From Moorella sp. Hama-1 (GTDB taxonomy: Bacteria > Bacillota > DSM-521 > Neomoorellales > Neomoorellaceae), in NCBI RefSeq assembly GCF_023734095.1, contig NZ_AP024620.1:616501-680500 (forward strand): DNA of 64,000 nucleotides, read 5' to 3'. A program made the position numbers and the translations under genes. A model generated the notes under the pieces. That model saw only the letters and a program-made list of their open reading frames with translations, was not told the DNA's origin and did not search any database. Shown here in pieces: positions 1-64,000 of this stretch. The stretch's first letter is position 1. Each line of letters starts with the position of its first letter.

Positions 1-7
1 GCCATCA

Positions 8-3000
8 GTGCCAGACCCCATAAATCCCTGGAAGGGATTGAAACTAAAATTCGCATTACCCATGGGGCTGCCGCTATGCGTGCCAGACCCCATAAATCCC
101 TGGAAGGGATTGAAACTGTAAGGGATAATCTATTCAACCTCAGTGTTTTCAGTGCCAGACCCCATAAATCCCTGGAAGGGATTGAAACCAATGCCAATGC
201 CACGGTAGACCTGACAAATGTGACTGGTGCCAGACCCCATAAATCCCTGGAAGGGATTGAAACGAGATTGAGGAACACCCTTTGCTGGACCTCCTGGACG
301 TGCCAGACCCCATAAATCCCTGGAAGGGATTGAAACTAAAAACCCACCTGATGATTTTATTCGATACTTGATGTGCCAGACCCCATAAATCCCTGGAAGG
401 GATTGAAACTGAAGGATGGAAGGTTGCTGCAGAAGATTATTGGCGGTGCCAGACCCCATAAATCCCTGGAAGGGATTGAAACAGGATCTGGCTTTCATTC
501 GTGACGACGGCACCAACAAGTGCCAGACCCCATAAATCCCTGGAAGGGATTGAAACAGACCGGCCATGTCAGCAGCCAGCTTTACCATGCGCGTGCCAGA
601 CCCCATAAATCCCTGGAAGGGATTGAAACGATAAGGTCCTGCGCCGGGGCGAAAAAGAGGATGTGTGCCAGACCCCATAAATCCCTGGAAGGGATTGAAA
701 CATGGCGATGATGTTAAGCTCTATCTGCTCCCTGGTCCGGTGCCAGACCCCATAAATCCCTGGAAGGGATTGAAACCAATCCCTGGATGACCATATCCAG
801 GAGGGAGTTCGGTGTGCCAGACCCCATAAATCCCTGGAAGGGATTGAAACATATAGACTTTAAGGGCAAGCGTGGCAAGGTAGCCGGTGCCAGACCCCAT
901 AAATCCCTGGAAGGGATTGAAACTATCCCTTTTGTAATCCGCCAGGCGGCCAGTCCGGGTGCCAGACCCCATAAATCCCTGGAAGGGATTGAAACCGCTT
1001 TTTGGCGGACGGAACGGTCATCGCCAATATTGTGCCAGACCCCATAAATCCCTGGAAGGGATTGAAACCTGAAGCGAATAATGCAATAAGCGCAGTACTT
1101 CCAAGTGCCAGACCCCATAAATCCCTGGAAGGGATTGAAACTGACTTGTATAAGGAAAAGCAAAACTAAAAGTTTCAGTGCCAGACCCCATAAATCCCTG
1201 GAAGGGATTGAAACATACCCAAGAATATATAGCAAGGAAACTTAATATAAGTGCCAGACCCCATAAATCCCTGGAAGGGATTGAAACCTTCAACATATAT
1301 CCAATTCTCTTTTTCTCTATTAGTGCCAGACCCCATAAATCCCTGGAAGGGATTGAAACAAAACATCATATCCCGAATAATTTATTGAACCAAGTGCCAG
1401 ACCCCATAAATCCCTGGAAGGGATTGAAACTGATTATCTTTTCAAAGCCAAACTTAAGGAGGGTAAAGTGCCAGACCCCATAAATCCCTGGAAGGGATTG
1501 AAACGAAAAACCTTCTACTTCTTCTGGCGCCGGGACTGCTGGTGCCAGACCCCATAAATCCCTGGAAGGGATTGAAACAACAAATTAGGCAAGCCAGCAG
1601 CAGAAGAAACCTCAAGTGCCAGACCCCATAAATCCCTGGAAGGGATTGAAACATAAGAATGAACTTAATCTCGTATTCCCCGATGAAAAGTGCCAGACCC
1701 CATAAATCCCTGGAAGGGATTGAAACTAAGTTGCCGATGCCGTCCTGAAAGCCAGTCAGATCGTGCCAGACCCCATAAATCCCTGGAAGGGATTGAAACA
1801 TATATTTCTCGCTGCCATAAACGCGCAGGGCGATCAGTGCCAGACCCCATAAATCCCTGGAAGGGATTGAAACCTTCCACACTTTTTGCTGCCAGCGCAC
1901 CAATAATAGGTGCCAGACCCCATAAATCCCTGGAAGGGATTGAAACGGTCACTATCCCCAGGGTGGTGGCTACATCTTTGACGTGCCAGACCCCATAAAT
2001 CCCTGGAAGGGATTGAAACTTAGGTATGTGCAAGTTGGACCGGCCCTTCAGTTCTTGTGCCAGACCCCATAAATCCCTGGAAGGGATTGAAACCGGCCCT
2101 GGAAGCAGCCCAGGATGTCCGGCTGCCCGGCGTGCCAGACCCCATAAATCCCTGGAAGGGATTGAAACGCCGATAAAGGCCGATATGGGTTTGTCCGGGG
2201 AAAGGTGCCAGACCCCATAAATCCCTGGAAGGGATTGAAACTGGTACGGGGATGCTGGCCTCTCACCTGGCCCAGAAGTGCCAGACCCCATAAATCCCTG
2301 GAAGGGATTGAAACTATCCGTCAGCATTGGGCTGGCGGGATCGGGAATCCGGTGCCAGACCCCATAAATCCCTGGAAGGGATTGAAACCCGCCCCCGGCA
2401 TTAATATGGACGGAAATAACAAGGGGTGCCAGACCCCATAAATCCCTGGAAGGGATTGAAACATTTATAACCCTGCTCCACCTTCCACGGTGGCGTTCTG
2501 TGCCAGACCCCATAAATCCCTGGAAGGGATTGAAACCGCCAGCAGAAGAATTAAACAGGCTGCGGCTAGAAAGTGCCAGACCCCATAAATCCCTGGAAGG
2601 GATTGAAACACACGCGAAATGAAACGACGTAAACTCGCCTGCTAGTGCCAGACCCCATAAATCCCTGGAAGGGATTGAAACTTCTTTTTGCCCCACCCGA
2701 AAAAATCTCAAAAAAATAGTGCCAGACCCCATAAATCCCTGGAAGGGATTGAAACAGCCACATAAAAGACATCAAACGCGGTTATAGCATCGGTGCCAGA
2801 CCCCATAAATCCCTGGAAGGGATTGAAACCTGGCGAATTGAGAATAGAAATAAATCACGGCTTCAGTGCCAGACCCCATAAATCCCTGGAAGGGATTGAA
2901 ACGGCATCAGGGCGTCCAGCTCCATCTGCTCATCTAACGTGCCAGACCCCATAAATCCCTGGAAGGGATTGAAACAAACTATTATCAGCAAACCGGCAGC

Positions 3001-6000
3001 TATGCTTATGCTGCGTGCCAGACCCCATAAATCCCTGGAAGGGATTGAAACTTGACCCTGGACACGGTTTACCGGACCCTGGCGCGGTGCCAGACCCCAT
3101 AAATCCCTGGAAGGGATTGAAACTAAAAGAACAACCAGAACGTGGTAGGCAAAGAGAACAAGTGCCAGACCCCATAAATCCCTGGAAGGGATTGAAACTT
3201 TTTATGCAGGGTAGGAAAAAATATACCCGGCTAATGTGCCAGACCCCATAAATCCCTGGAAGGGATTGAAACAACGTTGTGGATATTGGCAATTTCGCCA
3301 TACCAGTGTGCCAGACCCCATAAATCCCTGGAAGGGATTGAAACCTGGAACGTTCTCCACGAGGATGTATTTCGGTCGTAGTGCCAGACCCCATAAATCC
3401 CTGGAAGGGATTGAAACACGGGGGATAAGCTGAAATCCATGTTGCTAAGCTCATCGTGCCAGACCCCATAAATCCCTGGAAGGGATTGAAACACAATGAT
3501 CATGCCGCGATCAACGAGGATTTCTTCAGTGCCAGACCCCATAAATCCCTGGAAGGGATTGAAACGATACTGAAAGGCTAACCGAATTTTGGCTGCAAAC
3601 TACGTGCCAGACCCCATAAATCCCTGGAAGGGATTGAAACTACAAAATTTACCGGGGCCAGGTCCTGCCAGTGCTGGTGCCAGACCCCATAAATCCCTGG
3701 AAGGGATTGAAACAATCCCCACGCGCTCACGTTTAATTCCCGGCCACGGGGTGCCAGACCCCATAAATCCCTGGAAGGGATTGAAACTACAAAATTTACC
3801 GGGGCCAGGTCCTGCCAGTGCTGGTGCCAGACCCCATAAATCCCTGGAAGGGATTGAAACGCGTAGTATGCGACGTGGATTAAATCCACCTTCCTGTGCC
3901 AGACCCCATAAATCCCTGGAAGGGATTGAAACTGGCAGGAGTGCAGATAGGTTTACGTGACCTTTACTGTGCCAGACCCCATAAATCCCTGGAAGGGATT
4001 GAAACTAGCAATCTGTCGACTGGCCAGCAGCAAGTTATAAGTGCCAGACCCCATAAATCCCTGGAAGGGATTGAAACACCGACATTTACGGGCAGAAGAT
4101 ACCCACAACTATCGTCGTGCCAGACCCCATAAATCCCTGGAAGGGATTGAAACACCCTTAACTCTCTCCTGGCCCTCCAGGACTTTGCCGTGCCAGACCC
4201 CATAAATCCCTGGAAGGGATTGAAACGTAGACACAACATGGAAAGACATCAGAGGGCCTTTTAGTGCCAGACCCCATAAATCCCTGGAAGGGATTGAAAC
4301 CTACGATTATAATACCGATAATACGGTCAATGAATTGTGCCAGACCCCATAAATCCCTGGAAGGGATTGAAACGGTCCAGGTTGCATATTTCATCCTCCT
4401 TTGGGCGTGCCAGACCCCATAAATCCCTGGAAGGGATTGAAACAAACAGTATCCTTTACCTCCTATGGTATCCTCTCCGTGCCAGACCCCATAAATCCCT
4501 GGAAGGGATTGAAACAATCAGTGAGGGAGGTGAGCGATAAGCAATGACATGTGCCAGACCCCATAAATCCCTGGAAGGGATTGAAACTGCGGCTTAATCA
4601 CCTCGAACCATCCCCCTGGATACGTGCCAGACCCCATAAATCCCTGGAAGGGATTGAAACCGAGGCGGGGATCACCGCCATCTTCGACCAGCAACGTGCC
4701 AGACCCCATAAATCCCTGGAAGGGATTGAAACGCCGGATTGGTGCTATGCGCCTATCTCCGCTTCGGCTGTGCCAGACCCCATAAATCCCTGGAAGGGAT
4801 TGAAACTCTTTTTGCGTAAACAGCACCGAGAGCCCGGCTGCGTGCCAGACCCCATAAATCCCTGGAAGGGATTGAAACATGATTTAACTGCCACCCTGGA
4901 GGCCAGCGGGACTGGTGCCAGACCCCATAAATCCCTGGAAGGGATTGAAACCGCAACATTCCCCCCCACGGGCCGGGCATCTTGTCGGTGCCAGACCCCA
5001 TAAATCCCTGGAAGGGATTGAAACACCACCCGGCCGGAAGCAGGATCAACCGCGTGCCAGAGTGCCAGACCCCATAAATCCCTGGAAGGGATTGAAACTA
5101 AAATTCATTTTTTAACCTCCCTTTTCTTTAAAGTGCCAGACCCCATAAATCCCTGGAAGGGATTGAAACCCCCGCCCCCGGCCACCCAAAACCAGGGCTT
5201 TTTACTGTGCCAGACCCCATAAATCCCTGGAAGGGATTGAAACTATTTGCGGCTTACCTGGTATTCAGACCCGAACCCGGTGCCAGACCCCATAAATCCC
5301 TGGAAGGGATTGAAACTGGCCGTAAACAGGGACAAAACCGGCAAATTCCTGCCTGGGTGCCAGACCCCATAAATCCCTGGAAGGGATTGAAACGCCCAAA
5401 AAATCATCGAGATGAGCCGAGGCGAGCATCTGTGCCAGACCCCATAAATCCCTGGAAGGGATTGAAACAGTCCGCTTTCTGGATCCCTGTAAACCTGTCC
5501 CCATGGCGTGCCAGACCCCATAAATCCCTGGAAGGGATTGAAACCCCCTCATCTACATCATCATCCCAGATGGCCTGGAGTGCCAGACCCCATAAATCCC
5601 TGGAAGGGATTGAAACGCGCTACAACAGGACGTATATGGAATTTAGGGATTTGTGCCAGACCCCATAAATCCCTGGAAGGGATTGAAACCCAGTTCAACT
5701 TGCTCTCGCGGTCTTTGCTACTACCGAGTGCCAGACCCCATAAATCCCTGGAAGGGATTGAAACACCAAATCAACCGATTTTAACGGGCGCCCGGGCAGG
5801 ATGTGCCAGACCCCATAAATCCCTGGAAGGGATTGAAACTATATCGGCATTAGACCACCGCGCTGCTATTGGCTGTGCCAGACCCCATAAATCCCTGGAA
5901 GGGATTGAAACACGATGGCTGCCGCCGCCGCGTTGGCCGTAGCAATACGTGCCAGACCCCATAAATCCCTGGAAGGGATTGAAACTTTTTACGCTGCCGC

Positions 6001-6834
6001 TTACGTTTTGGCGTAACTTCGTGCCAGACCCCATAAATCCCTGGAAGGGATTGAAACCTGATGTGAAGGAGGCTTAGCCATGGACCCTATTTGGTGCCAG
6101 ACCCCATAAATCCCTGGAAGAGATTGAAACCAAAAACTATTTTTCCCGCATACGAATGTTCCTCTGTGCCAGACCCCATAAATCCCTGGAAGGGATTGAA
6201 ACCGCAAAGGTAGCACCTGAAACCTTCGCCTTTCTTACTGTGCCAGACCCCATAAATCCCTGGAAAGGATTGAAACCAGGATAAGCGCGCCAGGCGCCGA
6301 AAGCATTACCGGGGTGCCAGACCCCATAAATCCCTGGAAGGGATTGAAACCCAGTTCAACTTGCTCTCGCGGTCTTTGCTACTACCGAGTGCCAGACCCC
6401 ATAAATCCCTGGAAGGGATTGAAACGCTTATTGTTGTTTCCGCCTCTTTCTACGATAATTGTGCCAGACCCCATAAATCCCTGGAAGGGATTGAAACTTT
6501 TATGGGTGGCGGCAATGGCTTTATCCAAAGACCGTGCCAGATCCCATAAATCCCTAGAAGGGATTGAAACCATCTTCTTCAGCGTTCCCCGCCGGGGGCG
6601 GACAGGTGCCAGATCCCATAAATCCCTGGAAGGGATTGAAACCAATTTTTCACCTGCGCGCAGGTGGCGGAAGGCTTGTGCCAGACCCCATAAATCCCTG
6701 GAAGGGATTGAAACATTATGTCTGCTCGCGAAGATTACTTTGCTGGTCGCATGTGCCAGACCCCATAAATCCCTGGAAGGGATTGAAACCGACACATGCA
6801 GCTAGGGTGACTGGTATCCCCACAAGTGCCAGAC
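8..6834 (+). CRISPR. CRISPR array, 93 full repeats plus truncated terminal repeat
   Basis: The 37-nt repeat begins GTGCCAGACCCCATAAATCC and ends GGGATTGAAAC. I count 93 complete copies (first 8-44, last 6753-6789) at 70-77 bp spacing, giving spacers of 33-40 nt, and a truncated copy GTGCCAGAC at 6826-6834. Bases 1-7 are the tail of another spacer, so the array continues to the left. Each repeat can fold AATCCCT-GGA-AGGGATT (repeat positions 16-32). Cleavage at the stem base would leave the 8-nt handle ATTGAAAC, as is common in type I-B and III systems (family knowledge). Point changes occur only in the last ten repeats (6094, 6240, 6534, 6606), so the right end is leader-distal and transcription runs left to right. 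No cas gene is in the window; the subtype is not determinable here. Confidence 0.99.
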
Positions 6835-6909
6835 TGTATTTGTCAACCCAAAATTCCCCCAGATCGTCATTTAAAAATACCCCACATTGAACCAAAAAGC
6901 ACAAGCTAT

Positions 6910-7689
6910 TTAACTTAATTTTTGCTGCTCCAACCACTCCTTCGTTTCCTTCATGCGATAGGAATTGCCGTTCATATTCACGATATAGGCCTGATGGGTC
7001 AGACGATCAATCATGGCGGCCGTCATCACCGGGTCTTGAAATATTTCCCCCCAACGCTCAAAGGAGAGGTTGGTGGTGACGATAGTGGCTTTGCGTCCGG
7101 CCCGCAAGGACAGATGGGTGAAAAGCAATTCTGCCCCTTCTCTGTCGAAGGAGATATACCCCATTTCATCAGCGATGACCAGATCATATTTTTCAAACCG
7201 GTTTTGGAAGGCGCGTAGGGTTTGGGCCGACCGACACTCCTTGATTTGATTCACCAGTAAAGGCACGGTGGTAAACCACACCTTGTAGCCTTCCAGGCAG
7301 GCCTGGATCCCTAGGCCAATGGCGATATGCGTCTTGCCAGTCCCTGCATTACCAGCTAAAATCACATTTCTCCCTTCCTGGATAAAGGCCAGGCTCTTGA
7401 GCAATTTTAACTTTTTTTGCGCATCCGGTGGCAGGTCACCAACGCTCAGACTTTCCAGATACTTTTTGTGGGTAAATTCGGCCCGCCGGATCCGGTTGTA
7501 GCGGGCTGATTCCTTACGGGCGTCCCACTCCTGTTGTAGTAATAAAGCCAGGAATTCTTCGTAACTGGCGTCTTTTTGCATCGCCTCCGTCACCTGTTTC
7601 TCCAGGTGCTGGCGGATCATGGGGAGTTTAAACTCTTTGGCCGCAGCCATGATAAGTTGGTGCCATTTTTGGCGCGGGGTGACACTCAT
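6910..7689 (-). CDS. istB: IS21 helper ATPase IstB
   Basis: 259 aa, the normal length for IstB, the AAA+ helper that works with IstA in transposition. The Walker A motif is seen as GNAGTGKTH at about residue 115, and a Walker B-like LVIADEMGY at about 170. The region around FTTVPLLVN and TTNLSFERW is typical of IstB/DnaC-like ATPases. The N-terminal helical part (MSVTPRQKWHQLIMAAAKEF) matches the truncated copy at 37612. The start ATG overlaps the istA stop by 4 bp, suggesting translational coupling. The gene looks intact, but without a full istA the element should not move by itself. Confidence 0.93.
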   Translation of the reverse strand: MSVTPRQKWHQLIMAAAKEFKLPMIRQHLEKQVTEAMQKDASYEEFLALLLQQEWDARKESARYNRIRRAEFTHKKYLESLSVGDLPPDAQKKLKLLKSLAFIQEGRNVILAGNAGTGKTHIAIGLGIQACLEGYKVWFTTVPLLVNQIKECRSAQTLRAFQNRFEKYDLVIADEMGYISFDREGAELLFTHLSLRAGRKATIVTTNLSFERWGEIFQDPVMTAAMIDRLTHQAYIVNMNGNSYRMKETKEWLEQQKLS

Positions 7690-7922
7690 GCGCTGGCCAC
7701 CTCCTGAAATAGTTCGCCGTACTGCTGCAAGTGGCGCCGGGCTTCGTCCGCAATGGCCCGGGTTTCCTCCGAAGCTATAGCAGGGACATACGGGGTTTCC
7801 TTCCTTTTAGCACACAGGATCTTGATTTTGGCGGTACTCACATGCTCCGGGTGGATCTGGCTCAATTCCTGGATGCTCTTCTCCACCTCGCTCAAACTGC
7901 CGTCTTCCTGTAAATTATAATG
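7686..7922 (-). pseudogene. istA: IS21 transposase IstA, C-terminal fragment
   Basis: About 78 codons matching the last part of the longer istA fragment at 37118-37615 (shared LQEDGSLSEVEKSIQELS and QYGELFQEVASA). The catalytic DDE part is absent. Upstream the reading frame runs into the 3' end of the group II intron at 7923. The sequence on the far side of the intron (from 9842) does not resemble istA, so removing the intron would not restore the gene. Non-functional. Confidence 0.85.
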
Positions 7923-9841
7923 GTCGAGTAGAGGTATGCCTCGCGGCATACCCCCCTCACAGAACCGTGCTGGCGCAATTAACGCACACGGCTCCTCAAG
8001 GAATCCTTTACGCGATGTATGCCGACGGCAACCGAATGTCCATGATATTTACATATATCCTTGGACTTGGTAATGGGAACTTTTCCAGGAACATCCTAAA
8101 CTTCTCCCCGTCAAAGCTCTTCCTCTGGCTCCTACGATTTAGCCACTTGAAGAGCATACACCTGGCAATGTAGTGAAATGCTAGGAGGCGCTTGCTGTTA
8201 TCGGTTATTCCATAGTAGTGGTAATAACCTATGAGCTTTCTTTTGAGAAGGGCCATGAGCACTTTCGCTGGCAGCATGCGGTTCTCTTTTATCCATTCCT
8301 TCATCCTCTGCACGTTCTGCCGGAACTTCTTCCGGCTGGTGCGTCGCTTGACCCTGAACTTCCCCTGATGGCTGGTGCTGCAGTAGTGGGTAAAGCCCAG
8401 GAAATCAAAGGTGTCTGGCTTATTTTGCCCCATCCGTTTGCACCATTGGGTAGCAAAGCGGCCAAAGGGAATTATCTTGGTCTTTTCTTCGGCTACGGAT
8501 AGGGAGAATTTGGCCAGCCTTGTTCTCAGTGCCCTGTAGAATGCCTCGGCCTCATGTTTGTATTGAAAGCAGCAGATGAAGTCATCGGCATAGCGCACCA
8601 TATAGGCTTCTCCCCGGCAGTGTTTGCGCACCGCTTTTTCGAACCACAGGTCAAGGACATAGTGCAGATAGATGTTGGCCAGGATAGGCGATACTATGCC
8701 GCCCTGGGGTGTCCCTGCGGTTGCGTCCCTTAGTTCCCCATTCTCCATAATACCCGCCTTGAGAAACCGGTGGAGCAACCGGAGAAAGTTGGGATCGGCT
8801 ATGCGATGCTCTAAGAATTTCATCAGCCAGTCGTGGTCTACATGGTCGAAGAAGCCTTTGATATCGGCATCGACTATATAGTTGACCTTCCTGGCGACGA
8901 TGAGGTAATTTAACAGCTTTAGGGCATCGTGGCAGCCGCGTTGGGGGCGAAAGCCGAAGGACATGTCCAGGAATTCCGCTTCGTAGATGGCATTGAGGAT
9001 CTTACTGGCAGCCAGTTGGACTATTTTATCTTCGTAGGCTGGTATCCCCAGGGGGCGCTTCTTGTCAGAGCCCGGTTTGGGAATATATACGCGCCTAACT
9101 GGTTGAGGCCGGTAAGATTTGCGTTTGAGGCGTTCCAGGAGGCTTTGAATGTTGGCTTCCAGGTTCCCGCCATATTGCTCCTTGGTAATGCCATCTATGC
9201 CGGTAGCCCTATTGGCCTTGAGCTCAACATGGCATATCCTTAGCATACCCGCATCTATAAGGTGCATGAGGGAGGTGAAGCGTTCCTGCGGTCGCGTTCG
9301 GGCAACTTCCGTTATTCTTGCAAGTTTCGTTGTCAATCCGGTTCCACCTCTGAGTGTGGGAATTGTTCCCCTTACAAGAGCGATCCCTTGTTACGGCCTT
9401 TCCTCCACCGGCATTACCCGGTTTCCTTGGTACTACGCCGTAATCCGACTCCCTGCCTCCTGTTTGGCTTCCTCACTTTGTATCGCTCGTCGGCCATACT
9501 TCCTGAAACCGGAAGAGGAGGCAGGGTCTCCTGAGTTACTGCGGGATAACGATGTCCAGCGTGCCGAGGTCTGCGACCCCGAGGAGATGGCGGTAATCTC
9601 GCCTTGAGTGATTACTGCCATGTTGCCTTCTGCTTGGGTCAGAGCATCGGCCCTCCCAACTAATAAATCATTTCGAGGCTCAATCCCTTCAGCGCCATGG
9701 CTTTCGGCCCGCTGTCTTGCCTACCTACGCTTAAACCTGCTGGTTACCCAGCCAGGCTCCAAGGCTGGCTACTGGCGGTTGGCTAGACCTTACCAGGTGG
9801 GCTTCCCACCCACTATATCCCGCGGCATTGCTCAGCCGCAC
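7923..9841 (-). mobile_element. Group II intron, about 1919 nt
   Basis: Read on the minus strand, the 5' end is GTGCG (9841-9837) and the 3' end is CTACTCGAC (to 7923). Near the 3' end is a domain V-like hairpin opening GAGCCGTGTGCG and closing CAGCACGGTTC, followed by a domain VI stem around GGTATGCCGCGAGGCATACC. The last bases before the intron are IBS2 TAAATC and IBS1 TGGGTC. The exact complements GATTTA (9664-9669) and GACCCA (9635-9640) lie about 200 nt inside the intron, where EBS2 and EBS1 are expected. This supports the 5' splice site strongly. The encoded reverse transcriptase occupies the domain IV position. Confidence 0.92.
8008..9336 (-). CDS. ltrA: Group II intron reverse transcriptase/maturase
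   Basis: 442 aa intron-encoded protein that would help splicing and reverse-transcribe the intron during retrohoming. The RT core shows KRPLGIPAYEDKIVQ, FGFRPQRGCHDAL, DADIKGFFDHVDH, GTPQGGIVSPILANIYLHYVLD and the catalytic YADD (VRYADDFICCF, around residue 255). A maturase (X) region follows (KFRQNVQRMKEWIKENR and after). The C-terminus ends shortly after the X domain with no visible HNH endonuclease motif, so homing would have to be endonuclease-independent. No frameshift seen. Confidence 0.95.
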   Translation of the reverse strand: MTTKLARITEVARTRPQERFTSLMHLIDAGMLRICHVELKANRATGIDGITKEQYGGNLEANIQSLLERLKRKSYRPQPVRRVYIPKPGSDKKRPLGIPAYEDKIVQLAASKILNAIYEAEFLDMSFGFRPQRGCHDALKLLNYLIVARKVNYIVDADIKGFFDHVDHDWLMKFLEHRIADPNFLRLLHRFLKAGIMENGELRDATAGTPQGGIVSPILANIYLHYVLDLWFEKAVRKHCRGEAYMVRYADDFICCFQYKHEAEAFYRALRTRLAKFSLSVAEEKTKIIPFGRFATQWCKRMGQNKPDTFDFLGFTHYCSTSHQGKFRVKRRTSRKKFRQNVQRMKEWIKENRMLPAKVLMALLKRKLIGYYHYYGITDNSKRLLAFHYIARCMLFKWLNRRSQRKSFDGEKFRMFLEKFPLPSPRIYVNIMDIRLPSAYIA

Positions 9842-10156
9842 GACCCAGGATTTAAGACACAAAAATAGGGGGTCCTAAGATAAGAGCCACTGCCAAAAAT
9901 CCAAAACTCATTGATATACCTTGTAGTTAGACTACCAAAGGAAAAGTTTTTGATGTATGAGCTTTTCTGAGAACGAAAGATTTACTTTTGTCAAGCTGCA
10001 AATCAGGCTAATTTGGACGATTAAAGGCAGTTATCAATAACGTTATTCCAAATATAACCAGGGATAAATTGTCACTTGTAAAATTCCTGAAAAAGGATTC
10101 CCTTCTCCTCTCTTTTATGGCATCATAATACTAGCCATGTTGGGGAGGAAAAGGAA
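9842..10156. other. Spacer between group II intron and transposase remnants
   Basis: 315 bp, AT-rich compared with its surroundings and without a convincing gene. Its left end carries the intron's 5' exon (IBS1 at 9842-9847, IBS2 at 9849-9854, both read on the minus strand). The stretch GACACAAAAATAGGGGGTCC at 9856-9875 resembles an IS terminus, but I cannot match it to the other IS ends in the window. A ribosome-binding site (GGGGAGG) for the next reading frame is at 10141-10147. Confidence 0.5.
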
Positions 10157-11190
10157 ATGATGTATCCTTATCAGCCAAGTTTGTTCGTCGATGACGGCCA
10201 GGGCTTGTTCTATTGGAAAATTGCCCACAACTATCCCTGGGAAGTATTTAATGATATTGCCCAGGAGTTTAAGGAAATACGTTATAAACAGCTCAAACAA
10301 CAATCACCCCAATCATTACAGTCAAACAGGGACCAGGAAACCTTCTTTGAGGACTTTGAGGAAGGGGAAGTTGACCTGGTCGACCCCTTAAAAGTAGAAG
10401 GCCGTAGTCCTCGGGGGCGAAAGGGTATACCCTTCTGGCCCTTGTTGCGAGCCTTCGTCATGGCTCGTTTAATGCGGGTTGAAGACTCGGTCAAGGATGT
10501 TCACTTTTTGTTACATACAAACCCTACTTTTGCCCGGGCTCTGGGTTTCGAGGAACTCCCTTCTTACCATACGGTGGCCCGCTTTGATCAGATCATGAGC
10601 GAAAATGGGCTCTGGGAGAAGGCCAGGATCAAATCCGTCAAATTTAATATCGATAACAAGGTCTTTTTCCCCCTCCACGGAAATCGCCGTGGATACTACC
10701 CACATCGAAGCCGAGGCCAAAGCACCACCGAAAGAAAAGAAGGACGACCCTACCTATAAACACAGTGATGATAATGTAGGCATCATGAGAAAATCCAATA
10801 CTGTAACCTACATTGCCCATAAAGGCACCCTTATAGTTGACCCTGTGAGCGAACTACCATATACCCATTACACAGCTAAAGGCGGGGAGGCTGACAACCT
10901 TACCCTTAAACCGGCATTATTAAAGTTTAAGGTTCCCGAAATAGCTGCCGGTGTTACCATTGTAGAAGCCGACGGCATCTTTGATACCGATGATTGCAAA
11001 CAAGAAACCCGTACCGTACTACCTAAAGCACAGTTATATACACCTATCAATCCTCGTCGCCGTAAAAGTACCCCGGTGGAGGGTGTTGCCGGTATCAAAG
11101 AAATTGATCCCTATGGCCGGCCGGTATGCCTTAGCGGCCACCCCCTGGTGCTTATCGGCAGGGATATTAAAAGAGGAGAATATATCTGGT
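10157..11190 (+). pseudogene. DDE transposase, frameshifted and truncated
   Basis: An N-terminal part (MMYPYQPSLFVDDGQG..., about 175 residues) contains a DUF772-like segment seen in IS1182/IS5-type transposases (FWPLLRAFVMARLMRVEDSV, LPSYHTVARFDQ). Near 10680 the homology jumps to another frame (VDTTHIEAEAKAPPKEKKDD, then EADGIFDTDDC). The run VDTTHIEA carries the expected first catalytic Asp. The second frame fades at about 11190, where the next transposase remnant begins. The family assignment is from motif memory only. One frameshift plus a lost C-terminus makes it non-functional. Confidence 0.75.
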
Positions 11191-12116
11191 GTTGCCCCTG
11201 CTACCATCCCCGTTGCAGTCCAGAAAGCCTACTCCACCCTGTTACGCTGGCGGCAACTGGTGCGGGGTAAAACTAAAGCCGAAGCCCGGGCCATCTTAGC
11301 GGATAAAACCCGCGCCTTTGTTGAACCAGGTTACCGGAGGCAATGCGCCAGGCCATTGTTGCCTGCCATGAACACTACCCCCACTGGGGCGCCAAACAAA
11401 TCGCCCATTACCTGGGCCAGAAACAGAGCCTTAAAGTAAGCCCGGCCACCGTCCACAAGGTCCTTAAACAGGAACACCCTGTACCTCCCTGGGATAAAGA
11501 ACGGCGCCGGAAACGGCATACCTTGGGCCGGGTCAATTTTGCCACCTGCATCGACCATGCAGAAATAGCCATAGGCGGACTGAAAGCGCACCTGTGCCTG
11601 CTCCTGGATGAAACCAGCCGCTTTATCCTTGGATGGAGCCTGGACTTGAGCAAAAGTGCGGCCCAGGTGGTAGAATTAATCAAAGCCGTAAGCCACCAAT
11701 ATGGCCGCCCTACCCTGGCCAAAACCGATAACGCGCCGGAATTCCGGCAAGAATTCCGCCAACTGATTAACGCTTTAGGTATCTACCATCTCAACTCTGC
11801 CCCCTTTAACGGCAAGGTGGAAAGGGTCCTTAGAGACTTACGCCATTATCTAAAATTCCAGCCCTGGCCAGCCACCCTGGAGCAGTTAGCCGCCCAGGTA
11901 GAAGCCTGGGTATATGAACACAACTACCTGCACTGCCATGAAGGTTTAGGAGGGCTTACCCCGGCAGACATTTTCCTGCAAGGGAAAACACCTGCCTTGC
12001 CGGATTACATAGAGAAAATTTATGTTCGCCAGGAAGAAAAACGTCTGGTCTTAAAGTTTAAAAACCGCCGCAACCGGCCGGCCCGGTTGGAGTTAACCCT
12101 GCCGGAAGCCGCTTAA
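11190..12116 (+). pseudogene. rve-type (IS481-like) transposase lacking its N-terminus
   Basis: The main frame from ATG 11343 gives 257 aa of integrase core: HYPHWGAKQIAHYLGQK, then LCLLLDETSRFILGWSLD, KTDNAPEF and NSAPFNGKVERVLRDLRHYL, which carry the DDE residues. Upstream, KAYSTLLRWRQLVRGKTKAE continues the protein in a different frame from about 11190, and the N-terminal helix-turn-helix is missing. ATG 11343 is preceded by CCGGAGG, so the second frame could be translated separately. The gene abuts the preceding transposase remnant with no spacer, suggesting nested insertion or deletion. Confidence 0.75.
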
Positions 12117-12713
12117 GATTAAATTGCTGGCTGATGAGCCTATTAACTGACTCACGCTTTTCCTGTTGTCTCTGGAGCCAATCTCTGCCCTCCAGGAGGT
12201 GAATTATTGCTTTGGCCGGCGCCCCCTGGATAACAAAGACATAAAAAAATATGGCTACACCGTCCTAAGGAGAATCGCCTGTGGCCGTATTCTGGCGTAA
12301 TCTGGCCTGAGTGCAAGGAAACTCTATCCGTTAATCTCTAAAAGGTCTCTGAACCGTACAATTAACAGACCCGGGATGTTAAGTTAATATCCGATTAAAT
12401 GTGTCTTAACGTCAAAATTATTTTGCGTCCACCCTTGACATGAAGCCTCGTAGTAGCCATGAAACGCAACTTTGACACTAACCCTTTAAAATCGAGGGAT
12501 CCATAGGGATAATTGTCACGACAACACCTTTTCTCCCCACAGGGGTCAGTTGCCCTTCCAGCTTCAAGTGTAAAGGATCCCGGTTAATTGGGATGTTGCT
12601 GTATAGGACAGCACCCTGGAACATGTCTCTACCTTCTTCTTTACTTTTTATATCTTACAGTATAGAATGGAATCGGGCGGAAGCAAAAATGAACGCTGGG
12701 GGGGATAAAAGGT
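12117..12713 (+). other. Leader and intergenic region before the sigma-54 activator gene
   Basis: About 600 bp without a convincing gene. It contains a short perfect palindrome TTGTC-AC-GACAA at 12513-12524 and a promoter-like pair at 12640-12668 (listed separately). The left 250 bp may be residual IS sequence. I see no riboswitch or tRNA. Confidence 0.5.
12640..12668 (+). promoter_or_regulatory. Candidate sigma-A promoter for the regulator gene
   Basis: TTTACT at 12640-12645 and TAGAAT at 12663-12668 are separated by 17 bp. Transcription would start near 12675, about 40 nt before the ATG at 12714. This is a consensus match by eye only. Confidence 0.45.
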
Positions 12714-14546
12714 ATGCTAACCAGTACCCCGGAGAATACAGTTTATTACCGGGCGGGCTATTCTATTGGCAGGCAGCTTCCTGTAAACGACCTGGAAGAA
12801 ATACCGGATAAAATAAGTGCCCTGGGAGTAGGAAACCTTAAGTTGCAAAGTGTAAAAGGCGGCAAAATAACCGTCAAATGGAATGAATGTTTCACCTGTT
12901 CTCACTTCCCGTCCCTAGGCAAGCCGTTATGCTATCTGGAAGGGGGCCTGCTAGCTGGGGCCCTTAACAAACTCCTTAGAAAAAGAATAGAGGTCGAAGA
13001 AACCAAATGTTGGGGGACAGGGGAACATTATTGCCAGATGGAAGCAACCATATCCCCCGTTTCTGGTCTTGAGGAGCCCTATCCCTTCTTCCTCCCTGAA
13101 AAAAACAACAGATTGCTCATAGATCTTACCTTCCAGGCTGTACTAGCAACCCGAAGCTACCGCCAGGCTACCTTCGGGTCAGTAAGGGAGGTAGAAGAGT
13201 TCCCTTTAAGCATCGGGGAAGCTATCTTCCATATAATACCCCTGGGCCTGGTAATTGCTGATAACCAGGGGAGAGTGGTAGGTATAAATAAGGCCGGCAC
13301 CCAAATACTGGGTGTTACAGGTCAAAGGGTTCAAAGCCGCCTGTTGGAAGAGATAATCCCTTTAGCCAAATACTCTGAAATAATCCAGTCCGGCAAACCC
13401 CAGGTATGGGAATTCCAGCAAACAAATGGGAGCACTATCATCGTCATAGGAACACCCTTGTGGTTCCAGTCTAAAATAGAGGGTGTGCTGTACCAGTTTT
13501 TCTCCGACGAAAGCGAGGTTGTACGTCTTCTCTTGGAACAGCTTAAAAAAGCAGAAGCCAGAGCTAGCCATAACCCTGAAAACTTAAAGTCCTCTGGGTT
13601 CCTCTTCAATTTCCACCAGATCCGGACTGTAAATCACTATTTTAGGAACGTTTTAAACCTGTCCCGGAAAGCAGCCCGGAGCCATGCCACTATACTCATC
13701 CTGGGCGAAAGCGGCACCGGAAAAGGGATCCTGGCCCAGGCTATCCACGAGGAAAGCCCCCGCCGTAACGCGCCTTTAATAAAAGTAAACTGCGCAGCTA
13801 TCCCCCCGGAACTTCTAGAATCCGAACTCTTCGGTTATGAGGAAGGCGCCTTTACCGGAGCTAAAAAGGGTGGCAAACCTGGCAAGTTTGAACTGGCTCA
13901 CGGCGGGACCATCTTTTTGGATGAAATCGGGGATATGCCTCTTAATATGCAAGCCAAGCTTTTAACGGTATTACAAGATAAAGAGATTGAACGGCTGGGG
14001 AGCACCCAGACCAGAAAAATAGATGTGCGGGTGATAGCAGCTACCAACAAGGATTTGGAAAAGATGGTACAGGAGGGCCGTTTCCGGGAAGATCTCTTTT
14101 ACCGCTTAAATGTGATTAAGCTAGTGCTCCCACCCCTTAAAGAGCGGCTGGAAGATATACCCCTCCTGACAGAGGGCATTTTGCAAAGGCTAAATAAAGA
14201 ATATGGGAAAAAATTACGGCTTACTCCCGCTGCTATGGAGTGCCTTTTAAGCTATTCTTGGCCGGGCAACGTCCGGGAGTTGGAAAATGTCCTGGAGAGG
14301 GCAGCCATCTTGGCTGAAACCCAGGAAATCCATCCCCATCACCTCGAGATAGATTATCCGAGAAAAAAGAAAGGGATAAAGGAGATCTCCACCCTTTATA
14401 AAGTCCGGATAGAAGCGGAAAAGGAGGCCATCATCCAGGCCCTGGAAGCTTTTGGAGGAGAAAAAACACGGGCCGCCAAGGCATTAGGCCTCTCCCGCCA
14501 GGCCCTTTATACTAAAATGACCAGCTATGGCCTGCTTAAACATTAA
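12714..14546 (+). CDS. Sigma-54-dependent activator with V4R, PAS, AAA+ and Fis domains
   Basis: 610 aa cytoplasmic enhancer-binding protein. Residues 1-115 look like a V4R domain (YYRAGYSIGRQL, then the end motif CWGTGEHYCQM), the small-molecule-sensing domain also found in XylR/DmpR-type activators. Residues about 165-270 form a PAS domain (IFHIIPLGLVIADNQGRVVG). The AAA+ domain follows, with Walker A GESGTGKG, the sigma-54 contact loop GAFTGA, and FLDEIGDMPL. A Fis-type helix-turn-helix ends the protein (TRAAKALGLSRQALYTKM). It lies just upstream of a sigma-54 promoter and the CO dehydrogenase-hydrogenase operon, so it probably activates that operon in response to CO or a related signal (inference). 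V4R Cys residues may bind metal. Confidence 0.93.
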   Translation: MLTSTPENTVYYRAGYSIGRQLPVNDLEEIPDKISALGVGNLKLQSVKGGKITVKWNECFTCSHFPSLGKPLCYLEGGLLAGALNKLLRKRIEVEETKCWGTGEHYCQMEATISPVSGLEEPYPFFLPEKNNRLLIDLTFQAVLATRSYRQATFGSVREVEEFPLSIGEAIFHIIPLGLVIADNQGRVVGINKAGTQILGVTGQRVQSRLLEEIIPLAKYSEIIQSGKPQVWEFQQTNGSTIIVIGTPLWFQSKIEGVLYQFFSDESEVVRLLLEQLKKAEARASHNPENLKSSGFLFNFHQIRTVNHYFRNVLNLSRKAARSHATILILGESGTGKGILAQAIHEESPRRNAPLIKVNCAAIPPELLESELFGYEEGAFTGAKKGGKPGKFELAHGGTIFLDEIGDMPLNMQAKLLTVLQDKEIERLGSTQTRKIDVRVIAATNKDLEKMVQEGRFREDLFYRLNVIKLVLPPLKERLEDIPLLTEGILQRLNKEYGKKLRLTPAAMECLLSYSWPGNVRELENVLERAAILAETQEIHPHHLEIDYPRKKKGIKEISTLYKVRIEAEKEAIIQALEAFGGEKTRAAKALGLSRQALYTKMTSYGLLKH

Positions 14547-14582
14547 TGTCAACTCCTTTTAACGTGTAAAACTAAATTGACA
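14547..14582. promoter_or_regulatory. Candidate activator-binding inverted repeat
   Basis: TGTCAA at 14547-14552 and TTGACA at 14577-14582 form an inverted repeat with a 24-bp gap. It sits just after the regulator's stop codon and 43-78 bp upstream of the -24 element, a reasonable place for an enhancer site of the neighbouring activator. Inference only. Confidence 0.4.
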
Positions 14583-14624
14583 GCGAGGTTCTTAGGCCGT
14601 CTAGCTATGGCGGCCTTTTTCTTT

Positions 14625-14640
14625 TGGCACGATTTTTGCT
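14625..14640 (+). promoter_or_regulatory. Sigma-54 (-24/-12) promoter for cooC-cooS-hyf
   Basis: TGGCAC at 14625-14630, a 5-bp gap, then TTGCT at 14636-14640. The consensus is TGGCAC-N5-TTGCW, so the match is essentially perfect. The predicted start is near 14652, giving a leader of about 180 nt before cooC. The gene directly upstream encodes a sigma-54 activator, which fits. Confidence 0.85.
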
Positions 14641-14831
14641 ATAAAACATGTAGGTGGATCTTTTGCTATTTCATCGTTAAACCCTTAATTTTATAACCCC
14701 AATTTTATACCTTTTACCTATTTACCTAAGGCCAGTTCCAGAGTGAAGTACAGACCTTTGATAGGGAGAATGTCTGCATTAGCCTTATTTAGCAAGGGGC
14801 ATAAGAAAAGTTGAAGAAAGGGGGTATTCGA

Positions 14832-15578
14832 GTGAAGCTGGCCATTTCCGGGAAAGGTGGCGTCGGCAAAACCACCATTGCTGCCGGTTTAATCAAGCAT
14901 TTTGCCCGGCAGGGTTACCAGGTATATGCCGTCGATGCCGATCCCGATACTAGCCTGGGAATGGTCCTGGGGCTCCCCGAGGAAAAGGTGGGTAACCTGA
15001 AACCCATTGTCGATATGCGCCAGTTGATTGCTGAACGCACCGGCGGCAGTGGTGCCTTCTTTTCTTTAAACCCGGAAGTAGATAGCCTGCTGCAGGATTA
15101 TACCATTAGAAGCGGGAACATCCTTTTTTTAAAAATGGGGGCCATCAAACCCGGGGGGTCTACGTGTTATTGCCGGGAAAATACCGTCTTGAATGCCATG
15201 GTCAATTCCCTCATCCTGAAACGCAGGGAAATGGTGGTCCTGGATATGGGTGCCGGCATTGAGCACCTGACCCGGGGTACGGCCCGTGGGGTAGATCTGA
15301 TGCTGATTGTTACCGAGCCCACCCTGGTGAGTGTCCAGACTGCCCGGGTCGTCCAAAAACTGGCCGCAGAACTTGGTATTGAGCAAATAAAATTTGTGGG
15401 CAATAAATTGCGTCAACCCAAGGATGAGGAATTTATCCTCAGCCACCTGCCGCCAGGTGATATCATTGGCCTGATTCCCTTCCAAACAGAAATTTTAGAC
15501 CAGGCCGCCGGTTTTACCGGTGAGCAGGCTTTTACCGTCCCAGGTATTGCCGAGCTGGCTACTAAGTTGTTAAGCTAA
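14832..15578 (+). CDS. cooC: CO dehydrogenase nickel-insertion ATPase CooC
   Basis: 248 aa from GTG 14832, preceded by GGGGG; a TTG 21 bp upstream is less likely because the family starts at KLAISGKGG. CooC is a MinD-like P-loop ATPase that helps put nickel into the C-cluster of CooS. Seen: the deviant Walker A GKGGVGKTT at residues 6-14, VDADPDTSLG, a CYC motif (GSTCYCREN, about residue 110) typical for metal binding in CooC, and DMGAGIEHLTRGTA. First gene after the sigma-54 promoter, followed by cooS after a long gap. Confidence 0.95.
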   Translation: MKLAISGKGGVGKTTIAAGLIKHFARQGYQVYAVDADPDTSLGMVLGLPEEKVGNLKPIVDMRQLIAERTGGSGAFFSLNPEVDSLLQDYTIRSGNILFLKMGAIKPGGSTCYCRENTVLNAMVNSLILKRREMVVLDMGAGIEHLTRGTARGVDLMLIVTEPTLVSVQTARVVQKLAAELGIEQIKFVGNKLRQPKDEEFILSHLPPGDIIGLIPFQTEILDQAAGFTGEQAFTVPGIAELATKLLS

Positions 15579-15642
15579 CTGAGGGTTATCCGGGCATATG
15601 CAGGAGAACCGGGGTTCTCCGCAGGCCCACCTCCTTTTCTTA

Positions 15643-15945
15643 CCCATCCTCCGAAAATAGACTTCTACCAAAAATGGCTGTAACTTACAGTAACCACTGC
15701 GGGGCTGGCGGTACATGTCTCCAGGCTCCGTGGTTCTCGGCGAGCAAACTTAGCGCTCAGCCTTCCTCGGCGACGGGGGTGGCTTTACATTATCTCATCA
15801 GAATAAGCGCAGCGGGGAGCGGAACTCTTCGTTCCTCAATTTACGTTCCGATCCCCATCCCGTTCACCGCCGCCTCACCTCGGCTTCGCTGAGTTTGCTT
15901 TACGCCTCGAACCAAGTCGCCTTCCGCCTGTACCCGCCAGCCCTC
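15643..15945 (-). repeat. Dispersed structured repeat, copy A
   Basis: Read on the minus strand, this matches copies at 54530-54770 and 59911-60227. The core (15701-15943) is bounded by inverted ends: CGCCTGTACCCGCCAGCCC at the right and GGGGCTGGCGGTACATG at the left. A second internal pair, AGCAAACT and AGTTTGCT, and a GGCGGCGGTG/CACCCCCG pair make a long rod-like hairpin. Homology to the 59.9-60.2 kb copy continues past the ends through AGTCTATTTTCGGAGGA. It sits between cooC and cooS. It could be a MITE-like element or a structured RNA; I do not recognise the family. Confidence 0.85.
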
Positions 15946-16437
15946 TACTCAACCAGTATTTTCATATCTTCGTGGTGGGAGCGTCAGCCCCCATGAGGGG
16001 CTCCCCTAAAATGCCAACGATATTCATATCTTCATTTCCCAACTGGGTGACCAGTACCATAGAGGGTCGGAGTGTCCCCCGGCATGGGGGCAAAACTTCC
16101 AGAGGCTAAAAATACAGGCTTTCATACCGGGGTTCCAGCATAGCTAAAAGTTTTGCAAGGAGGGCGGGTTAACTAATGATATTTAACAACAACCAAGAGG
16201 GTAGCAGGAATAGCTGCTGCAGAAACCCTCCGCTTCTTAGGGCTGGCAAAGGTGAAAATTAGCCTGGAGTAGGAAAAATGGATGCTGCAGGTATTTACAC
16301 TACTTTTGTAAAATCAAGCCGTCCCGTCCGGGCTTTACGCTAGAAGCTATTTTGGGAAGGCCAGATTAGGAGGGCCAGGCTTTAATAAGAAGCCGGTACT
16401 AATGTTTACAAGCCTGCGGCGTTGCCGCATATTCTTC
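15946..16437 (+). other. Long structured leader of cooS
   Basis: About 490 bp with no gene. It holds two similar units, each opening with TTCATATCTTC (from 15961 and 16023). The first carries a hairpin at 15977-16005 (GGGA, then GCCCC-CATGA-GGGGC, then TCCC). The second carries CCCCC-GGCAT-GGGGG at 16076-16090. These may be attenuation or processing sites, setting cooS expression apart from cooC. I do not recognise a known riboswitch. Confidence 0.45.
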
Positions 16438-16453
16438 AAGGAGGTTGATGCTG

Positions 16454-18382
16454 ATGGCCAAGTCATGTAAGGTTTCTCTGGACCCGGCGGTTTGCGAGAT
16501 GGTGGAAAAGGCCAGGCGCCTGGAGGTCGAGACGGTCTGGGACCGCTACCAGGCCATGCTCCCCCAGTGCGGTTTTGGCGAAACGGGGCTGTGCTGCCGG
16601 CACTGCCTGCAGGGCCCCTGCCGCATTGATCCCTTCGGCGGTGAGCCCAAGACCGGCATCTGTGGGGCTACTGCCGACGTGATGGTGGCCCGGGGCCTCG
16701 ACCGCGCCATCGCGGCCGGGTCGGCGGCCCACTCCGGCCACGCCAGGCACCTGGCCCACACCCTGAAGCTGGCGGCCAAGGGCCAGGCGCGGGATTACAC
16801 CGTTAAAGACAAGGCCAAGCTGCGCTCCGTGGCGGCGCGCCACGGCATCCCCACCGAGGGGAGGAGTGACGCCGAGATCGCTTTGGACCTGGCGGAGGCG
16901 GCCCTGGCGGACTTCCACGAGAAGGAGACGCCGGTCATGTGGGTGGCCACCACGGTGACTAAGAAGCGGGCTAAACTCTTTGAGGAAAAAGGTTTGCTCC
17001 CCAAGGGCATAGACTACGAGGTGGCCGATATCATGCACCGCACCCTCTACGGCACGGACGCGGACCCCGTGAACCTGCTTCTGGGCGGGTTGCGCTGCGG
17101 CTTGGCGGACCTGGCCGGCAGCTACATCGGCACCGACGTGTCCGACATCCTCTTCGGCACTCCCCAGCCGGTGGTGACCGAGGCCAATCTGGGGGTACTG
17201 AAAGCCAACGCCGTCAACGTGGCGGTGCACGGCCACAACCCGGTCCTTTCCGAAGTGATCGTGGCGGTGGCCAAGGAGATGGAGGGCGAGGCCAAGGCGG
17301 CCGGCGCCTCCGGCATCAATGTGGTGGGCATCTGCTGCACCGGCAACGAGGTGATGATGCGGCACGGCGTTCCGGCCTGCACCCACTCGGTGAGCCAGGA
17401 GATGGCTATGATGACCGGGGCACTGGATGCTATGGTGGTGGATTACCAGTGCATCATGCCCTCCCTGGCCACGGTGGCGGAGTGCATGGGCACCCGGCTG
17501 ATCACGACCATGGAGATCGCCAAGATCCCCGGCGCCCTCCACGTCAACTTCGCGGAGGAGACGGCCGGGGAGAACGCCCGGGAGGTCATCCGTCTGGCCA
17601 TTGAGGCCTTCTCCCGGCGCCGGGGTAAGCCGGTGGACATCCCGCCGTACAGGTCCAAGGTGGTGGCGGGCTTCTCGGTGGAGGCCATCGTAGGGGCTCT
17701 CGCCAAGCTGAACGCCAAGGATCCTCTAAAGCCCCTGATCGACCAGATCGCCGCCGGCAATATTCGGGGGGTCTGCCTCTTCGCTGGGTGCAACAACGTC
17801 AAGGTCCCGCAGGATCGGAACTTCACCGCCATCGCGCGCCGGCTCCTGAAGGAGAACGTGCTGCTCCTGGCCACCGGCTGCGGGGCGGGGGCGCTCATGC
17901 GCCACGGGTTCATGGACCCGGCCAAGGTGGGCGAACTGTGTGGGGATAGTTTGAAGGCGGTTCTGACGGCCATTGGCGAGGCCAACGGCCTGGGCGGGCC
18001 CCTGCCGCCGGTGCTGCACGTAGGTTCCTGCGTGGACAACTCGCGGGCGGTGGCCGTGGCGGTGGCGGTGGCCGACCGGCTGGGCGTGGACACGGATCAG
18101 CTGCCGGTGGTGGCCTCGGCTGCCGAGGCGGTTTCGGAGAAGGCGGTCTCCATCGGGACCTATGCCGTGGCTCTGGGCCTGCCCACCCATGTAGGGGTCA
18201 TGCTGCCCGTCCTGGGCGGCCCCCTGGTCACCCAGGTGCTGACGGGCAAAGTTCGGGACTTGACCGGTGGATACTTTATCGTGGACCTCGATCCCGAGTC
18301 CGCGGCCCAAAAGCTCCTGGCGGCCATCGACGAACGCCGGGCCGGTCTCGGGCTCAGCGTCCCGGGAGGTGGGCGGCGATGA
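16454..18382 (+). CDS. cooS: Anaerobic Ni-Fe-S carbon monoxide dehydrogenase CooS
   Basis: 642 aa homodimeric enzyme that oxidises CO to CO2 and gives two electrons to a ferredoxin. I chose ATG 16454 because AAGGAGG (16438-16444) lies 9 nt upstream; TTG 16445 and ATG 16448 are possible. The N-terminal Cys cluster for the B and D clusters is seen as CGFGETGLCCRHCLQGPC with CGA after it. C-cluster ligand motifs are all present in order: VHGHNP (His), CCTGNE, YQCIMPS, FAGCNN, ATGCGAG and VGSCVDN. So it should be catalytically competent. Codon use is far richer in G/C at third positions than cooC or hyfB, which gives long antisense frames and suggests a separate origin. Confidence 0.97.
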   Translation: MAKSCKVSLDPAVCEMVEKARRLEVETVWDRYQAMLPQCGFGETGLCCRHCLQGPCRIDPFGGEPKTGICGATADVMVARGLDRAIAAGSAAHSGHARHLAHTLKLAAKGQARDYTVKDKAKLRSVAARHGIPTEGRSDAEIALDLAEAALADFHEKETPVMWVATTVTKKRAKLFEEKGLLPKGIDYEVADIMHRTLYGTDADPVNLLLGGLRCGLADLAGSYIGTDVSDILFGTPQPVVTEANLGVLKANAVNVAVHGHNPVLSEVIVAVAKEMEGEAKAAGASGINVVGICCTGNEVMMRHGVPACTHSVSQEMAMMTGALDAMVVDYQCIMPSLATVAECMGTRLITTMEIAKIPGALHVNFAEETAGENAREVIRLAIEAFSRRRGKPVDIPPYRSKVVAGFSVEAIVGALAKLNAKDPLKPLIDQIAAGNIRGVCLFAGCNNVKVPQDRNFTAIARRLLKENVLLLATGCGAGALMRHGFMDPAKVGELCGDSLKAVLTAIGEANGLGGPLPPVLHVGSCVDNSRAVAVAVAVADRLGVDTDQLPVVASAAEAVSEKAVSIGTYAVALGLPTHVGVMLPVLGGPLVTQVLTGKVRDLTGGYFIVDLDPESAAQKLLAAIDERRAGLGLSVPGGGRR

Positions 18383-18888
18383 ACCGGAAGGAGATCTTCG
18401 TTCGTTATGAACGGTGTACGGGTTGCCATTCCTGTGAGCTGGCTTGCGCCGTGAGCCATACAGCGGCCCGAAATCTGTTTGGAGCTCTCCTGGAGGGCGA
18501 AAGACCGCAGAAGCGCCTCTACGTGGACCAGGTAGGCCAGGTGAAAGCCCCGGCCGTCTGCCGGCAATGCGAAGAGGCCCCTTGCGTGGCCGTCTGCATC
18601 ACGGGCGCGATGCACAGGCGGGAGGACGGCCTCAACCTGGTTGCTTTGCACCGGTGCATCGGTTGCTGGATGTGCGCCCTGGCCTGCCCCTTCGGTGCGG
18701 TGGGCCGGGGCGCGGGCAAGGCCGTAAAGTGCGACCGGGAATGCCTGGATGAGGAGGGCGTACCGGCCTGCGTGCGGGCTTGCCCCACCGGTGCCCTGGT
18801 CTTCCAGACCGTGGAGGAGTTTGAGGCCGAACGGCGCCTGGAGACAGCGAAAACGAGCCTGGAAAAACAACTCCTTGGAGGAGTTTGA
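18379..18888 (+). CDS. cooF: CooF-like 4Fe-4S ferredoxin
   Basis: 169 aa electron carrier expected to link CooS to the membrane hydrogenase. Four Cys-rich motifs are seen: CTGCHSCELAC (residue 12 on), CRQCEEAPCVAVC, CIGCWMCALACPFGAV, and C...CLDEEGVPACVRACPTGAL, i.e. the polyferredoxin pattern of CooF/HycB proteins. ATGA overlaps the cooS stop, so the two are translationally coupled. High G/C third positions match cooS. The coding end (GGAGGAGTTTGAGGCCG at about 18813) is repeated at about 18877, right over the stop codon, so the C-terminus was probably reshaped by a short duplication. Confidence 0.93.
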   Translation: MNRKEIFVRYERCTGCHSCELACAVSHTAARNLFGALLEGERPQKRLYVDQVGQVKAPAVCRQCEEAPCVAVCITGAMHRREDGLNLVALHRCIGCWMCALACPFGAVGRGAGKAVKCDRECLDEEGVPACVRACPTGALVFQTVEEFEAERRLETAKTSLEKQLLGGV

Positions 18889-19064
18889 GGCCGGGCGACG
18901 CCTGGCGGCCGCCGCTTCATTAAGCTAGCGGTTTCGGTCGGGCAAGGGCGGGGGGAAAATTGACCTTCTTCTCCGCCCTTCAGGCCCAAAATTGAACAAG
19001 CTCAAAAGAAGTGCTGCTGTTGCCAAATGCGGTGCCTATTTTGAGGGGCGGGAGGTAAGGCTAA

Positions 19065-21086
19065 ATGAGCGCTCAGCAGCTATTTCTGCTGTCCATTCTC
19101 CTGTATGCCGCCGGAGCAGTTGCCTCCCTGGCGCTGAATAGAGCCGGTAAAATGGCCAACTATGCTTCAGGAATAAGCGCCTTTGGGGCAGCAAGTGCCG
19201 GGATGGCTGCGGCCATCCCGGCCTTCGCTCGTGGAACGGGCTTTACGATGGAAGCGGCGGGGGTTATTCCCTTTGCGCGCTTTATTATCCAGGTCGATCC
19301 CTTTTCTGCCTTTATGGTGCTGGTCATTTCGCTGCTGGCCGCCGCTACAGCTATTTACTCCCTTGCTTATCAGGAGGAGTATGTCGGGAGGGGCGCCGGG
19401 GTACTGGGCTTTTTGAATAACATTTTCCTTGCGTCCATGGTCCTGGTGGTTGCTAGCGGCGACGCCTTCTATTTTCTCGTTTTTTGGGAGCTGATGACCC
19501 TGGTTTCCTATTTCCTGGTTAGTTTCGACCAGGAAAACCGGGAGAGTGTCAATGCCGGGTTTATCTATTTCCTGGTGGCCCACGCCGGGGCAGTAATGAT
19601 TATGCTGTCATTCATTATATTTTTTGTCCATACGGGCACCTTTGATTTTGCTTCCTTCCGCAATGCAAACCTTCCGCCGGCTACCAAACACCTGGCCTTC
19701 TTGCTGGCCTTCTTCGGGTTCGGGGCCAAAGCCGGTATTATGCCACTCCACTTCTGGCTGCCGCGGGCTCACCCTGCGGCTCCTTCCAACGTTTCCGCCC
19801 TCATGTCGGGTGTGATGATTAAAACCGCTATCTACGGCATCCTCAGGGTCAGTGTCGATTTCCTCGGCGCTTCCGTCTGGTGGTGGGGTCTTACGGTCCT
19901 GGCCTTCGGAGCAATCGCGGCGGTTCTGGGTGTGCTTTACGCAATAAGTGAAAATGATCTCAAGCGGCTGCTGGCCTATTCCAGTATCGAAAACGTGGGG
20001 ATTATCCTGATGGGCGTCGGTGCTGGCATGATTGGCATAGCCAGGGGAGAACCCGTTCTGGGAGTGCTCGGCATCCTGGCGGGGCTCTACCACCTGGTAA
20101 ACCATGCTGTCTTCAAAGGCCTCCTTTTTCTCGGGGCCGGTTCGGTAATCTATCGCCTCCACACGAAAAACATGGAGGAGATGGGCGGGCTGGCCAGGCG
20201 AATGCCGTGGACCGGATTGGCTTTTCTGACCGGCGCTTTGGCCATCGCGGCTATTCCCCCTCTCAACGGTTTTGTTAGTGAATGGTTTATCTATCACTCA
20301 CTGTTCCTGGCGAGCACCAGCAGCCTCCCGGCGGTCAAAGTGCTGTCACCCCTTTTGGCAATCATGCTCGCTCTAACGGGCGCCCTGGCGGCGATGTGTT
20401 TTGTCAAGGCTTATGGGGTCACTTTTGCCGGCCCCTTCCGCAGCGAGCATGCCCGGGAGGCCAGGGAAGTGCCGGTGCCGATGCTTACCGGGATGGCGAT
20501 TCTGGCGGCTGGCTGCCTTGCCCTCGGGCTGGGCGCACCGGTTGTTGCTCCTTATATTGGCAATGTGGCCGCGGCGTTGCTGGGCACCTCTCCGGTCCGG
20601 GTAAGTGACGGGTTGCTGGTATTTCCGGCCAGCAGCGCCCGGGCCATGCTCTCCCCGCCCCTCATTGCCCTTCTCCTCGCGGGGCTTGTCATGCTACCCC
20701 TGTTAATTGTTGGGATACAGGGTGGGATGCAGGCCGGGCGGCGGATCGATGCCGAGCCGTGGGCATGCGGATATAAGTACTCACCGCGGATGGTGTACGC
20801 GGCTACCGCCTTTGCCCAGCCATTGAGGGTGCTTTTCCGCCCGGCCTATTTGCTAAAGACCACCCTCGCGGCGCCGGGCTATACCATTGCGGCGTATGGC
20901 AAGGACGCAGTGGTCTACGTCGCCCGCGTGGAGTCGATGTGGAAAGATTATCTCTACGGTCCCCTGTTACGGGGTATGGTACGTCTGGGTAAACGGGTGC
21001 AAGCCCTCCAGATAGGGAATGTCCGGCTGTATTGCCTGTATATAATCGTGACGCTCGTAGTCCTGCTGGTAGTAACGGTCAGATAG
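19065..21086 (+). CDS. hyfB: Hydrogenase-4 membrane subunit HyfB
   Basis: 673 aa, almost the same length as E. coli HyfB. A NuoL/Mrp antiporter-type protein with about 16 membrane helices that forms part of the ion-translocating arm of group 4 hydrogenases. Seen: the conserved core PLHFWLPRAHPAAPSNVSAL (residues about 225-245) with its Lys just before (FGAKAGIM), LLAYSSIENVGI, and LYHLVNHAVFKGLLFLGAG. The long C-terminal part (AEPWACGYKYSPRM) is also typical. ATG 19065 follows GGGAGG. First of the hyf genes. The 176-bp gap after cooF shows no clear terminator, so it is probably co-transcribed. Confidence 0.95.
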   Translation: MSAQQLFLLSILLYAAGAVASLALNRAGKMANYASGISAFGAASAGMAAAIPAFARGTGFTMEAAGVIPFARFIIQVDPFSAFMVLVISLLAAATAIYSLAYQEEYVGRGAGVLGFLNNIFLASMVLVVASGDAFYFLVFWELMTLVSYFLVSFDQENRESVNAGFIYFLVAHAGAVMIMLSFIIFFVHTGTFDFASFRNANLPPATKHLAFLLAFFGFGAKAGIMPLHFWLPRAHPAAPSNVSALMSGVMIKTAIYGILRVSVDFLGASVWWWGLTVLAFGAIAAVLGVLYAISENDLKRLLAYSSIENVGIILMGVGAGMIGIARGEPVLGVLGILAGLYHLVNHAVFKGLLFLGAGSVIYRLHTKNMEEMGGLARRMPWTGLAFLTGALAIAAIPPLNGFVSEWFIYHSLFLASTSSLPAVKVLSPLLAIMLALTGALAAMCFVKAYGVTFAGPFRSEHAREAREVPVPMLTGMAILAAGCLALGLGAPVVAPYIGNVAAALLGTSPVRVSDGLLVFPASSARAMLSPPLIALLLAGLVMLPLLIVGIQGGMQAGRRIDAEPWACGYKYSPRMVYAATAFAQPLRVLFRPAYLLKTTLAAPGYTIAAYGKDAVVYVARVESMWKDYLYGPLLRGMVRLGKRVQALQIGNVRLYCLYIIVTLVVLLVVTVR

Positions 21087-21098
21087 GAGGAGAGAAAG

Positions 21099-22040
21099 AT
21101 GCCCGGTAACGAGTTGCTCCCCGTCGGCCTGGTGCAGGCCTTGCTCGTCCTGCTGGCAGCACCTCTTTTTACGGGCTTTTCCCGCACTTTAAGGGCGAAG
21201 CTGCACTCCAGGAAAGGTCCCGGTATTTTTCAGAACTACCGGGATATCTTTAAACTCATCCAAAGGCAAGAGGTGGTGCCTGCCCAGGCCGGCTGGGTCT
21301 TCCGGTTTACCCCCTATATAGTGATGGCAACCACCCTGCTCATTGCCATGGTGCTTCCGGTTTTAACCCTGCAGTCGCCCCTGGGGATGGCCGGGGATGT
21401 CATCGCTGTCGTTTACCTGTTCACCGCGGTCCGCTTCTTCTTTGCCCTTGCAGGTCTGGATTCCGGCAGCGGGTTCGCCGGGATAGGAGCCAGCCGGGAG
21501 ATGGCCCTGGCCGTGCTCGTCGAGCCAACTATTATCCTGGTGCTGTTCGTGGTCGCCCTTCTCGCCGGGACGACCGATCTGGGAACAATCAGCCAGAAGG
21601 TGGCGGCCGGTGAGATATCATATTTTACCCCGGCAGTCTGGCTGGCCATGGCTTCCTTTGCTGTCGCCACCTTCATCGAAACTGGCAAGCTGCCCTTTGA
21701 CCTGGCGGAAGCAGAACAGGAGATTCAGGAGGGGCCCCTTACGGAATATTCCGGCCGCTCCCTGGCCCTCCTGAAATGGGGTTTGTATATGAAGCAGGTT
21801 GTGGTGATCGCCCTGTTTCTGGCCGTTTTCTTCCCCTTTGGGAGCGCGGCGGTGGTCAGTACTTCCTCCCTCCTGGTATCCACGGCTGTCTTTTTATTGA
21901 AGGTTGCCGGTTTTTACGTGATCGCTGCCCTGCTGGAAAACGGCATGGCCAGATTCCTCCTTTTTAAGGCCCCCGCAGTAACCTGGGTGGCTTTCGGCAT
22001 AGCCATGTTGTCCTTCGTTTTCTACCTGGCCAATGTTTAA
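21099..22040 (+). CDS. hyfC: Hydrogenase-4 membrane subunit HyfC (NuoH-like)
   Basis: 313 aa, about eight membrane helices, homologous to NuoH/HycD, the subunit that joins the membrane arm to the catalytic module. Seen: KLHSRKGPGIFQNYRDIFKL at residues 30-50, AGLDSGSGFAGIGASREMAL, and IETGKLPFDLAEAEQEIQEG, the hallmark acidic loop of the family. GGAGGAG ends 9 nt before the ATG. It is 12 bp after hyfB. Confidence 0.95.
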   Translation: MPGNELLPVGLVQALLVLLAAPLFTGFSRTLRAKLHSRKGPGIFQNYRDIFKLIQRQEVVPAQAGWVFRFTPYIVMATTLLIAMVLPVLTLQSPLGMAGDVIAVVYLFTAVRFFFALAGLDSGSGFAGIGASREMALAVLVEPTIILVLFVVALLAGTTDLGTISQKVAAGEISYFTPAVWLAMASFAVATFIETGKLPFDLAEAEQEIQEGPLTEYSGRSLALLKWGLYMKQVVVIALFLAVFFPFGSAAVVSTSSLLVSTAVFLLKVAGFYVIAALLENGMARFLLFKAPAVTWVAFGIAMLSFVFYLANV

Positions 22041-22063
22041 TAGATGCGGGAGGGGATCTGATA

Positions 22064-22714
22064 GTGTCCGGCACTAGCGTAGTCAACGCCCTGGCTGTGC
22101 TGCTCATCCTGACCTCGATGCTGGTGGTGGAAACCAGAAAGCTCCGGAGGGCGGCGTACATGTACAGTATCCAGTCCCTGGTCCTGGTGGCGATTTTTCT
22201 GTCCCTGGCCGTATTTATGCAGGCAGAACCGCTGTACATCTGGTCCATTACTGCCCTCATCACCAAGACCTTCCTAGTGCCCTATCTCATCATCAGGACC
22301 CTCAAAACGGTAGGGAACCAGGAAGAGGAGGGGCTGGCGCTGGAGACAAGCTCGTCTATTTTTCTTGCGGTGGGCCTGGTGGCTTTATCCTTCGTGGTAG
22401 TCGAGCCTTTTCATATGCATGCGGTACTAAAGTTGAAGGTTGCGCTGGCGGTTTCTATAGCTCATTTTCTCCTCGGGTTGCTCTGTATACTTGCTAGAAG
22501 AAATGCCCTCAAGCAGATATTGGGCTATTGCCTGATGGAAAACGGCTCGCATTTGACCCTGGCCATCATGGCTTACAACGCCCCCGAAACGGTAGAAATC
22601 GGCATCCTGACCGATGCGGTTTTTGCGGTCCTGATCATGACGATCATAGCCAGGCGCCTCTTCAAGGTCTTCGGCACCCTGGATACGGATAAGCTCACAC
22701 TACTAAAGGGTTAG
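22064..22714 (+). CDS. hyfE: Hydrogenase-4 membrane subunit HyfE (NuoK-like)
   Basis: 216 aa, the same length as E. coli HyfE. Six to seven predicted membrane helices; the C-terminal half resembles NuoK/MrpC. Seen: GLLCILARRNALKQILGYCLMENG, a motif with the Glu conserved in NuoK-like proteins. It starts at GTG 22064 with GGGAGGGG upstream. It directly abuts hyfF. Confidence 0.92.
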   Translation: MSGTSVVNALAVLLILTSMLVVETRKLRRAAYMYSIQSLVLVAIFLSLAVFMQAEPLYIWSITALITKTFLVPYLIIRTLKTVGNQEEEGLALETSSSIFLAVGLVALSFVVVEPFHMHAVLKLKVALAVSIAHFLLGLLCILARRNALKQILGYCLMENGSHLTLAIMAYNAPETVEIGILTDAVFAVLIMTIIARRLFKVFGTLDTDKLTLLKG

Positions 22715-24202
22715 GTGATAGAAGTGGGGGAGAATATTTTATTCTACTTGCCCGCGGTGCCGCTGGGAACGGCCCTGCTGGCTTTCGGGATAAGGTCCCG
22801 GCGCATGGTGGAGGTTGTCCACTTGGCCGGGATTAGTAGCGTGGCCCTTCTCTCCTTGCTGCTGGTGCAAGATGTCCTTAGGGGACAAACGCTGCTGGCC
22901 CTGGACGGGATGCTCTACGCCGACGGCCTCACGGCGCTCCTAGTTCTTATTATCGGGGTGGTAGGGTTTTTGGACGGTTTTTACTCTATAGGATATTTGC
23001 GACATGACCTGGCGCAAGGCGAAGTAGATGCGAGGGGCGTCTGCGCTTATTACGGTTTTTACCATCTACTTTTGTTGACGATGGTTCTTGCTGCTATATC
23101 TAACAATATTGCTATTATGTGGGCTGCGGTGGAGGCAACCACCCTGGGCTCAGCCTTCCTGGTCGGGTTCTATAAACACAAGACTGCGGCGGAAGCTGCC
23201 TGGAAGTACGTCCTGATTTGCAGCGTCGGCCTGGCCTTTGCCCTGTACGGGACCATCCTGACCTACTCCAATGCCTTTGCTGTGGTGCAGGACGCCCACA
23301 GGGCGATGCTATGGACTGAGTTAGTAGGGATAGCCCGGGGACTCGACCCGCAGGTAATGAAACTGGCCTTTGTCTTCATCTTGATCGGTTACGGCGCCAA
23401 GGTCGGCCTGGTTCCTATGCACACCTGGTTGCCCGACACCTACAGCGAGGCCCCGAGCCCGGTTAGCGCCCTGCTGTCGGGTGTACTGATGAAGTGCGTG
23501 TTATTTGGGATATTAAGATATTATGCCATTGCCTTGCAGGCCGTCGGTAAGGAATTCCCCCAGACCCTGCTCCTCATCTTCGGCCTTCTCTCAGTGGGTG
23601 TCGCGGCTTTCTTCATCCTGGTGCAGAACGACATCAAAAGGAAGCTGGCTTACAGTAGTGTTGAGCATGTAGGCATCATCGCCACCGGCCTGGGCGCAGG
23701 AGGGCCGCTGGGAATACTTGCCGCGCTCTTTCACGTCATCAACCATAGCCTCACTAAATCCCTTTTGTTCTGCACGGTGGGTAATGTGGCTCGCAAGTAT
23801 GGTACCAGGGACGCCCAGAAGATCCGGGGTATGCTAAAGGTGGCCCCCTTTACGGGCTTTATGTTCATGGCCGGCCTGCTGGCTGTGGTCGGTGCACCGC
23901 CTTTCAGCATTTTCGTAAGCGAGTTTATGACCCTGGCGGCCGGCCTGCAGGCCGGGTATTTCTGGCCGATGATCCTCTTTCTTGTCCTTCTGGTGGTCGT
24001 TTTTGTTGCATTTATTATCCTTATAAGCGACACGGTTCTCGGTTTTCCTCCGGAGGACCTCCCCCGGGGTGACGCCGGCTGGCTGTGCTTGTTGCCCCTC
24101 GGGGTCCTGTTCGTGCTCATGGCCGGGCTGGGGATATATGTACCGGCCCCGCTAAATCAATTACTGCAGGGCGCAGTCAGCGTTGTCCTGGGAGGTAAAT
24201 GA
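22715..24202 (+). CDS. hyfF: Hydrogenase-4 antiporter-like subunit HyfF
   Basis: 495 aa NuoL/M/N-type proton- or sodium-translocating membrane protein. Seen: AAVEATTLGSAFLVGFYKHK, then GYGAKVGLVPMHTWLPDTYSEAPSPVSAL (residues about 225-255), KRKLAYSSVEHVGI and FHVINHSLTKSLLF, i.e. the Glu, Lys and His residues of the half-channels. It starts at GTG 22715 immediately after the hyfE stop. A 55-bp gap separates it from the next antiporter-like gene. Confidence 0.94.
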   Translation: MIEVGENILFYLPAVPLGTALLAFGIRSRRMVEVVHLAGISSVALLSLLLVQDVLRGQTLLALDGMLYADGLTALLVLIIGVVGFLDGFYSIGYLRHDLAQGEVDARGVCAYYGFYHLLLLTMVLAAISNNIAIMWAAVEATTLGSAFLVGFYKHKTAAEAAWKYVLICSVGLAFALYGTILTYSNAFAVVQDAHRAMLWTELVGIARGLDPQVMKLAFVFILIGYGAKVGLVPMHTWLPDTYSEAPSPVSALLSGVLMKCVLFGILRYYAIALQAVGKEFPQTLLLIFGLLSVGVAAFFILVQNDIKRKLAYSSVEHVGIIATGLGAGGPLGILAALFHVINHSLTKSLLFCTVGNVARKYGTRDAQKIRGMLKVAPFTGFMFMAGLLAVVGAPPFSIFVSEFMTLAAGLQAGYFWPMILFLVLLVVVFVAFIILISDTVLGFPPEDLPRGDAGWLCLLPLGVLFVLMAGLGIYVPAPLNQLLQGAVSVVLGGK

Positions 24203-24257
24203 AATTGTTAGCAAAAGGTCGATCCCATTAATGAGGGATACTGGAGGTGCGCTTTAG

Positions 24258-25697
24258 ATGATTTGGTATGCGCTGGGAAGCATCTTGCTGCCGGTATTAG
24301 GAAGCCCCCTGGTCCTATTTTTACCGGAGCGACACGTGAAAAAGGCAAGCCAGTTTTTCTCCCTCCTGGCTTTTATCAGCGGTTTGCTTTTACTGATCGC
24401 TTTTGCGGTCAACCGCGCGAGCTTCACCCGGGAACTGGTGACTATAAACGGTATTAACTGCTACGGCGTCACTATAGATACCCTCAGCGTCCTGGTCAAC
24501 TTCATGGTAGTTTTCCTCGGCTGGCTGATCTGCACCTACTCGGCCGGGTACATGAGCCCTGACAACAAAGAGCATCCGATTAAAGAGGGGGTTCCCCGGT
24601 TTTATGCTCTCATGCTGCTTTTTATCGGCTCTATGGCGGGCGTGGTCTTCTCTTCCACGCTCCTCGGGCTCCTGTTCTTCTTTGAAATGACTGGTCTCTG
24701 CTCGTGGGGTTTGATCGGATTTTACGGGGATCAAAAATCCCGGAATTCCGCCCTCTGGGCGATTATACTCACTCACACCGCCGCGCTGGGACTCTATGTG
24801 GCTACTGCCTATCTCTATATAAACACCGGCAGCTTCGCGGTGACCGCCCTTAATAAATTAACGGACGCCGGGAAAACCATTGCCTTTATCGGAATCCTGA
24901 TCGCCTGCTGGGGTAAGTCCGCCCAGCTTCCTTTTCATCCCTGGCTCCCCCGGGCGATGGTGGCGCCGACGCCGGTGAGCGCCTATTTGCATGCCGCTTC
25001 GATGGTTAAGGTCGGCGTCTACATCTTTGCCCGGACCGTCCTGGCAACGGGGTCGGTTCCCCAGGTGATCGGCCAGGTCGGGGCCATCATGGCGGTGGTC
25101 ACCATGATCTACGGTTTTATCATGTATTTCCCGCAGGATGATATGAAGCGACTCCTCGCCTACTCGACGATCAGCCAGCTCGCTTACATTTTCCTGGCGA
25201 TCTCCATTTCCATCTACGGCTCCAGGATGGCCTTTAACGGAGCGGTGGCTCACATCTTTAACCACGCTTTTGCTAAGGGGCTCTTCTTCCTGGTTGCAGG
25301 TGCGCTGTCCTATACAACCGGTACCCGCCAGCTCTCGCTGCTCAAGGGAATTCTAAATAAAATCCCGGTGGTGGGTTTGGGTTATATTGCGGCTGCTATG
25401 GCCATTACCGGCGTTCCCCCCTTTAATGGTTTTTTTAGCAAATTCATGATCATAATTAGCGGTTTTGAGATTGGCAGGCACTACCCGCTGATCCTTGCCC
25501 TGATTATCGTTACGGTTATTGAATCCGTTGGCAGTTTCATCTGGTTCCTGAAGTGGATGGGAGCGAACGTCCTGGGGGCACCCTCGGAGGTAGTTGCCAG
25601 GGCGGCTGAACCGCCTCTGGCGATCAAATTTGTTCTCGCCGTGCTCATGATCATGACCCTGATTTCCCAGTACATTGTTTTGTTCCTGTTAAGCTAG
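24258..25697 (+). CDS. hyfD: Hydrogenase-4 antiporter-like subunit HyfD
   Basis: 479 aa, the same length as E. coli HyfD; a third NuoL/M/N-type protein. Seen: FEMTGLCSWGLIGFYGD with the conserved Glu, CWGKSAQLPFHPWLPRAMVAPTPVSAYLHAASMVKVGVY, KRLLAYSTISQLAYI and IFNHAFAKGLFFL. ATG 24258 has GGAGGTG 9 nt upstream. Its place after hyfF, rather than between hyfC and hyfE, differs from E. coli. With three antiporter-like subunits the arm could move several ions per H2 (inference). Confidence 0.92.
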   Translation: MIWYALGSILLPVLGSPLVLFLPERHVKKASQFFSLLAFISGLLLLIAFAVNRASFTRELVTINGINCYGVTIDTLSVLVNFMVVFLGWLICTYSAGYMSPDNKEHPIKEGVPRFYALMLLFIGSMAGVVFSSTLLGLLFFFEMTGLCSWGLIGFYGDQKSRNSALWAIILTHTAALGLYVATAYLYINTGSFAVTALNKLTDAGKTIAFIGILIACWGKSAQLPFHPWLPRAMVAPTPVSAYLHAASMVKVGVYIFARTVLATGSVPQVIGQVGAIMAVVTMIYGFIMYFPQDDMKRLLAYSTISQLAYIFLAISISIYGSRMAFNGAVAHIFNHAFAKGLFFLVAGALSYTTGTRQLSLLKGILNKIPVVGLGYIAAAMAITGVPPFNGFFSKFMIIISGFEIGRHYPLILALIIVTVIESVGSFIWFLKWMGANVLGAPSEVVARAAEPPLAIKFVLAVLMIMTLISQYIVLFLLS

Positions 25698-25720
25698 AGG
25701 GAAAAGGAGGTTGCCAGAGC

Positions 25721-27454
25721 ATGCCAAATGAAATGAAATCCCGACAGGTCGGGAAAAAATACGTGGAGGCCTTGCGGTCTAAGTTCGGGGCGGCGATTCT
25801 TGCCGAGGTCTGGCAAACACCGGACCAGGTAACCCTGACGGTCGAACTCAGCTCCCTCCCGGAAATTGTGGAAGAGACATATTACCGGCAGGGCGGGTGG
25901 CTCTCCAGTGTTGTCGGCAATGATGAGCGCGGCTTGAACGGCCACTTTGCGGTATACTACGTTTTATCCATCGAGAAAGAGGGGGCTCCCGATAAAAACT
26001 TCTGGTTGACGGTGAAGGCCCTGGTTCCTGCCCATAAACCGGAGTTTCCTTCGGTAACTCCGCGGGTGCCGGCCGCCGTATGGTACGAGCGGGAAGTGCG
26101 GGATATGTTCGGCCTGGAGCCGGTGGGCCTCCCGGATACGAGGAGGCTGGTGTTGCCCGATGACTGGCCGGATAACCTGTATCCCCTGCGGAAGGACGCC
26201 ATGGATTACCGCTTCCGCCCCGACCCGGTGGTAGAGGAAGAAAACTACAAGTTTATCGCAGTAGAAGGGGAGGGTATTGTCGAGGTACCCCTGGGGCCGC
26301 TGCACATTACTTCCGACGAGCCCGGGCACTTCCGGCTCTATGTCGACGGCGAGTATATCGTGGACGCCGACTACCGCCTTTTCTACGTGCACCGGGGGAT
26401 GGAGAAACTGGCCGAGAACCGCATGGACTACGACCAGGTCACCTTCCTGGCCGAGCGGATCTGCGGAATCTGTGGTTACGCCCATAGCGTGGCGTATGCG
26501 TCGGCGGTGGAAACGGCCAACGGGATCGAGGTCCCGCCGCGGGCCCAGTACATCCGCACCATCCTGCTGGAGGTGGAGAGGATGCACAGCCACCTCCTGA
26601 ATCTGGGGCTGGCGGCCCACCTGGTGGGTTTCGATGCGGGTTTCATGCACTTCTTCCGGGTCCGGGAGAAGGCCATGCAAATGGCCGAGATTCTTACGGG
26701 GGGCCGTAAAAGCTACGGCATGAACCTGATTGGCGGCGTGCGCCGGGATATTTTAAAAGAAGAAAGGGACCAGGTCTTGCGCTTAATTGCCGAGCTCCGG
26801 TCCGAACTGGATGACCTCCTCGATATGCTGGTAAATACGCCCAATTTTGTCTCGCGAACCCAGGGAGTGGGCCGCCTGGATCCCAAGGTGGCCCGGGACT
26901 TCAGCCCGGTAGGTCCGAATATCCGGGGCTCCGGGTATACCCGCGATACGCGGGCGGACCATCCCTATGGGGCCTATGACCGTGTGTCCTGGAACGTCAT
27001 TTCCAAAAACGGATGCGACGTTCTTTCCAGGCAACTGGTGCGGGCGGCCGAGCTGTATGAGTCCTTTCAAATTATTGAGAGGTGCCTGGACGCAATGCCT
27101 CCCGGCCCGGTTCTGGTGGAGGGGTTTACCTATAAACCGGGCACCTACGCCCTGGGATATGTGGAAGCCCCTCGGGGAGAAGACGTCCACTGGGTCATGA
27201 CCGGAAACAACCAGCAGGTCTACCGGTGGAGGTCGCGGGCCTCGACCTATAATAACTGGCCGTCCCTCCGCTACATGTTTCGCGGTAACACGGTGTCCGA
27301 TGCTCCCCTCATCGTGGCCAGCATCGATCCCTGCTATTCCTGTACGGAAAGGGTTACGGTGGTGGATGTGCGTAAAAAGAAGGCGAGGACGATCGAATAT
27401 AAGGAGCTGGAACGGTATTGCCGGGAAAGGAAATACTCGCCGCTAAAACCTTAG
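25721..27454 (+). CDS. hyfG: Group 4 [NiFe]-hydrogenase large subunit HyfG/HycE
   Basis: 577 aa fusion: residues 1-180 are a NuoC-like (30-kDa) domain (PSVTPRVPAAVWYEREVRDMFGL), the rest a NuoD-like catalytic domain. Nickel-binding motifs are present at both ends: RICGICGYAHS (about residue 247) and DPCYSCTERV (about residue 540). So it can hold a Ni-Fe site, unlike complex I. The sequence after the second motif runs on for about 30 residues (VTVVDVRKKKARTIEY...). The family is C-terminally processed by HycI-type peptidases, and a peptidase gene is downstream. GGAGG lies 8-12 nt before the ATG. Confidence 0.96.
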   Translation: MPNEMKSRQVGKKYVEALRSKFGAAILAEVWQTPDQVTLTVELSSLPEIVEETYYRQGGWLSSVVGNDERGLNGHFAVYYVLSIEKEGAPDKNFWLTVKALVPAHKPEFPSVTPRVPAAVWYEREVRDMFGLEPVGLPDTRRLVLPDDWPDNLYPLRKDAMDYRFRPDPVVEEENYKFIAVEGEGIVEVPLGPLHITSDEPGHFRLYVDGEYIVDADYRLFYVHRGMEKLAENRMDYDQVTFLAERICGICGYAHSVAYASAVETANGIEVPPRAQYIRTILLEVERMHSHLLNLGLAAHLVGFDAGFMHFFRVREKAMQMAEILTGGRKSYGMNLIGGVRRDILKEERDQVLRLIAELRSELDDLLDMLVNTPNFVSRTQGVGRLDPKVARDFSPVGPNIRGSGYTRDTRADHPYGAYDRVSWNVISKNGCDVLSRQLVRAAELYESFQIIERCLDAMPPGPVLVEGFTYKPGTYALGYVEAPRGEDVHWVMTGNNQQVYRWRSRASTYNNWPSLRYMFRGNTVSDAPLIVASIDPCYSCTERVTVVDVRKKKARTIEYKELERYCRERKYSPLKP

Positions 27455-27493
27455 CGCAGCTATAAGCGAGCAAAAGGAAGGGGGATTCCCAGG

Positions 27494-28045
27494 ATGCTAA
27501 AATTGCTAAGAAAAGCGCTACAGGTCGGGGAGGCTACTGTTGCGTATCCCTTTAAACCGGTAGAGGTGGCACCTGGCTTTCGCGGTAAACCGGTTTACGA
27601 CTTTAGCCGGTGTATCGCGTGCGGCGCCTGTGCTACGGCTTGCCCGCCCAATGCCATTACCATGGACTGCGATGTAGAGCGGGGGGTTAAGTCCTGGAAT
27701 ATAAACTACGGCCGCTGTATTTTCTGCGGCCGCTGCGATGAGGTGTGCCCTACGGGCGCCATCGTTCTTTCGGCAGAGTTTGAATTGGCCGCCGCCAGCA
27801 AGGAGGACCTGTACTGCCGGGCTGAGCTCAAGCTTTGTAAGTGCATCTCCTGCGGTGCATACTTTGCACCCTGTCGCGAACTGGAATACGTGCTGGCCAG
27901 CCTCAAGCAGGCAGGATTGCCGGAGAGCGGCCACGAAGGCTGGGAGCAGATTCTGAAGTTATGCCCGAAGTGCCGGCGCCGTAAGGCGGGGAGTGCCGCC
28001 GGAACCTTTGGGCGTGCGGGCAAGGTCCTGGGAGGGAGGCGGTAA
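27494..28045 (+). CDS. hyfH: Hydrogenase electron-transfer subunit HyfH/HycF
   Basis: 183 aa, the E. coli HyfH length. Two 4Fe-4S motifs are seen, CIACGACATACPPNAI and CIFCGRCDEVCPTGAI, as in NuoI. A C-terminal Cys-rich stretch (CKCISCGAYFAPC, then CPKCRRRK) may bind another metal. It should take electrons from the CooF-like protein and pass them to HyfI. The start follows GAAGGGGG. Only 2 bp separate it from hyfI. Confidence 0.95.
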   Translation: MLKLLRKALQVGEATVAYPFKPVEVAPGFRGKPVYDFSRCIACGACATACPPNAITMDCDVERGVKSWNINYGRCIFCGRCDEVCPTGAIVLSAEFELAAASKEDLYCRAELKLCKCISCGAYFAPCRELEYVLASLKQAGLPESGHEGWEQILKLCPKCRRRKAGSAAGTFGRAGKVLGGRR

Positions 28046-28047
28046 GG

Positions 28048-28800
28048 ATGGGTCAGGAAGTAAGACTGGCAGATTTGAAGGCGAAGCTGAAAAACGTCAT
28101 CAAACGCTCCGTCTATGTGTACCGGGTCGACTGTGGTGGCTGCAACGGGTGCGAGATCGAGATTTTCGGTGCCATCACACCGGTTTATGACGCGGAAAGG
28201 TTTGGGATCAAGGTGGTGGCCTCCCCAAGGCATGCCGACCTTCTGCTCTTCACCGGAGCCATGACCAGGGCCATGCGGCTGCCGGCCATACGGGCGTATC
28301 AAGCGGCCCCCGATCCCAAAATCGTGGTAGCCTACGGCGCGTGTGGCTGTAGCGGCGGTATCTTTCACGACTGTTACAGTGTGTGGGGAGGGGCTGACAG
28401 CATTTTCCCGGTAGATGTCTATATTCCCGGCTGTCCTCCAACTCCGGCAGCGACGTTGTACGGCCTGGCTGTGGCCCTGGATTTACTCCAACAAAAGATT
28501 AAAGGAGAGCAGTTTGCAGAAACGGAGGTTACCCGGGTTGTTCCGCAATACGAGGGAGTTGGCCCCGAACTGGCCAAAGAGATTGAGCAGGAGGCCCGCC
28601 GTTTGAGCGGTTATCTGCATGGCCGGCGCCTAGCCGCGCAATATCTCCAGTTCGTCAGGGAAGGAGACCTGCTGGCGGTCGACCGGAAGATTAAAGAGGT
28701 GATCAAGGAGGAGAAAGACCCGCGCCTGGCCGAAGTTTTTCTGAGCTTGCACAAAATTTATCTGGAGAAGATGGAGAGGGTAGGCCGTAATGCCGGGTAA
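28048..28800 (+). CDS. hyfI: Group 4 [NiFe]-hydrogenase small subunit HyfI/HycG
   Basis: 250 aa NuoB-like subunit holding the proximal 4Fe-4S cluster. Seen: VDCGGCNGCEIEIFGAITP (residues about 29-47), AYGACGCSGGIF and VYIPGCPPTPAATLYGLA, which supply the four Cys ligands. Overlaps hycH by 11 bp. Confidence 0.96.
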   Translation: MGQEVRLADLKAKLKNVIKRSVYVYRVDCGGCNGCEIEIFGAITPVYDAERFGIKVVASPRHADLLLFTGAMTRAMRLPAIRAYQAAPDPKIVVAYGACGCSGGIFHDCYSVWGGADSIFPVDVYIPGCPPTPAATLYGLAVALDLLQQKIKGEQFAETEVTRVVPQYEGVGPELAKEIEQEARRLSGYLHGRRLAAQYLQFVREGDLLAVDRKIKEVIKEEKDPRLAEVFLSLHKIYLEKMERVGRNAG

Positions 28801-29230
28801 GGTAAGATTCTACAAGTTATGCAAGAGATTTGTGGACGAAAAAGACGCCCCGCCCCGGGTTAAGCAGCTGGAGTATTATGCCCTGGCCATCGGTCACCAT
28901 ATAGGGGTGGTTGATTGTTTGTCGCCCGTTATGGTTATCGACGAGGGGAACTATTTTCAATGGATTAGTAAACTGCCCCGGGGGAAAGCCAGGAGCAAGC
29001 TGGAGGGCCTGGCCAGGTGGGGAGAGTTGGAGATAAATAAAGAGCATGTTCCACCTTTAGTAGCGGCACTGGCGGGAGCTGCTGCCAGTTTCCTCCCGGA
29101 AGAGAAGCAATGGGCCGGCTGCCTGCTCCAGCATCTCCAATCGATAGGAACAGAACCGGCTATATATCTGGTGGTGAGGCTAAGTGAAGAGGCTAGTGAT
29201 TACGGTAGGCAACGAACTGATGGGCGATGA
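28790..29230 (+). CDS. hycH: Hydrogenase maturation protein HycH
   Basis: 146 aa, resembling HycH/HyfJ, a small protein needed for formate-hydrogenlyase-type hydrogenase assembly; its biochemical role is poorly known. Seen: FYKLCKRFVDEKDAPPRVKQ at the N-terminus and IGHHIGVVDCL, typical of the family. Overlaps hyfI at its start and hycI by 47 bp at its end. A 33-bp piece of this gene (29095-29127) is repeated exactly at 30580-30612. Confidence 0.85.
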   Translation: MPGKVRFYKLCKRFVDEKDAPPRVKQLEYYALAIGHHIGVVDCLSPVMVIDEGNYFQWISKLPRGKARSKLEGLARWGELEINKEHVPPLVAALAGAAASFLPEEKQWAGCLLQHLQSIGTEPAIYLVVRLSEEASDYGRQRTDGR

Positions 29231-29636
29231 TGGAGCCGGGCCGTTGCTGGCCCGTCTCCTGGAAGAAAAACGCCTCCCCGGGTGGGAGGTAATCAACGGC
29301 GGGGCGGCGCCGGAGAATTACCTGCATCGAGTGCGCGATCTCCAACCGGCAGCGGTGGTGGTAGTGGATGCCTGCGATATGAACCTGCAGGCCGGGAGCA
29401 TACGCCTCATATCTGAAAAGGATATTGCCTGTGAGTTTTTTCTGACCACCCACCGGTTACCCCTGTCATTTTTCATCTCGGCTTTGAAAGAACTGGTTGC
29501 GGAAGTTTGTTTTGTCGGTATCCAACCGGCGGTAGTTGCCTTTGGTTTGCCAGTGTCTCCTGAAGTAAGGCGAGCTGTAGAGACTGTGTATCAAAAGCTG
29601 CAAACGGGAAAGCTCGATTTTCCGCACCTCGGGTGA
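29184..29636 (+). CDS. hycI: Hydrogenase maturation peptidase HycI
   Basis: 150 aa aspartic-type endopeptidase that trims the large subunit C-terminus after nickel insertion. Seen: VGNELMGDDGAGPLLA with the Asp that contacts nickel (residues 8-23), VVVDACDMNLQAG and TTHRLPLSFF with the conserved His. GTG 29184 lies inside hycH. The end of the gene and the bases after it (29602-29646) recur at 30632-30676. Confidence 0.93.
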   Translation: MKRLVITVGNELMGDDGAGPLLARLLEEKRLPGWEVINGGAAPENYLHRVRDLQPAAVVVVDACDMNLQAGSIRLISEKDIACEFFLTTHRLPLSFFISALKELVAEVCFVGIQPAVVAFGLPVSPEVRRAVETVYQKLQTGKLDFPHLG

Positions 29637-29659
29637 TTAGGGAGAGTAAGGAGTGCCTG

Positions 29660-29945
29660 CTCGATGTTCCGGTTCGGGAGCAGGAAAACGGGGATCGGAG
29701 GATCGCCGATGTCCTCTCCGGCGGGTTCCCAGACCGCGAGGACGCGGTGTTAGCCGGGTAGACCCTGGGTGAGGTGCTGGAAGGGCTCATGGGGATCGAG
29801 GGCCGGGCGGTCCTCATGCTGGCCTGGGGCTACAGCCAGGCAGAGATCGCGGTGGCTGTAGGGAAGGGTGCCAGGGTGGACAACGCCCTGCGGGGGCCCG
29901 GCAGAAGGCCGCCCGGGCGTGGGCCAAAGGACAGTTTTGGCAAAA
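29660..29945 (+). pseudogene. Remnant of a sigma-region-4-like (phage-type) regulator
   Basis: The conceptual frame reads FPDREDAVLAG, an in-frame TAG (29758-29760), then TLGEVLEGLMGIEGRAVLML and YSQAEIAVAVGKGARVDNAL. After a shift near 29900 it continues ARQKAARAWAKGQFWQN. This looks like a small helix-turn-helix protein of the kind found in phages and in sigma-70 region 4 proteins, now broken by a stop and a frameshift. G/C-rich. It lies between hycI and the H-NOX gene and probably came in with the latter. Confidence 0.5.
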
Positions 29946-29959
29946 CTTCAGGAGGGGGA

Positions 29960-30505
29960 ATGGTGAAGATGAAAGGCATTATCTTTTCCGTGCTCAAGGA
30001 GTACGCCGGGAACCGGCACGGCGACGGGGGAAGGGAAGCCTTCAGGAGGGCGACCGGGCTGACGGCGCCGCTCGCCACTTCCGACTACCCCGACGAGAAA
30101 GTGGCGGCGGCCGTCGGGGCACTGGCCGAGCTTTCCGGTAAGAAGCCTGAGGAGGTGCTGGCCGATTTCGGCCGCTACTTCGTGGCGGAATCACCATTAA
30201 TACAGAAGACCTACGCGGCGTATTTTAAGAATGCCAGGGATGCCAGGGATTTCCTGCTGAAGATGGACTCGGTCCATGTCCAGACCACCAAGGCCCTGCC
30301 GGGCGCCGCACCCCCGCGGTTCGAGTACGAGGACCGGGGCGGCGAGCTGGTGGTCGTCTACCGCAGCGAGAGGAAGCTGTGCCTGCTGCTGAAGGGCCTG
30401 ATCGAGGGCATAGGGCTGTGGTACAACGGCAGGCCGCTGTCCTGGCACGAGGAGGCCTGCATGTTGGGCGGGGCCAAGGCCTGCCGCGTGGCCGTGAGGT
30501 TCTAG
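29960..30505 (+). CDS. Stand-alone H-NOX (HNOB) heme gas-sensor protein
   Basis: 181 aa from ATG 29960; ATG 29969 (MKGIIF, 178 aa) fits the family start better. GGAGGGGG is just upstream of both. H-NOX domains bind heme b and sense NO or CO. Seen: MKGIIFSVLKEYAGNRHG, the proximal heme ligand in KMDSVHVQTTK, PPRFEYED, the propionate-binding Y-x-S-x-R as VYRSERK, and KGLIEGIGLWYNG. Aligned to the Thermoanaerobacter protein, the distal Tyr-140 that permits O2 binding is Leu here (family knowledge), so NO/CO binding without O2 is expected. No fused output domain. Lies between hycI and hypA, in G/C-rich sequence unlike its neighbours. Confidence 0.92.
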   Translation: MVKMKGIIFSVLKEYAGNRHGDGGREAFRRATGLTAPLATSDYPDEKVAAAVGALAELSGKKPEEVLADFGRYFVAESPLIQKTYAAYFKNARDARDFLLKMDSVHVQTTKALPGAAPPRFEYEDRGGELVVVYRSERKLCLLLKGLIEGIGLWYNGRPLSWHEEACMLGGAKACRVAVRF

Positions 30506-30579
30506 GCGTAAGCCTGCGGCGGACCGTAGAGCTCGGGGGGAGAAATCCGGAAGCGTTTTCCGGGTTTCTCCGCTTTCTC

Positions 30580-30676
30580 CCCGGAAGAGAAGCAATGGGC
30601 CGGCTGCCTGCTACAGCTTCTCTAAAGTTGCCAACGGGAAAGCCCAATTTTCCGTACCTCGGGTGATTAAGGAGAG
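30580..30676 (+). repeat. Partial, internally deleted copy of hycH-hycI
   Basis: 30580-30612 repeats 29095-29127 of hycH exactly (33 bp). 30632-30676 repeats 29602-29646 (end of hycI and what follows) with a few changes. In the original, about 475 bp lie between the two pieces; here about 20 bp do. So the H-NOX gene is flanked by a direct repeat of the hycI end, and a deleted duplicate lies between it and hypA. Confidence 0.85.
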
Positions 30677-30683
30677 GGATAGG

Positions 30684-31025
30684 ATGCATGAACTGGCCCT
30701 GACGGCTGAGTTATTAAAGCTATTAGAACGTAATGCCCAGGAGAAAGGTATAAAGCGCATCCGGAAAGTTAAGGTGGTGATAGGGGCAATGACCTCGATT
30801 TTACCGTCTGCCCTGGAGTTTTCTTTTTACGCGCTTAAAGAAGGACCGTTGTTTGACGGGGCCCAATTGGAAATAGAGGAAAGGCCTGGGCGGGGACATT
30901 GCCAAGATTGCCTGGCTGAAGTAGTTCTGGATAACTGGTGTATTATGTGCCCTTCCTGCGGGTCGAGGAGGGTTGCTATCGATCAAGGAAGAGAGCTTTA
31001 TATTGATTTTTATGAAGGCGAATGA
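30684..31025 (+). CDS. hypA: Hydrogenase nickel chaperone HypA
   Basis: 113 aa. Starts MHEL, with the N-terminal Met-His that binds nickel; GGAGAGGG is upstream. The zinc site is seen as CQDC (about residue 74) and CPSC. It delivers nickel to the hydrogenase large subunit with HypB. First of the hyp genes; the 3' end is followed within 20 bp by the PsiE-like gene. Confidence 0.95.
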   Translation: MHELALTAELLKLLERNAQEKGIKRIRKVKVVIGAMTSILPSALEFSFYALKEGPLFDGAQLEIEERPGRGHCQDCLAEVVLDNWCIMCPSCGSRRVAIDQGRELYIDFYEGE

Positions 31026-31044
31026 ACTCTGGGAGGAATTACCC

Positions 31045-31530
31045 TTGAAGGATACCGCCACAGTCATTACTCGATTATTAATGTCGGCAGAGTATATAAT
31101 TCATATTTTAGCGGCGATCCTGCTTGTTATCGCCGCAATAGGGATCTCTTTTCAATCCCTTAGCGAAATCAAGTTTTCCATGGTTAGTATGCTTACCCTT
31201 ATTAGCAACTCGCTCCTCATACTGATTATAAAAGAAGTACTGTGGACAATCATCAGGTTTATAAAAACTCAGGATTTCAGTGTCAGCTCATTTCTCCATC
31301 TCGGCGTGGTATCAAGTATCCGGCAAATGCTTTTCATTGAAGCCCAAAAATCCACGGAGAAGATGGAGCCGTTGATTTATTTTGGTGAATTGGGAGTAAA
31401 TGCTGTCGTAATTTTAATCCTGATGGCTTCTTTCTATTTGTGGCAGAAGGGGTATAGTTTGAAGGTTTTAAAAAAGAACGGAGGGAATATCGATGAAAGT
31501 AATAATGGCTCAAAAGATTCTTCAGGCTAA
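31045..31530 (+). CDS. PsiE-like membrane protein
   Basis: 161 aa from TTG 31045, with GGGAGG 9-14 nt upstream; longer forms starting in hypA are possible. Four hydrophobic segments are seen: YIIHILAAILLVIAAIGISF, MVSMLTLISNSLLILIIKEV, a weaker one near LHLGVVSSIRQMLF and NAVVILILMASFYLW. The pattern TRLLMSAEYIIHIL...VLWTIIRFIKTQ resembles the PsiE family, of unknown function. Overlaps hypB by 38 bp, so it belongs to the operon. A role in hydrogenase assembly or regulation is possible but unproved. More A/T-rich than hypA. Confidence 0.75.
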   Translation: MKDTATVITRLLMSAEYIIHILAAILLVIAAIGISFQSLSEIKFSMVSMLTLISNSLLILIIKEVLWTIIRFIKTQDFSVSSFLHLGVVSSIRQMLFIEAQKSTEKMEPLIYFGELGVNAVVILILMASFYLWQKGYSLKVLKKNGGNIDESNNGSKDSSG

Positions 31531-32140
31531 TCAAGATATAGCCGAGCAAAACCGAAAGCGCCTATCCCAAATACTAACTGTCAATCTGATAGGTTCTCCT
31601 GGTGCGGGTAAAACTGCACTCTTGGAGAGGACAATAGCCTCATTAAAAAGGGAATTTACCGTCGGGGTGATTGAAGGTGATATATATACCACCCTCGATG
31701 CCGAGCGTATTGCCGGTCAAGGGGTAGAAGTTGTCCAGATCAATACTGAAGGAGCTTGTCACCTGGATGCCAGTATGCTCTCCAGTGCGCTAGAAGGGCT
31801 CGACCTTGCCAGCCTGGACCTTATATTTATCGAAAATGTGGGCAACCTGGTATGTCCGGCCGAATTTGACCTGGGTGAGGATTATAAGGTGGCCCTGTTG
31901 AGCGTCACTGAAGGCAGCGATAAGCCGGCCAAGTACCCTTTAGTATTTCGCGAAGCCCGGGCAATAGTAGTTACCAAGGCAGACCTCTTACCGCACACTA
32001 ACTTTGATTTGAAGGCAGTCGAAGAAGAGATTAAGGCCGCCAATCCTGCTGTGAAGATTTTTGTAACCTCAGCCAAAACCGGTGAGGGCCTGGAGGCATG
32101 GTGTTTATGGCTAAAAGATGCGGTGCGGAAGAAAAAATGA
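31493..32140 (+). CDS. hypB: Hydrogenase nickel-insertion GTPase HypB
   Basis: 215 aa SIMIBI-class GTPase acting with HypA. Seen: Walker A GSPGAGKT (residues about 34-41), VIEGDIYTTLDAERI, ENVGNLVCPAEFDLGE with the metal-site Cys, and VTKADLL for guanine recognition. No His-rich N-terminal nickel store. Start ATG 31493 follows GGAGGG. The stop overlaps the hypF start as ATGA. Confidence 0.96.
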   Translation: MKVIMAQKILQANQDIAEQNRKRLSQILTVNLIGSPGAGKTALLERTIASLKREFTVGVIEGDIYTTLDAERIAGQGVEVVQINTEGACHLDASMLSSALEGLDLASLDLIFIENVGNLVCPAEFDLGEDYKVALLSVTEGSDKPAKYPLVFREARAIVVTKADLLPHTNFDLKAVEEEIKAANPAVKIFVTSAKTGEGLEAWCLWLKDAVRKKK

Positions 32141-34410
32141 TTGTCCGCTACCGGATAACTGTTAAAGGGATCGTTCAGGGGGTAGGGTTTCGCCCCTTTG
32201 TTTATAAAGCGGCCCGCCTGCATGGTCTTAAAGGCGTTGTCTCAAATACCACCGGGGGAGTAACCATAGAGGCCGAAGGGCAGCAGGGGGCAGTACGCGC
32301 TTTCCTGGCCTATTTAAAGGAAAATAAGCCTCCTTTGTCGCGGGTAAGTGCTTGCGAATGGGAGGTATTGGAGCCCTGCGGTTATAGTTCCTTTGCTATC
32401 CTGCCGAGTAGAGAAGGGGTGAGGAAAGAAGCGCTGATTCCTCCGGATGTGGCCCTCTGTCCTGATTGTGCCCGGGAAGTATTAGATCCCCAAGATAGGC
32501 ATTATGGTTATCCCTTTACCAACTGTACCAATTGTGGACCGCGATTTACCATTGTACGGGGCGTCCCGTATGACCGGGCGAAGACCTCCATGGCCCGGTT
32601 TCCAATGTGCCCGGAATGTGCCGGGGAATACCACAACCCGGGTAACAGGAGATTCCACGCCCAGCCGGTAGCCTGCCCGGCCTGCGGGCCGCAGGTGGAG
32701 CTGGTGGACAGGCAGGGGCGAAAGGTGGAAGGCAACTGGTTGGAGCTGAGCTGGAGATTCTTGCAAGACGGCAAGATATTAGCCGTAAAAGGGCTGGGAG
32801 GCTTTCACCTGGTATGCGATGCCAGGAATAGGGAAGCATTGAAGACCCTCCGCCGGCGCAAGGGCCGTGAAGCTAAACCCCTGGCGGTAATGTGCCGCCT
32901 GGAGACGGCCAACAAATATTGCTTTGTTGGTCCGGAGGAAGAAAAACTGCTGACCTCTCCTCAAGCCCCCATTGTTATTCTTACCAAACGTCCGAGCTGT
33001 AGTTTACCAGAAGAACTGGGTCCGCGGATGAAAACCCTGGGTATAATGTTACCCTATACACCGCTGCATTTGATGCTTCTAAACGGCCCTCTGGAGATTT
33101 TAGTAATGACCAGCGGCAACTGTAACGGTTTACCCCTGGCAAAAGACAACGGGAGTGCCCTGGAGGAGCTTAAGGACATAGCCGACTATTTTCTCTGGCA
33201 CAATCGCGAGATTATCAACCGCTGCGATGATTCCGTAGCGGCGGTGATTGACGGTGGGGTACAAATCTGGCGCCGCTCACGGGGGTATGTTCCCGCGCCG
33301 CTTATGGTTCCAGTTAGTTCCAAGCCTGTTGTGTTGGGTATGGGTGGGGATATGAAAAATACTTTTTGCCTTTTAAAAGGCAACCTGGCCTTTATCAGCC
33401 AGCACATAGGGGAATTGGGCAGCAGGGAAGGCGAGGAACACTTTTTCTCCAGCCTGGAGAATTTAAAAAACCTCATCGGCTCCGAACCTGAAGTAATTGG
33501 TTATGACCTGCATCCTGGCTACCGTTCCTCCCGTCTAGCGGCAGAAATTCCGGCAAAGGCGCGTTTTGCCGTTCAGCATCACCATGCCCACATGATTTCC
33601 TGCCTGGCCGATAATGGAGTGGAAGAGAAAGTTATCGGGGTAATCCTTGATGGAACTGGTTACGGAACGGACGGGCGTCTCTGGGGGTTTGAGATACTCA
33701 CTGGGGACTACGCTGATTTTACCCGGGAGTATCACCTGGCGTATGTACCGTTACCTGGTGGCGAGCAGGCGGTGCGTTACCCCTGGCGAACAGCAGTAGC
33801 TTATTTAATGAAGTACCTTTCTTCAAAAGGTGAATCAATTGTTGAACGCCTTTTTCAAGGGAGAGGAGAAGAACTGCAAGTGGTCAAACACCTTATCTTA
33901 ACAGAATTTAATTCACCATTAAGTTCGAGTTGCGGTCGTCTTTTTGACGCTGTTTCAGCCCTTCTTGGCCTTTGCTACCATAATAGTTACGAAGGACAAG
34001 CAGCAATCGAATTAGGGGAAATGATCCTGGACCCGGGGGAGGGCAAAAAATTAGCACCCTATCCATTTTCTATTGAGGGGAAAGTTATTCATCCTGGCGG
34101 TGTTATAGCTGGCGTGGTGGCCGACTTGGAGCGGGGAGTGGCCAGGGAGATTATCGCTACCCGCTTCCACAATACGGTCCTGGCGATGGTACGCGAGGCT
34201 GTGCGCGCGGTTGCTAAAAGAACACATATAAAGACTGTAGCTCTTAGCGGTGGCGTCTGGCAAAACAGGTACCTTTTTAGCCTGGCTAAAGAAATCTTGC
34301 CTGGCGAGGGTTATCATCTATTGGTCCACCGGCACGTACCGGCCAATGATGGGGGTCTATCCCTGGGTCAGGCAATGATCGCCTGCCGGAGGTGGCAACA
34401 ATGTGCTTAG
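32137..34410 (+). CDS. hypF: Carbamoyltransferase HypF
   Basis: 757 aa from ATG 32137, overlapping the hypB stop; an in-frame ATG 39 bp upstream is less likely. It makes the carbamoyl-AMP and passes it to HypE for the cyanide ligands. Domains in order: acylphosphatase (VQGVGFRPFVYK, residues 12-23), two zinc-finger motifs (CPDCAREVL, NCTNCGPR, CPECAGEYH, ACPACGP), a YrdC-like domain (KGLGGFHLVCDARN, TSGNCNGLPLA) and a Kae1-like domain with HHHAHM (about residue 482) and GVILDGTGYG. Full length, no damage. Confidence 0.97.
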   Translation: MIVRYRITVKGIVQGVGFRPFVYKAARLHGLKGVVSNTTGGVTIEAEGQQGAVRAFLAYLKENKPPLSRVSACEWEVLEPCGYSSFAILPSREGVRKEALIPPDVALCPDCAREVLDPQDRHYGYPFTNCTNCGPRFTIVRGVPYDRAKTSMARFPMCPECAGEYHNPGNRRFHAQPVACPACGPQVELVDRQGRKVEGNWLELSWRFLQDGKILAVKGLGGFHLVCDARNREALKTLRRRKGREAKPLAVMCRLETANKYCFVGPEEEKLLTSPQAPIVILTKRPSCSLPEELGPRMKTLGIMLPYTPLHLMLLNGPLEILVMTSGNCNGLPLAKDNGSALEELKDIADYFLWHNREIINRCDDSVAAVIDGGVQIWRRSRGYVPAPLMVPVSSKPVVLGMGGDMKNTFCLLKGNLAFISQHIGELGSREGEEHFFSSLENLKNLIGSEPEVIGYDLHPGYRSSRLAAEIPAKARFAVQHHHAHMISCLADNGVEEKVIGVILDGTGYGTDGRLWGFEILTGDYADFTREYHLAYVPLPGGEQAVRYPWRTAVAYLMKYLSSKGESIVERLFQGRGEELQVVKHLILTEFNSPLSSSCGRLFDAVSALLGLCYHNSYEGQAAIELGEMILDPGEGKKLAPYPFSIEGKVIHPGGVIAGVVADLERGVAREIIATRFHNTVLAMVREAVRAVAKRTHIKTVALSGGVWQNRYLFSLAKEILPGEGYHLLVHRHVPANDGGLSLGQAMIACRRWQQCA

Positions 34411-34634
34411 CTATTGTGGGGAAAGTAAGCAGGTTAAATGAGACGCATAATACGGCGATAATTGATATTCACGGTGTCCGCAGGGAGATATCTATAGTTT
34501 TACTGGGGCAGGTGAATGTTGGCGATTATGTTTTGGTGCATGCCGGATTTGCCATAGAAAAGATTGATTTAAAAGAAGCTGAAGAGATGGTGAAACTGTG
34601 GGAGGAACAATTAAATGATGCTAGCCTTGGATAG
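34401..34634 (+). CDS. hypC: Hydrogenase assembly chaperone HypC
   Basis: 77 aa. Starts MCLAIVGKV at ATG 34401, 9-13 nt after GGAGG; the family needs Cys at position 2, which rules out the ATG 9 bp upstream. HypC carries the Fe(CN)2CO unit between HypD and the large subunit. Also seen: GDYVLVHAGFAIEKID. Overlaps hypF and hypD. Confidence 0.96.
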   Translation: MCLAIVGKVSRLNETHNTAIIDIHGVRREISIVLLGQVNVGDYVLVHAGFAIEKIDLKEAEEMVKLWEEQLNDASLG

Positions 34635-35745
34635 ATTCTGTGACGGGGAATTGAGCAGAAAACTCGCCCGTAAGGTCTTTGGGTTGGCAGACCAGGTTGC
34701 TGAACGTCTTGGGCGCCCTGCAGTTTTTATGGAAGTATGCGGAACGCACACAGTATCTATCTCCAGGATGGGATTGCGCAGCCTGTTGGCGGGCCGTCTG
34801 GAACTGAGAAGCGGCCCGGGGTGTCCGGTTTGTGTAACAGATCACCAGGAAATCGATATGATGGTCAATCTGGCCCGCCTGCCCGGGGTTACAGTGGGAA
34901 CCTTTGGGGATCTGGTGCGCGTACCCGGCAGCCAATCCTCCCTGGAGAGGGAACGCGCTGGCGGTGCCGATGTGCGTGTCTTTTACTCGCCGCTGGATGC
35001 GGTAGCCTTTGCTGAGGCTAACCCGCAAAAAGAGATTGTGTTTTTAGGAATTGGTTTCGAAACAACGATCCCTATAGTCGCTTTAAGCCTTGCCCAAGCC
35101 CGGGCCAGGGGGGTTAAAAACTTTAGTATTTTCTCAGCCCATAAACTTGTTCCCCCTGCCGTCCGGGCGCTTCTTAGTGACCCCGAACTAAAACTCGACG
35201 GGCTCATTTTACCAGGGCATGTTAGTGCCGTTACTGGCAGGCGGGCTTTTGATTTTATCGCCCAAGAGTATGGCTTACCGGCGGTAATTAGTGGTTTTGA
35301 GCCCCTGGATATCATGATTGCCCTGCACGAGCTTTTGTCTCAATTGCTGTGTGGTGAGGCACGGGTGGTGAACAAGTATACGCGGGTGGTACGGGAAGAG
35401 GGTAACCCGTATGCCCGAGACCGGATAGCGGCGTGCTTTGCGGTGGTCGATGTTTCCTGGCGGGGCCTGGGGGTTATTCCTCAAAGCGGGCTTCTACTAC
35501 GGGAAACTTTGCGCGATTTCGATGCCCGATTTAAACTAAATATAGAACTCTTTCCACCACGCCATCCGTCAGGTTGTGCTTGTGGAGAAGTTTTGCGCGG
35601 GAAACTTTTACCTCTTGATTGCCGGCTCTTTGGTAACGTATGCACGCCGGTTCATCCTGTAGGCCCTTGTATCGTTTCCAGTGAAGGGGCTTGTGCGGCT
35701 TACTACCGATTTGAACGATCCTTGCTTATTGGGGGTGGCAACTAA
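34615..35745 (+). CDS. hypD: Hydrogenase iron-cofactor scaffold HypD
   Basis: 376 aa Fe-S protein on which the Fe(CN)2CO group is built with HypC. Seen: FMEVCGTHTVSI (residues about 39-50), RSGPGCPVCVTD, FLGIGFETTIP, ILPGHVSAVTG, and the C-terminal 4Fe-4S ligands in HPSGCACGEVL, FGNVCTPVHPVGPCIVSSEGACAAYYR. Overlaps hypC by 20 bp. Confidence 0.96.
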   Translation: MMLALDRFCDGELSRKLARKVFGLADQVAERLGRPAVFMEVCGTHTVSISRMGLRSLLAGRLELRSGPGCPVCVTDHQEIDMMVNLARLPGVTVGTFGDLVRVPGSQSSLERERAGGADVRVFYSPLDAVAFAEANPQKEIVFLGIGFETTIPIVALSLAQARARGVKNFSIFSAHKLVPPAVRALLSDPELKLDGLILPGHVSAVTGRRAFDFIAQEYGLPAVISGFEPLDIMIALHELLSQLLCGEARVVNKYTRVVREEGNPYARDRIAACFAVVDVSWRGLGVIPQSGLLLRETLRDFDARFKLNIELFPPRHPSGCACGEVLRGKLLPLDCRLFGNVCTPVHPVGPCIVSSEGACAAYYRFERSLLIGGGN

Positions 35746-35746
35746 G

Positions 35747-36763
35747 GTGGAAGGGGACGGTAAGGATATTATTTTGCTGGCTCACGGTGACGGTGGTGCC
35801 CTCACCCACGAACTTATAAATACCCTTTTTCTTCGCTATTTCGGAGGCAACATATTAAAAAACCTCAGCGATGCGGCGGCTTTTTCAGTAAGTGAAGGGA
35901 AACTGGCTGTTACTACTGATTCCTTTGTGGTTGATCCCCTTTTTTTCCCGGGGGGTGATGTGGGAAAACTGGCAGTTTGTGGTACAGTCAATGATCTGGC
36001 GGTTAGCGGTGCCCAACCCGGCTATCTTACGGCTTCTTTTATTTTAGAAGAAGGTTTGCCGCTCATTGATTTGGAACGTATTGTGCGCTCTATGGCGGCA
36101 GCCTGTAATATGGCTGGTGTGGAAATTATCGCTGGCGATACGAAGGTAGTTGAAAAGGGGCACCTGGATAAAATTTTTATTAATACTGCCGGGGTAGGTT
36201 TTATCCCTCAAGGAGTAGATTTGGGTTACCACCGGCTTAAACCCGGTGATAAAGTTTTAATCAATGGTAGTCTTGGCCAACACGGTATAGCGGTACTCAG
36301 TAAGCGGTATGGGTTCGATTTTGCAGAACAGGTCATGAGCGACTGTGCCCCGCTGAATGGTATAATTAACTTGCTTTTAAAGGAAGTTCGGGGCATTAAG
36401 ATGATGCGGGATCTTACCCGGGGCGGCCTCGCCACAGCAGCTAAAGAAATTGCCCTGGCCTGCGGGTTAGATATTTGGCTGGATGAAAGTTGTATGCCAA
36501 TAGATGCCAGGGTAAAGGGGGTTGCCGAGATGTTGGGGCTGGATCCCCTTTATCTGGCAAACGAGGGGAAATTTATAAGTATTGTCAGCCTGCAGGAAGC
36601 AGGAAAAGCTGTAGCGGTAATGCAAGAGCATGCCCTGGGAAGGGAGGCTAGTATTATAGGTGAGGTGAAGGCTGGTGAAGGTAACGTTTATCTCTCTACA
36701 TCCCTTGGAGGTGCTAAGTTTTTAGATCTTCTAGCCGGGAGTCCTTTACCACGGATCTGTTGA
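35747..36763 (+). CDS. hypE: Carbamoyl dehydratase HypE
   Basis: 338 aa from GTG 35747, directly after the hypD stop; starts inside hypD are possible but the family begins shortly before LLAHGDGG. PurM-like ATP-dependent enzyme that turns thiocarbamate into thiocyanate on its C-terminal Cys. The protein ends PRIC, so that Cys is present. Also seen: DAAAFSVSEGKLAVTTDSFVV and DLTRGGLATAAKEIA. Last gene of the island. Confidence 0.95.
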   Translation: MEGDGKDIILLAHGDGGALTHELINTLFLRYFGGNILKNLSDAAAFSVSEGKLAVTTDSFVVDPLFFPGGDVGKLAVCGTVNDLAVSGAQPGYLTASFILEEGLPLIDLERIVRSMAAACNMAGVEIIAGDTKVVEKGHLDKIFINTAGVGFIPQGVDLGYHRLKPGDKVLINGSLGQHGIAVLSKRYGFDFAEQVMSDCAPLNGIINLLLKEVRGIKMMRDLTRGGLATAAKEIALACGLDIWLDESCMPIDARVKGVAEMLGLDPLYLANEGKFISIVSLQEAGKAVAVMQEHALGREASIIGEVKAGEGNVYLSTSLGGAKFLDLLAGSPLPRIC

Positions 36764-36771
36764 TTAATGCA

Positions 36772-36800
36772 CCTTCTGATTAAGCTAGAAGGCTGATTTT
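36772..36800 (+). terminator. Weak terminator after hypE
   Basis: CCTTCT (36772-36777) and AGAAGG (36787-36792) form a short stem, followed by CTGATTTT. Weak, but at the expected place. Confidence 0.4.
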
Positions 36801-37117
36801 GTAGAATTTAAAGGTGGCGGTCACCTGCCCTATGTGGTATAACCCTAAAGGAGGTACCGCCACCCATGCCATCATACCACAAGCTCCGAAGCCGTCCAGA
36901 TCTCGTTGCCTGAAGTGATAGACGGCAGTCGTTGCCCAGCATACCGTGGCCACCGCCATCGGGAGCGACACCGATGGGAAGAAGTACATCCCGGGGCTCT
37001 GTCTAACGTATCTTTCTCGCCAGGCGTTGTGTGCAAAAAATAGCAAAATACGGACGGCTAAAAAAAGTGATGTCAATAAATTTTAATGTGTCAATTAAAT
37101 TGACACACGGATAAAGG
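36801..37117. other. Unassigned region between hypE and IS21 fragment
   Basis: No recognisable gene. A 98-codon open frame on the minus strand (36780-37076) has no homology I recognise. An inverted repeat GGTGGCGGT (36813-36821) and ACCGCCACC (36856-36864) could be an old IS end. At 37089-37109 lies the near-perfect palindrome TGTGTCAATT-A-AATTGACACA. Probably mobile-element debris. Confidence 0.4.
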
Positions 37118-37615
37118 GGCTTGCCCAAGCTTACCGGCTATCCTGGTAGGCGATATTTCCCAGGCCGGTATTTACACAGCATTAATCCGCCGGTGGCCGA
37201 ACATCCCCGCCTCACCGGCAGCCGCGAGTGGTCAATGCAGCTGGCCCATTACCTTACGACCCTAAAGAAAAAGCCTGGTGCCCTGGCCGGAAGTCAGGCC
37301 CTGCAACAGGTAGACAAGAAACTCCAAAGTATTTACCACACCTATTATAGCAAACGGGAGAAAGAATTCATAGAGCTGCTGCAGTATTTACAGGAAGACG
37401 GCAGTTTGAGCGAGGTGGAGAAGAGCATCCAGGAATTGAGCCAGATCCACCCGGAGCATGTAAGTACCGCCAAGATCAAGATCCTGTGTGCTAAAAGGAA
37501 GGAAACCCTGTATGTCCCTGCTATAGCTTCGGAGGAAACCCGGGCCATTGCGGACGAAGCCCGGCGCCACTTGAAGCAGTACGGCGAACTATTTCAGGAG
37601 GTGGCCAGCGCATGA
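37118..37615 (+). pseudogene. istA: IS21 transposase IstA, C-terminal fragment (second copy)
   Basis: About 165 codons of the IstA C-terminal region (HPRLTGSREWSMQLAHYLTT, SKREKEFIEL). From about 37383 it is nearly identical to the fragment at 7686-7922 but on the opposite strand. The DDE core is missing. Overlaps the following istB fragment by 4 bp, as in an intact IS21. Confidence 0.85.
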
Positions 37616-37896
37616 GTGTCACCCCGCGCCAAAAATGGCACCAACTTATCATGGCTGCGGCCAAAGAGCTTAAACTCCCCATGATCCGCCAGCACCTGGA
37701 GGAACAGGTGACGGAGGCGATGCAAAAAGACGCCAGTTACGAAGAATTTCTGGCTTTATTACTACAACAGGAGTGGGACGCCCGTAAGGAATCAGCCCGC
37801 TACAACCGGATCCGGCGGGCCGAATTTACCCACAAAAAGTACCTAGAGAGTCTTAGCGTTGGCGACCTGCCACCGGATGCGCAAAAAAAGTTAAAA
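37612..37896 (+). pseudogene. istB: IS21 IstB, N-terminal fragment
   Basis: 95 codons nearly identical to the start of the complete istB at 6910-7689 (MSVTPRQKWHQLIMAAAKEL). The match stops after GTTAAAAT at about 37896, where unrelated transposase sequence takes over. The Walker motifs are lost. Confidence 0.88.
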
Positions 37897-38199
37897 TGTC
37901 TCTAAAACAAAGGGGAACTCCAGGGTCTGGTCCAACTCCCAGCTTACGACATAGCGTGAATACCAGTCGATGATGGCGGCCAGATACATCCATCCTCGTT
38001 TTAGCCGGATGTAGGTGATATCGATGCCCCAAATTTGATTGGGGTGAATTATTGCCAGGTGGCGCAAGAGATAAGGGAATATCTGTTGATCTTGCCGTTT
38101 CTTACTCAGATTGGGACCTGGACAGATGCCGGCTATCCCCATTTCCCGCATATGGCGCTGCACGGCCTTACGATTGACCAGATATCCCTCCCTTAGTAA
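37897..38199 (-). pseudogene. IS3-family OrfB transposase, internal fragment
   Basis: Minus-strand frame with YLVNRKAVQRHMREMGIAGI, then NQIWGIDITYIRLKRGWMYLAAIIDWYSRYVVSWEL. The WGIDITYI and IDWYSR blocks are hallmark parts of IS3 OrfB, with the first catalytic Asp. Both ends are lost: it runs into the istB fragment at 37896 and stops in AT-rich sequence near 38199. Non-functional. Confidence 0.85.
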
Positions 38200-38333
38200 T
38201 CAGGTAGCGTCCTTTCTACCACCCCCGGAGGATAAGGTATTCCTAATACATCCGGAGCAACAAGCCGGACAGCTCCCACAGTGACAGCAAGAGCCGTTAT
38301 TATGGTGATGGCAATCTTGTGCCTGCGTTTCAC
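38193..38333 (-). CDS. Small hypothetical membrane or secreted protein
   Basis: 46 aa from GTG 38333, preceded by GAGGTGA. Reads VKRRHKIAITIITALAVTVG, a basic start followed by one hydrophobic helix, then a short proline-containing tail ending LPDY. No family recognised. Its 3' end lies at the IS3 fragment boundary, so the C-terminus may be altered. Confidence 0.4.
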   Translation of the reverse strand: MKRRHKIAITIITALAVTVGAVRLVAPDVLGIPYPPGVVERTLPDY

Positions 38334-38412
38334 AAAAGTCACCTCATTGATAAGTCGATAGAATAAGTGTAACATGAAGGACATTTCTTCTTGCCTTTCC
38401 TAACACTTGGTC

Positions 38413-38862
38413 TTAATCGCCGTGCCACTTAATAGAATTTATTTTGTATCTTAATATTCCTGCCGGCACATTAGCGGTTACTTCGTCTCCAACTCTTTTT
38501 AACAATAACGCCCTTCCGACAGGCGAGATATATGACACATCGTTACCGCCTATTTCCCCGGAAAAGGGAGTTACGAGACGAAAACGTTGAACTTCTTGAG
38601 TAGATAAATCCTGGATCTCAACCTCACTCCCGATAGCCACAAAAGGAAGGGAGGTGTTTGTGGCTTCTGATTTATGAGATTCCTCAATGAGAGATTCCAG
38701 ATTTTTGATGTAGTTGGCAATAAGTTTTTTTAGTTCATCGCGTTCTTTCGAAGGTTCCGGGAAATATTCCTCGAGGAGTTTTTCCTTCTGTTCCTCTACC
38801 TCAACCAGATGCTTGACGAGGTTTTCAAAGATGGTATTCTGCACTTCAGAGCCTTTAGCCAT
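38413..38862 (-). CDS. GreA/GreB-like transcription factor
   Basis: 149 aa from ATG 38862, which has GGAGGGAA upstream. Residues 1-70 are a charged coiled-coil-like region (LVEVEEQKEKLLEEYFPEPS). Residues 80-145 match the GreA/GreB C-terminal FKBP-like domain (SEVEIQDLSTQEVQRFRLV, SYISPVGRALL, GDEVTANVPAG). Such proteins bind RNA polymerase at its secondary channel; whether this one cleaves stalled RNA or acts otherwise is not decidable. It is not the usual GreA, whose coiled coil starts differently. Confidence 0.8.
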   Translation of the reverse strand: MAKGSEVQNTIFENLVKHLVEVEEQKEKLLEEYFPEPSKERDELKKLIANYIKNLESLIEESHKSEATNTSLPFVAIGSEVEIQDLSTQEVQRFRLVTPFSGEIGGNDVSYISPVGRALLLKRVGDEVTANVPAGILRYKINSIKWHGD

Positions 38863-39248
38863 TTTATTCCCTCCATGTTTGGCCATTTTCTGGAAAAAAT
38901 TGCAATAAAGCAAAGGGGCGCCTCGTTGAATAACGAAGCACCCGTTTAGCTTTACCATAGCACGAATTACAGCCATTGTCAACTGTGGTAGAGGATACCA
39001 TTTAATGGTGGTTGTAAAATTTTTTTACATTCTGTTTGAAACACCTTACGGAGAGGGTAATCCCTCCGCTCCTCCGCTTCTTCCCTGGTCTTGTAAGTCC
39101 GGCAGCCTACCCAAAGACGGTGCCATCAGGTCTGGTACCAAATCCTGCCCGGCAGTTTGTCACCTTATTAGGCATCGCGAGGTAATTAATTCTTTTTTGC
39201 TTAGAACGCCCGGCAGGAATCCTGGGCCATCCTGGCGAAATTTACCGT
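38863..39248. other. Divergent intergenic region, greA-like to comEC
   Basis: About 390 bp. The left 120 bp must hold the promoter of the greA-like gene. The inverted pair CAAAGGGGCGCCTCG/CGAAGCACCCG near 38910-38945 may be a hairpin in its leader. An open frame at 39005-39514 overlaps comEC and shows no family; I regard it as chance. Confidence 0.4.
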
Positions 39249-41753
39249 ATGAGCGAGAGGCCTCTGGTTGCGGTTACCCTGGCTTATATGGCCGGTCTCC
39301 TCCTGGCACGGCTGGTGTCTGTCGGGGCGGGAGGGGTAACGGGAACAGGCCCGGTAGGGTTAGCGGCGGCAGGTGCCGGGATATTGATTTGGTCCCTGGT
39401 CCTGGCCCTGGTCTCCTGGGCTCTGGCTTACCTGTTCTGGCGCCCGCCGCAGCGGGCAGCCTGGCAGGTCTTTTTGCTGGCCGGATTTGTGGCCCTGGGG
39501 GTTTTTATCTATAGCTGGGATAGCAGCCTGAACCAGAGCCGGCTGGCCGGCGACCGGGATACCTTTCTGGACCTCACCGGGGCAGTGGTCGAGGAACCCC
39601 GGGTCTATCCCAACAGGATTGTTTATACCCTGCTGGCCCGGGAGATAAGGCAGGGGGATTATCGCCAGCAGGTTAAGGAAAAGGTCCAGGTGGTCCTTTA
39701 CCACCGGGCCGGGAACCGTTTAACCGCGCCAACCGGTGGTAGGGAGCCCCTGGGTAGCCTGGCGGCTAGCCGGGACACCCGGTACCATTATGGCGACCTT
39801 CTCCGTGTCCACGGCCAATTGACGGCCCCGCCGGTGGCCCGTAACCCCGGGGAGTTCGATTACGCGGCCTACCTGGCGCGGCAGTATATCTATAACCGGA
39901 TGCTGGTTGAGGACCCGCAGGCTATCGTCAAACTGGGCACCGAACCCGGTAACCCCCTGGTGCGCCTGGCCCTGGCAGCTAAAGCCCGGGTAAAAACGGC
40001 CATCACAGCCGCCCTGCCGCCCCGCCAGGCGGGAATCCTGGCCGCCCTCCTGTTCGGCGATGTTGAGGAATTGACGGAGCAGGACAGTGATACCTTTAAA
40101 AACCTGGGGGTTTTCCACTTCTTCGCCGTCAGCGGCTCCAATACGGCCCTGGTTCTGTTGCTAATTATGGCTCTGGCTGGTTTTCTGGGGCTAAAAAAAG
40201 GGACGGCAACGTCCCTGGGCCTGGCCGGGCTTATTTTTTACGCCGCTGTAACCGGTTTTACGCCCTCGGTGAACCGGGCGACCGTCATGGCCGGCCTGGG
40301 GCTCATAGCCTGGTGGCGCCGGGAACGGCGGGACTTCTATACTGCCCTGGCCCTGGCAGCCCTGCTCATCCTGCTGGTCCGCCCCCGTTCCCTTTATGAC
40401 AGCGGTTTTCAGCTCTCCTTTGCCGTTACCTGGGGCCTGGTCTATTTCTACCCCTTAATCGATGATCTCCTGGCCTGGCTGCCGCCCTGGCGGCGTTACC
40501 TGGTGGTGCCCCTGGCGGCCCAGCTGGCTGCCCTGCCCCTGGTGATCTATTACTTCAGCTTCATTTCCCTTCTAAGCCTGCCGGCCAACCTGGTAACCGC
40601 CGGCCTGGTGGGGGCCATTGTCACCCTGGGCCTGGCCGCCTCCTGCCTGGCCCTGGTGAGTATACCCCCGGCGGTAGCCATCTTTGTCGCCCTGGGCGCC
40701 TTGATGAACCTGCTGCTGGCCTTCCTCACCTTCCTGGCCGGCCTACCGGGTATAACCCTGCCCCTGGCCACCCCTTCGCCCTTGGCTATCGGCGGCTATT
40801 ATCTGGCTATGATTCTTTTTCGGGAATTCTGGTTGCGCCGCCGGGAACCACGCATGCTGGCCCTGGGGCAGTGGCACCGCCGCGAGCTGGGGGTAGTGGC
40901 TGCCCTGGCCCTGGCCACCCTGCTGGTTTACTTTTACCACCCGGGACAGCCGGGCGAACTCCAGGTCACCTTTATCGACGTCGGCCAGGGGGATGCTATC
41001 TACCTGGCCACCCCTGCCGGCCGGCAGATCCTGGTCGATGGCGGCGGCCGGCCCTTCGACCAGGGGGATTTTGATGTGGGGGAGAGGATAGTGCTGCCTT
41101 TCCTCCAGCGTCAGGGGGTAAGACACCTGGATGTGGTGGTCAGTACCCACCCGGATGCCGACCACATGGGCGGCCTGATGACCGTAGTACGGGAGATGCC
41201 GGTTGCCCTGATCGTCGTCCCGCCCCTGCGGGGCTCCCTGCTGAATGAGTACCGCCCCTTCCTGGCAGAATTAAGGGCGCGGGGGATCCCCTGGCAAGAA
41301 GCGGGTCGCGGCTCTACCCTGGCCCTGGACCCGGCCCTGGCCATCAATATCCTGCACCCCGGGCCGGCCATCAGCGGCAGCAACTCCGACAGCAACAACA
41401 ACTCTCTGGTCATGAAGGTGCTTTACCGCCGTTTCAGCCTCCTCTTGAGCGCCGATATCGAAGCCGAGGCCATGACCGACCTGGTGACCGCCGGGGCAGA
41501 CGTGCAGAGTACGGTTTTTAAAGTTCCCCACCACGGCAGCCGCTACGGCCTGGAACCGGACTTTCTCCAGCTGGTGGCGCCGCAACTGGTGGTGATCCCG
41601 GTGGGGGAGAAGAATAATTTCGGCCACCCGGCGCCGGAGGTAATGGCTTACTGGCAGAAACAGGGCGTACCGGTCTATCGCACTGACCGGCAGGGGGCTA
41701 TTACCATCAGCAGCGACGGGGCCGGCTGGCGGGTAAAGACAGTTATACCATAA
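39249..41753 (+). CDS. comEC: DNA uptake channel ComEC/Rec2
   Basis: 834 aa, normal for ComEC, the membrane channel for single-stranded DNA in natural competence. An N-terminal membrane pair, then an OB-fold-like part ([20 protein letters not shown]), the competence core ([51 protein letters not shown]), and a C-terminal metallo-beta-lactamase-like domain ([37 protein letters not shown]). ATG 39249. Complete, which suggests competence is possible. Confidence 0.95.
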
Positions 41754-41768
41754 CAGGAGGGGTAGGCT

Positions 41769-42758
41769 ATGGACTGGCAGGAGCTGGACCGTGAACTGGA
41801 GCAGGGTCAGATCGCCCCGGTTTACCTGTTTTATGGCGATGAGGTTTACCTGCAGGAATGGTCTTTAAAAAAACTTAAGGAAAGGCTTATTCCCCCGGGG
41901 GCAGAGGCCTTCGATTACCAGGAGATGGACGGGCGGGAGTTGACGGGTACGGCCATTACCATGCTGGCCGTTACCCTGCCGGCCCTGGCCGAACGCCGCC
42001 TGGTGGTAATTAAAAATCCTGCCGACGAGATCTGGAAGGATACGAGCCTGCTGGCCTACCTGGCCGGACCGGAGCCGTCCACCTGCCTGGTGTTCGTTGT
42101 CGCCGGCAGTATCGACAAACGCCTGAAGGCAGTTAAAGAGATTGCCACCGCCGGCAGGGTGGTCGAGTTTTTACCCCTGCGAGAGGAAGCCCTGGCAACC
42201 TGGCTGGCCCGGGAGGCGCGGCAGGAAGGTTACAACCTGCCCCCGGACGCAGCACGGCTCCTGGCCCGGGCCGGCGGCGACCTGCGGCAGGCCCGCAACG
42301 AACTGGCCAAAGCCATGACCTGTACGGGCAGCCCGGGGACCATTACTACGGCGGTGGTACAGGCCCTGGTACCGGAGGTCGAGGCCGAAAACACCATTTT
42401 CCAGCTGGTCGATGCCCTGGGCAATCGCCAGGCCGCCCTGGCCATCGGCCTGTTGCGGCGGCTCCTGGCCCGGGGCGAAGCGCCCCTGGGGATTGTCGCC
42501 ATGATGGCCCGGCAGTTACGTTTGATCTATCAGGTGCACCTGGCGGGGAATAGTAAAGATTTAGCAGCCCAACTGGGGGTTAAGCCCTTTGTAGCCCGGA
42601 AGGCGGCGGCCCAGGCCCGGAACTTTTCCCTGGCGGCCGCCGGCCAGGCCCTGGCGGAATTATTAAAAGTAGACACCGGCCTGAAGACCGGCCAGGGTGA
42701 GCCCGGTCCCCTGTTGGAGCAGGCCATCTGGACTATAACAGCCAGGGGGGAGCACTGA
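41769..42758 (+). CDS. holA: DNA polymerase III delta subunit HolA
   Basis: 329 aa clamp-loader subunit. Seen: PVYLFYGDEVYLQEWSLKKL at residues 18-37, LVVIKNPADEIW, and AGGDLRQARNELAKAM. 16 bp after comEC, the usual neighbour in Firmicutes. GGAGGGG 5-11 nt before the ATG. Confidence 0.93.
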   Translation: MDWQELDRELEQGQIAPVYLFYGDEVYLQEWSLKKLKERLIPPGAEAFDYQEMDGRELTGTAITMLAVTLPALAERRLVVIKNPADEIWKDTSLLAYLAGPEPSTCLVFVVAGSIDKRLKAVKEIATAGRVVEFLPLREEALATWLAREARQEGYNLPPDAARLLARAGGDLRQARNELAKAMTCTGSPGTITTAVVQALVPEVEAENTIFQLVDALGNRQAALAIGLLRRLLARGEAPLGIVAMMARQLRLIYQVHLAGNSKDLAAQLGVKPFVARKAAAQARNFSLAAAGQALAELLKVDTGLKTGQGEPGPLLEQAIWTITARGEH

Positions 42759-42773
42759 AGGCTCCCCCCTGGC
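42741..42773. terminator. Strong hairpin at the end of holA
   Basis: GCCAGGGGGGAGC (42741-42753) and GCTCCCCCCTGGC (42761-42773) form a perfect 13-bp stem with loop ACTGAAG. It overlaps the holA stop codon and faces the convergent gene at 42779, so it can end both transcripts. There is no strong T-tract. Confidence 0.75.
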
Positions 42774-42778
42774 CGGAC

Positions 42779-42973
42779 TTATTTCTTCTGCGTTTTTTCG
42801 CGGTTGACTTCGTAACCCGTCTTGACGTTGGTGCCAACTTTAGTGCCAGGGGCCGTCACATCGGCAGCGAACTCATAATTGGCCCCGGCAGCGCCCTCGG
42901 TACCCAGTTCGGTTTCCCGGCGGCGATCGGTCTTTTCGGCCGGGCTTTTACCGATTCCCGGTTTTTCTGCCAT
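42779..42973 (-). CDS. Small hydrophilic hypothetical protein
   Basis: 64 aa, highly charged and without hydrophobic segments. GGGGGGG precedes the ATG. The central TELGTEGAAGANYEF is faintly like small acid-soluble spore proteins of the gamma type, but the match is too weak to name. Convergent with holA. Confidence 0.55.
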   Translation of the reverse strand: MAEKPGIGKSPAEKTDRRRETELGTEGAAGANYEFAADVTAPGTKVGTNVKTGYEVNREKTQKK

Positions 42974-43066
42974 AAAGTAAAATCCCCCCCTTCTGTATGG
43001 CCTCTTTTTATTATGGCAGGATAAGGGGGGGATAATTACATTTGCAAAAAAATTTATTGCTTGGGC

Positions 43067-43330
43067 TCAGGCGCTGGTCTTATTAAACTGGCGCTGCAGG
43101 CTGGACTTTTTCCGGGCCGCGGTGTTGGGATGTAAGACGCCTTTAGTGACAGCTTTATCGATGGCGCTGAGAGCATGGCGCAGTTTGGTGGCGGCATCTC
43201 CCTCGCCCTGCTCAAGACCTGTACGGAATTTCTTGATGGCCGTCTTGACACTGGATTTAACTGCTTTATTACGCAGGGTACGAACACGGGTTAACTCCAC
43301 CCGTTTGATGGCCGATTTAATATTGGGCAC
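43067..43330 (-). CDS. rpsT: Ribosomal protein S20
   Basis: 87 aa from GTG 43330, preceded by GGAGGTGAATGAG. Binds 16S rRNA in the small subunit. Seen: PNIKSAIKRVELTRVRTLRN, and near the end HPNTAARKKSSLQRQ, the S20 signature. A longer start 51 bp upstream lacks homology. The position beside holA is common in Firmicutes. Confidence 0.96.
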   Translation of the reverse strand: MPNIKSAIKRVELTRVRTLRNKAVKSSVKTAIKKFRTGLEQGEGDAATKLRHALSAIDKAVTKGVLHPNTAARKKSSLQRQFNKTSA

Positions 43331-43391
43331 CTCATTCACCTCCTGGACTATTTTAACATGGGAACCTGGCAAAAGCAACAAGCTCCCGGTT

Positions 43392-44429
43392 TTAACGGGC
43401 CGGATTTTCCTTGCGGATATCCTTGATTACTTGCGCCAGCACCCGGGCTACCAGGCGGGCGGAACGTTCGGCTTCCTCCAGGGTATTGTTGTCGCTGCCA
43501 AATTCCAGAAGCAAAGCCCGGGGGAGGAGGTGCTGGTTATAGCGTCCCTCCTGGACCCGTACCCCCAGGCACAGGCCGGGGTAAAGTTCATCCATTTTTT
43601 TTGCCAGTTGCCGGGCGAAGGCTTCGTTCTGGCGCCAGTTGGGATGCTCCAGCCGGGCGTCACTGCCGACGATGATTAAGACCCGGGCTACCTTCTGGTT
43701 ATCGATTTCCGTGACCGGGGGCTCTGGTATGCCGGCGTCCCGGTGCACATCCAGGGCTACCAGGACGGAGGGATTGGCGGCCAGCATCCTTTTCAGGGTT
43801 TTCTCGGAATTGGCATAGGCCCGGGTAAAATCGGGATAATCATGGATGGTGGTGGAACGCACCACCGGAATACCATAATCCTTGCTCAGGGTATCGGCCA
43901 GGGTAGCGGCCACCTGGCTGACACCCCCGTTTTTGCCTGGAAATTTGGCGCTGCCCTCACTGGGCTGGTAGGATTCTGCGTTATGGGTGTTGTATATAGC
44001 TACCAGGGGGTTTTTAGCGCTGGGAGTCTCAATCTCTGCCGGCGCCGGGGGTGGGCTTTCATCCACCGGCGGTTCCGGCAGGGTATACTCTTCCTCCGTG
44101 GTCAGGAGGCTGGGGGCACCGCCCTGACCAGGCAAGACCACCAGGGGGGAGGCCAGGACCTGCAGGGCGGTAGATATAGCTGCCCCGGGGGTCTTCTGGA
44201 GGGGTTCACCCCCTTGCAGGGCCAGGGAGGGTAACCCCTCCCGCAGCATACCCTCCAGCAGGGGCGTGGGCAACCAGGCAGACGAGCCGGCCAGCACCTG
44301 GCGGCCGGCCCGGATCAACTGCCAGGACCCGGCGGCCAGTCCAATAATCATTAACCCGGCCAGGAGCATCCGGCCGAGGAAAGCCCCTAAGGCCCGGGCC
44401 TGCCAGCGGGTAATTACCTGGATACGCAC
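43392..44429 (-). CDS. spoIIP: Stage II sporulation protein P
   Basis: 345 aa. One N-terminal membrane helix (LLAGLMIIGLAAGSWQLI), a long Pro-rich linker with a PPPAPAEIETP stretch, then the catalytic SpoIIP domain from about residue 140: VAIYNTHNAESYQPSEG with the metal-binding His and Glu, ALDVHRDAG, and LLLEFGSDNNTLEEAERSA. An amidase/endopeptidase that digests septal peptidoglycan during engulfment with SpoIID and SpoIIM. Shows that the organism sporulates. Starts at GTG 44429. Confidence 0.95.
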   Translation of the reverse strand: MRIQVITRWQARALGAFLGRMLLAGLMIIGLAAGSWQLIRAGRQVLAGSSAWLPTPLLEGMLREGLPSLALQGGEPLQKTPGAAISTALQVLASPLVVLPGQGGAPSLLTTEEEYTLPEPPVDESPPPAPAEIETPSAKNPLVAIYNTHNAESYQPSEGSAKFPGKNGGVSQVAATLADTLSKDYGIPVVRSTTIHDYPDFTRAYANSEKTLKRMLAANPSVLVALDVHRDAGIPEPPVTEIDNQKVARVLIIVGSDARLEHPNWRQNEAFARQLAKKMDELYPGLCLGVRVQEGRYNQHLLPRALLLEFGSDNNTLEEAERSARLVARVLAQVIKDIRKENPAR

Positions 44430-44504
44430 CTCAACGCCCCCTCGCTGCTAGCCATTTTATTCCTAAAGGGGACAATTTAGACCTGAGGAGGCACCCATCG
44501 TCAA

Positions 44505-45275
44505 ATGAACGTCGAACAACTCAAGGACCTACTGCTAGCTTATAAAAACGGTCGGGCCGGCCTGGAGACAGTCATGGAGCATTTAAAAAACCTGGGGGAC
44601 GAAGACCTGGGCTTTGCCAAGGTAGACCACCACCGCGCCCTGCGGAATGGCTTCCCGGAGGCCATCTTCGGCCAGGGCAAGACCAGGGAGCAGGTCGTAG
44701 CTATAGCCTGTCACCTGGCGGCCGCAGGCTCTACGGTGCTGGTGACCCGGACGGATCGGGAGACCTACCAGGAAGTGGCCGCCCGCCTGCCGGCAGCTGT
44801 TTTTAACGAACTGGCCCGGACCATTGTCGTCGACCGGGGCGAGATCAAACCCACCGGCGGCCGGGTGGCCGTCTTGAGCGCCGGCACCGCCGACCTGCCG
44901 GTAGCCGAAGAGGCGGCCGTTACGGCCACGGTGATGGGCAACGAGGTCGAGCGGGTCTACGACGTTGGGGTCGCCGGCATCCACCGCCTCCTGGGCCGGG
45001 TGGACCTGGTACGCCGGGCTGATGTGGTGATTGTCGTCGCCGGGATGGAAGGCGCCCTGGCCAGCGTTGTTGCCGGCCTGGTCGACCGGCCGGTCATTGC
45101 CGTACCCACCAGTATCGGCTATGGCGCCAGTTTCGGCGGCCTGGCCGCCCTTTTGACCATGCTCAACAGCTGCGCCAGCGGCATCGGCGTCGTCAATATC
45201 GATAACGGCTTCGGTGCCGCTGCCCTGGCCACCACCATCACCAGGCTAAAGAGGTTCCGGCCTGAAAAAGATTAA
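44505..45275 (+). CDS. larB: Nickel-pincer cofactor carboxylase LarB
   Basis: 256 aa. LarB carboxylates nicotinic acid adenine dinucleotide in the first step of the nickel-pincer cofactor used by lactate racemase and relatives. Seen: GFPEAIFGQGKTREQV, VLSAGTADLPVAEEA, YDVGVAGIHRLLG, VVAGMEGALASVVAGL and VPTSIGYGASFGG, the AIRC/PurE-like core. No larC or larE is in view. Also written as a PurE-like protein in older annotation. Confidence 0.92.
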   Translation: MNVEQLKDLLLAYKNGRAGLETVMEHLKNLGDEDLGFAKVDHHRALRNGFPEAIFGQGKTREQVVAIACHLAAAGSTVLVTRTDRETYQEVAARLPAAVFNELARTIVVDRGEIKPTGGRVAVLSAGTADLPVAEEAAVTATVMGNEVERVYDVGVAGIHRLLGRVDLVRRADVVIVVAGMEGALASVVAGLVDRPVIAVPTSIGYGASFGGLAALLTMLNSCASGIGVVNIDNGFGAAALATTITRLKRFRPEKD

Positions 45276-45349
45276 CTGGGCGACCAAGAACTGTATAAAA
45301 CACCTCCTTGCTGGGCAATGCTATAGCCGGATGGAAGGAGGTGAAGAAG

Positions 45350-45688
45350 ATGACCAATTGGGTAGGTGCGGTAGTACGTTTCGTCGTTTCGGCCCTGGTT
45401 TTAATGCTGGTAGGCTTCATCCTCCCCGGCATCAGGGTGGCAGGATTTACCGGCGCCCTCATTGCGGCCGTAGTCATTGCTGCTCTGGGCTGGGCAATTG
45501 AAGCCGTCCTCGGTAAAAAGATATCGCCCCACGGTCGCGGCATCGTCGGTTTTATTGTTGCCGCCATTGTCATCTATGTCGCCCAGTTTATTATCCCCGC
45601 GTACTTAAGCGTCAATATTCTGGGCGCCCTGCTGGCAGCCCTGGTGATCGGGATAATCGACGCCTTTGTTCCCACCGAATTACGTTAA
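45350..45688 (+). CDS. Phage-holin-4-like small membrane protein (YvlD type)
   Basis: 112 aa from ATG 45350, with GGAGGTGA upstream. Four hydrophobic segments with the pattern of the phage holin 4-2/YvlD family: VRFVVSALVLMLVGFILPGI, ALIAAVVIAALGWAIEAVLG, IVGFIVAAIVIYVAQFIIPA, and LGALLAALVIGIIDAFVP. Despite the name, such proteins are common chromosomal envelope proteins. Ends 13 bp before a strong terminator. Confidence 0.85.
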   Translation: MTNWVGAVVRFVVSALVLMLVGFILPGIRVAGFTGALIAAVVIAALGWAIEAVLGKKISPHGRGIVGFIVAAIVIYVAQFIIPAYLSVNILGALLAALVIGIIDAFVPTELR

Positions 45689-45701
45689 GTGGAGCCAGCT
45701 G

Positions 45702-45733
45702 GCGGGCCGGGCTTTTAGCCCGGCCCGCTTTCT
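45702..45733 (+). terminator. Rho-independent terminator before lepA
   Basis: GCGGGCCGGGC (45702-45712) and GCCCGGCCCGC (45718-45728) with loop TTTTA, then TTTCTG. A strong stem and a short T-run. Confidence 0.85.
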
Positions 45734-45735
45734 GT

Positions 45736-45741
45736 TATAAT
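45736..45741 (+). promoter_or_regulatory. Candidate -10 element for lepA
   Basis: TATAAT follows the terminator directly. The -35 would fall inside the hairpin and is poor. If real, transcription starts near 45748, which supports GTG 45776 rather than ATG 45740 as the lepA start. Confidence 0.45.
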
Positions 45742-45775
45742 GATGCCAGTTGACGGGGGAGGAACAAGATTACCT

Positions 45776-47575
<1,800 letters not shown>

Positions 47576-47578
47576 CGG

Positions 47579-48721
47579 GTGGCAACGACCTGTATCGCGC
47601 TCTATATCCACATCCCCTTCTGCGCCCGCAAGTGTAATTACTGTGACTTCGTTTCCTACCCCGGCCAGACCCCGGAGGTAATGGCCGCTTACTGCCGCCA
47701 CCTGGCAGAGGAGATGGAGCTGGCAGCCGGGACGTGGCAACCCGGCCCGGCGGCGACGATTTTCCTGGGCGGCGGCACCCCGACCCTCCTGCCGGCCGCC
47801 CGGCTGGCGGAAGTCCTGGAAGCCACAGAAAACTACTTCGGGCGGCAACCAGGAGGGGAGGTATCGGTAGAAGCCAACCCGGGCACCGTCACCCGGGAAA
47901 AACTGCGGGTCCTGCGGGCCGCCGGGGTCAATCGCCTTTCCCTGGGGGTCCAGTCCTTTGCCGATGACCTCCTAGCAGCCATGGGCCGCATCCACCGCCG
48001 GCAGGATATTTACCAGGCTTACGATCTGGCCCGGGGGGCCGGTTTTAAAAACATCAATCTTGATCTCATCTTCGGCCTGCCGGGCCAGACCCTGGCAGCC
48101 TGGCGGGCTACTTTAAAGGAAACTATTGCCCTCCGGCCCGAGCATATCGCCGTCTACGGGCTCCAGGTCGAGGAGAAGACGCCCTGGGGTCGCCTGGCGG
48201 CCGCCGGCCGGTTAGACCGCCCCGGTGAGGACCTGGAACTGGCTATGTACCAGGAGGCCCGGGCGGTCCTGGCGGCCGCCGGTTACCAGCAGTATGAGAT
48301 ATCTAACTTCGCCCGGCCGGGGTACCAGTGCCGCCATAACCTCACCTACTGGCAAAACCGGCCCTACTTGGGCCTGGGGGCGGCGGCGGCTTCTTCCTGG
48401 CAGGGACAGCACTGGCAGAACTATAGCGATCTGCAACAGTACGGTGCCGCCGTAGCTGCCGGTCGGCTCCCCCGGGCGGAGATAGAAACCCTGACCCGGC
48501 GCCAGCAGATGGGTGAGACCATGTTCCTGGGTCTGCGCCTCTTGGAGGGCGTCGACCTGGAAGTCTTCAGACAGCGTTTCGGGGCCGACGCCCGCCAGGT
48601 CTATGCCAGGGAGCTCGCCCGCCTGTACCGGGCCGGACTGGTCGAGGAAGGGGCCGGACGACTGCGGCTGACGGCCAGGGGTTTACCCCTGGCCAACGAA
48701 GTTTTCGTGGCCTTTGTCTAG
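47579..48721 (+). CDS. hemW: Radical SAM heme chaperone HemW
   Basis: 380 aa. CARKCNYCDF (residues 15-24) carries the CX3CX2C cluster ligands; the extra Cys after CNYC typical of coproporphyrinogen oxidase HemN is not seen, so HemW fits better. Further: FLGGGTPTLLPAARL, VEANPGTVT, RLSLGVQSF, NINLDLIFGLPGQT, YEISNFARPGYQCRHNLTYW. It would deliver heme to target enzymes. The lepA-hemW-hrcA order is common in Firmicutes. Confidence 0.94.
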   Translation: MATTCIALYIHIPFCARKCNYCDFVSYPGQTPEVMAAYCRHLAEEMELAAGTWQPGPAATIFLGGGTPTLLPAARLAEVLEATENYFGRQPGGEVSVEANPGTVTREKLRVLRAAGVNRLSLGVQSFADDLLAAMGRIHRRQDIYQAYDLARGAGFKNINLDLIFGLPGQTLAAWRATLKETIALRPEHIAVYGLQVEEKTPWGRLAAAGRLDRPGEDLELAMYQEARAVLAAAGYQQYEISNFARPGYQCRHNLTYWQNRPYLGLGAAAASSWQGQHWQNYSDLQQYGAAVAAGRLPRAEIETLTRRQQMGETMFLGLRLLEGVDLEVFRQRFGADARQVYARELARLYRAGLVEEGAGRLRLTARGLPLANEVFVAFV

Positions 48722-48737
48722 AGGGCCTTACTTTTCC

Positions 48738-48766
48738 TTGACAAAACCCGAGGGGGGTGGTATGTT
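48738..48766 (+). promoter_or_regulatory. Sigma-A promoter of the heat-shock operon
   Basis: TTGACA (48738-48743), 17 bp, TATGTT (48761-48766). Transcription should start near 48773, just before the CIRCE operator. Confidence 0.9.
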
Positions 48767-48779
48767 TTAGTTGAAGCTC

Positions 48780-48806
48780 TTAGCACTCGTAACATAGGAG
48801 TGCTAA
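48780..48806. promoter_or_regulatory. CIRCE operator (HrcA binding site)
   Basis: TTAGCACTC (48780-48788), 9 bp, GAGTGCTAA (48798-48806): a perfect consensus match. It overlaps the start of the transcript, so HrcA bound here blocks hrcA-grpE-dnaK-dnaJ when unfolded proteins are scarce. Confidence 0.98.
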
Positions 48807-48822
48807 CAAGAAGGTGAAGATC

Positions 48823-49857
48823 ATGCGGATGGATGCGCGGAAACAAAAGGTCCTGGCGGCTGTTATCCAGGACTATATCCTGACAGGTGAACCGGTGGGT
48901 TCCCGTACCATTGCCCGGCGCTACAACCTGGGTGTGAGTCCGGCCACCATCCGGAATGAGATGGCCGACCTGGAAGAGATGGGCTTGCTGGAACAACCCC
49001 ATACCTCGGCCGGCCGGGTGCCTTCGGATTATGGTTATCGTTACTACGTCGATTGTCTGCTGCCGCCTGCCAGCTTAACGCCGGAGGAGGAAGAGTATGT
49101 CCGACGGCGCTATAACCAGAAAATGCTGGAGATCGAGCAGGTCCTGGCCGAGACAACCCGGCTCATCTCTGATATGACTTCTTATGCCGCCATCGCCCTG
49201 GGACCCGACCAGGGCCGGGCTTCCCTGGAGCAGGTCCAGGTCTTGCCCATCCAGGCGGTCAATAAAGCCCTGCTGGTCGCCATTACCAGTACCGGCGTCG
49301 TAGAACACCGGGTCTTTACCGTGCCCGAGAATGTAACCCCGGCGGATCTGGAGCGGATCTCGCGGGTTCTCAATGCCCGCCTGCAGGGCCGGGCCCTGGA
49401 TGACCTGCGCCAGATGGTTCTGGGCGATATCTTTCGCGAACTGGCCCATCACCGGAACCTGGTCAACCTGGTTAAAGAATTGCTACAACAGATTCTATCC
49501 CTGGAGGGCGGGGAGAAGGTCTACCGGGATGGGACTCTCAATATCTTAAACCAACCGGAGTTTAAGGACCTAAAACGGGTACGAGGGATACTGTCTCTCC
49601 TGGACCAGGATGAAGCCCTGCGGCGTATTTTTATGACTATGCCGGCTAATGGTCTCACCGTCCGCATCGGCCAGGAAAACAAATTAGAGGGCATTGAAAA
49701 CTGCAGTGTAGTGACGATTAGCTATGCTGTTGAAGGAAAGATCAAGGGCAAGGTAGGTCTGCTGGGGCCGACGCGGATGCAATATGCCCGGGCCATTTCG
49801 GTTCTCCGGTGTGTTGCTGATGCTTTATCCCAGACCCTGGAGCAGCTCTACCGGTAA
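48823..49857 (+). CDS. hrcA: Heat-shock repressor HrcA
   Basis: 344 aa from ATG 48823; AAGGTG lies 7 nt upstream, while GTG 48814 has no site in front of it. N-terminal winged helix (LAAVIQDYILTGEPVGSRTI, GVSPATIRNEMADLEEMGLL), then the GAF-like domain (VGLLGPTRMQYARAISVL near the C-terminus). It binds the CIRCE site just upstream, so it regulates itself. Confidence 0.97.
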   Translation: MRMDARKQKVLAAVIQDYILTGEPVGSRTIARRYNLGVSPATIRNEMADLEEMGLLEQPHTSAGRVPSDYGYRYYVDCLLPPASLTPEEEEYVRRRYNQKMLEIEQVLAETTRLISDMTSYAAIALGPDQGRASLEQVQVLPIQAVNKALLVAITSTGVVEHRVFTVPENVTPADLERISRVLNARLQGRALDDLRQMVLGDIFRELAHHRNLVNLVKELLQQILSLEGGEKVYRDGTLNILNQPEFKDLKRVRGILSLLDQDEALRRIFMTMPANGLTVRIGQENKLEGIENCSVVTISYAVEGKIKGKVGLLGPTRMQYARAISVLRCVADALSQTLEQLYR

Positions 49858-49929
49858 TGTCAAAGGTCACCTGCAACCGGCCGGTGCCATTGGGTGCTGG
49901 CTTTTTTTGCGAAAGGAGTGAAGGGCTGT

Positions 49930-50673
49930 TTGGATTTAAAATTCAAGGATCAGAAACTGCAGGAACTGCAGAAAATGAAGGCAGAGAAGCCCGGTCCGGG
50001 AAGGGAACCACAGCCGGGCGAACCCGGGGTCACCGGGGAGCACCCCGTACCGCCGACCTCTGAGCTGGAACAGGACGGAAACCAACCGGGATCCGGACCG
50101 GAAGGAGCTGCTGCTACGCCAGAGGAAGGGGAAGATACGGTCGGGGCGATCAGCAGGGAAGAATTAGACAGCCTGCGGGCGGAAGTGGCCAGCAAAACGG
50201 CGGCCCTGGCCGAATTACAGCAACGTTACCTGCGGTTGCAGGCGGATTTCGATAACTTCCGCAAGCGCACCCGCCGGGAACAGGAGGAATTAACCCGGCT
50301 GGCTGCCGCCCGCCTGATTACCGGCCTCCTGCCGGTGGTGGATAACCTGGAACGTGCCCTGGCGACAGCAGCGGACAGTAAAGGTGCAGGGCTGGCCGCG
50401 GGGGTAGAATTGATTCAGCGCCAGTTAATGACCCTCCTGGAACAGGAGGGTTTGACCCCGGTGGCAGCCGTGGGGCAGCCCTTTAATCCAGAATTACACG
50501 AGGCCGTAGCCCGGGAGGAAACAGGGGATCCGGAGCAGGCCAACCTGGTGGTGGCCGAATTCCGCCGCGGTTATACCTTGCATGGCAAGCTATTACGGCC
50601 GGCCATGGTCAAAGTGGCCGTAGCCGGAGCAACCGTTAAGGAAAACGGACAGGAGGTAGATAAAAATGAGTAA
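49930..50673 (+). CDS. grpE: Nucleotide-exchange factor GrpE
   Basis: 247 aa from TTG 49930, 11 nt after AAAGGAG; GTG 49918 and GTG 49894 in the same frame are possible. A long charged N-terminal tail with many Pro, Gly and Glu, a coiled coil ([20 protein letters not shown]), and the core [34 protein letters not shown]. DnaK partner. Confidence 0.95.
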
Positions 50674-52519
50674 AGTAATCGGTATTGACCTGGGGACGAC
50701 CAACTCCTGCGTGGCCGTCATGGAGGGCGGCGAGGCGGTCGTTATCCCCAACGCCGAGGGTGGCCGGACCACCCCGTCGGTAGTCGCCTTTACCAAAGAG
50801 GGCGAGCGCATCGTCGGCCAGGTAGCCAAGCGCCAGGCCATTACCAATCCCGACCGGACGGTAATGTCCATTAAGCGCCATATGGGTACCAATTATAAAG
50901 TCAAGATCGACAACAAGGAATACACACCACCGGAGATCTCGGCCATAATCCTGCAAAAGCTCAAGGCTGACGCCGAGGCCTACCTGGGGGAAAAGGTCAC
51001 CCAGGCCGTCATCACCGTACCGGCCTACTTCACCGACAGCCAGCGCCAGGCTACCAAGGACGCCGGCCGCATTGCCGGCCTGGAGGTCTTGCGGATTATT
51101 AATGAGCCCACCGCCGCCTCCCTGGCCTACGGCCTGGACAAGGGTGAGGACCAGACCATCCTGGTTTATGACCTGGGCGGGGGCACCTTTGATGTCTCTA
51201 TCCTGGAACTCGGCGACGGCGTCTTTGAAGTCAAAGCTACCAGCGGCAACAACCGCCTGGGAGGCGACGACTTCGACCAGCGGGTAATGGATTACCTGGT
51301 GGATGTCTGCCGGCGGGAGCACGGCGTGGACCTGAGCCAGGATAAAATGGCCATGCAGCGTTTAAAGGAAGCTGCCGAAAAGGCCAAAATTGAGCTTTCC
51401 GGGATGACCAGCACTAATATCAACCTGCCCTTTATCTCGGCGACCCCCAACGGCCCCATCCACCTCGATGTCAACCTGACCCGGGCCAAGTTTGAAGAAC
51501 TCATTGCCGACCTGGTGGAGCAGACCGTGGGGCCGACCCGGCGCGCCCTGGCTGATGCCGGCCTGGAACCCAAAGATATCGACAAGGTTTTACTGGTGGG
51601 CGGTTCGACCCGGGTGCCCCTGGTGCAGGAAACAGTGCGCAAGATCCTGGGCCAGGAACCCCATAAGGGCATCAACCCCGATGAATGTGTCGCCCTGGGG
51701 GCAGCCATCCAGGCCGGTGTCCTGGCCGGTGAGGTCAAAGACGTGCTGCTCCTGGACGTGACGCCCCTTTCCCTGGGGATCGAGACCCTGGGCGGTGTCT
51801 TTACGAAGTTAATCGAACGCAATACCACTATTCCTACGTCCAAGAGCCAGATCTTCTCTACCGCCGCCGATAACCAGACCACGGTAGAGATCCACGTCCT
51901 CCAGGGCGAGCGGGCCATGGCCGCCGATAACAAGACCCTGGGCCGCTTCCAGCTGACAGGCATCCCGCCGGCGCCCCGGGGCATACCGCAGATTGAAGTC
52001 AAGTTTGATATCGACGCCAACGGCATTGTCCACGTCTCGGCCAAGGATCTGGGTACCGGTAAACAGCAGGCCATAACCATCACCTCCTCCAGCGGCCTGA
52101 GCGAGGACGAGATCCAGCGGATGGTCAAGGACGCCGAGGCTTCGGCTGAGGCCGACCGCCGCCGCAAGGAGGAGATCGAGACCCGGAACCAGGCCGACTC
52201 CCTCATCTACCAGACCGAGCGCACCCTGAAGGACTTCAAGGATAAAGCCGACCAGGCGGACGTAGAGCGCATCGAAAAGGCGAAGAAAGAACTCCAGGAC
52301 GTCCTGGACAGCAAGGATAATGCCAAAATCAAAGAGAAGATGGAAGCCCTTTCCCAGGCCCTCTATACCCTGACAACGAAAGTATACCAGCAGGCCGGCG
52401 CTCAGGCCGGAGCCCAGGGTCAGGGGCCGGCCCAGGGCAGCACCGGCGGTGAAAGCAAAAAAGACGATAACGTCTATGACGCCGATTATAAAGTCGTCGA
52501 CGACGACAAGAAAGAATAA
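50666..52519 (+). CDS. dnaK: Chaperone DnaK (Hsp70)
   Basis: 617 aa ATP-dependent Hsp70. Signatures: [33 protein letters not shown] and [15 protein letters not shown]. The substrate domain follows ([18 protein letters not shown]). The C-terminus is rich in Gly, Gln and Ala and ends in an acidic tail, as in Gram-positive DnaK. Overlaps grpE by 8 bp. Confidence 0.98.
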
Positions 52520-52526
52520 CCGGTGA

Positions 52527-53681
<1,155 letters not shown>

Positions 53682-53690
53682 TTACAGGGG

Positions 53691-54440
53691 GTGAGCCGTT
53701 TGGCCCACCATTTTTTTCTACCTACAGGGGTGGCTCCCGGAGAGATGGTGTTCCTGGAAGGGGAGAATGCCCACCACGCTGTGCGGGTCCTGCGCCTCCG
53801 TCGCGGGGAGAATATCACCCTGGCCGACAACGGCGGCCGGGGCTATCGGGCCCGGATAGCCTCCGTCAACGGGGACCGGGTCGCCGTAGAAGTAACCGAA
53901 CCCCTGGCCAGCACCGAGCCCCCCCTCCGGGTAACCCTCCTCCAGGGCTGGCCTAAGGGGGACAAACTGGATTTAATCATTGAAAAGTGTACAGAATTAG
54001 GGGTAGCCAGGATTAGCGTCCTGACCACTGAACGTGCCGTCCCCCGGCCGGATCCGGCTGCTGCCGCCCGCCGCTGGGAACGCTGGCAGCAGAAGGCCCT
54101 GGCTGCCGCCCGCCAGAGCGGGCGCCACCGCATCCCGGAGGTCAGCGGCCCCCTGGGGCTACCCGAGGCCCTGGCCGGCCTGGCACCGGGAACCCTGCTC
54201 CTGGTACCCTGGGAAGAAGAGCGTTCCCTGGGGCTAAAGGACGTCCTGGACCGGAACACAGCAGTTACGGAACTCGCCCTGCTGGTAGGCCCCGAGGGGG
54301 GCCTCAGCCCGTCGGAGATCGAACTGATCCGGGACTACGGCGGCCGGCCGGTTACCCTGGGGCCCCGGATCTTGCGGACGGAAACCGCCGGCCTGGCCTG
54401 CCTGGCGGCCGTTATGTACGCCCTGGGCGACCTGGGGTAG
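53691..54440 (+). CDS. rsmE: 16S rRNA m3U1498 methyltransferase RsmE
   Basis: 249 aa from GTG 53691. N-terminal PUA-like domain (GENAHHAVRVLRLRRGENI), then a SPOUT fold with the deep knot: LIIEKCTELGVARI, LLVGPEGGLSPSEIELI and LGPRILRTETAGLACL. The usual gene after dnaJ in this phylum, probably in the same operon. Confidence 0.95.
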   Translation: MSRLAHHFFLPTGVAPGEMVFLEGENAHHAVRVLRLRRGENITLADNGGRGYRARIASVNGDRVAVEVTEPLASTEPPLRVTLLQGWPKGDKLDLIIEKCTELGVARISVLTTERAVPRPDPAAAARRWERWQQKALAAARQSGRHRIPEVSGPLGLPEALAGLAPGTLLLVPWEEERSLGLKDVLDRNTAVTELALLVGPEGGLSPSEIELIRDYGGRPVTLGPRILRTETAGLACLAAVMYALGDLG

Positions 54441-54529
54441 TTCTCGGAGGAGGCTTGAAACGCAGCAGGCCGCCGGGCGGAACTGTAAATAACTCGGGTG
54501 GAATTGAAAATAACCGTTGCTATAAGACA

Positions 54530-54770
54530 GGTGCCGGCGGGTACAGGCGAAAGGCGACTTTGGTTTGAGGCGTTAGCAAACTCAGCGAAGCTGAACCGCG
54601 GCGGCGGTGAACGGGATGGGGATCGCTGCGTACCTTTAGAGACGAAGAGTAACACGCCCCGATGAGGTTATTTAAAGGGATGAAGCCCAGCCACCCCCGC
54701 CGCCGCGGGAGGCTGAGCGCCAAGTTTGCTAGCCGAAAACCACCGGAGCCTGAGCCTGTACCCACCGGCA
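54530..54770 (+). repeat. Dispersed structured repeat, copy B
   Basis: Inverted ends GTGCCGGCGGGTACAGGC (about 54531-54548) and GCCTGTACCCACCGGCAC (about 54753-54770) pair over 18 positions with one mismatch. Compared with copies A and C, two pairs differ on both strands, keeping the stem. The internal AGCAAACT/AGTTTGCT and CCGCGGCGGCGG/CCGCCGCCGCGG pairs are present, the latter perfect here. It lies between rsmE and mtaB. No homology to the tail TCTATTTTCGGAGGA of the other copies. Confidence 0.85.
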
Positions 54771-54835
54771 CTATAGTATAGGATCCGTTCCAGTTTAGTA
54801 GACCCCTACTTTCACAGAAGGAAGGTGAATATCCG

Positions 54836-56188
54836 GTGCCAGCGCCCCGGGTAGCCCTGGCCAGCCTGGGCTGTAAAGTCAACCAGAACGAACTGGAAGC
54901 CATCAAGCACCTCTTCCGGGAGGCCGGCTACCAGGTGGTCCCCTTCCCGGAGGCGGCCGACGTATACGTCGTCCACACCTGTACGGTGACCCATATCAGC
55001 GACCGAAAATCCCGCCAGTTGATCCGCCGGGCTATCCGGGCCAACCCCGGGGCAGTGGTGGCCGTCACGGGATGTTACGCCCAGGTGGCTCCAGGGGATA
55101 TTCTCTCGATCCCCGGTGTTGACCTGGTGGTGGGGACCAGGGACCGGCACCGCCTGGTCGAGCTGGTGGCCAGGGCCCGAGAGGCTGCGGCCCCCCTTAA
55201 CTATGTCCGGCCCCACGAAAAGGGGGAAGCTTTCGAAGAGCTACCCCTGGTGGAGGTCAGCCGGGCCCGGGCTTTCTTAAAAATCCAGGAAGGCTGCCAG
55301 GAATTCTGCACCTACTGTATCGTCCCCTATGCCCGCGGGCCCCTGCGCAGCCGGGAGCCCGATTTGATCCTGGCTGAGGTACGGCGCCTGGTAACTGCCG
55401 GTTACCTGGAAGTCGTCCTGACGGGGGTCCATACCGGCGCCTACGGCCGCGACCTGCCCGGGAATATGAACCTGGCCGCCCTTCTGCAAAGGCTGGTCCA
55501 GGTGCCGGGCCTCAGGCGGCTGCGCATCAGCTCCATTGATCCCCTGGACTTCACGCCGGAATTGCGGGCCGTCCTGACAGGGGAAGAGGTCATCTGCCCC
55601 CACTTCCACATCCCCCTCCAGAGCGGTGCCGATACCATCCTGGACCGGATGGGCCGGCGCTATACCGGCCAGGATTACCTGGAGTTGATTGCCGACCTGC
55701 GCACCGGCCGGCCCGGGGCGGCCTTTACCAGTGACGTTATGGTCGGCTTTCCCGGGGAGACGGAAGCCATGTTCCAGCAGACTGTGGCCGTGGTAAAAGC
55801 AGCCGCCCTGGCGGGTATCCACGTCTTTCCCTACTCCCCCCGCCAGGGGACCCCGGCGGCAACCCTGCCCGAACAGGTAGCGGCGGAGGTAAAGAAGGAC
55901 CGGGAAAAGCGCCTGTTGCAAATAGGGCGGCACCTGAGCCGCCAGTATGCTCGCAGCTTTTTAGGGCAGGTTCTGGAAGTCCTGGTCGAGGGGCCCCTCC
56001 CCGGTTACCCAGGGTACCAGGAGGGCCTGACAGGGAACTACCTCCGGGTAGCCTTCCCGGCGTCGGCGGACCTGACTGGTCAGTTACTCCCGGTCCGGCT
56101 GCAGGAGCTGCGTGGGAGTTTAATTTGGGGTAAAACGGAAAAAGATGTTAGGGGCAGGCAGGAAAATGGCTCCGGAGGGAGAAATTAA
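54836..56188 (+). CDS. mtaB: tRNA t6A37 methylthiotransferase MtaB
   Basis: 450 aa from GTG 54836. Radical SAM enzyme that turns t6A into ms2t6A. The N-terminal domain has SLGCKVNQNE and HTCTVTHISDRKSRQ plus CYAQV; the radical SAM cluster is in CQEFCTYCIVPYARGP; also FTSDVMVGFPGET. A C-terminal TRAM domain (LEVLVEGPL onward). The MtaB-type HTCTVT motif separates it from MiaB and RimO. Confidence 0.94.
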   Translation: MPAPRVALASLGCKVNQNELEAIKHLFREAGYQVVPFPEAADVYVVHTCTVTHISDRKSRQLIRRAIRANPGAVVAVTGCYAQVAPGDILSIPGVDLVVGTRDRHRLVELVARAREAAAPLNYVRPHEKGEAFEELPLVEVSRARAFLKIQEGCQEFCTYCIVPYARGPLRSREPDLILAEVRRLVTAGYLEVVLTGVHTGAYGRDLPGNMNLAALLQRLVQVPGLRRLRISSIDPLDFTPELRAVLTGEEVICPHFHIPLQSGADTILDRMGRRYTGQDYLELIADLRTGRPGAAFTSDVMVGFPGETEAMFQQTVAVVKAAALAGIHVFPYSPRQGTPAATLPEQVAAEVKKDREKRLLQIGRHLSRQYARSFLGQVLEVLVEGPLPGYPGYQEGLTGNYLRVAFPASADLTGQLLPVRLQELRGSLIWGKTEKDVRGRQENGSGGRN

Positions 56189-56238
56189 TATACCGGAGCA
56201 TTTAGAGGGGCGGTGTCCCCGCCATCCCCGGAAGTGGA

Positions 56239-56260
56239 GACCGGGGACAGGTCCCCGGTC
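56239..56260. repeat. Perfect GC-rich palindrome
   Basis: GACCGGGGAC, AG, GTCCCCGGTC: a 10-bp perfect inverted repeat with a 2-bp gap, between mtaB and the HIT gene. No T-run follows, so it is a poor terminator. It may be a small repetitive element of the kind found dispersed in some clostridia. Confidence 0.7.
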
Positions 56261-56282
56261 AAATGAAAGGAGCAAAGGGCGC

Positions 56283-56627
56283 GTGGCTGAAGAGTGCATC
56301 TTTTGCCAGATAGCGGCAGGCAAGATCCCGGCGGAGGTGGTTTACCAGGACGACCGGGTGGTCGCCTTTAAAGATATCCATCCGGTGGCCCCGGTCCACA
56401 TCTTGATTATCCCCCGGAAACATATCACCGATCTGACGGCCATTACCCCGGAAGATAGCGAGCTCATCGGTTACATTCACCTGGTAGCCGTCAAGCTGGC
56501 GCGGGAGATGGGTCTCGCCGACCGGGGTTTCCGGGTGGTAAATAACTGTAAGGAGGAAGGCGGCCAGGCCGTTTTTCACCTCCACTTCCATCTCCTGGGC
56601 GGTCGCCAGCTGCGGATTCTGGGTTGA
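56283..56627 (+). CDS. HIT-family nucleotide hydrolase
   Basis: 114 aa from GTG 56283, with AAAGGAG upstream. Starts with MAEECIFCQIAAGKIPAEVV and ends with the histidine triad HLHFHLLGG. HINT-like purine nucleoside phosphoramidase. The longer open frame to the left has no homology. Confidence 0.94.
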   Translation: MAEECIFCQIAAGKIPAEVVYQDDRVVAFKDIHPVAPVHILIIPRKHITDLTAITPEDSELIGYIHLVAVKLAREMGLADRGFRVVNNCKEEGGQAVFHLHFHLLGGRQLRILG

Positions 56628-56652
56628 CGCTACCAGGAGGATCGACTATAAT
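56624..56652 (+). promoter_or_regulatory. Sigma-A promoter of rpsU
   Basis: TTGACG (56624-56629), 17 bp, TATAAT (56647-56652). The start of transcription should be near 56659, about 58 nt before rpsU. Confidence 0.85.
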
Positions 56653-56716
56653 AAAATTTATGCAAAGCTGTTTGGGGACAGCTAACACCGGGCTGGCGGG
56701 GGGAGGGAAACAGTAG

Positions 56717-56893
56717 TTGAGCGAGGTTAAGATTGGTAAAAACGAATCCCTGGATGCCGCTTTGCGGCGTTTCAAGAGGATTTGCCAGAAATCCGGCGTC
56801 CTGTCAGAGGCCCGGCGCCGCGAACATTACGAAAAACCGAGTGTGCGGCGTAAAAAGAAATCCGAAGCCGCCCGCAAACGTCGCTGGCACTAA
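56717..56893 (+). CDS. rpsU: Ribosomal protein S21
   Basis: 58 aa, easy to miss because it is short and starts at TTG 56717, with GGGAGGG upstream. Reads [20 protein letters not shown], then [20 protein letters not shown] and a basic tail [16 protein letters not shown] small-subunit protein at the mRNA exit. Its own promoter and a strong terminator bracket the gene, so it can be made separately from yqfC. Confidence 0.95.
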
Positions 56894-56959
56894 AAAGGTA
56901 AAGATCTTTCCCCACCCCCTACAACAAAAAACCCGGTGGTTGCAAAAATTAAGGGGAGA

Positions 56960-56990
56960 AAAACCCGGTCCTTGGGGACCGGGTTTTTTT
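56960..56990 (+). terminator. Rho-independent terminator after rpsU
   Basis: AACCCGGTCC and GGACCGGGTT form a 10-bp stem with loop TTGG, followed by a run of seven or more T. A textbook terminator. Confidence 0.95.
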
Positions 56991-57041
56991 GCGGTCTTTT
57001 TTCGGGCCCCGGCGCATAGAGTAGTGGCAGGAGGGAACAGG

Positions 57042-57347
57042 ATGGCCAAGCATAGTTGGCGTCGCCGGCTGGTCGCCAGGGCCAGGCGGGTCGAAAAGAC
57101 AATCACCGATTTTCTGGAGTTACCGCCGGAGGCGGCCCTGGATTTACCCCGCCTGACCCTGGTGGGTGACAGCCGCCTGCTGCTGGAGAACCACCGGGGG
57201 ATCGTTACCTACCAGCCCGAACTGGTAAAGCTGAAGATCTCTACCGGCGAACTGGCCATCAAGGGCAAAGGGCTCTTCCTCCGGGAGATCAAACCCGACG
57301 CCATCGCCCTGGAAGGCACCATCTATTCTCTGGAATTCTGCCGCTGA
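57042..57347 (+). CDS. yqfC: Sporulation protein YqfC
   Basis: 101 aa from ATG 57042, with GGAGGGA upstream. Seen: LELPPEAALDLPRLTLVGDS and LKISTGELAIKGKGLFLREI, typical of YqfC/YabP proteins made in the mother cell or forespore. Paired with yqfD as in other spore formers. Confidence 0.93.
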   Translation: MAKHSWRRRLVARARRVEKTITDFLELPPEAALDLPRLTLVGDSRLLLENHRGIVTYQPELVKLKISTGELAIKGKGLFLREIKPDAIALEGTIYSLEFCR

Positions 57348-57364
57348 GGGAGGTATGAGGCAAC

Positions 57365-58651
57365 GTGACGATCCATAACTGGCAGGTCTACCTGGCCGGT
57401 TACCTGGTCCTGACCATCAGTGGCGACGACCCCGAGGAATTTCTCAACCTGGCCCTGGCCCGGGGCTTGCGCCTCTGGGATATCACCCGCACCGGCAAAG
57501 GCCAGATCCAGGCTAAAATGCCAGTTGGCGAGTACCGGGTTTTACGTCCCCTGGCCCGGGCGAGCCATTGCCGGGTCCGAATTGTGGACAAGCGGGGTCT
57601 GCCCTTCTTCAGCCGCCGTCTGCACGGACGGCAGATCCTCCTGGCCGGGGTCTTTTTCTTTTTACTGGCTATTTATATCCTTTCGGCCTTTGTCTGGGTA
57701 GTCGACGTCCAACCGGAAAAAGGACCCCTGCGCCAGGTTACACCGGCCCAGGTCGTCGCTGCCGCCAGGGCTGAGGGCTTAAAGCCCGGCACCTGGAAGG
57801 GCGGTATTGATACCCGTACCCTGGAACGTGCCCTGGAGCGCCGCCTGCCCCAGCTGGCCTGGGTGGGCCTCAGCTTTCACGGTACTAGGGCCGAGATCCG
57901 CATAGTCGAAAGGGTGGCCGCCCCGGCGGGAGATGAATACGAACTACCGGCCAGCATCATCGCTGCCAAAGACGGCGTAATCAAGCAGATCCTGGTGATG
58001 AGCGGCGAAGGGCGGGTGGCCGCCGGCGATACTGTGCGCAAGGGCGAGATTCTCATCTCCGGCCTGATCCTGCCTCCGGAGCCGGAGAAAAAACCGGACG
58101 AGCCCCGACAACAGCAGCAGCCCCGGCCGGAACCACGCCTGGTCCGGGCCCGGGGCATTGTCCGGGCCCGGGTCTGGTACGAAAAGGAACAGGAGATGAA
58201 TCGCCGCCAGGTTCGGGAGGAGCCCACCGGCCGGCAGCAGCAAACGATAAGCCTTAAGACACCTGGCCACCAGTACGTACTCCGCGGCCCGGCTGTACCC
58301 CCTTATAACCATTACCAGCAGGAAAATAGGGTTTACGCCCTACCCTCCTGGAGGAATTTTCCCGCGCCCGTCGAACTTATTATCAGTACCTATCGCGAGG
58401 TCCGGGTGCAGGAACAGGAACTCGGCTATGACGAGGCAGTTCGGGCTGCCGGCCAGCAGGCCCTGGCGGACCTAAAGGCCGGGCTCCCGGCGGGGACCGC
58501 CATTATCGGGGAGAAGGTCCTCCCTTTAAGTGGTGCCGGAGAAAGGGTGGTCCGGGTGCGGGCCTGGGTAGAAACAGAAGAGGACATCGGCCAGGTCATC
58601 CCCCTGCAGGGCCAGCTGCCCCCGGCTACCAACCCTCCCCCGCCGCAATGA
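57365..58651 (+). CDS. yqfD: Sporulation protein YqfD
   Basis: 428 aa from GTG 57365, with GGGAGG upstream. One membrane helix near residue 90 (LLAGVFFFLLAIYILSAFV), then a large outside domain with VDVQP. A Pro/Glu/Gln-rich stretch (PPEPEKKPDEPRQQQQPRPE) interrupts the domain. Family of unknown biochemistry, spore-specific in Bacillus, SpoIV-related. Confidence 0.93.
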   Translation: MTIHNWQVYLAGYLVLTISGDDPEEFLNLALARGLRLWDITRTGKGQIQAKMPVGEYRVLRPLARASHCRVRIVDKRGLPFFSRRLHGRQILLAGVFFFLLAIYILSAFVWVVDVQPEKGPLRQVTPAQVVAAARAEGLKPGTWKGGIDTRTLERALERRLPQLAWVGLSFHGTRAEIRIVERVAAPAGDEYELPASIIAAKDGVIKQILVMSGEGRVAAGDTVRKGEILISGLILPPEPEKKPDEPRQQQQPRPEPRLVRARGIVRARVWYEKEQEMNRRQVREEPTGRQQQTISLKTPGHQYVLRGPAVPPYNHYQQENRVYALPSWRNFPAPVELIISTYREVRVQEQELGYDEAVRAAGQQALADLKAGLPAGTAIIGEKVLPLSGAGERVVRVRAWVETEEDIGQVIPLQGQLPPATNPPPPQ

Positions 58652-58673
58652 CAGTAACCACGCCAAACCGATC

Positions 58674-58702
58674 TTTACTAGCAGAGCAATAAAAGCTATA
58701 AT
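58674..58702 (+). promoter_or_regulatory. Sigma-A promoter of phoH
   Basis: TTTACT (58674-58679), 17 bp, TATAAT (58697-58702). Transcription would start near 58709, downstream of ATG 58706, so that ATG cannot be the main start of the next gene. Confidence 0.75.
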
Positions 58703-58759
58703 AAAATGTTGAAGCTTTCAATACTCCTACACTGCACGAAGGAGGGGATTATCAAACCC

Positions 58760-59758
58760 TTGCCCGATATTTACGAAGTAAAGTTAACTGTAGGCAACAA
58801 CGGTGAGGCGGCCAACCTCTTCGGCCGCCAGGATGAAAACCTCAAGTTTATCGAAGGGCACACCACCGCCCGGATCATCGCCCGGGGCAACGAAATCACC
58901 CTGAGCGGCGACCGCCGGGAGGTTCAGACCCTGGAAAAGCTCTTCCGGCAGCTCATCAGGCTTTCCCGGACGGGCACGATCATTAACACAGCCACCATCA
59001 ACTACACCTGGAACCTGATCCGCCGGCAGGACGAAGGCCAGAACCAGCCGGACCTGGCCCGGGCTCTGGGTGAAGTGATCTATGTTACACCCCGGGGTAA
59101 ACAAATCCGGCCCAAGACCCTGGGGCAATTGCGTTATATCCAGGCCATGCGCCGTTATGATATTGTCTTCGGTATCGGCCCGGCCGGTACCGGTAAAACC
59201 TACCTGGCAGTAGTAATGGCCGTCAACGCCCTGAGGGCCCGTAGTGTCGAACGGATTGTCCTGGCCCGGCCGGCAGTGGAGGCGGGCGAAAAACTCGGGT
59301 TCCTCCCCGGTGACCTGCAGGAAAAGGTCAATCCCTACCTGCGTCCCCTCTATGACGGCCTTTATGACATTTTAGGGCTGGAAACGGCACAAAAGTATAT
59401 GGAAAAAAATATTATAGAAGTAGCGCCCCTGGCCTACATGCGGGGCCGGACCCTGGACGACGCCTTTATCATCCTGGACGAGGCCCAGAACACCACCTCC
59501 GAGCAGATGAAGATGTTTTTAACCCGCATCGGCTTTGGCTCCCGGGCGGTAATCACCGGCGACATTACCCAGGTAGACCTGCCCCGGGAGACCACCTCCG
59601 GCCTGGTGGAGGTCCAGCACATCCTGAAGGGCATCGAGGGCATCGCCATGGAGTACCTGACTGAAGCCGACGTGGTACGCCATCCCCTGGTCCAGGAGAT
59701 TATCAAAGCCTACGAAAGAAACCAGTTATATACAAAGGAACCCCCAACGGGGGGCTGA
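58760..59758 (+). CDS. phoH: PhoH-family ATPase
   Basis: 332 aa from TTG 58760, about 14 nt after GGAGG; ATG 58706 is disfavoured by the promoter position. An N-terminal KH-like part, then the PhoH domain with Walker A GPAGTGKTYLA (about residue 146) and Walker B AFIILDEAQNTT. A putative RNA-acting ATPase of uncertain function. Upstream of pgpH and ybeY, the common Firmicute order. Confidence 0.93.
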   Translation: MPDIYEVKLTVGNNGEAANLFGRQDENLKFIEGHTTARIIARGNEITLSGDRREVQTLEKLFRQLIRLSRTGTIINTATINYTWNLIRRQDEGQNQPDLARALGEVIYVTPRGKQIRPKTLGQLRYIQAMRRYDIVFGIGPAGTGKTYLAVVMAVNALRARSVERIVLARPAVEAGEKLGFLPGDLQEKVNPYLRPLYDGLYDILGLETAQKYMEKNIIEVAPLAYMRGRTLDDAFIILDEAQNTTSEQMKMFLTRIGFGSRAVITGDITQVDLPRETTSGLVEVQHILKGIEGIAMEYLTEADVVRHPLVQEIIKAYERNQLYTKEPPTGG

Positions 59759-59790
59759 TGCTGGCATGAGAGGCAGGCAAGCTTTAACCT

Positions 59791-59811
59791 GAAACTGGCG
59801 GAGCCAGTTTC
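59791..59811. repeat. Short hairpin after phoH
   Basis: GAAACTGGC, GGA, GCCAGTTTC: a perfect 9-bp stem. No T-run; possible RNA stabiliser or weak terminator. Confidence 0.6.
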
Positions 59812-59910
59812 TACAGGCATCCCACCTCTCACTTCCCACATCTCATGTCTCATTTCGGAGGAGCCCCTCATGGCTGCACACCGTCACCAGCGAACCATGA
59901 AAATGCGGGT

Positions 59911-60227
59911 AGAGGAAGGGGCTGGCGTCTACAGGCGGAAGGCGACTTGGTTCGAGGCGTAAGCAAACTAAGCGAAGCCGAACCGAGGCGGCGGTGAACG
60001 GGATGGGGATCGTAACGTGACTTAAGAAATAAAGAGTAGCACGCCCCGTTATGATTGATCAAAGGAATAGAGCCGAGCCACCCCCGCCGCCGAGGAAGGC
60101 TGAGCGCCAAGTTTGCTCGCTTAAGCACCCGGAGCCTGAAGCCTGTACCGCCAGCCCCGCAGCAGTTGCTGTAAGTTGTAACCATTAAGTTGTAACCATT
60201 TTGGGGAGAAGTCTATTTTCGGAGGAG
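59911..60227 (+). repeat. Dispersed structured repeat, copy C
   Basis: Core bounded by GGGGCTGGCG and CGCCAGCCCC, with AGCAAACT/AGTTTGCT and GGCGGCGGTG/CACCCCCG inside. Very like copy A (15643-15945, minus strand), including the outer parts: GTAGAG before the core, and GCTGTAAGTT, AGAAGTCTATTTTCGGAGGA after it. The last bases supply the GGAGGAG ribosome-binding site of pgpH. A short unit, AAGTTGTAACCATT, is doubled at about 60173-60200. Together with 59812-59910 this fills the whole gap between phoH and pgpH. Confidence 0.88.
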
Positions 60228-60236
60228 TGACCGGAT

Positions 60237-62405
60237 GTGCCCTGGCAGCGGTTAGATCAGCTGCTGCACCCGCTGCTGGCCCGGCTCGGCCCCAGGTTTT
60301 TCACCAGACGGGTTACCTGGGGGCTCATTCTTTTTCTTATTGCCACCGCTATTATAGCCCTGGACTTCCTGCCCCAGAAGCTTGACCTGGCCGTCGGTCA
60401 ACCCAGCCCCCGGGATTTCAAAGCTCCCCAGGGCATTGTTTATGAAAGCGAGGTTTTGACCCAGAAGGCCAGGGAAGAAGCAGCCCGGCAGGTAGCCCCG
60501 GTTTACCGGGTGGATAATACTGTAGTTAGCGCCCTGACCGGCCAGACCGATGGTATTTTCCAGTCCATCCGGGAGATTAATAATAGTACCAGCGATACCA
60601 ACGAGCGGGTCAACCGTTTAAAGGAACGCCTGAACCAGTTCCAGCTGTCCCCGGCGACCCTGCAGGCCCTGGCCGCAGCCGATGCCGGCAGCCTCAACAA
60701 CCTGGCTGCCAGTACCAGAAATATTATCAATCAGGTCATGGGTGAGGCTGTTCCCCAGGACGCCCTTAATGCCGCCCGGGACAAGATGCTGGCTGCCGTG
60801 GAGACGGCGGGGATCGGCGATCCGTACCGGCCCCTGGTTGTCGCCATCCTCAGGCAGCTCGACCTCAAGCCCAACCTGATTTACGACGTTGCTGCTACCA
60901 TGCAGAAACAGGATAAGGCCCGGGCCGAGGTAGTCCCGGTGCAGGTGACCATTCGCCAGGGGGAGAAGGTCGTCAGCGACGGTGAACTGGTTACGGCTGA
61001 GGATATTGAAGCCCTGCAAAAGCTCGGCCTCCTGCGTACCGGCACCTCCTGGGGGGGCTTTATCGGCCTTTTTATCTTTCAAGCCCTGCTGGTAGCCATC
61101 TTACTTCTATTCCTGCGCATTTTTAAGCCGGATATTTACAACAACAGCCACCTCCTGTTGTTACTCGGCCTCCTGTGGTTGATTTTTCTGGTCTTCTCCC
61201 GGGGGGTGGTGGCTATCAGCCTGGGAGGCCGGCCCGAAATGGCCCGGCTGGTGGGTTACCTGATGCCCGTGGCGGCCGGCTCCATGCTGGTGGCCATCCT
61301 GGTGGATGCCCAGGTGGCGGTGGTCTTTACCCTTTTCCTGGGTTTGGAGGCCGGCATTATGGGCGGCAACTACTACCAGTTTACGGCCGCCGGGGTCATC
61401 AGCGGCCTGACGGGTATTTACTGCGTCGCTCATTTGAGCCACCGCTCCGACCTGGCCCGGTCCAGCCTCTTTTTGATGCTGGCCAACCTTTTGAGCGTCG
61501 TGACCCTGGGGTTGATGCTTAAAGCTACCCTTTTCCAGCTCAGCATCGCCGCCGGCCTGGCCCTGGCCAACGGCCTCCTGTCGGCCGTGCTGACCATCGG
61601 CTTCCTGCCGTTCCTGGAGAACAGCTTCGGCATCACTACGGCCGTCAAGCTCCTGGAACTGTCCGATCCCAACCATCCCCTGTTGAAACGGCTGCTCCTG
61701 GAAGCCCCGGGTACCTATCACCACAGCATCCTGGTGGGTAACCTGGCCGAAGCGGCGGCCAACGCCGTAGGGGCGGATTCCCTCCTGGCCCGGGTGGGAG
61801 CCTATTACCACGATATCGGCAAGCTCAAGCGGCCGTATTTTTTCATTGAAAACCAGGTGACGGCGGAGAACCCCCACGACCGGCTGGCGCCGACCCTGAG
61901 CACCCTGATTATCTCCTGCCACGTCAAGGACGGCCTGGAGATGGCCCGGGAATTTCGCCTGCCCCAGGTCATCCAGGATATCATCGCCCAGCACCACGGG
62001 GAGACCTTGATATCCTATTTTTACCACAAGGCCTGTGAGAGTTGCCGGGATGAGAAAGAGGTTGCGGCCGACGATTTTCGTTACGAGGGCCCCAAACCCC
62101 GGAGCAAGGAGGCAGCCATTGTCATGCTAGCCGATAGCGTTGAGGCTGGCATTCGTTCCCTGCCCAAGCCCACCCCAGGCCGGATGGAGGGCTTTATTCG
62201 CAAGATTATCCGGGAAAAGCTGGAAGATAACCAGCTGGAGGCCAGCGACCTTACCTTCCGGGAACTGGCGGTCATTGCTGAGGCCTTCATGCGGGTCTTA
62301 AACGGTATTTTCCACACCCGGGTGGAATATCCGGACGTGGTCCTCAAGGAGATGGAAAGGAGAAAGGGCCGTAATGGAATGCTCCATAAACAATCAGCAG
62401 GATGA
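60237..62405 (+). CDS. pgpH: Cyclic-di-AMP phosphodiesterase PgpH (7TM-HD protein)
   Basis: 722 aa from GTG 60237, with GGAGGAG 9 nt upstream. An N-terminal membrane helix, a long outside domain (residues 45-270), seven membrane helices (about 275-480), and a cytoplasmic HD domain with APGTYHHSILVGNLAEAAA, YYHDIGKLKRPYFF, and QHHGETLISYF. It hydrolyses c-di-AMP in Firmicutes. Overlaps ybeY by 32 bp. Confidence 0.95.
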   Translation: MPWQRLDQLLHPLLARLGPRFFTRRVTWGLILFLIATAIIALDFLPQKLDLAVGQPSPRDFKAPQGIVYESEVLTQKAREEAARQVAPVYRVDNTVVSALTGQTDGIFQSIREINNSTSDTNERVNRLKERLNQFQLSPATLQALAAADAGSLNNLAASTRNIINQVMGEAVPQDALNAARDKMLAAVETAGIGDPYRPLVVAILRQLDLKPNLIYDVAATMQKQDKARAEVVPVQVTIRQGEKVVSDGELVTAEDIEALQKLGLLRTGTSWGGFIGLFIFQALLVAILLLFLRIFKPDIYNNSHLLLLLGLLWLIFLVFSRGVVAISLGGRPEMARLVGYLMPVAAGSMLVAILVDAQVAVVFTLFLGLEAGIMGGNYYQFTAAGVISGLTGIYCVAHLSHRSDLARSSLFLMLANLLSVVTLGLMLKATLFQLSIAAGLALANGLLSAVLTIGFLPFLENSFGITTAVKLLELSDPNHPLLKRLLLEAPGTYHHSILVGNLAEAAANAVGADSLLARVGAYYHDIGKLKRPYFFIENQVTAENPHDRLAPTLSTLIISCHVKDGLEMAREFRLPQVIQDIIAQHHGETLISYFYHKACESCRDEKEVAADDFRYEGPKPRSKEAAIVMLADSVEAGIRSLPKPTPGRMEGFIRKIIREKLEDNQLEASDLTFRELAVIAEAFMRVLNGIFHTRVEYPDVVLKEMERRKGRNGMLHKQSAG

Positions 62406-62844
62406 TTACCCCCTGGATGAGGAACTCCTGGCCACCCTCGAGGGGGTTCTGGCGGCCGCCGCAGCCGCGGAAGGGGTGACGGGGAACGCCGAGGTGGCCC
62501 TGACCCTGGTGGATGATGCGGCCATCCAGGAACTCAATCACAACTACCGCGGGGTAGACGCCCCCACGGACGTCCTCGCCTTTGCCCTGGAGGAGGCGGG
62601 CGCTGATGAGCCTGCTTATGAGGATCCCGGGGTGGACAGGCTCCTGGGGGACATTGTTATCTCCGTGCCTACCGCCGCCCGCCAGGCCGCGGAATACGGC
62701 CATTCCCTGACCCGGGAACTGGCCTTCCTGGCTGTACACGGCTTCCTGCATTTGTTGGGCTATGATCACGGGACGGCAGATGCAGCAGCCGCCATGGAAG
62801 AACGCCAGGAGGCCATCCTGGCTGAGGCCGGGCTGAGTCGCTAA
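62374..62844 (+). CDS. ybeY: Endoribonuclease YbeY
   Basis: 156 aa rRNA-maturation endonuclease. The zinc site H-x3-H-x5-H is seen in AVHGFLHLLGYDHG near the C-terminus; also LNHNYRGVDAPTDVLAF. ATG 62374 lies within pgpH with AAAGGAG upstream. Confidence 0.96.
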   Translation: MECSINNQQDDYPLDEELLATLEGVLAAAAAAEGVTGNAEVALTLVDDAAIQELNHNYRGVDAPTDVLAFALEEAGADEPAYEDPGVDRLLGDIVISVPTAARQAAEYGHSLTRELAFLAVHGFLHLLGYDHGTADAAAAMEERQEAILAEAGLSR

Positions 62845-62845
62845 A

Positions 62846-63187
62846 ATGCTTAGGAAGCTTGGTGCTGCCCTGGCCGGTATCCATTATTGCCTGCGGACCC
62901 AGATCAATATGGTGATCCACCTGCTGGCCATGGGCGCGGTAATCCTGGCCGGCATAATTTTCCGGGTGCAGCCCTGGGAGTGGGTGGCCCTGACCATCAC
63001 CATCACCATGGTTCTGGCGGCCGAGGCTCTAAATACAGCCGTAGAAGTAACGGTGAATCTCTACACCAAGCAGTATCACCCCCTGGCGCGGGTGGCCAAG
63101 GATGTGGCCGCCGGGGCCGTTTTAATCACCGCCCTGGGCGCCCTGTTCGTGGCCTATTTTATCTTTGGACCGCACCTGGGCTTTTAA
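62846..63187 (+). CDS. dgkA: Diacylglycerol/undecaprenol kinase DgkA
   Basis: 113 aa, three membrane helices. Seen: GIHYCLRTQINMVIHLLAM at the N-terminus and VLAAEALNTAVEVTVNLYT, the catalytic Glu-containing motif, then AKDVAAGAVL. In Gram-positives it phosphorylates undecaprenol. Follows ybeY after 1 bp, as usual. Confidence 0.94.
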   Translation: MLRKLGAALAGIHYCLRTQINMVIHLLAMGAVILAGIIFRVQPWEWVALTITITMVLAAEALNTAVEVTVNLYTKQYHPLARVAKDVAAGAVLITALGALFVAYFIFGPHLGF

Positions 63188-63207
63188 GGGGTCTATCTTG
63201 ACGCATT

Positions 63208-63477
63208 TTGCCGTTACTGTCCGGCAACGTCTTTATCCCCACCACCCCCAACCCCACCTCCGGTTTTCTGCTCCTGGTGCCCCGGGAGGAGGTTATCCCC
63301 ATGGAGATGCCCGTCGAAGATGGCCTAAAACTGATTATCTCCGCCGGGGTGGTCGGCCCCGGGGGCAAAACGGCCGCCGGTGGCGGGGCAGGTTGGGGCC
63401 AGTTGCTAAAGGGCCTGACCGCCGATGGTCCGATAAAGGGTTTTATCCGGCGGGCCAGAAGGGACACCATGGAGTAA
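63208..63477 (+). pseudogene. DUF502 membrane protein, C-terminal remnant
   Basis: 89 codons reading NVFIPTTPNPTSGFLLLVPR, then EEVIPMEMPVEDGLKLIISAGVV, the C-terminal signature of DUF502 proteins. The preceding part, normally over 100 residues with two membrane helices, is absent: dgkA ends only 20 bp before. A deletion has removed it. The last 72 bp overlap the Nudix gene on the other strand. Confidence 0.75.
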
Positions 63478-63894
63478 ACCCCAGTCTCCCAGGAGTTCCT
63501 TTAACCCGCCCGTCAGCGGGTAAGAGGCTATGGCCGCCAGGGGAACCCAGTCAGCGGCGGCAGCATCATCGGCCGGCCGCAGGTCGCCCCATCGGTAGTC
63601 GGCCCAGAAGTCGATGAGGACATAGTGATATTGTATCCGGCCGCTGCTGTCGGTATAAATGCTGTCCAGGACGGCAATGGGTGGGCCGGCGGCAATGGTG
63701 ATGCCGCACTCCTCGTAAACCTCCCGTTCAATGGCCCGGGTCAGGGTTTCCCCGGTTTCCTGGGCGCCGCCGGGCAGGCTCCAGAGCCCCAGCGCCGGCG
63801 GCTTGCTCCGGCGTACCAGCAACAATTTTTCTTCCCTGACAACTACCGCCCCCACGCCTACAAAGGGGTGAGCGGGGTAGCATCGTTCCGTCAT
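63406..63894 (-). CDS. Nudix hydrolase
   Basis: 162 aa. The Nudix box is complete: GAQETGETLTRAIEREVYEE followed by CGI. Before it, VGAVVVREEKLLLVRRSKPP and LWSLPG. Substrate unknown; the layout resembles ADP-ribose or nucleotide diphosphate hydrolases. The C-terminus extends over the DUF502 remnant. The 106 bp to the right hold its promoter region; no gene seen there. Confidence 0.9.
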   Translation of the reverse strand: MTERCYPAHPFVGVGAVVVREEKLLLVRRSKPPALGLWSLPGGAQETGETLTRAIEREVYEECGITIAAGPPIAVLDSIYTDSSGRIQYHYVLIDFWADYRWGDLRPADDAAAADWVPLAAIASYPLTGGLKELLGDWGLLHGVPSGPPDKTLYRTIGGQAL

Positions 63895-64000
63895 AGTTGC
63901 GCCCTGCCTTTCACTTGAGCTTTCCGAGGGTGAGGTCGGGGTCTGTTCCAGCCTCCCTCCACTAACCTTTTTCCCCAGTTTAACATTCCCTGGCCGGACT

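Follow-up and report, generated by a model that had tools for sequence, protein, structure and literature searches.

The window, which is the whole 64,000-nucleotide stretch analyzed here, comes from the genome of Moorella sp. Hama-1 (G000), a single 3.32-Mb contig with one H-NOX gene. It carries, entirely on the + strand, a carbon monoxide dehydrogenase-hydrogenase locus. A regulator with V4R (9.6e-20), PAS, Sigma54_activat (3.7e-72), and Fis-type HTH_8 domains in Pfam (positions 12714 to 14546), which is likely the regulator of the operon, is followed by a perfect match to a -24/-12 sigma54 promoter, TGGCACGATTTTTGC (14625 to 14639). cooC (14811 to 15578), encoding the CODH nickel-insertion ATPase with a CbiA/ParA domain, adjoins cooS (16460 to 18382), encoding a monofunctional Ni-CO dehydrogenase (Prismane/CO dehydrogenase, 3e-176), and cooF (18379 to 18888), encoding a 4Fe-4S electron carrier with Fer4 domains. 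These are followed by a hyf/hyc-type energy-converting hydrogenase (hyfB, C, E, F, a second hyfB-like gene, G, H, and I; 19065 to 28800), assigned by synteny in 10 genomes and by NADHdh and Fer4 domains. The maturation genes are hycH (28790 to 29230; PF07450, 3.9e-46), the protease gene hycI (29184 to 29636; TIGR00142, 1.2e-43), the nickel chaperone gene hypA (30684 to 31025; PF01155, 6e-30), and hypB, hypF, hypD, and hypE (31493 to 36763, by synteny). A gene for a PsiE-like membrane protein (31012 to 31530; PF06146, 1.7e-6), which is not a constant neighbour, follows hypA. A monofunctional cooS and cooF upstream of a hyf-type hydrogenase, together with hyp genes, is the composition that defines CODH-Ech1 (cooS-hyf) loci, and the regulator-cooC-cooS-ech1-hyp order is the same as that described for hydrogenogenic Moorella, although the main text of that description mentions neither H-NOX nor heme (PMC11328732). 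Upstream of the operon, positions 8008 to 9336 hold a reverse transcriptase ORF that, from its sequence only, is group II intron protein-like.

Between hycI and hypA lies a gene encoding an H-NOX protein, a member of the family that includes the nitric oxide sensor of animals. The gene (29969 to 30505, + strand) encodes 178 amino acids, of which residues 5 to 156 match the HNOB domain PF07700 (95.9 bits against a cut-off of 25.5; profile positions 1 to 156 of 163; E value, 3.2e-27). The ORF tool proposed GTG 29774 or ATG 29960 as the start, both of which reach into a decayed reading frame upstream, and since ATG 29969 (MKGIIF) is the only start on which the orthologs agree, it was taken as the start of the gene. 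The interval 29660 to 30676 of a preliminary description of this DNA thus contains H-NOX, placed correctly between hycI and hypA, and its remainder consists of a gene remnant and an insertion scar. An AlphaFold2 model based on an alignment of 22 sequences (pLDDT 85.8), which supersedes a weak model from five sequences (pLDDT 71.8), has a predicted fold matching the crystal structures 4iae (TM 0.84) and 4u9b (TM 0.83), with E values of about 1e-11. The heme ligand His106 and the Y134-x-S136-x-R138 motif are present and invariant in five orthologs, a Pro is found at the position of Tt Pro115, and Leu144, which is Leu in all five orthologs, occupies the position of the O2-stabilizing Tyr140 of Tt H-NOX. 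The His, the YxSxR motif, and the Leu had been read correctly in the preliminary description, as had the lack of a fused output domain; the 178 residues contain no MCP domain. By profile, motif residues, and fold, the protein is confirmed as a stand-alone H-NOX; the Leu at the O2-Tyr position supports a predicted O2-rejecting pocket, and we infer both heme binding and its ligand. Cys141, Cys167, and Cys175 are invariant in all five orthologs and in six full-length distant relatives, and they match Cys139, Cys164, and Cys172 of the zinc/thiol site in Shewanella oneidensis H-NOX (PMC7108781). Zinc binding is uncertain because the fourth ligand position, which is His or Gln elsewhere, is Glu in the Moorella protein.

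In its stand-alone form, lack of the distal Tyr, YxSxR motif, and three C-terminal Cys residues, the protein resembles the kinase-associated H-NOX proteins of S. oneidensis (SO2144/HnoK), Vibrio, and Caulobacter. Unlike those, it has Glu as the fourth zinc ligand, its gene has no adjacent kinase, the N-terminal module of the usual kinase is not matched in the genome, and it is encoded within the CODH-hydrogenase operon of a thermophilic anaerobe. It shares the fold and the heme His with Tt H-NOX, the MCP-fused, O2-type protein of strict anaerobes, but it is unfused and has no distal Tyr. Since the pattern of H-NOX in strict anaerobes is MCP fusion together with a distal Tyr (PMC12329717), the Moorella protein is an exception to it.

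Among 22 genomes of the class, H-NOX is present in five (G000, G002, G016, G017, and G018) belonging to four genera, with 88 to 97% identity; the carriers include Moorella stamsii and three genera besides Moorella. The gene is thus not confined to a single strain, and its recurrence in coo-hyf clusters of other species, for which the preliminary description had suggested looking, extends to three further genera. In all five genomes, it adjoins hycI of a cooS-cooF-hyf locus, which in G018 is split into pieces. hypA lies directly 3' of it in G000, G002, G016, and G017, and one copy in G018 borders hypA at a contig end. Contig C10 of G018 carries the hycH end, hycI, and a second full-length H-NOX gene before tadA, with dnaX nearby; an apparent IS110-type transposase fragment lies immediately 3' of this H-NOX gene. 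Two other Moorella CooS-Hyf loci, those of G001 and G006, lack H-NOX and have hycI directly adjacent to hypA; the gene is also missing from three Hyf loci without an adjacent cooS (G005, G023, and G048). A distinction between CO-type and other Hyf loci was therefore rejected as a full explanation of its presence, since G001 and G006 are of the CO type, and no other locus gene co-occurs exactly with H-NOX. G006 is probably M. caeni, judging by its absent cooC; M. caeni has no cooC and grows on CO while making H2 (PMC11328732). CO-type loci thus carry H-NOX as an optional accessory, which CO-to-H2 growth does not require. Outside Moorellia, a further 63 H-NOX loci were inspected, many spanning no more than about 3.5 kb, and in none does the gene adjoin coo or hyf genes. 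The closest sequences there share 31 to 36% identity and come from Desulfobacterales, Myxococcales, and other groups; the clearest examples among these distant relatives have a histidine kinase encoded directly downstream.

The DNA on both sides of H-NOX suggests how the gene arrived. Upstream lies a reading-frame remnant decayed by frameshifts and stops (29637 to 29968, + strand; alignment and translations), which is full length in G002 and G018, is reduced to about 80 nt in G016 and G017, and was found nowhere but at this site in 26 genomes. Downstream, an insertion scar (30574 to 30676, + strand) joins a fossil of the hycH 3' end (30574 to 30625) to a hycI 3' end (30621 to 30676), as seen from direct repeats D1 (88%) and D2 (90%), and carries the upstream region of hypA. 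This second hycI 3' end stands between H-NOX and hypA in all five H-NOX genomes, whereas G001, G005, and G006, in which hycI and hypA adjoin, do not have it; the hycH-end scrap is clear in G000 and G002 and weak in G018. Because the duplicated hycI 3' end precedes hypA in every carrier, H-NOX appears to have been gained once, and the simplest reading is a single insertion with partial duplication of hycH-hycI, after which the duplicate decayed. The five occurrences would therefore not be independent associations. G000 and G002 are 97 to 99% identical over H-NOX-hypA-psiE; in G000, cooS (16460 to 18382) and hypF-hypE (32100 to 36763) resemble those of other genera more than those of Moorella relatives, but the hyf core is Moorella-like, and the dS between G000 and G018 is far lower for H-NOX (0.11) than for hyfG (0.45). 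These differences between blocks indicate a mosaic locus made up of recombined segments.

The remnant, inherited together with H-NOX, serves as a neutral yardstick and diverges about three times faster than the gene, with mismatches of 15.7% versus 5.0% between G000 and G018 and 5.6% versus 2.0% between G000 and G002. In the same pairs, indels occur in the remnant only. The dN/dS of H-NOX ranges from 0.12 to 0.32 across ten pairs of five sequences, an estimate limited in power by that number and by dS values of 0.05 to 0.32. The low dN/dS and the slower divergence than that of the adjoining remnant indicate, at the sequence level, that natural selection keeps H-NOX in the locus through purifying selection.

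The control of the operon likely lies in the V4R-PAS activator and the sigma54 promoter. The activator is found in all seven cooS-hyf loci, including the two without H-NOX; TGGCACGCTTTTTGC is at the matching place in the six other loci, and TGGCACG[AC]TTTTTGC occurs upstream of cooC/cooS in all seven. H-NOX would thus be at most a modulator, as activator and promoter are conserved with or without it. No sigma70-like promoter was seen on the + strand just before H-NOX, and its gap to hycI is only about 80 nt in G016 and G017, which together make co-transcription with the hydrogenase genes likely. The activator of this locus is named norR in the Moorella literature (PMC11328732); NorR has a GAF-type NO sensor domain, whereas this activator has V4R and PAS domains. 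The regulator called norR may be an undescribed CO-responsive activator.

The immediate neighbours of H-NOX are hycI and hypA, with no histidine kinase or cyclic di-GMP enzyme adjoining it. The N-terminal module of the usual kinase had no match in the five H-NOX genomes, in a search run without a positive control genome. The PsiE-like protein, which the preliminary description had offered as a partner, was rejected because its gene is absent in G016 and broken in G017, both of which carry H-NOX. That gene lies between hypA and hypB in G000, G002, and G018 and is also missing from G001 and G006; a psiE relative lies 3' of hycI in G023. The best partner candidate is the V4R activator, a possible partner since the phenol sensor domain of PoxR, itself a sigma54 activator, is the next predicted fold match after H-NOX and soluble guanylate cyclase (sGC), and the operon's activator has a V4R domain.

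The explanation that we favor, to which we give an even chance as a whole, is a protein switch responsive to NO or CO or to redox state. An H-NOX gene of the histidine kinase-pairing subfamily would have been inserted once between hycI and hypA in a CooS-CooF-Hyf operon of Moorellia, bringing a scrap of adjoining DNA with it, and would then have spread with the locus through inheritance and recombination. It would probably be transcribed with the hydrogenase genes from the sigma54 promoter under the V4R-PAS activator. Without a fused output or the usual kinase, the protein would most likely act as a stand-alone switch, whose contact with a partner changes when NO (or CO) binds or when the three-Cys site is oxidized. 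The altered contact may tune the expression of the operon, or the activity or maturation of the CO-oxidizing hydrogenase, under gas or redox stress. A more specific form, in which this Tyr-less, kinase-free H-NOX provides the gas or redox input through the fold-related V4R-sigma54 activator, a CO/NO control over CO respiration that differs from CooA and RcoM, is put forward tentatively and with low expectation.

Redox or oxidant sensing, in which the signal would arise when the C-terminal Cys (zinc) site is oxidized, a mode known from Caulobacter and Vibrio H-NOX, would protect the O2-sensitive CODH and hydrogenase, and we consider it somewhat unlikely. The three invariant Cys residues favor it, thiol-site oxidation can be an active signal in H-NOX relatives, and the Caulobacter protein is activated by oxidation rather than by NO (PMC12329717); the Glu at the fourth ligand position and the conservation of the heme residues as well speak against it. 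A dedicated CO sensor, whose Fe(II) form would bind CO and induce cooS-hyf by signaling to the V4R-sigma54 activator, would do the work that CooA does elsewhere. The restriction of H-NOX to CO-type loci and the predicted O2-excluding pocket agree with such a sensor, and no CooA candidate emerged among 14 CRP family proteins encoded in the genomes with the seven cooS-hyf loci, none of which has the heme motif of CooA as judged by eye. The analogy with CooA would be heme-based gas control of a cooS-hydrogenase locus, although H-NOX is an unrelated protein and has no DNA-binding domain. In general, NO activates H-NOX and sGC far more than CO does. The two cooS-hyf loci that lack H-NOX but share the activator and promoter also weigh against a CO sensor, one being probably that of the CO grower M. 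caeni (PMC11328732), so that the local CO sensor of the preliminary description is not supported in an essential form, and we regard a dedicated one as rather unlikely.

A passenger role, with H-NOX as a mobile cassette that reached the operon but brings no benefit there, would fit the scar and remnant, the mosaic recombination, and the absence from two CooS-Hyf loci; it is distinctly unlikely given the dN/dS values and a gene intact in all five genomes while the adjoining remnant decays. A CO/NO buffer or scavenger shielding the enzymes, also raised in the preliminary description from the position in a CO operon, is highly improbable because micromolar protein cannot buffer dissolved CO that would reach about millimolar levels during growth on CO, and H-NOX is no catalytic NO scavenger.

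As the preliminary description had stated, no link of H-NOX with the CODH-hydrogenase complex was found in the literature searched. The locus is therefore confirmed as a new, recurrent, and selected setting of a known family, in which a predicted O2-rejecting, stand-alone H-NOX is locked into the gene cluster of a life on CO, against the description of the family in strict anaerobes. If H-NOX senses CO, NO, or redox state here, it would represent a new kind of control on the biological conversion of CO to H2, and the locus would then offer a natural system for testing how H-NOX acts without a kinase.
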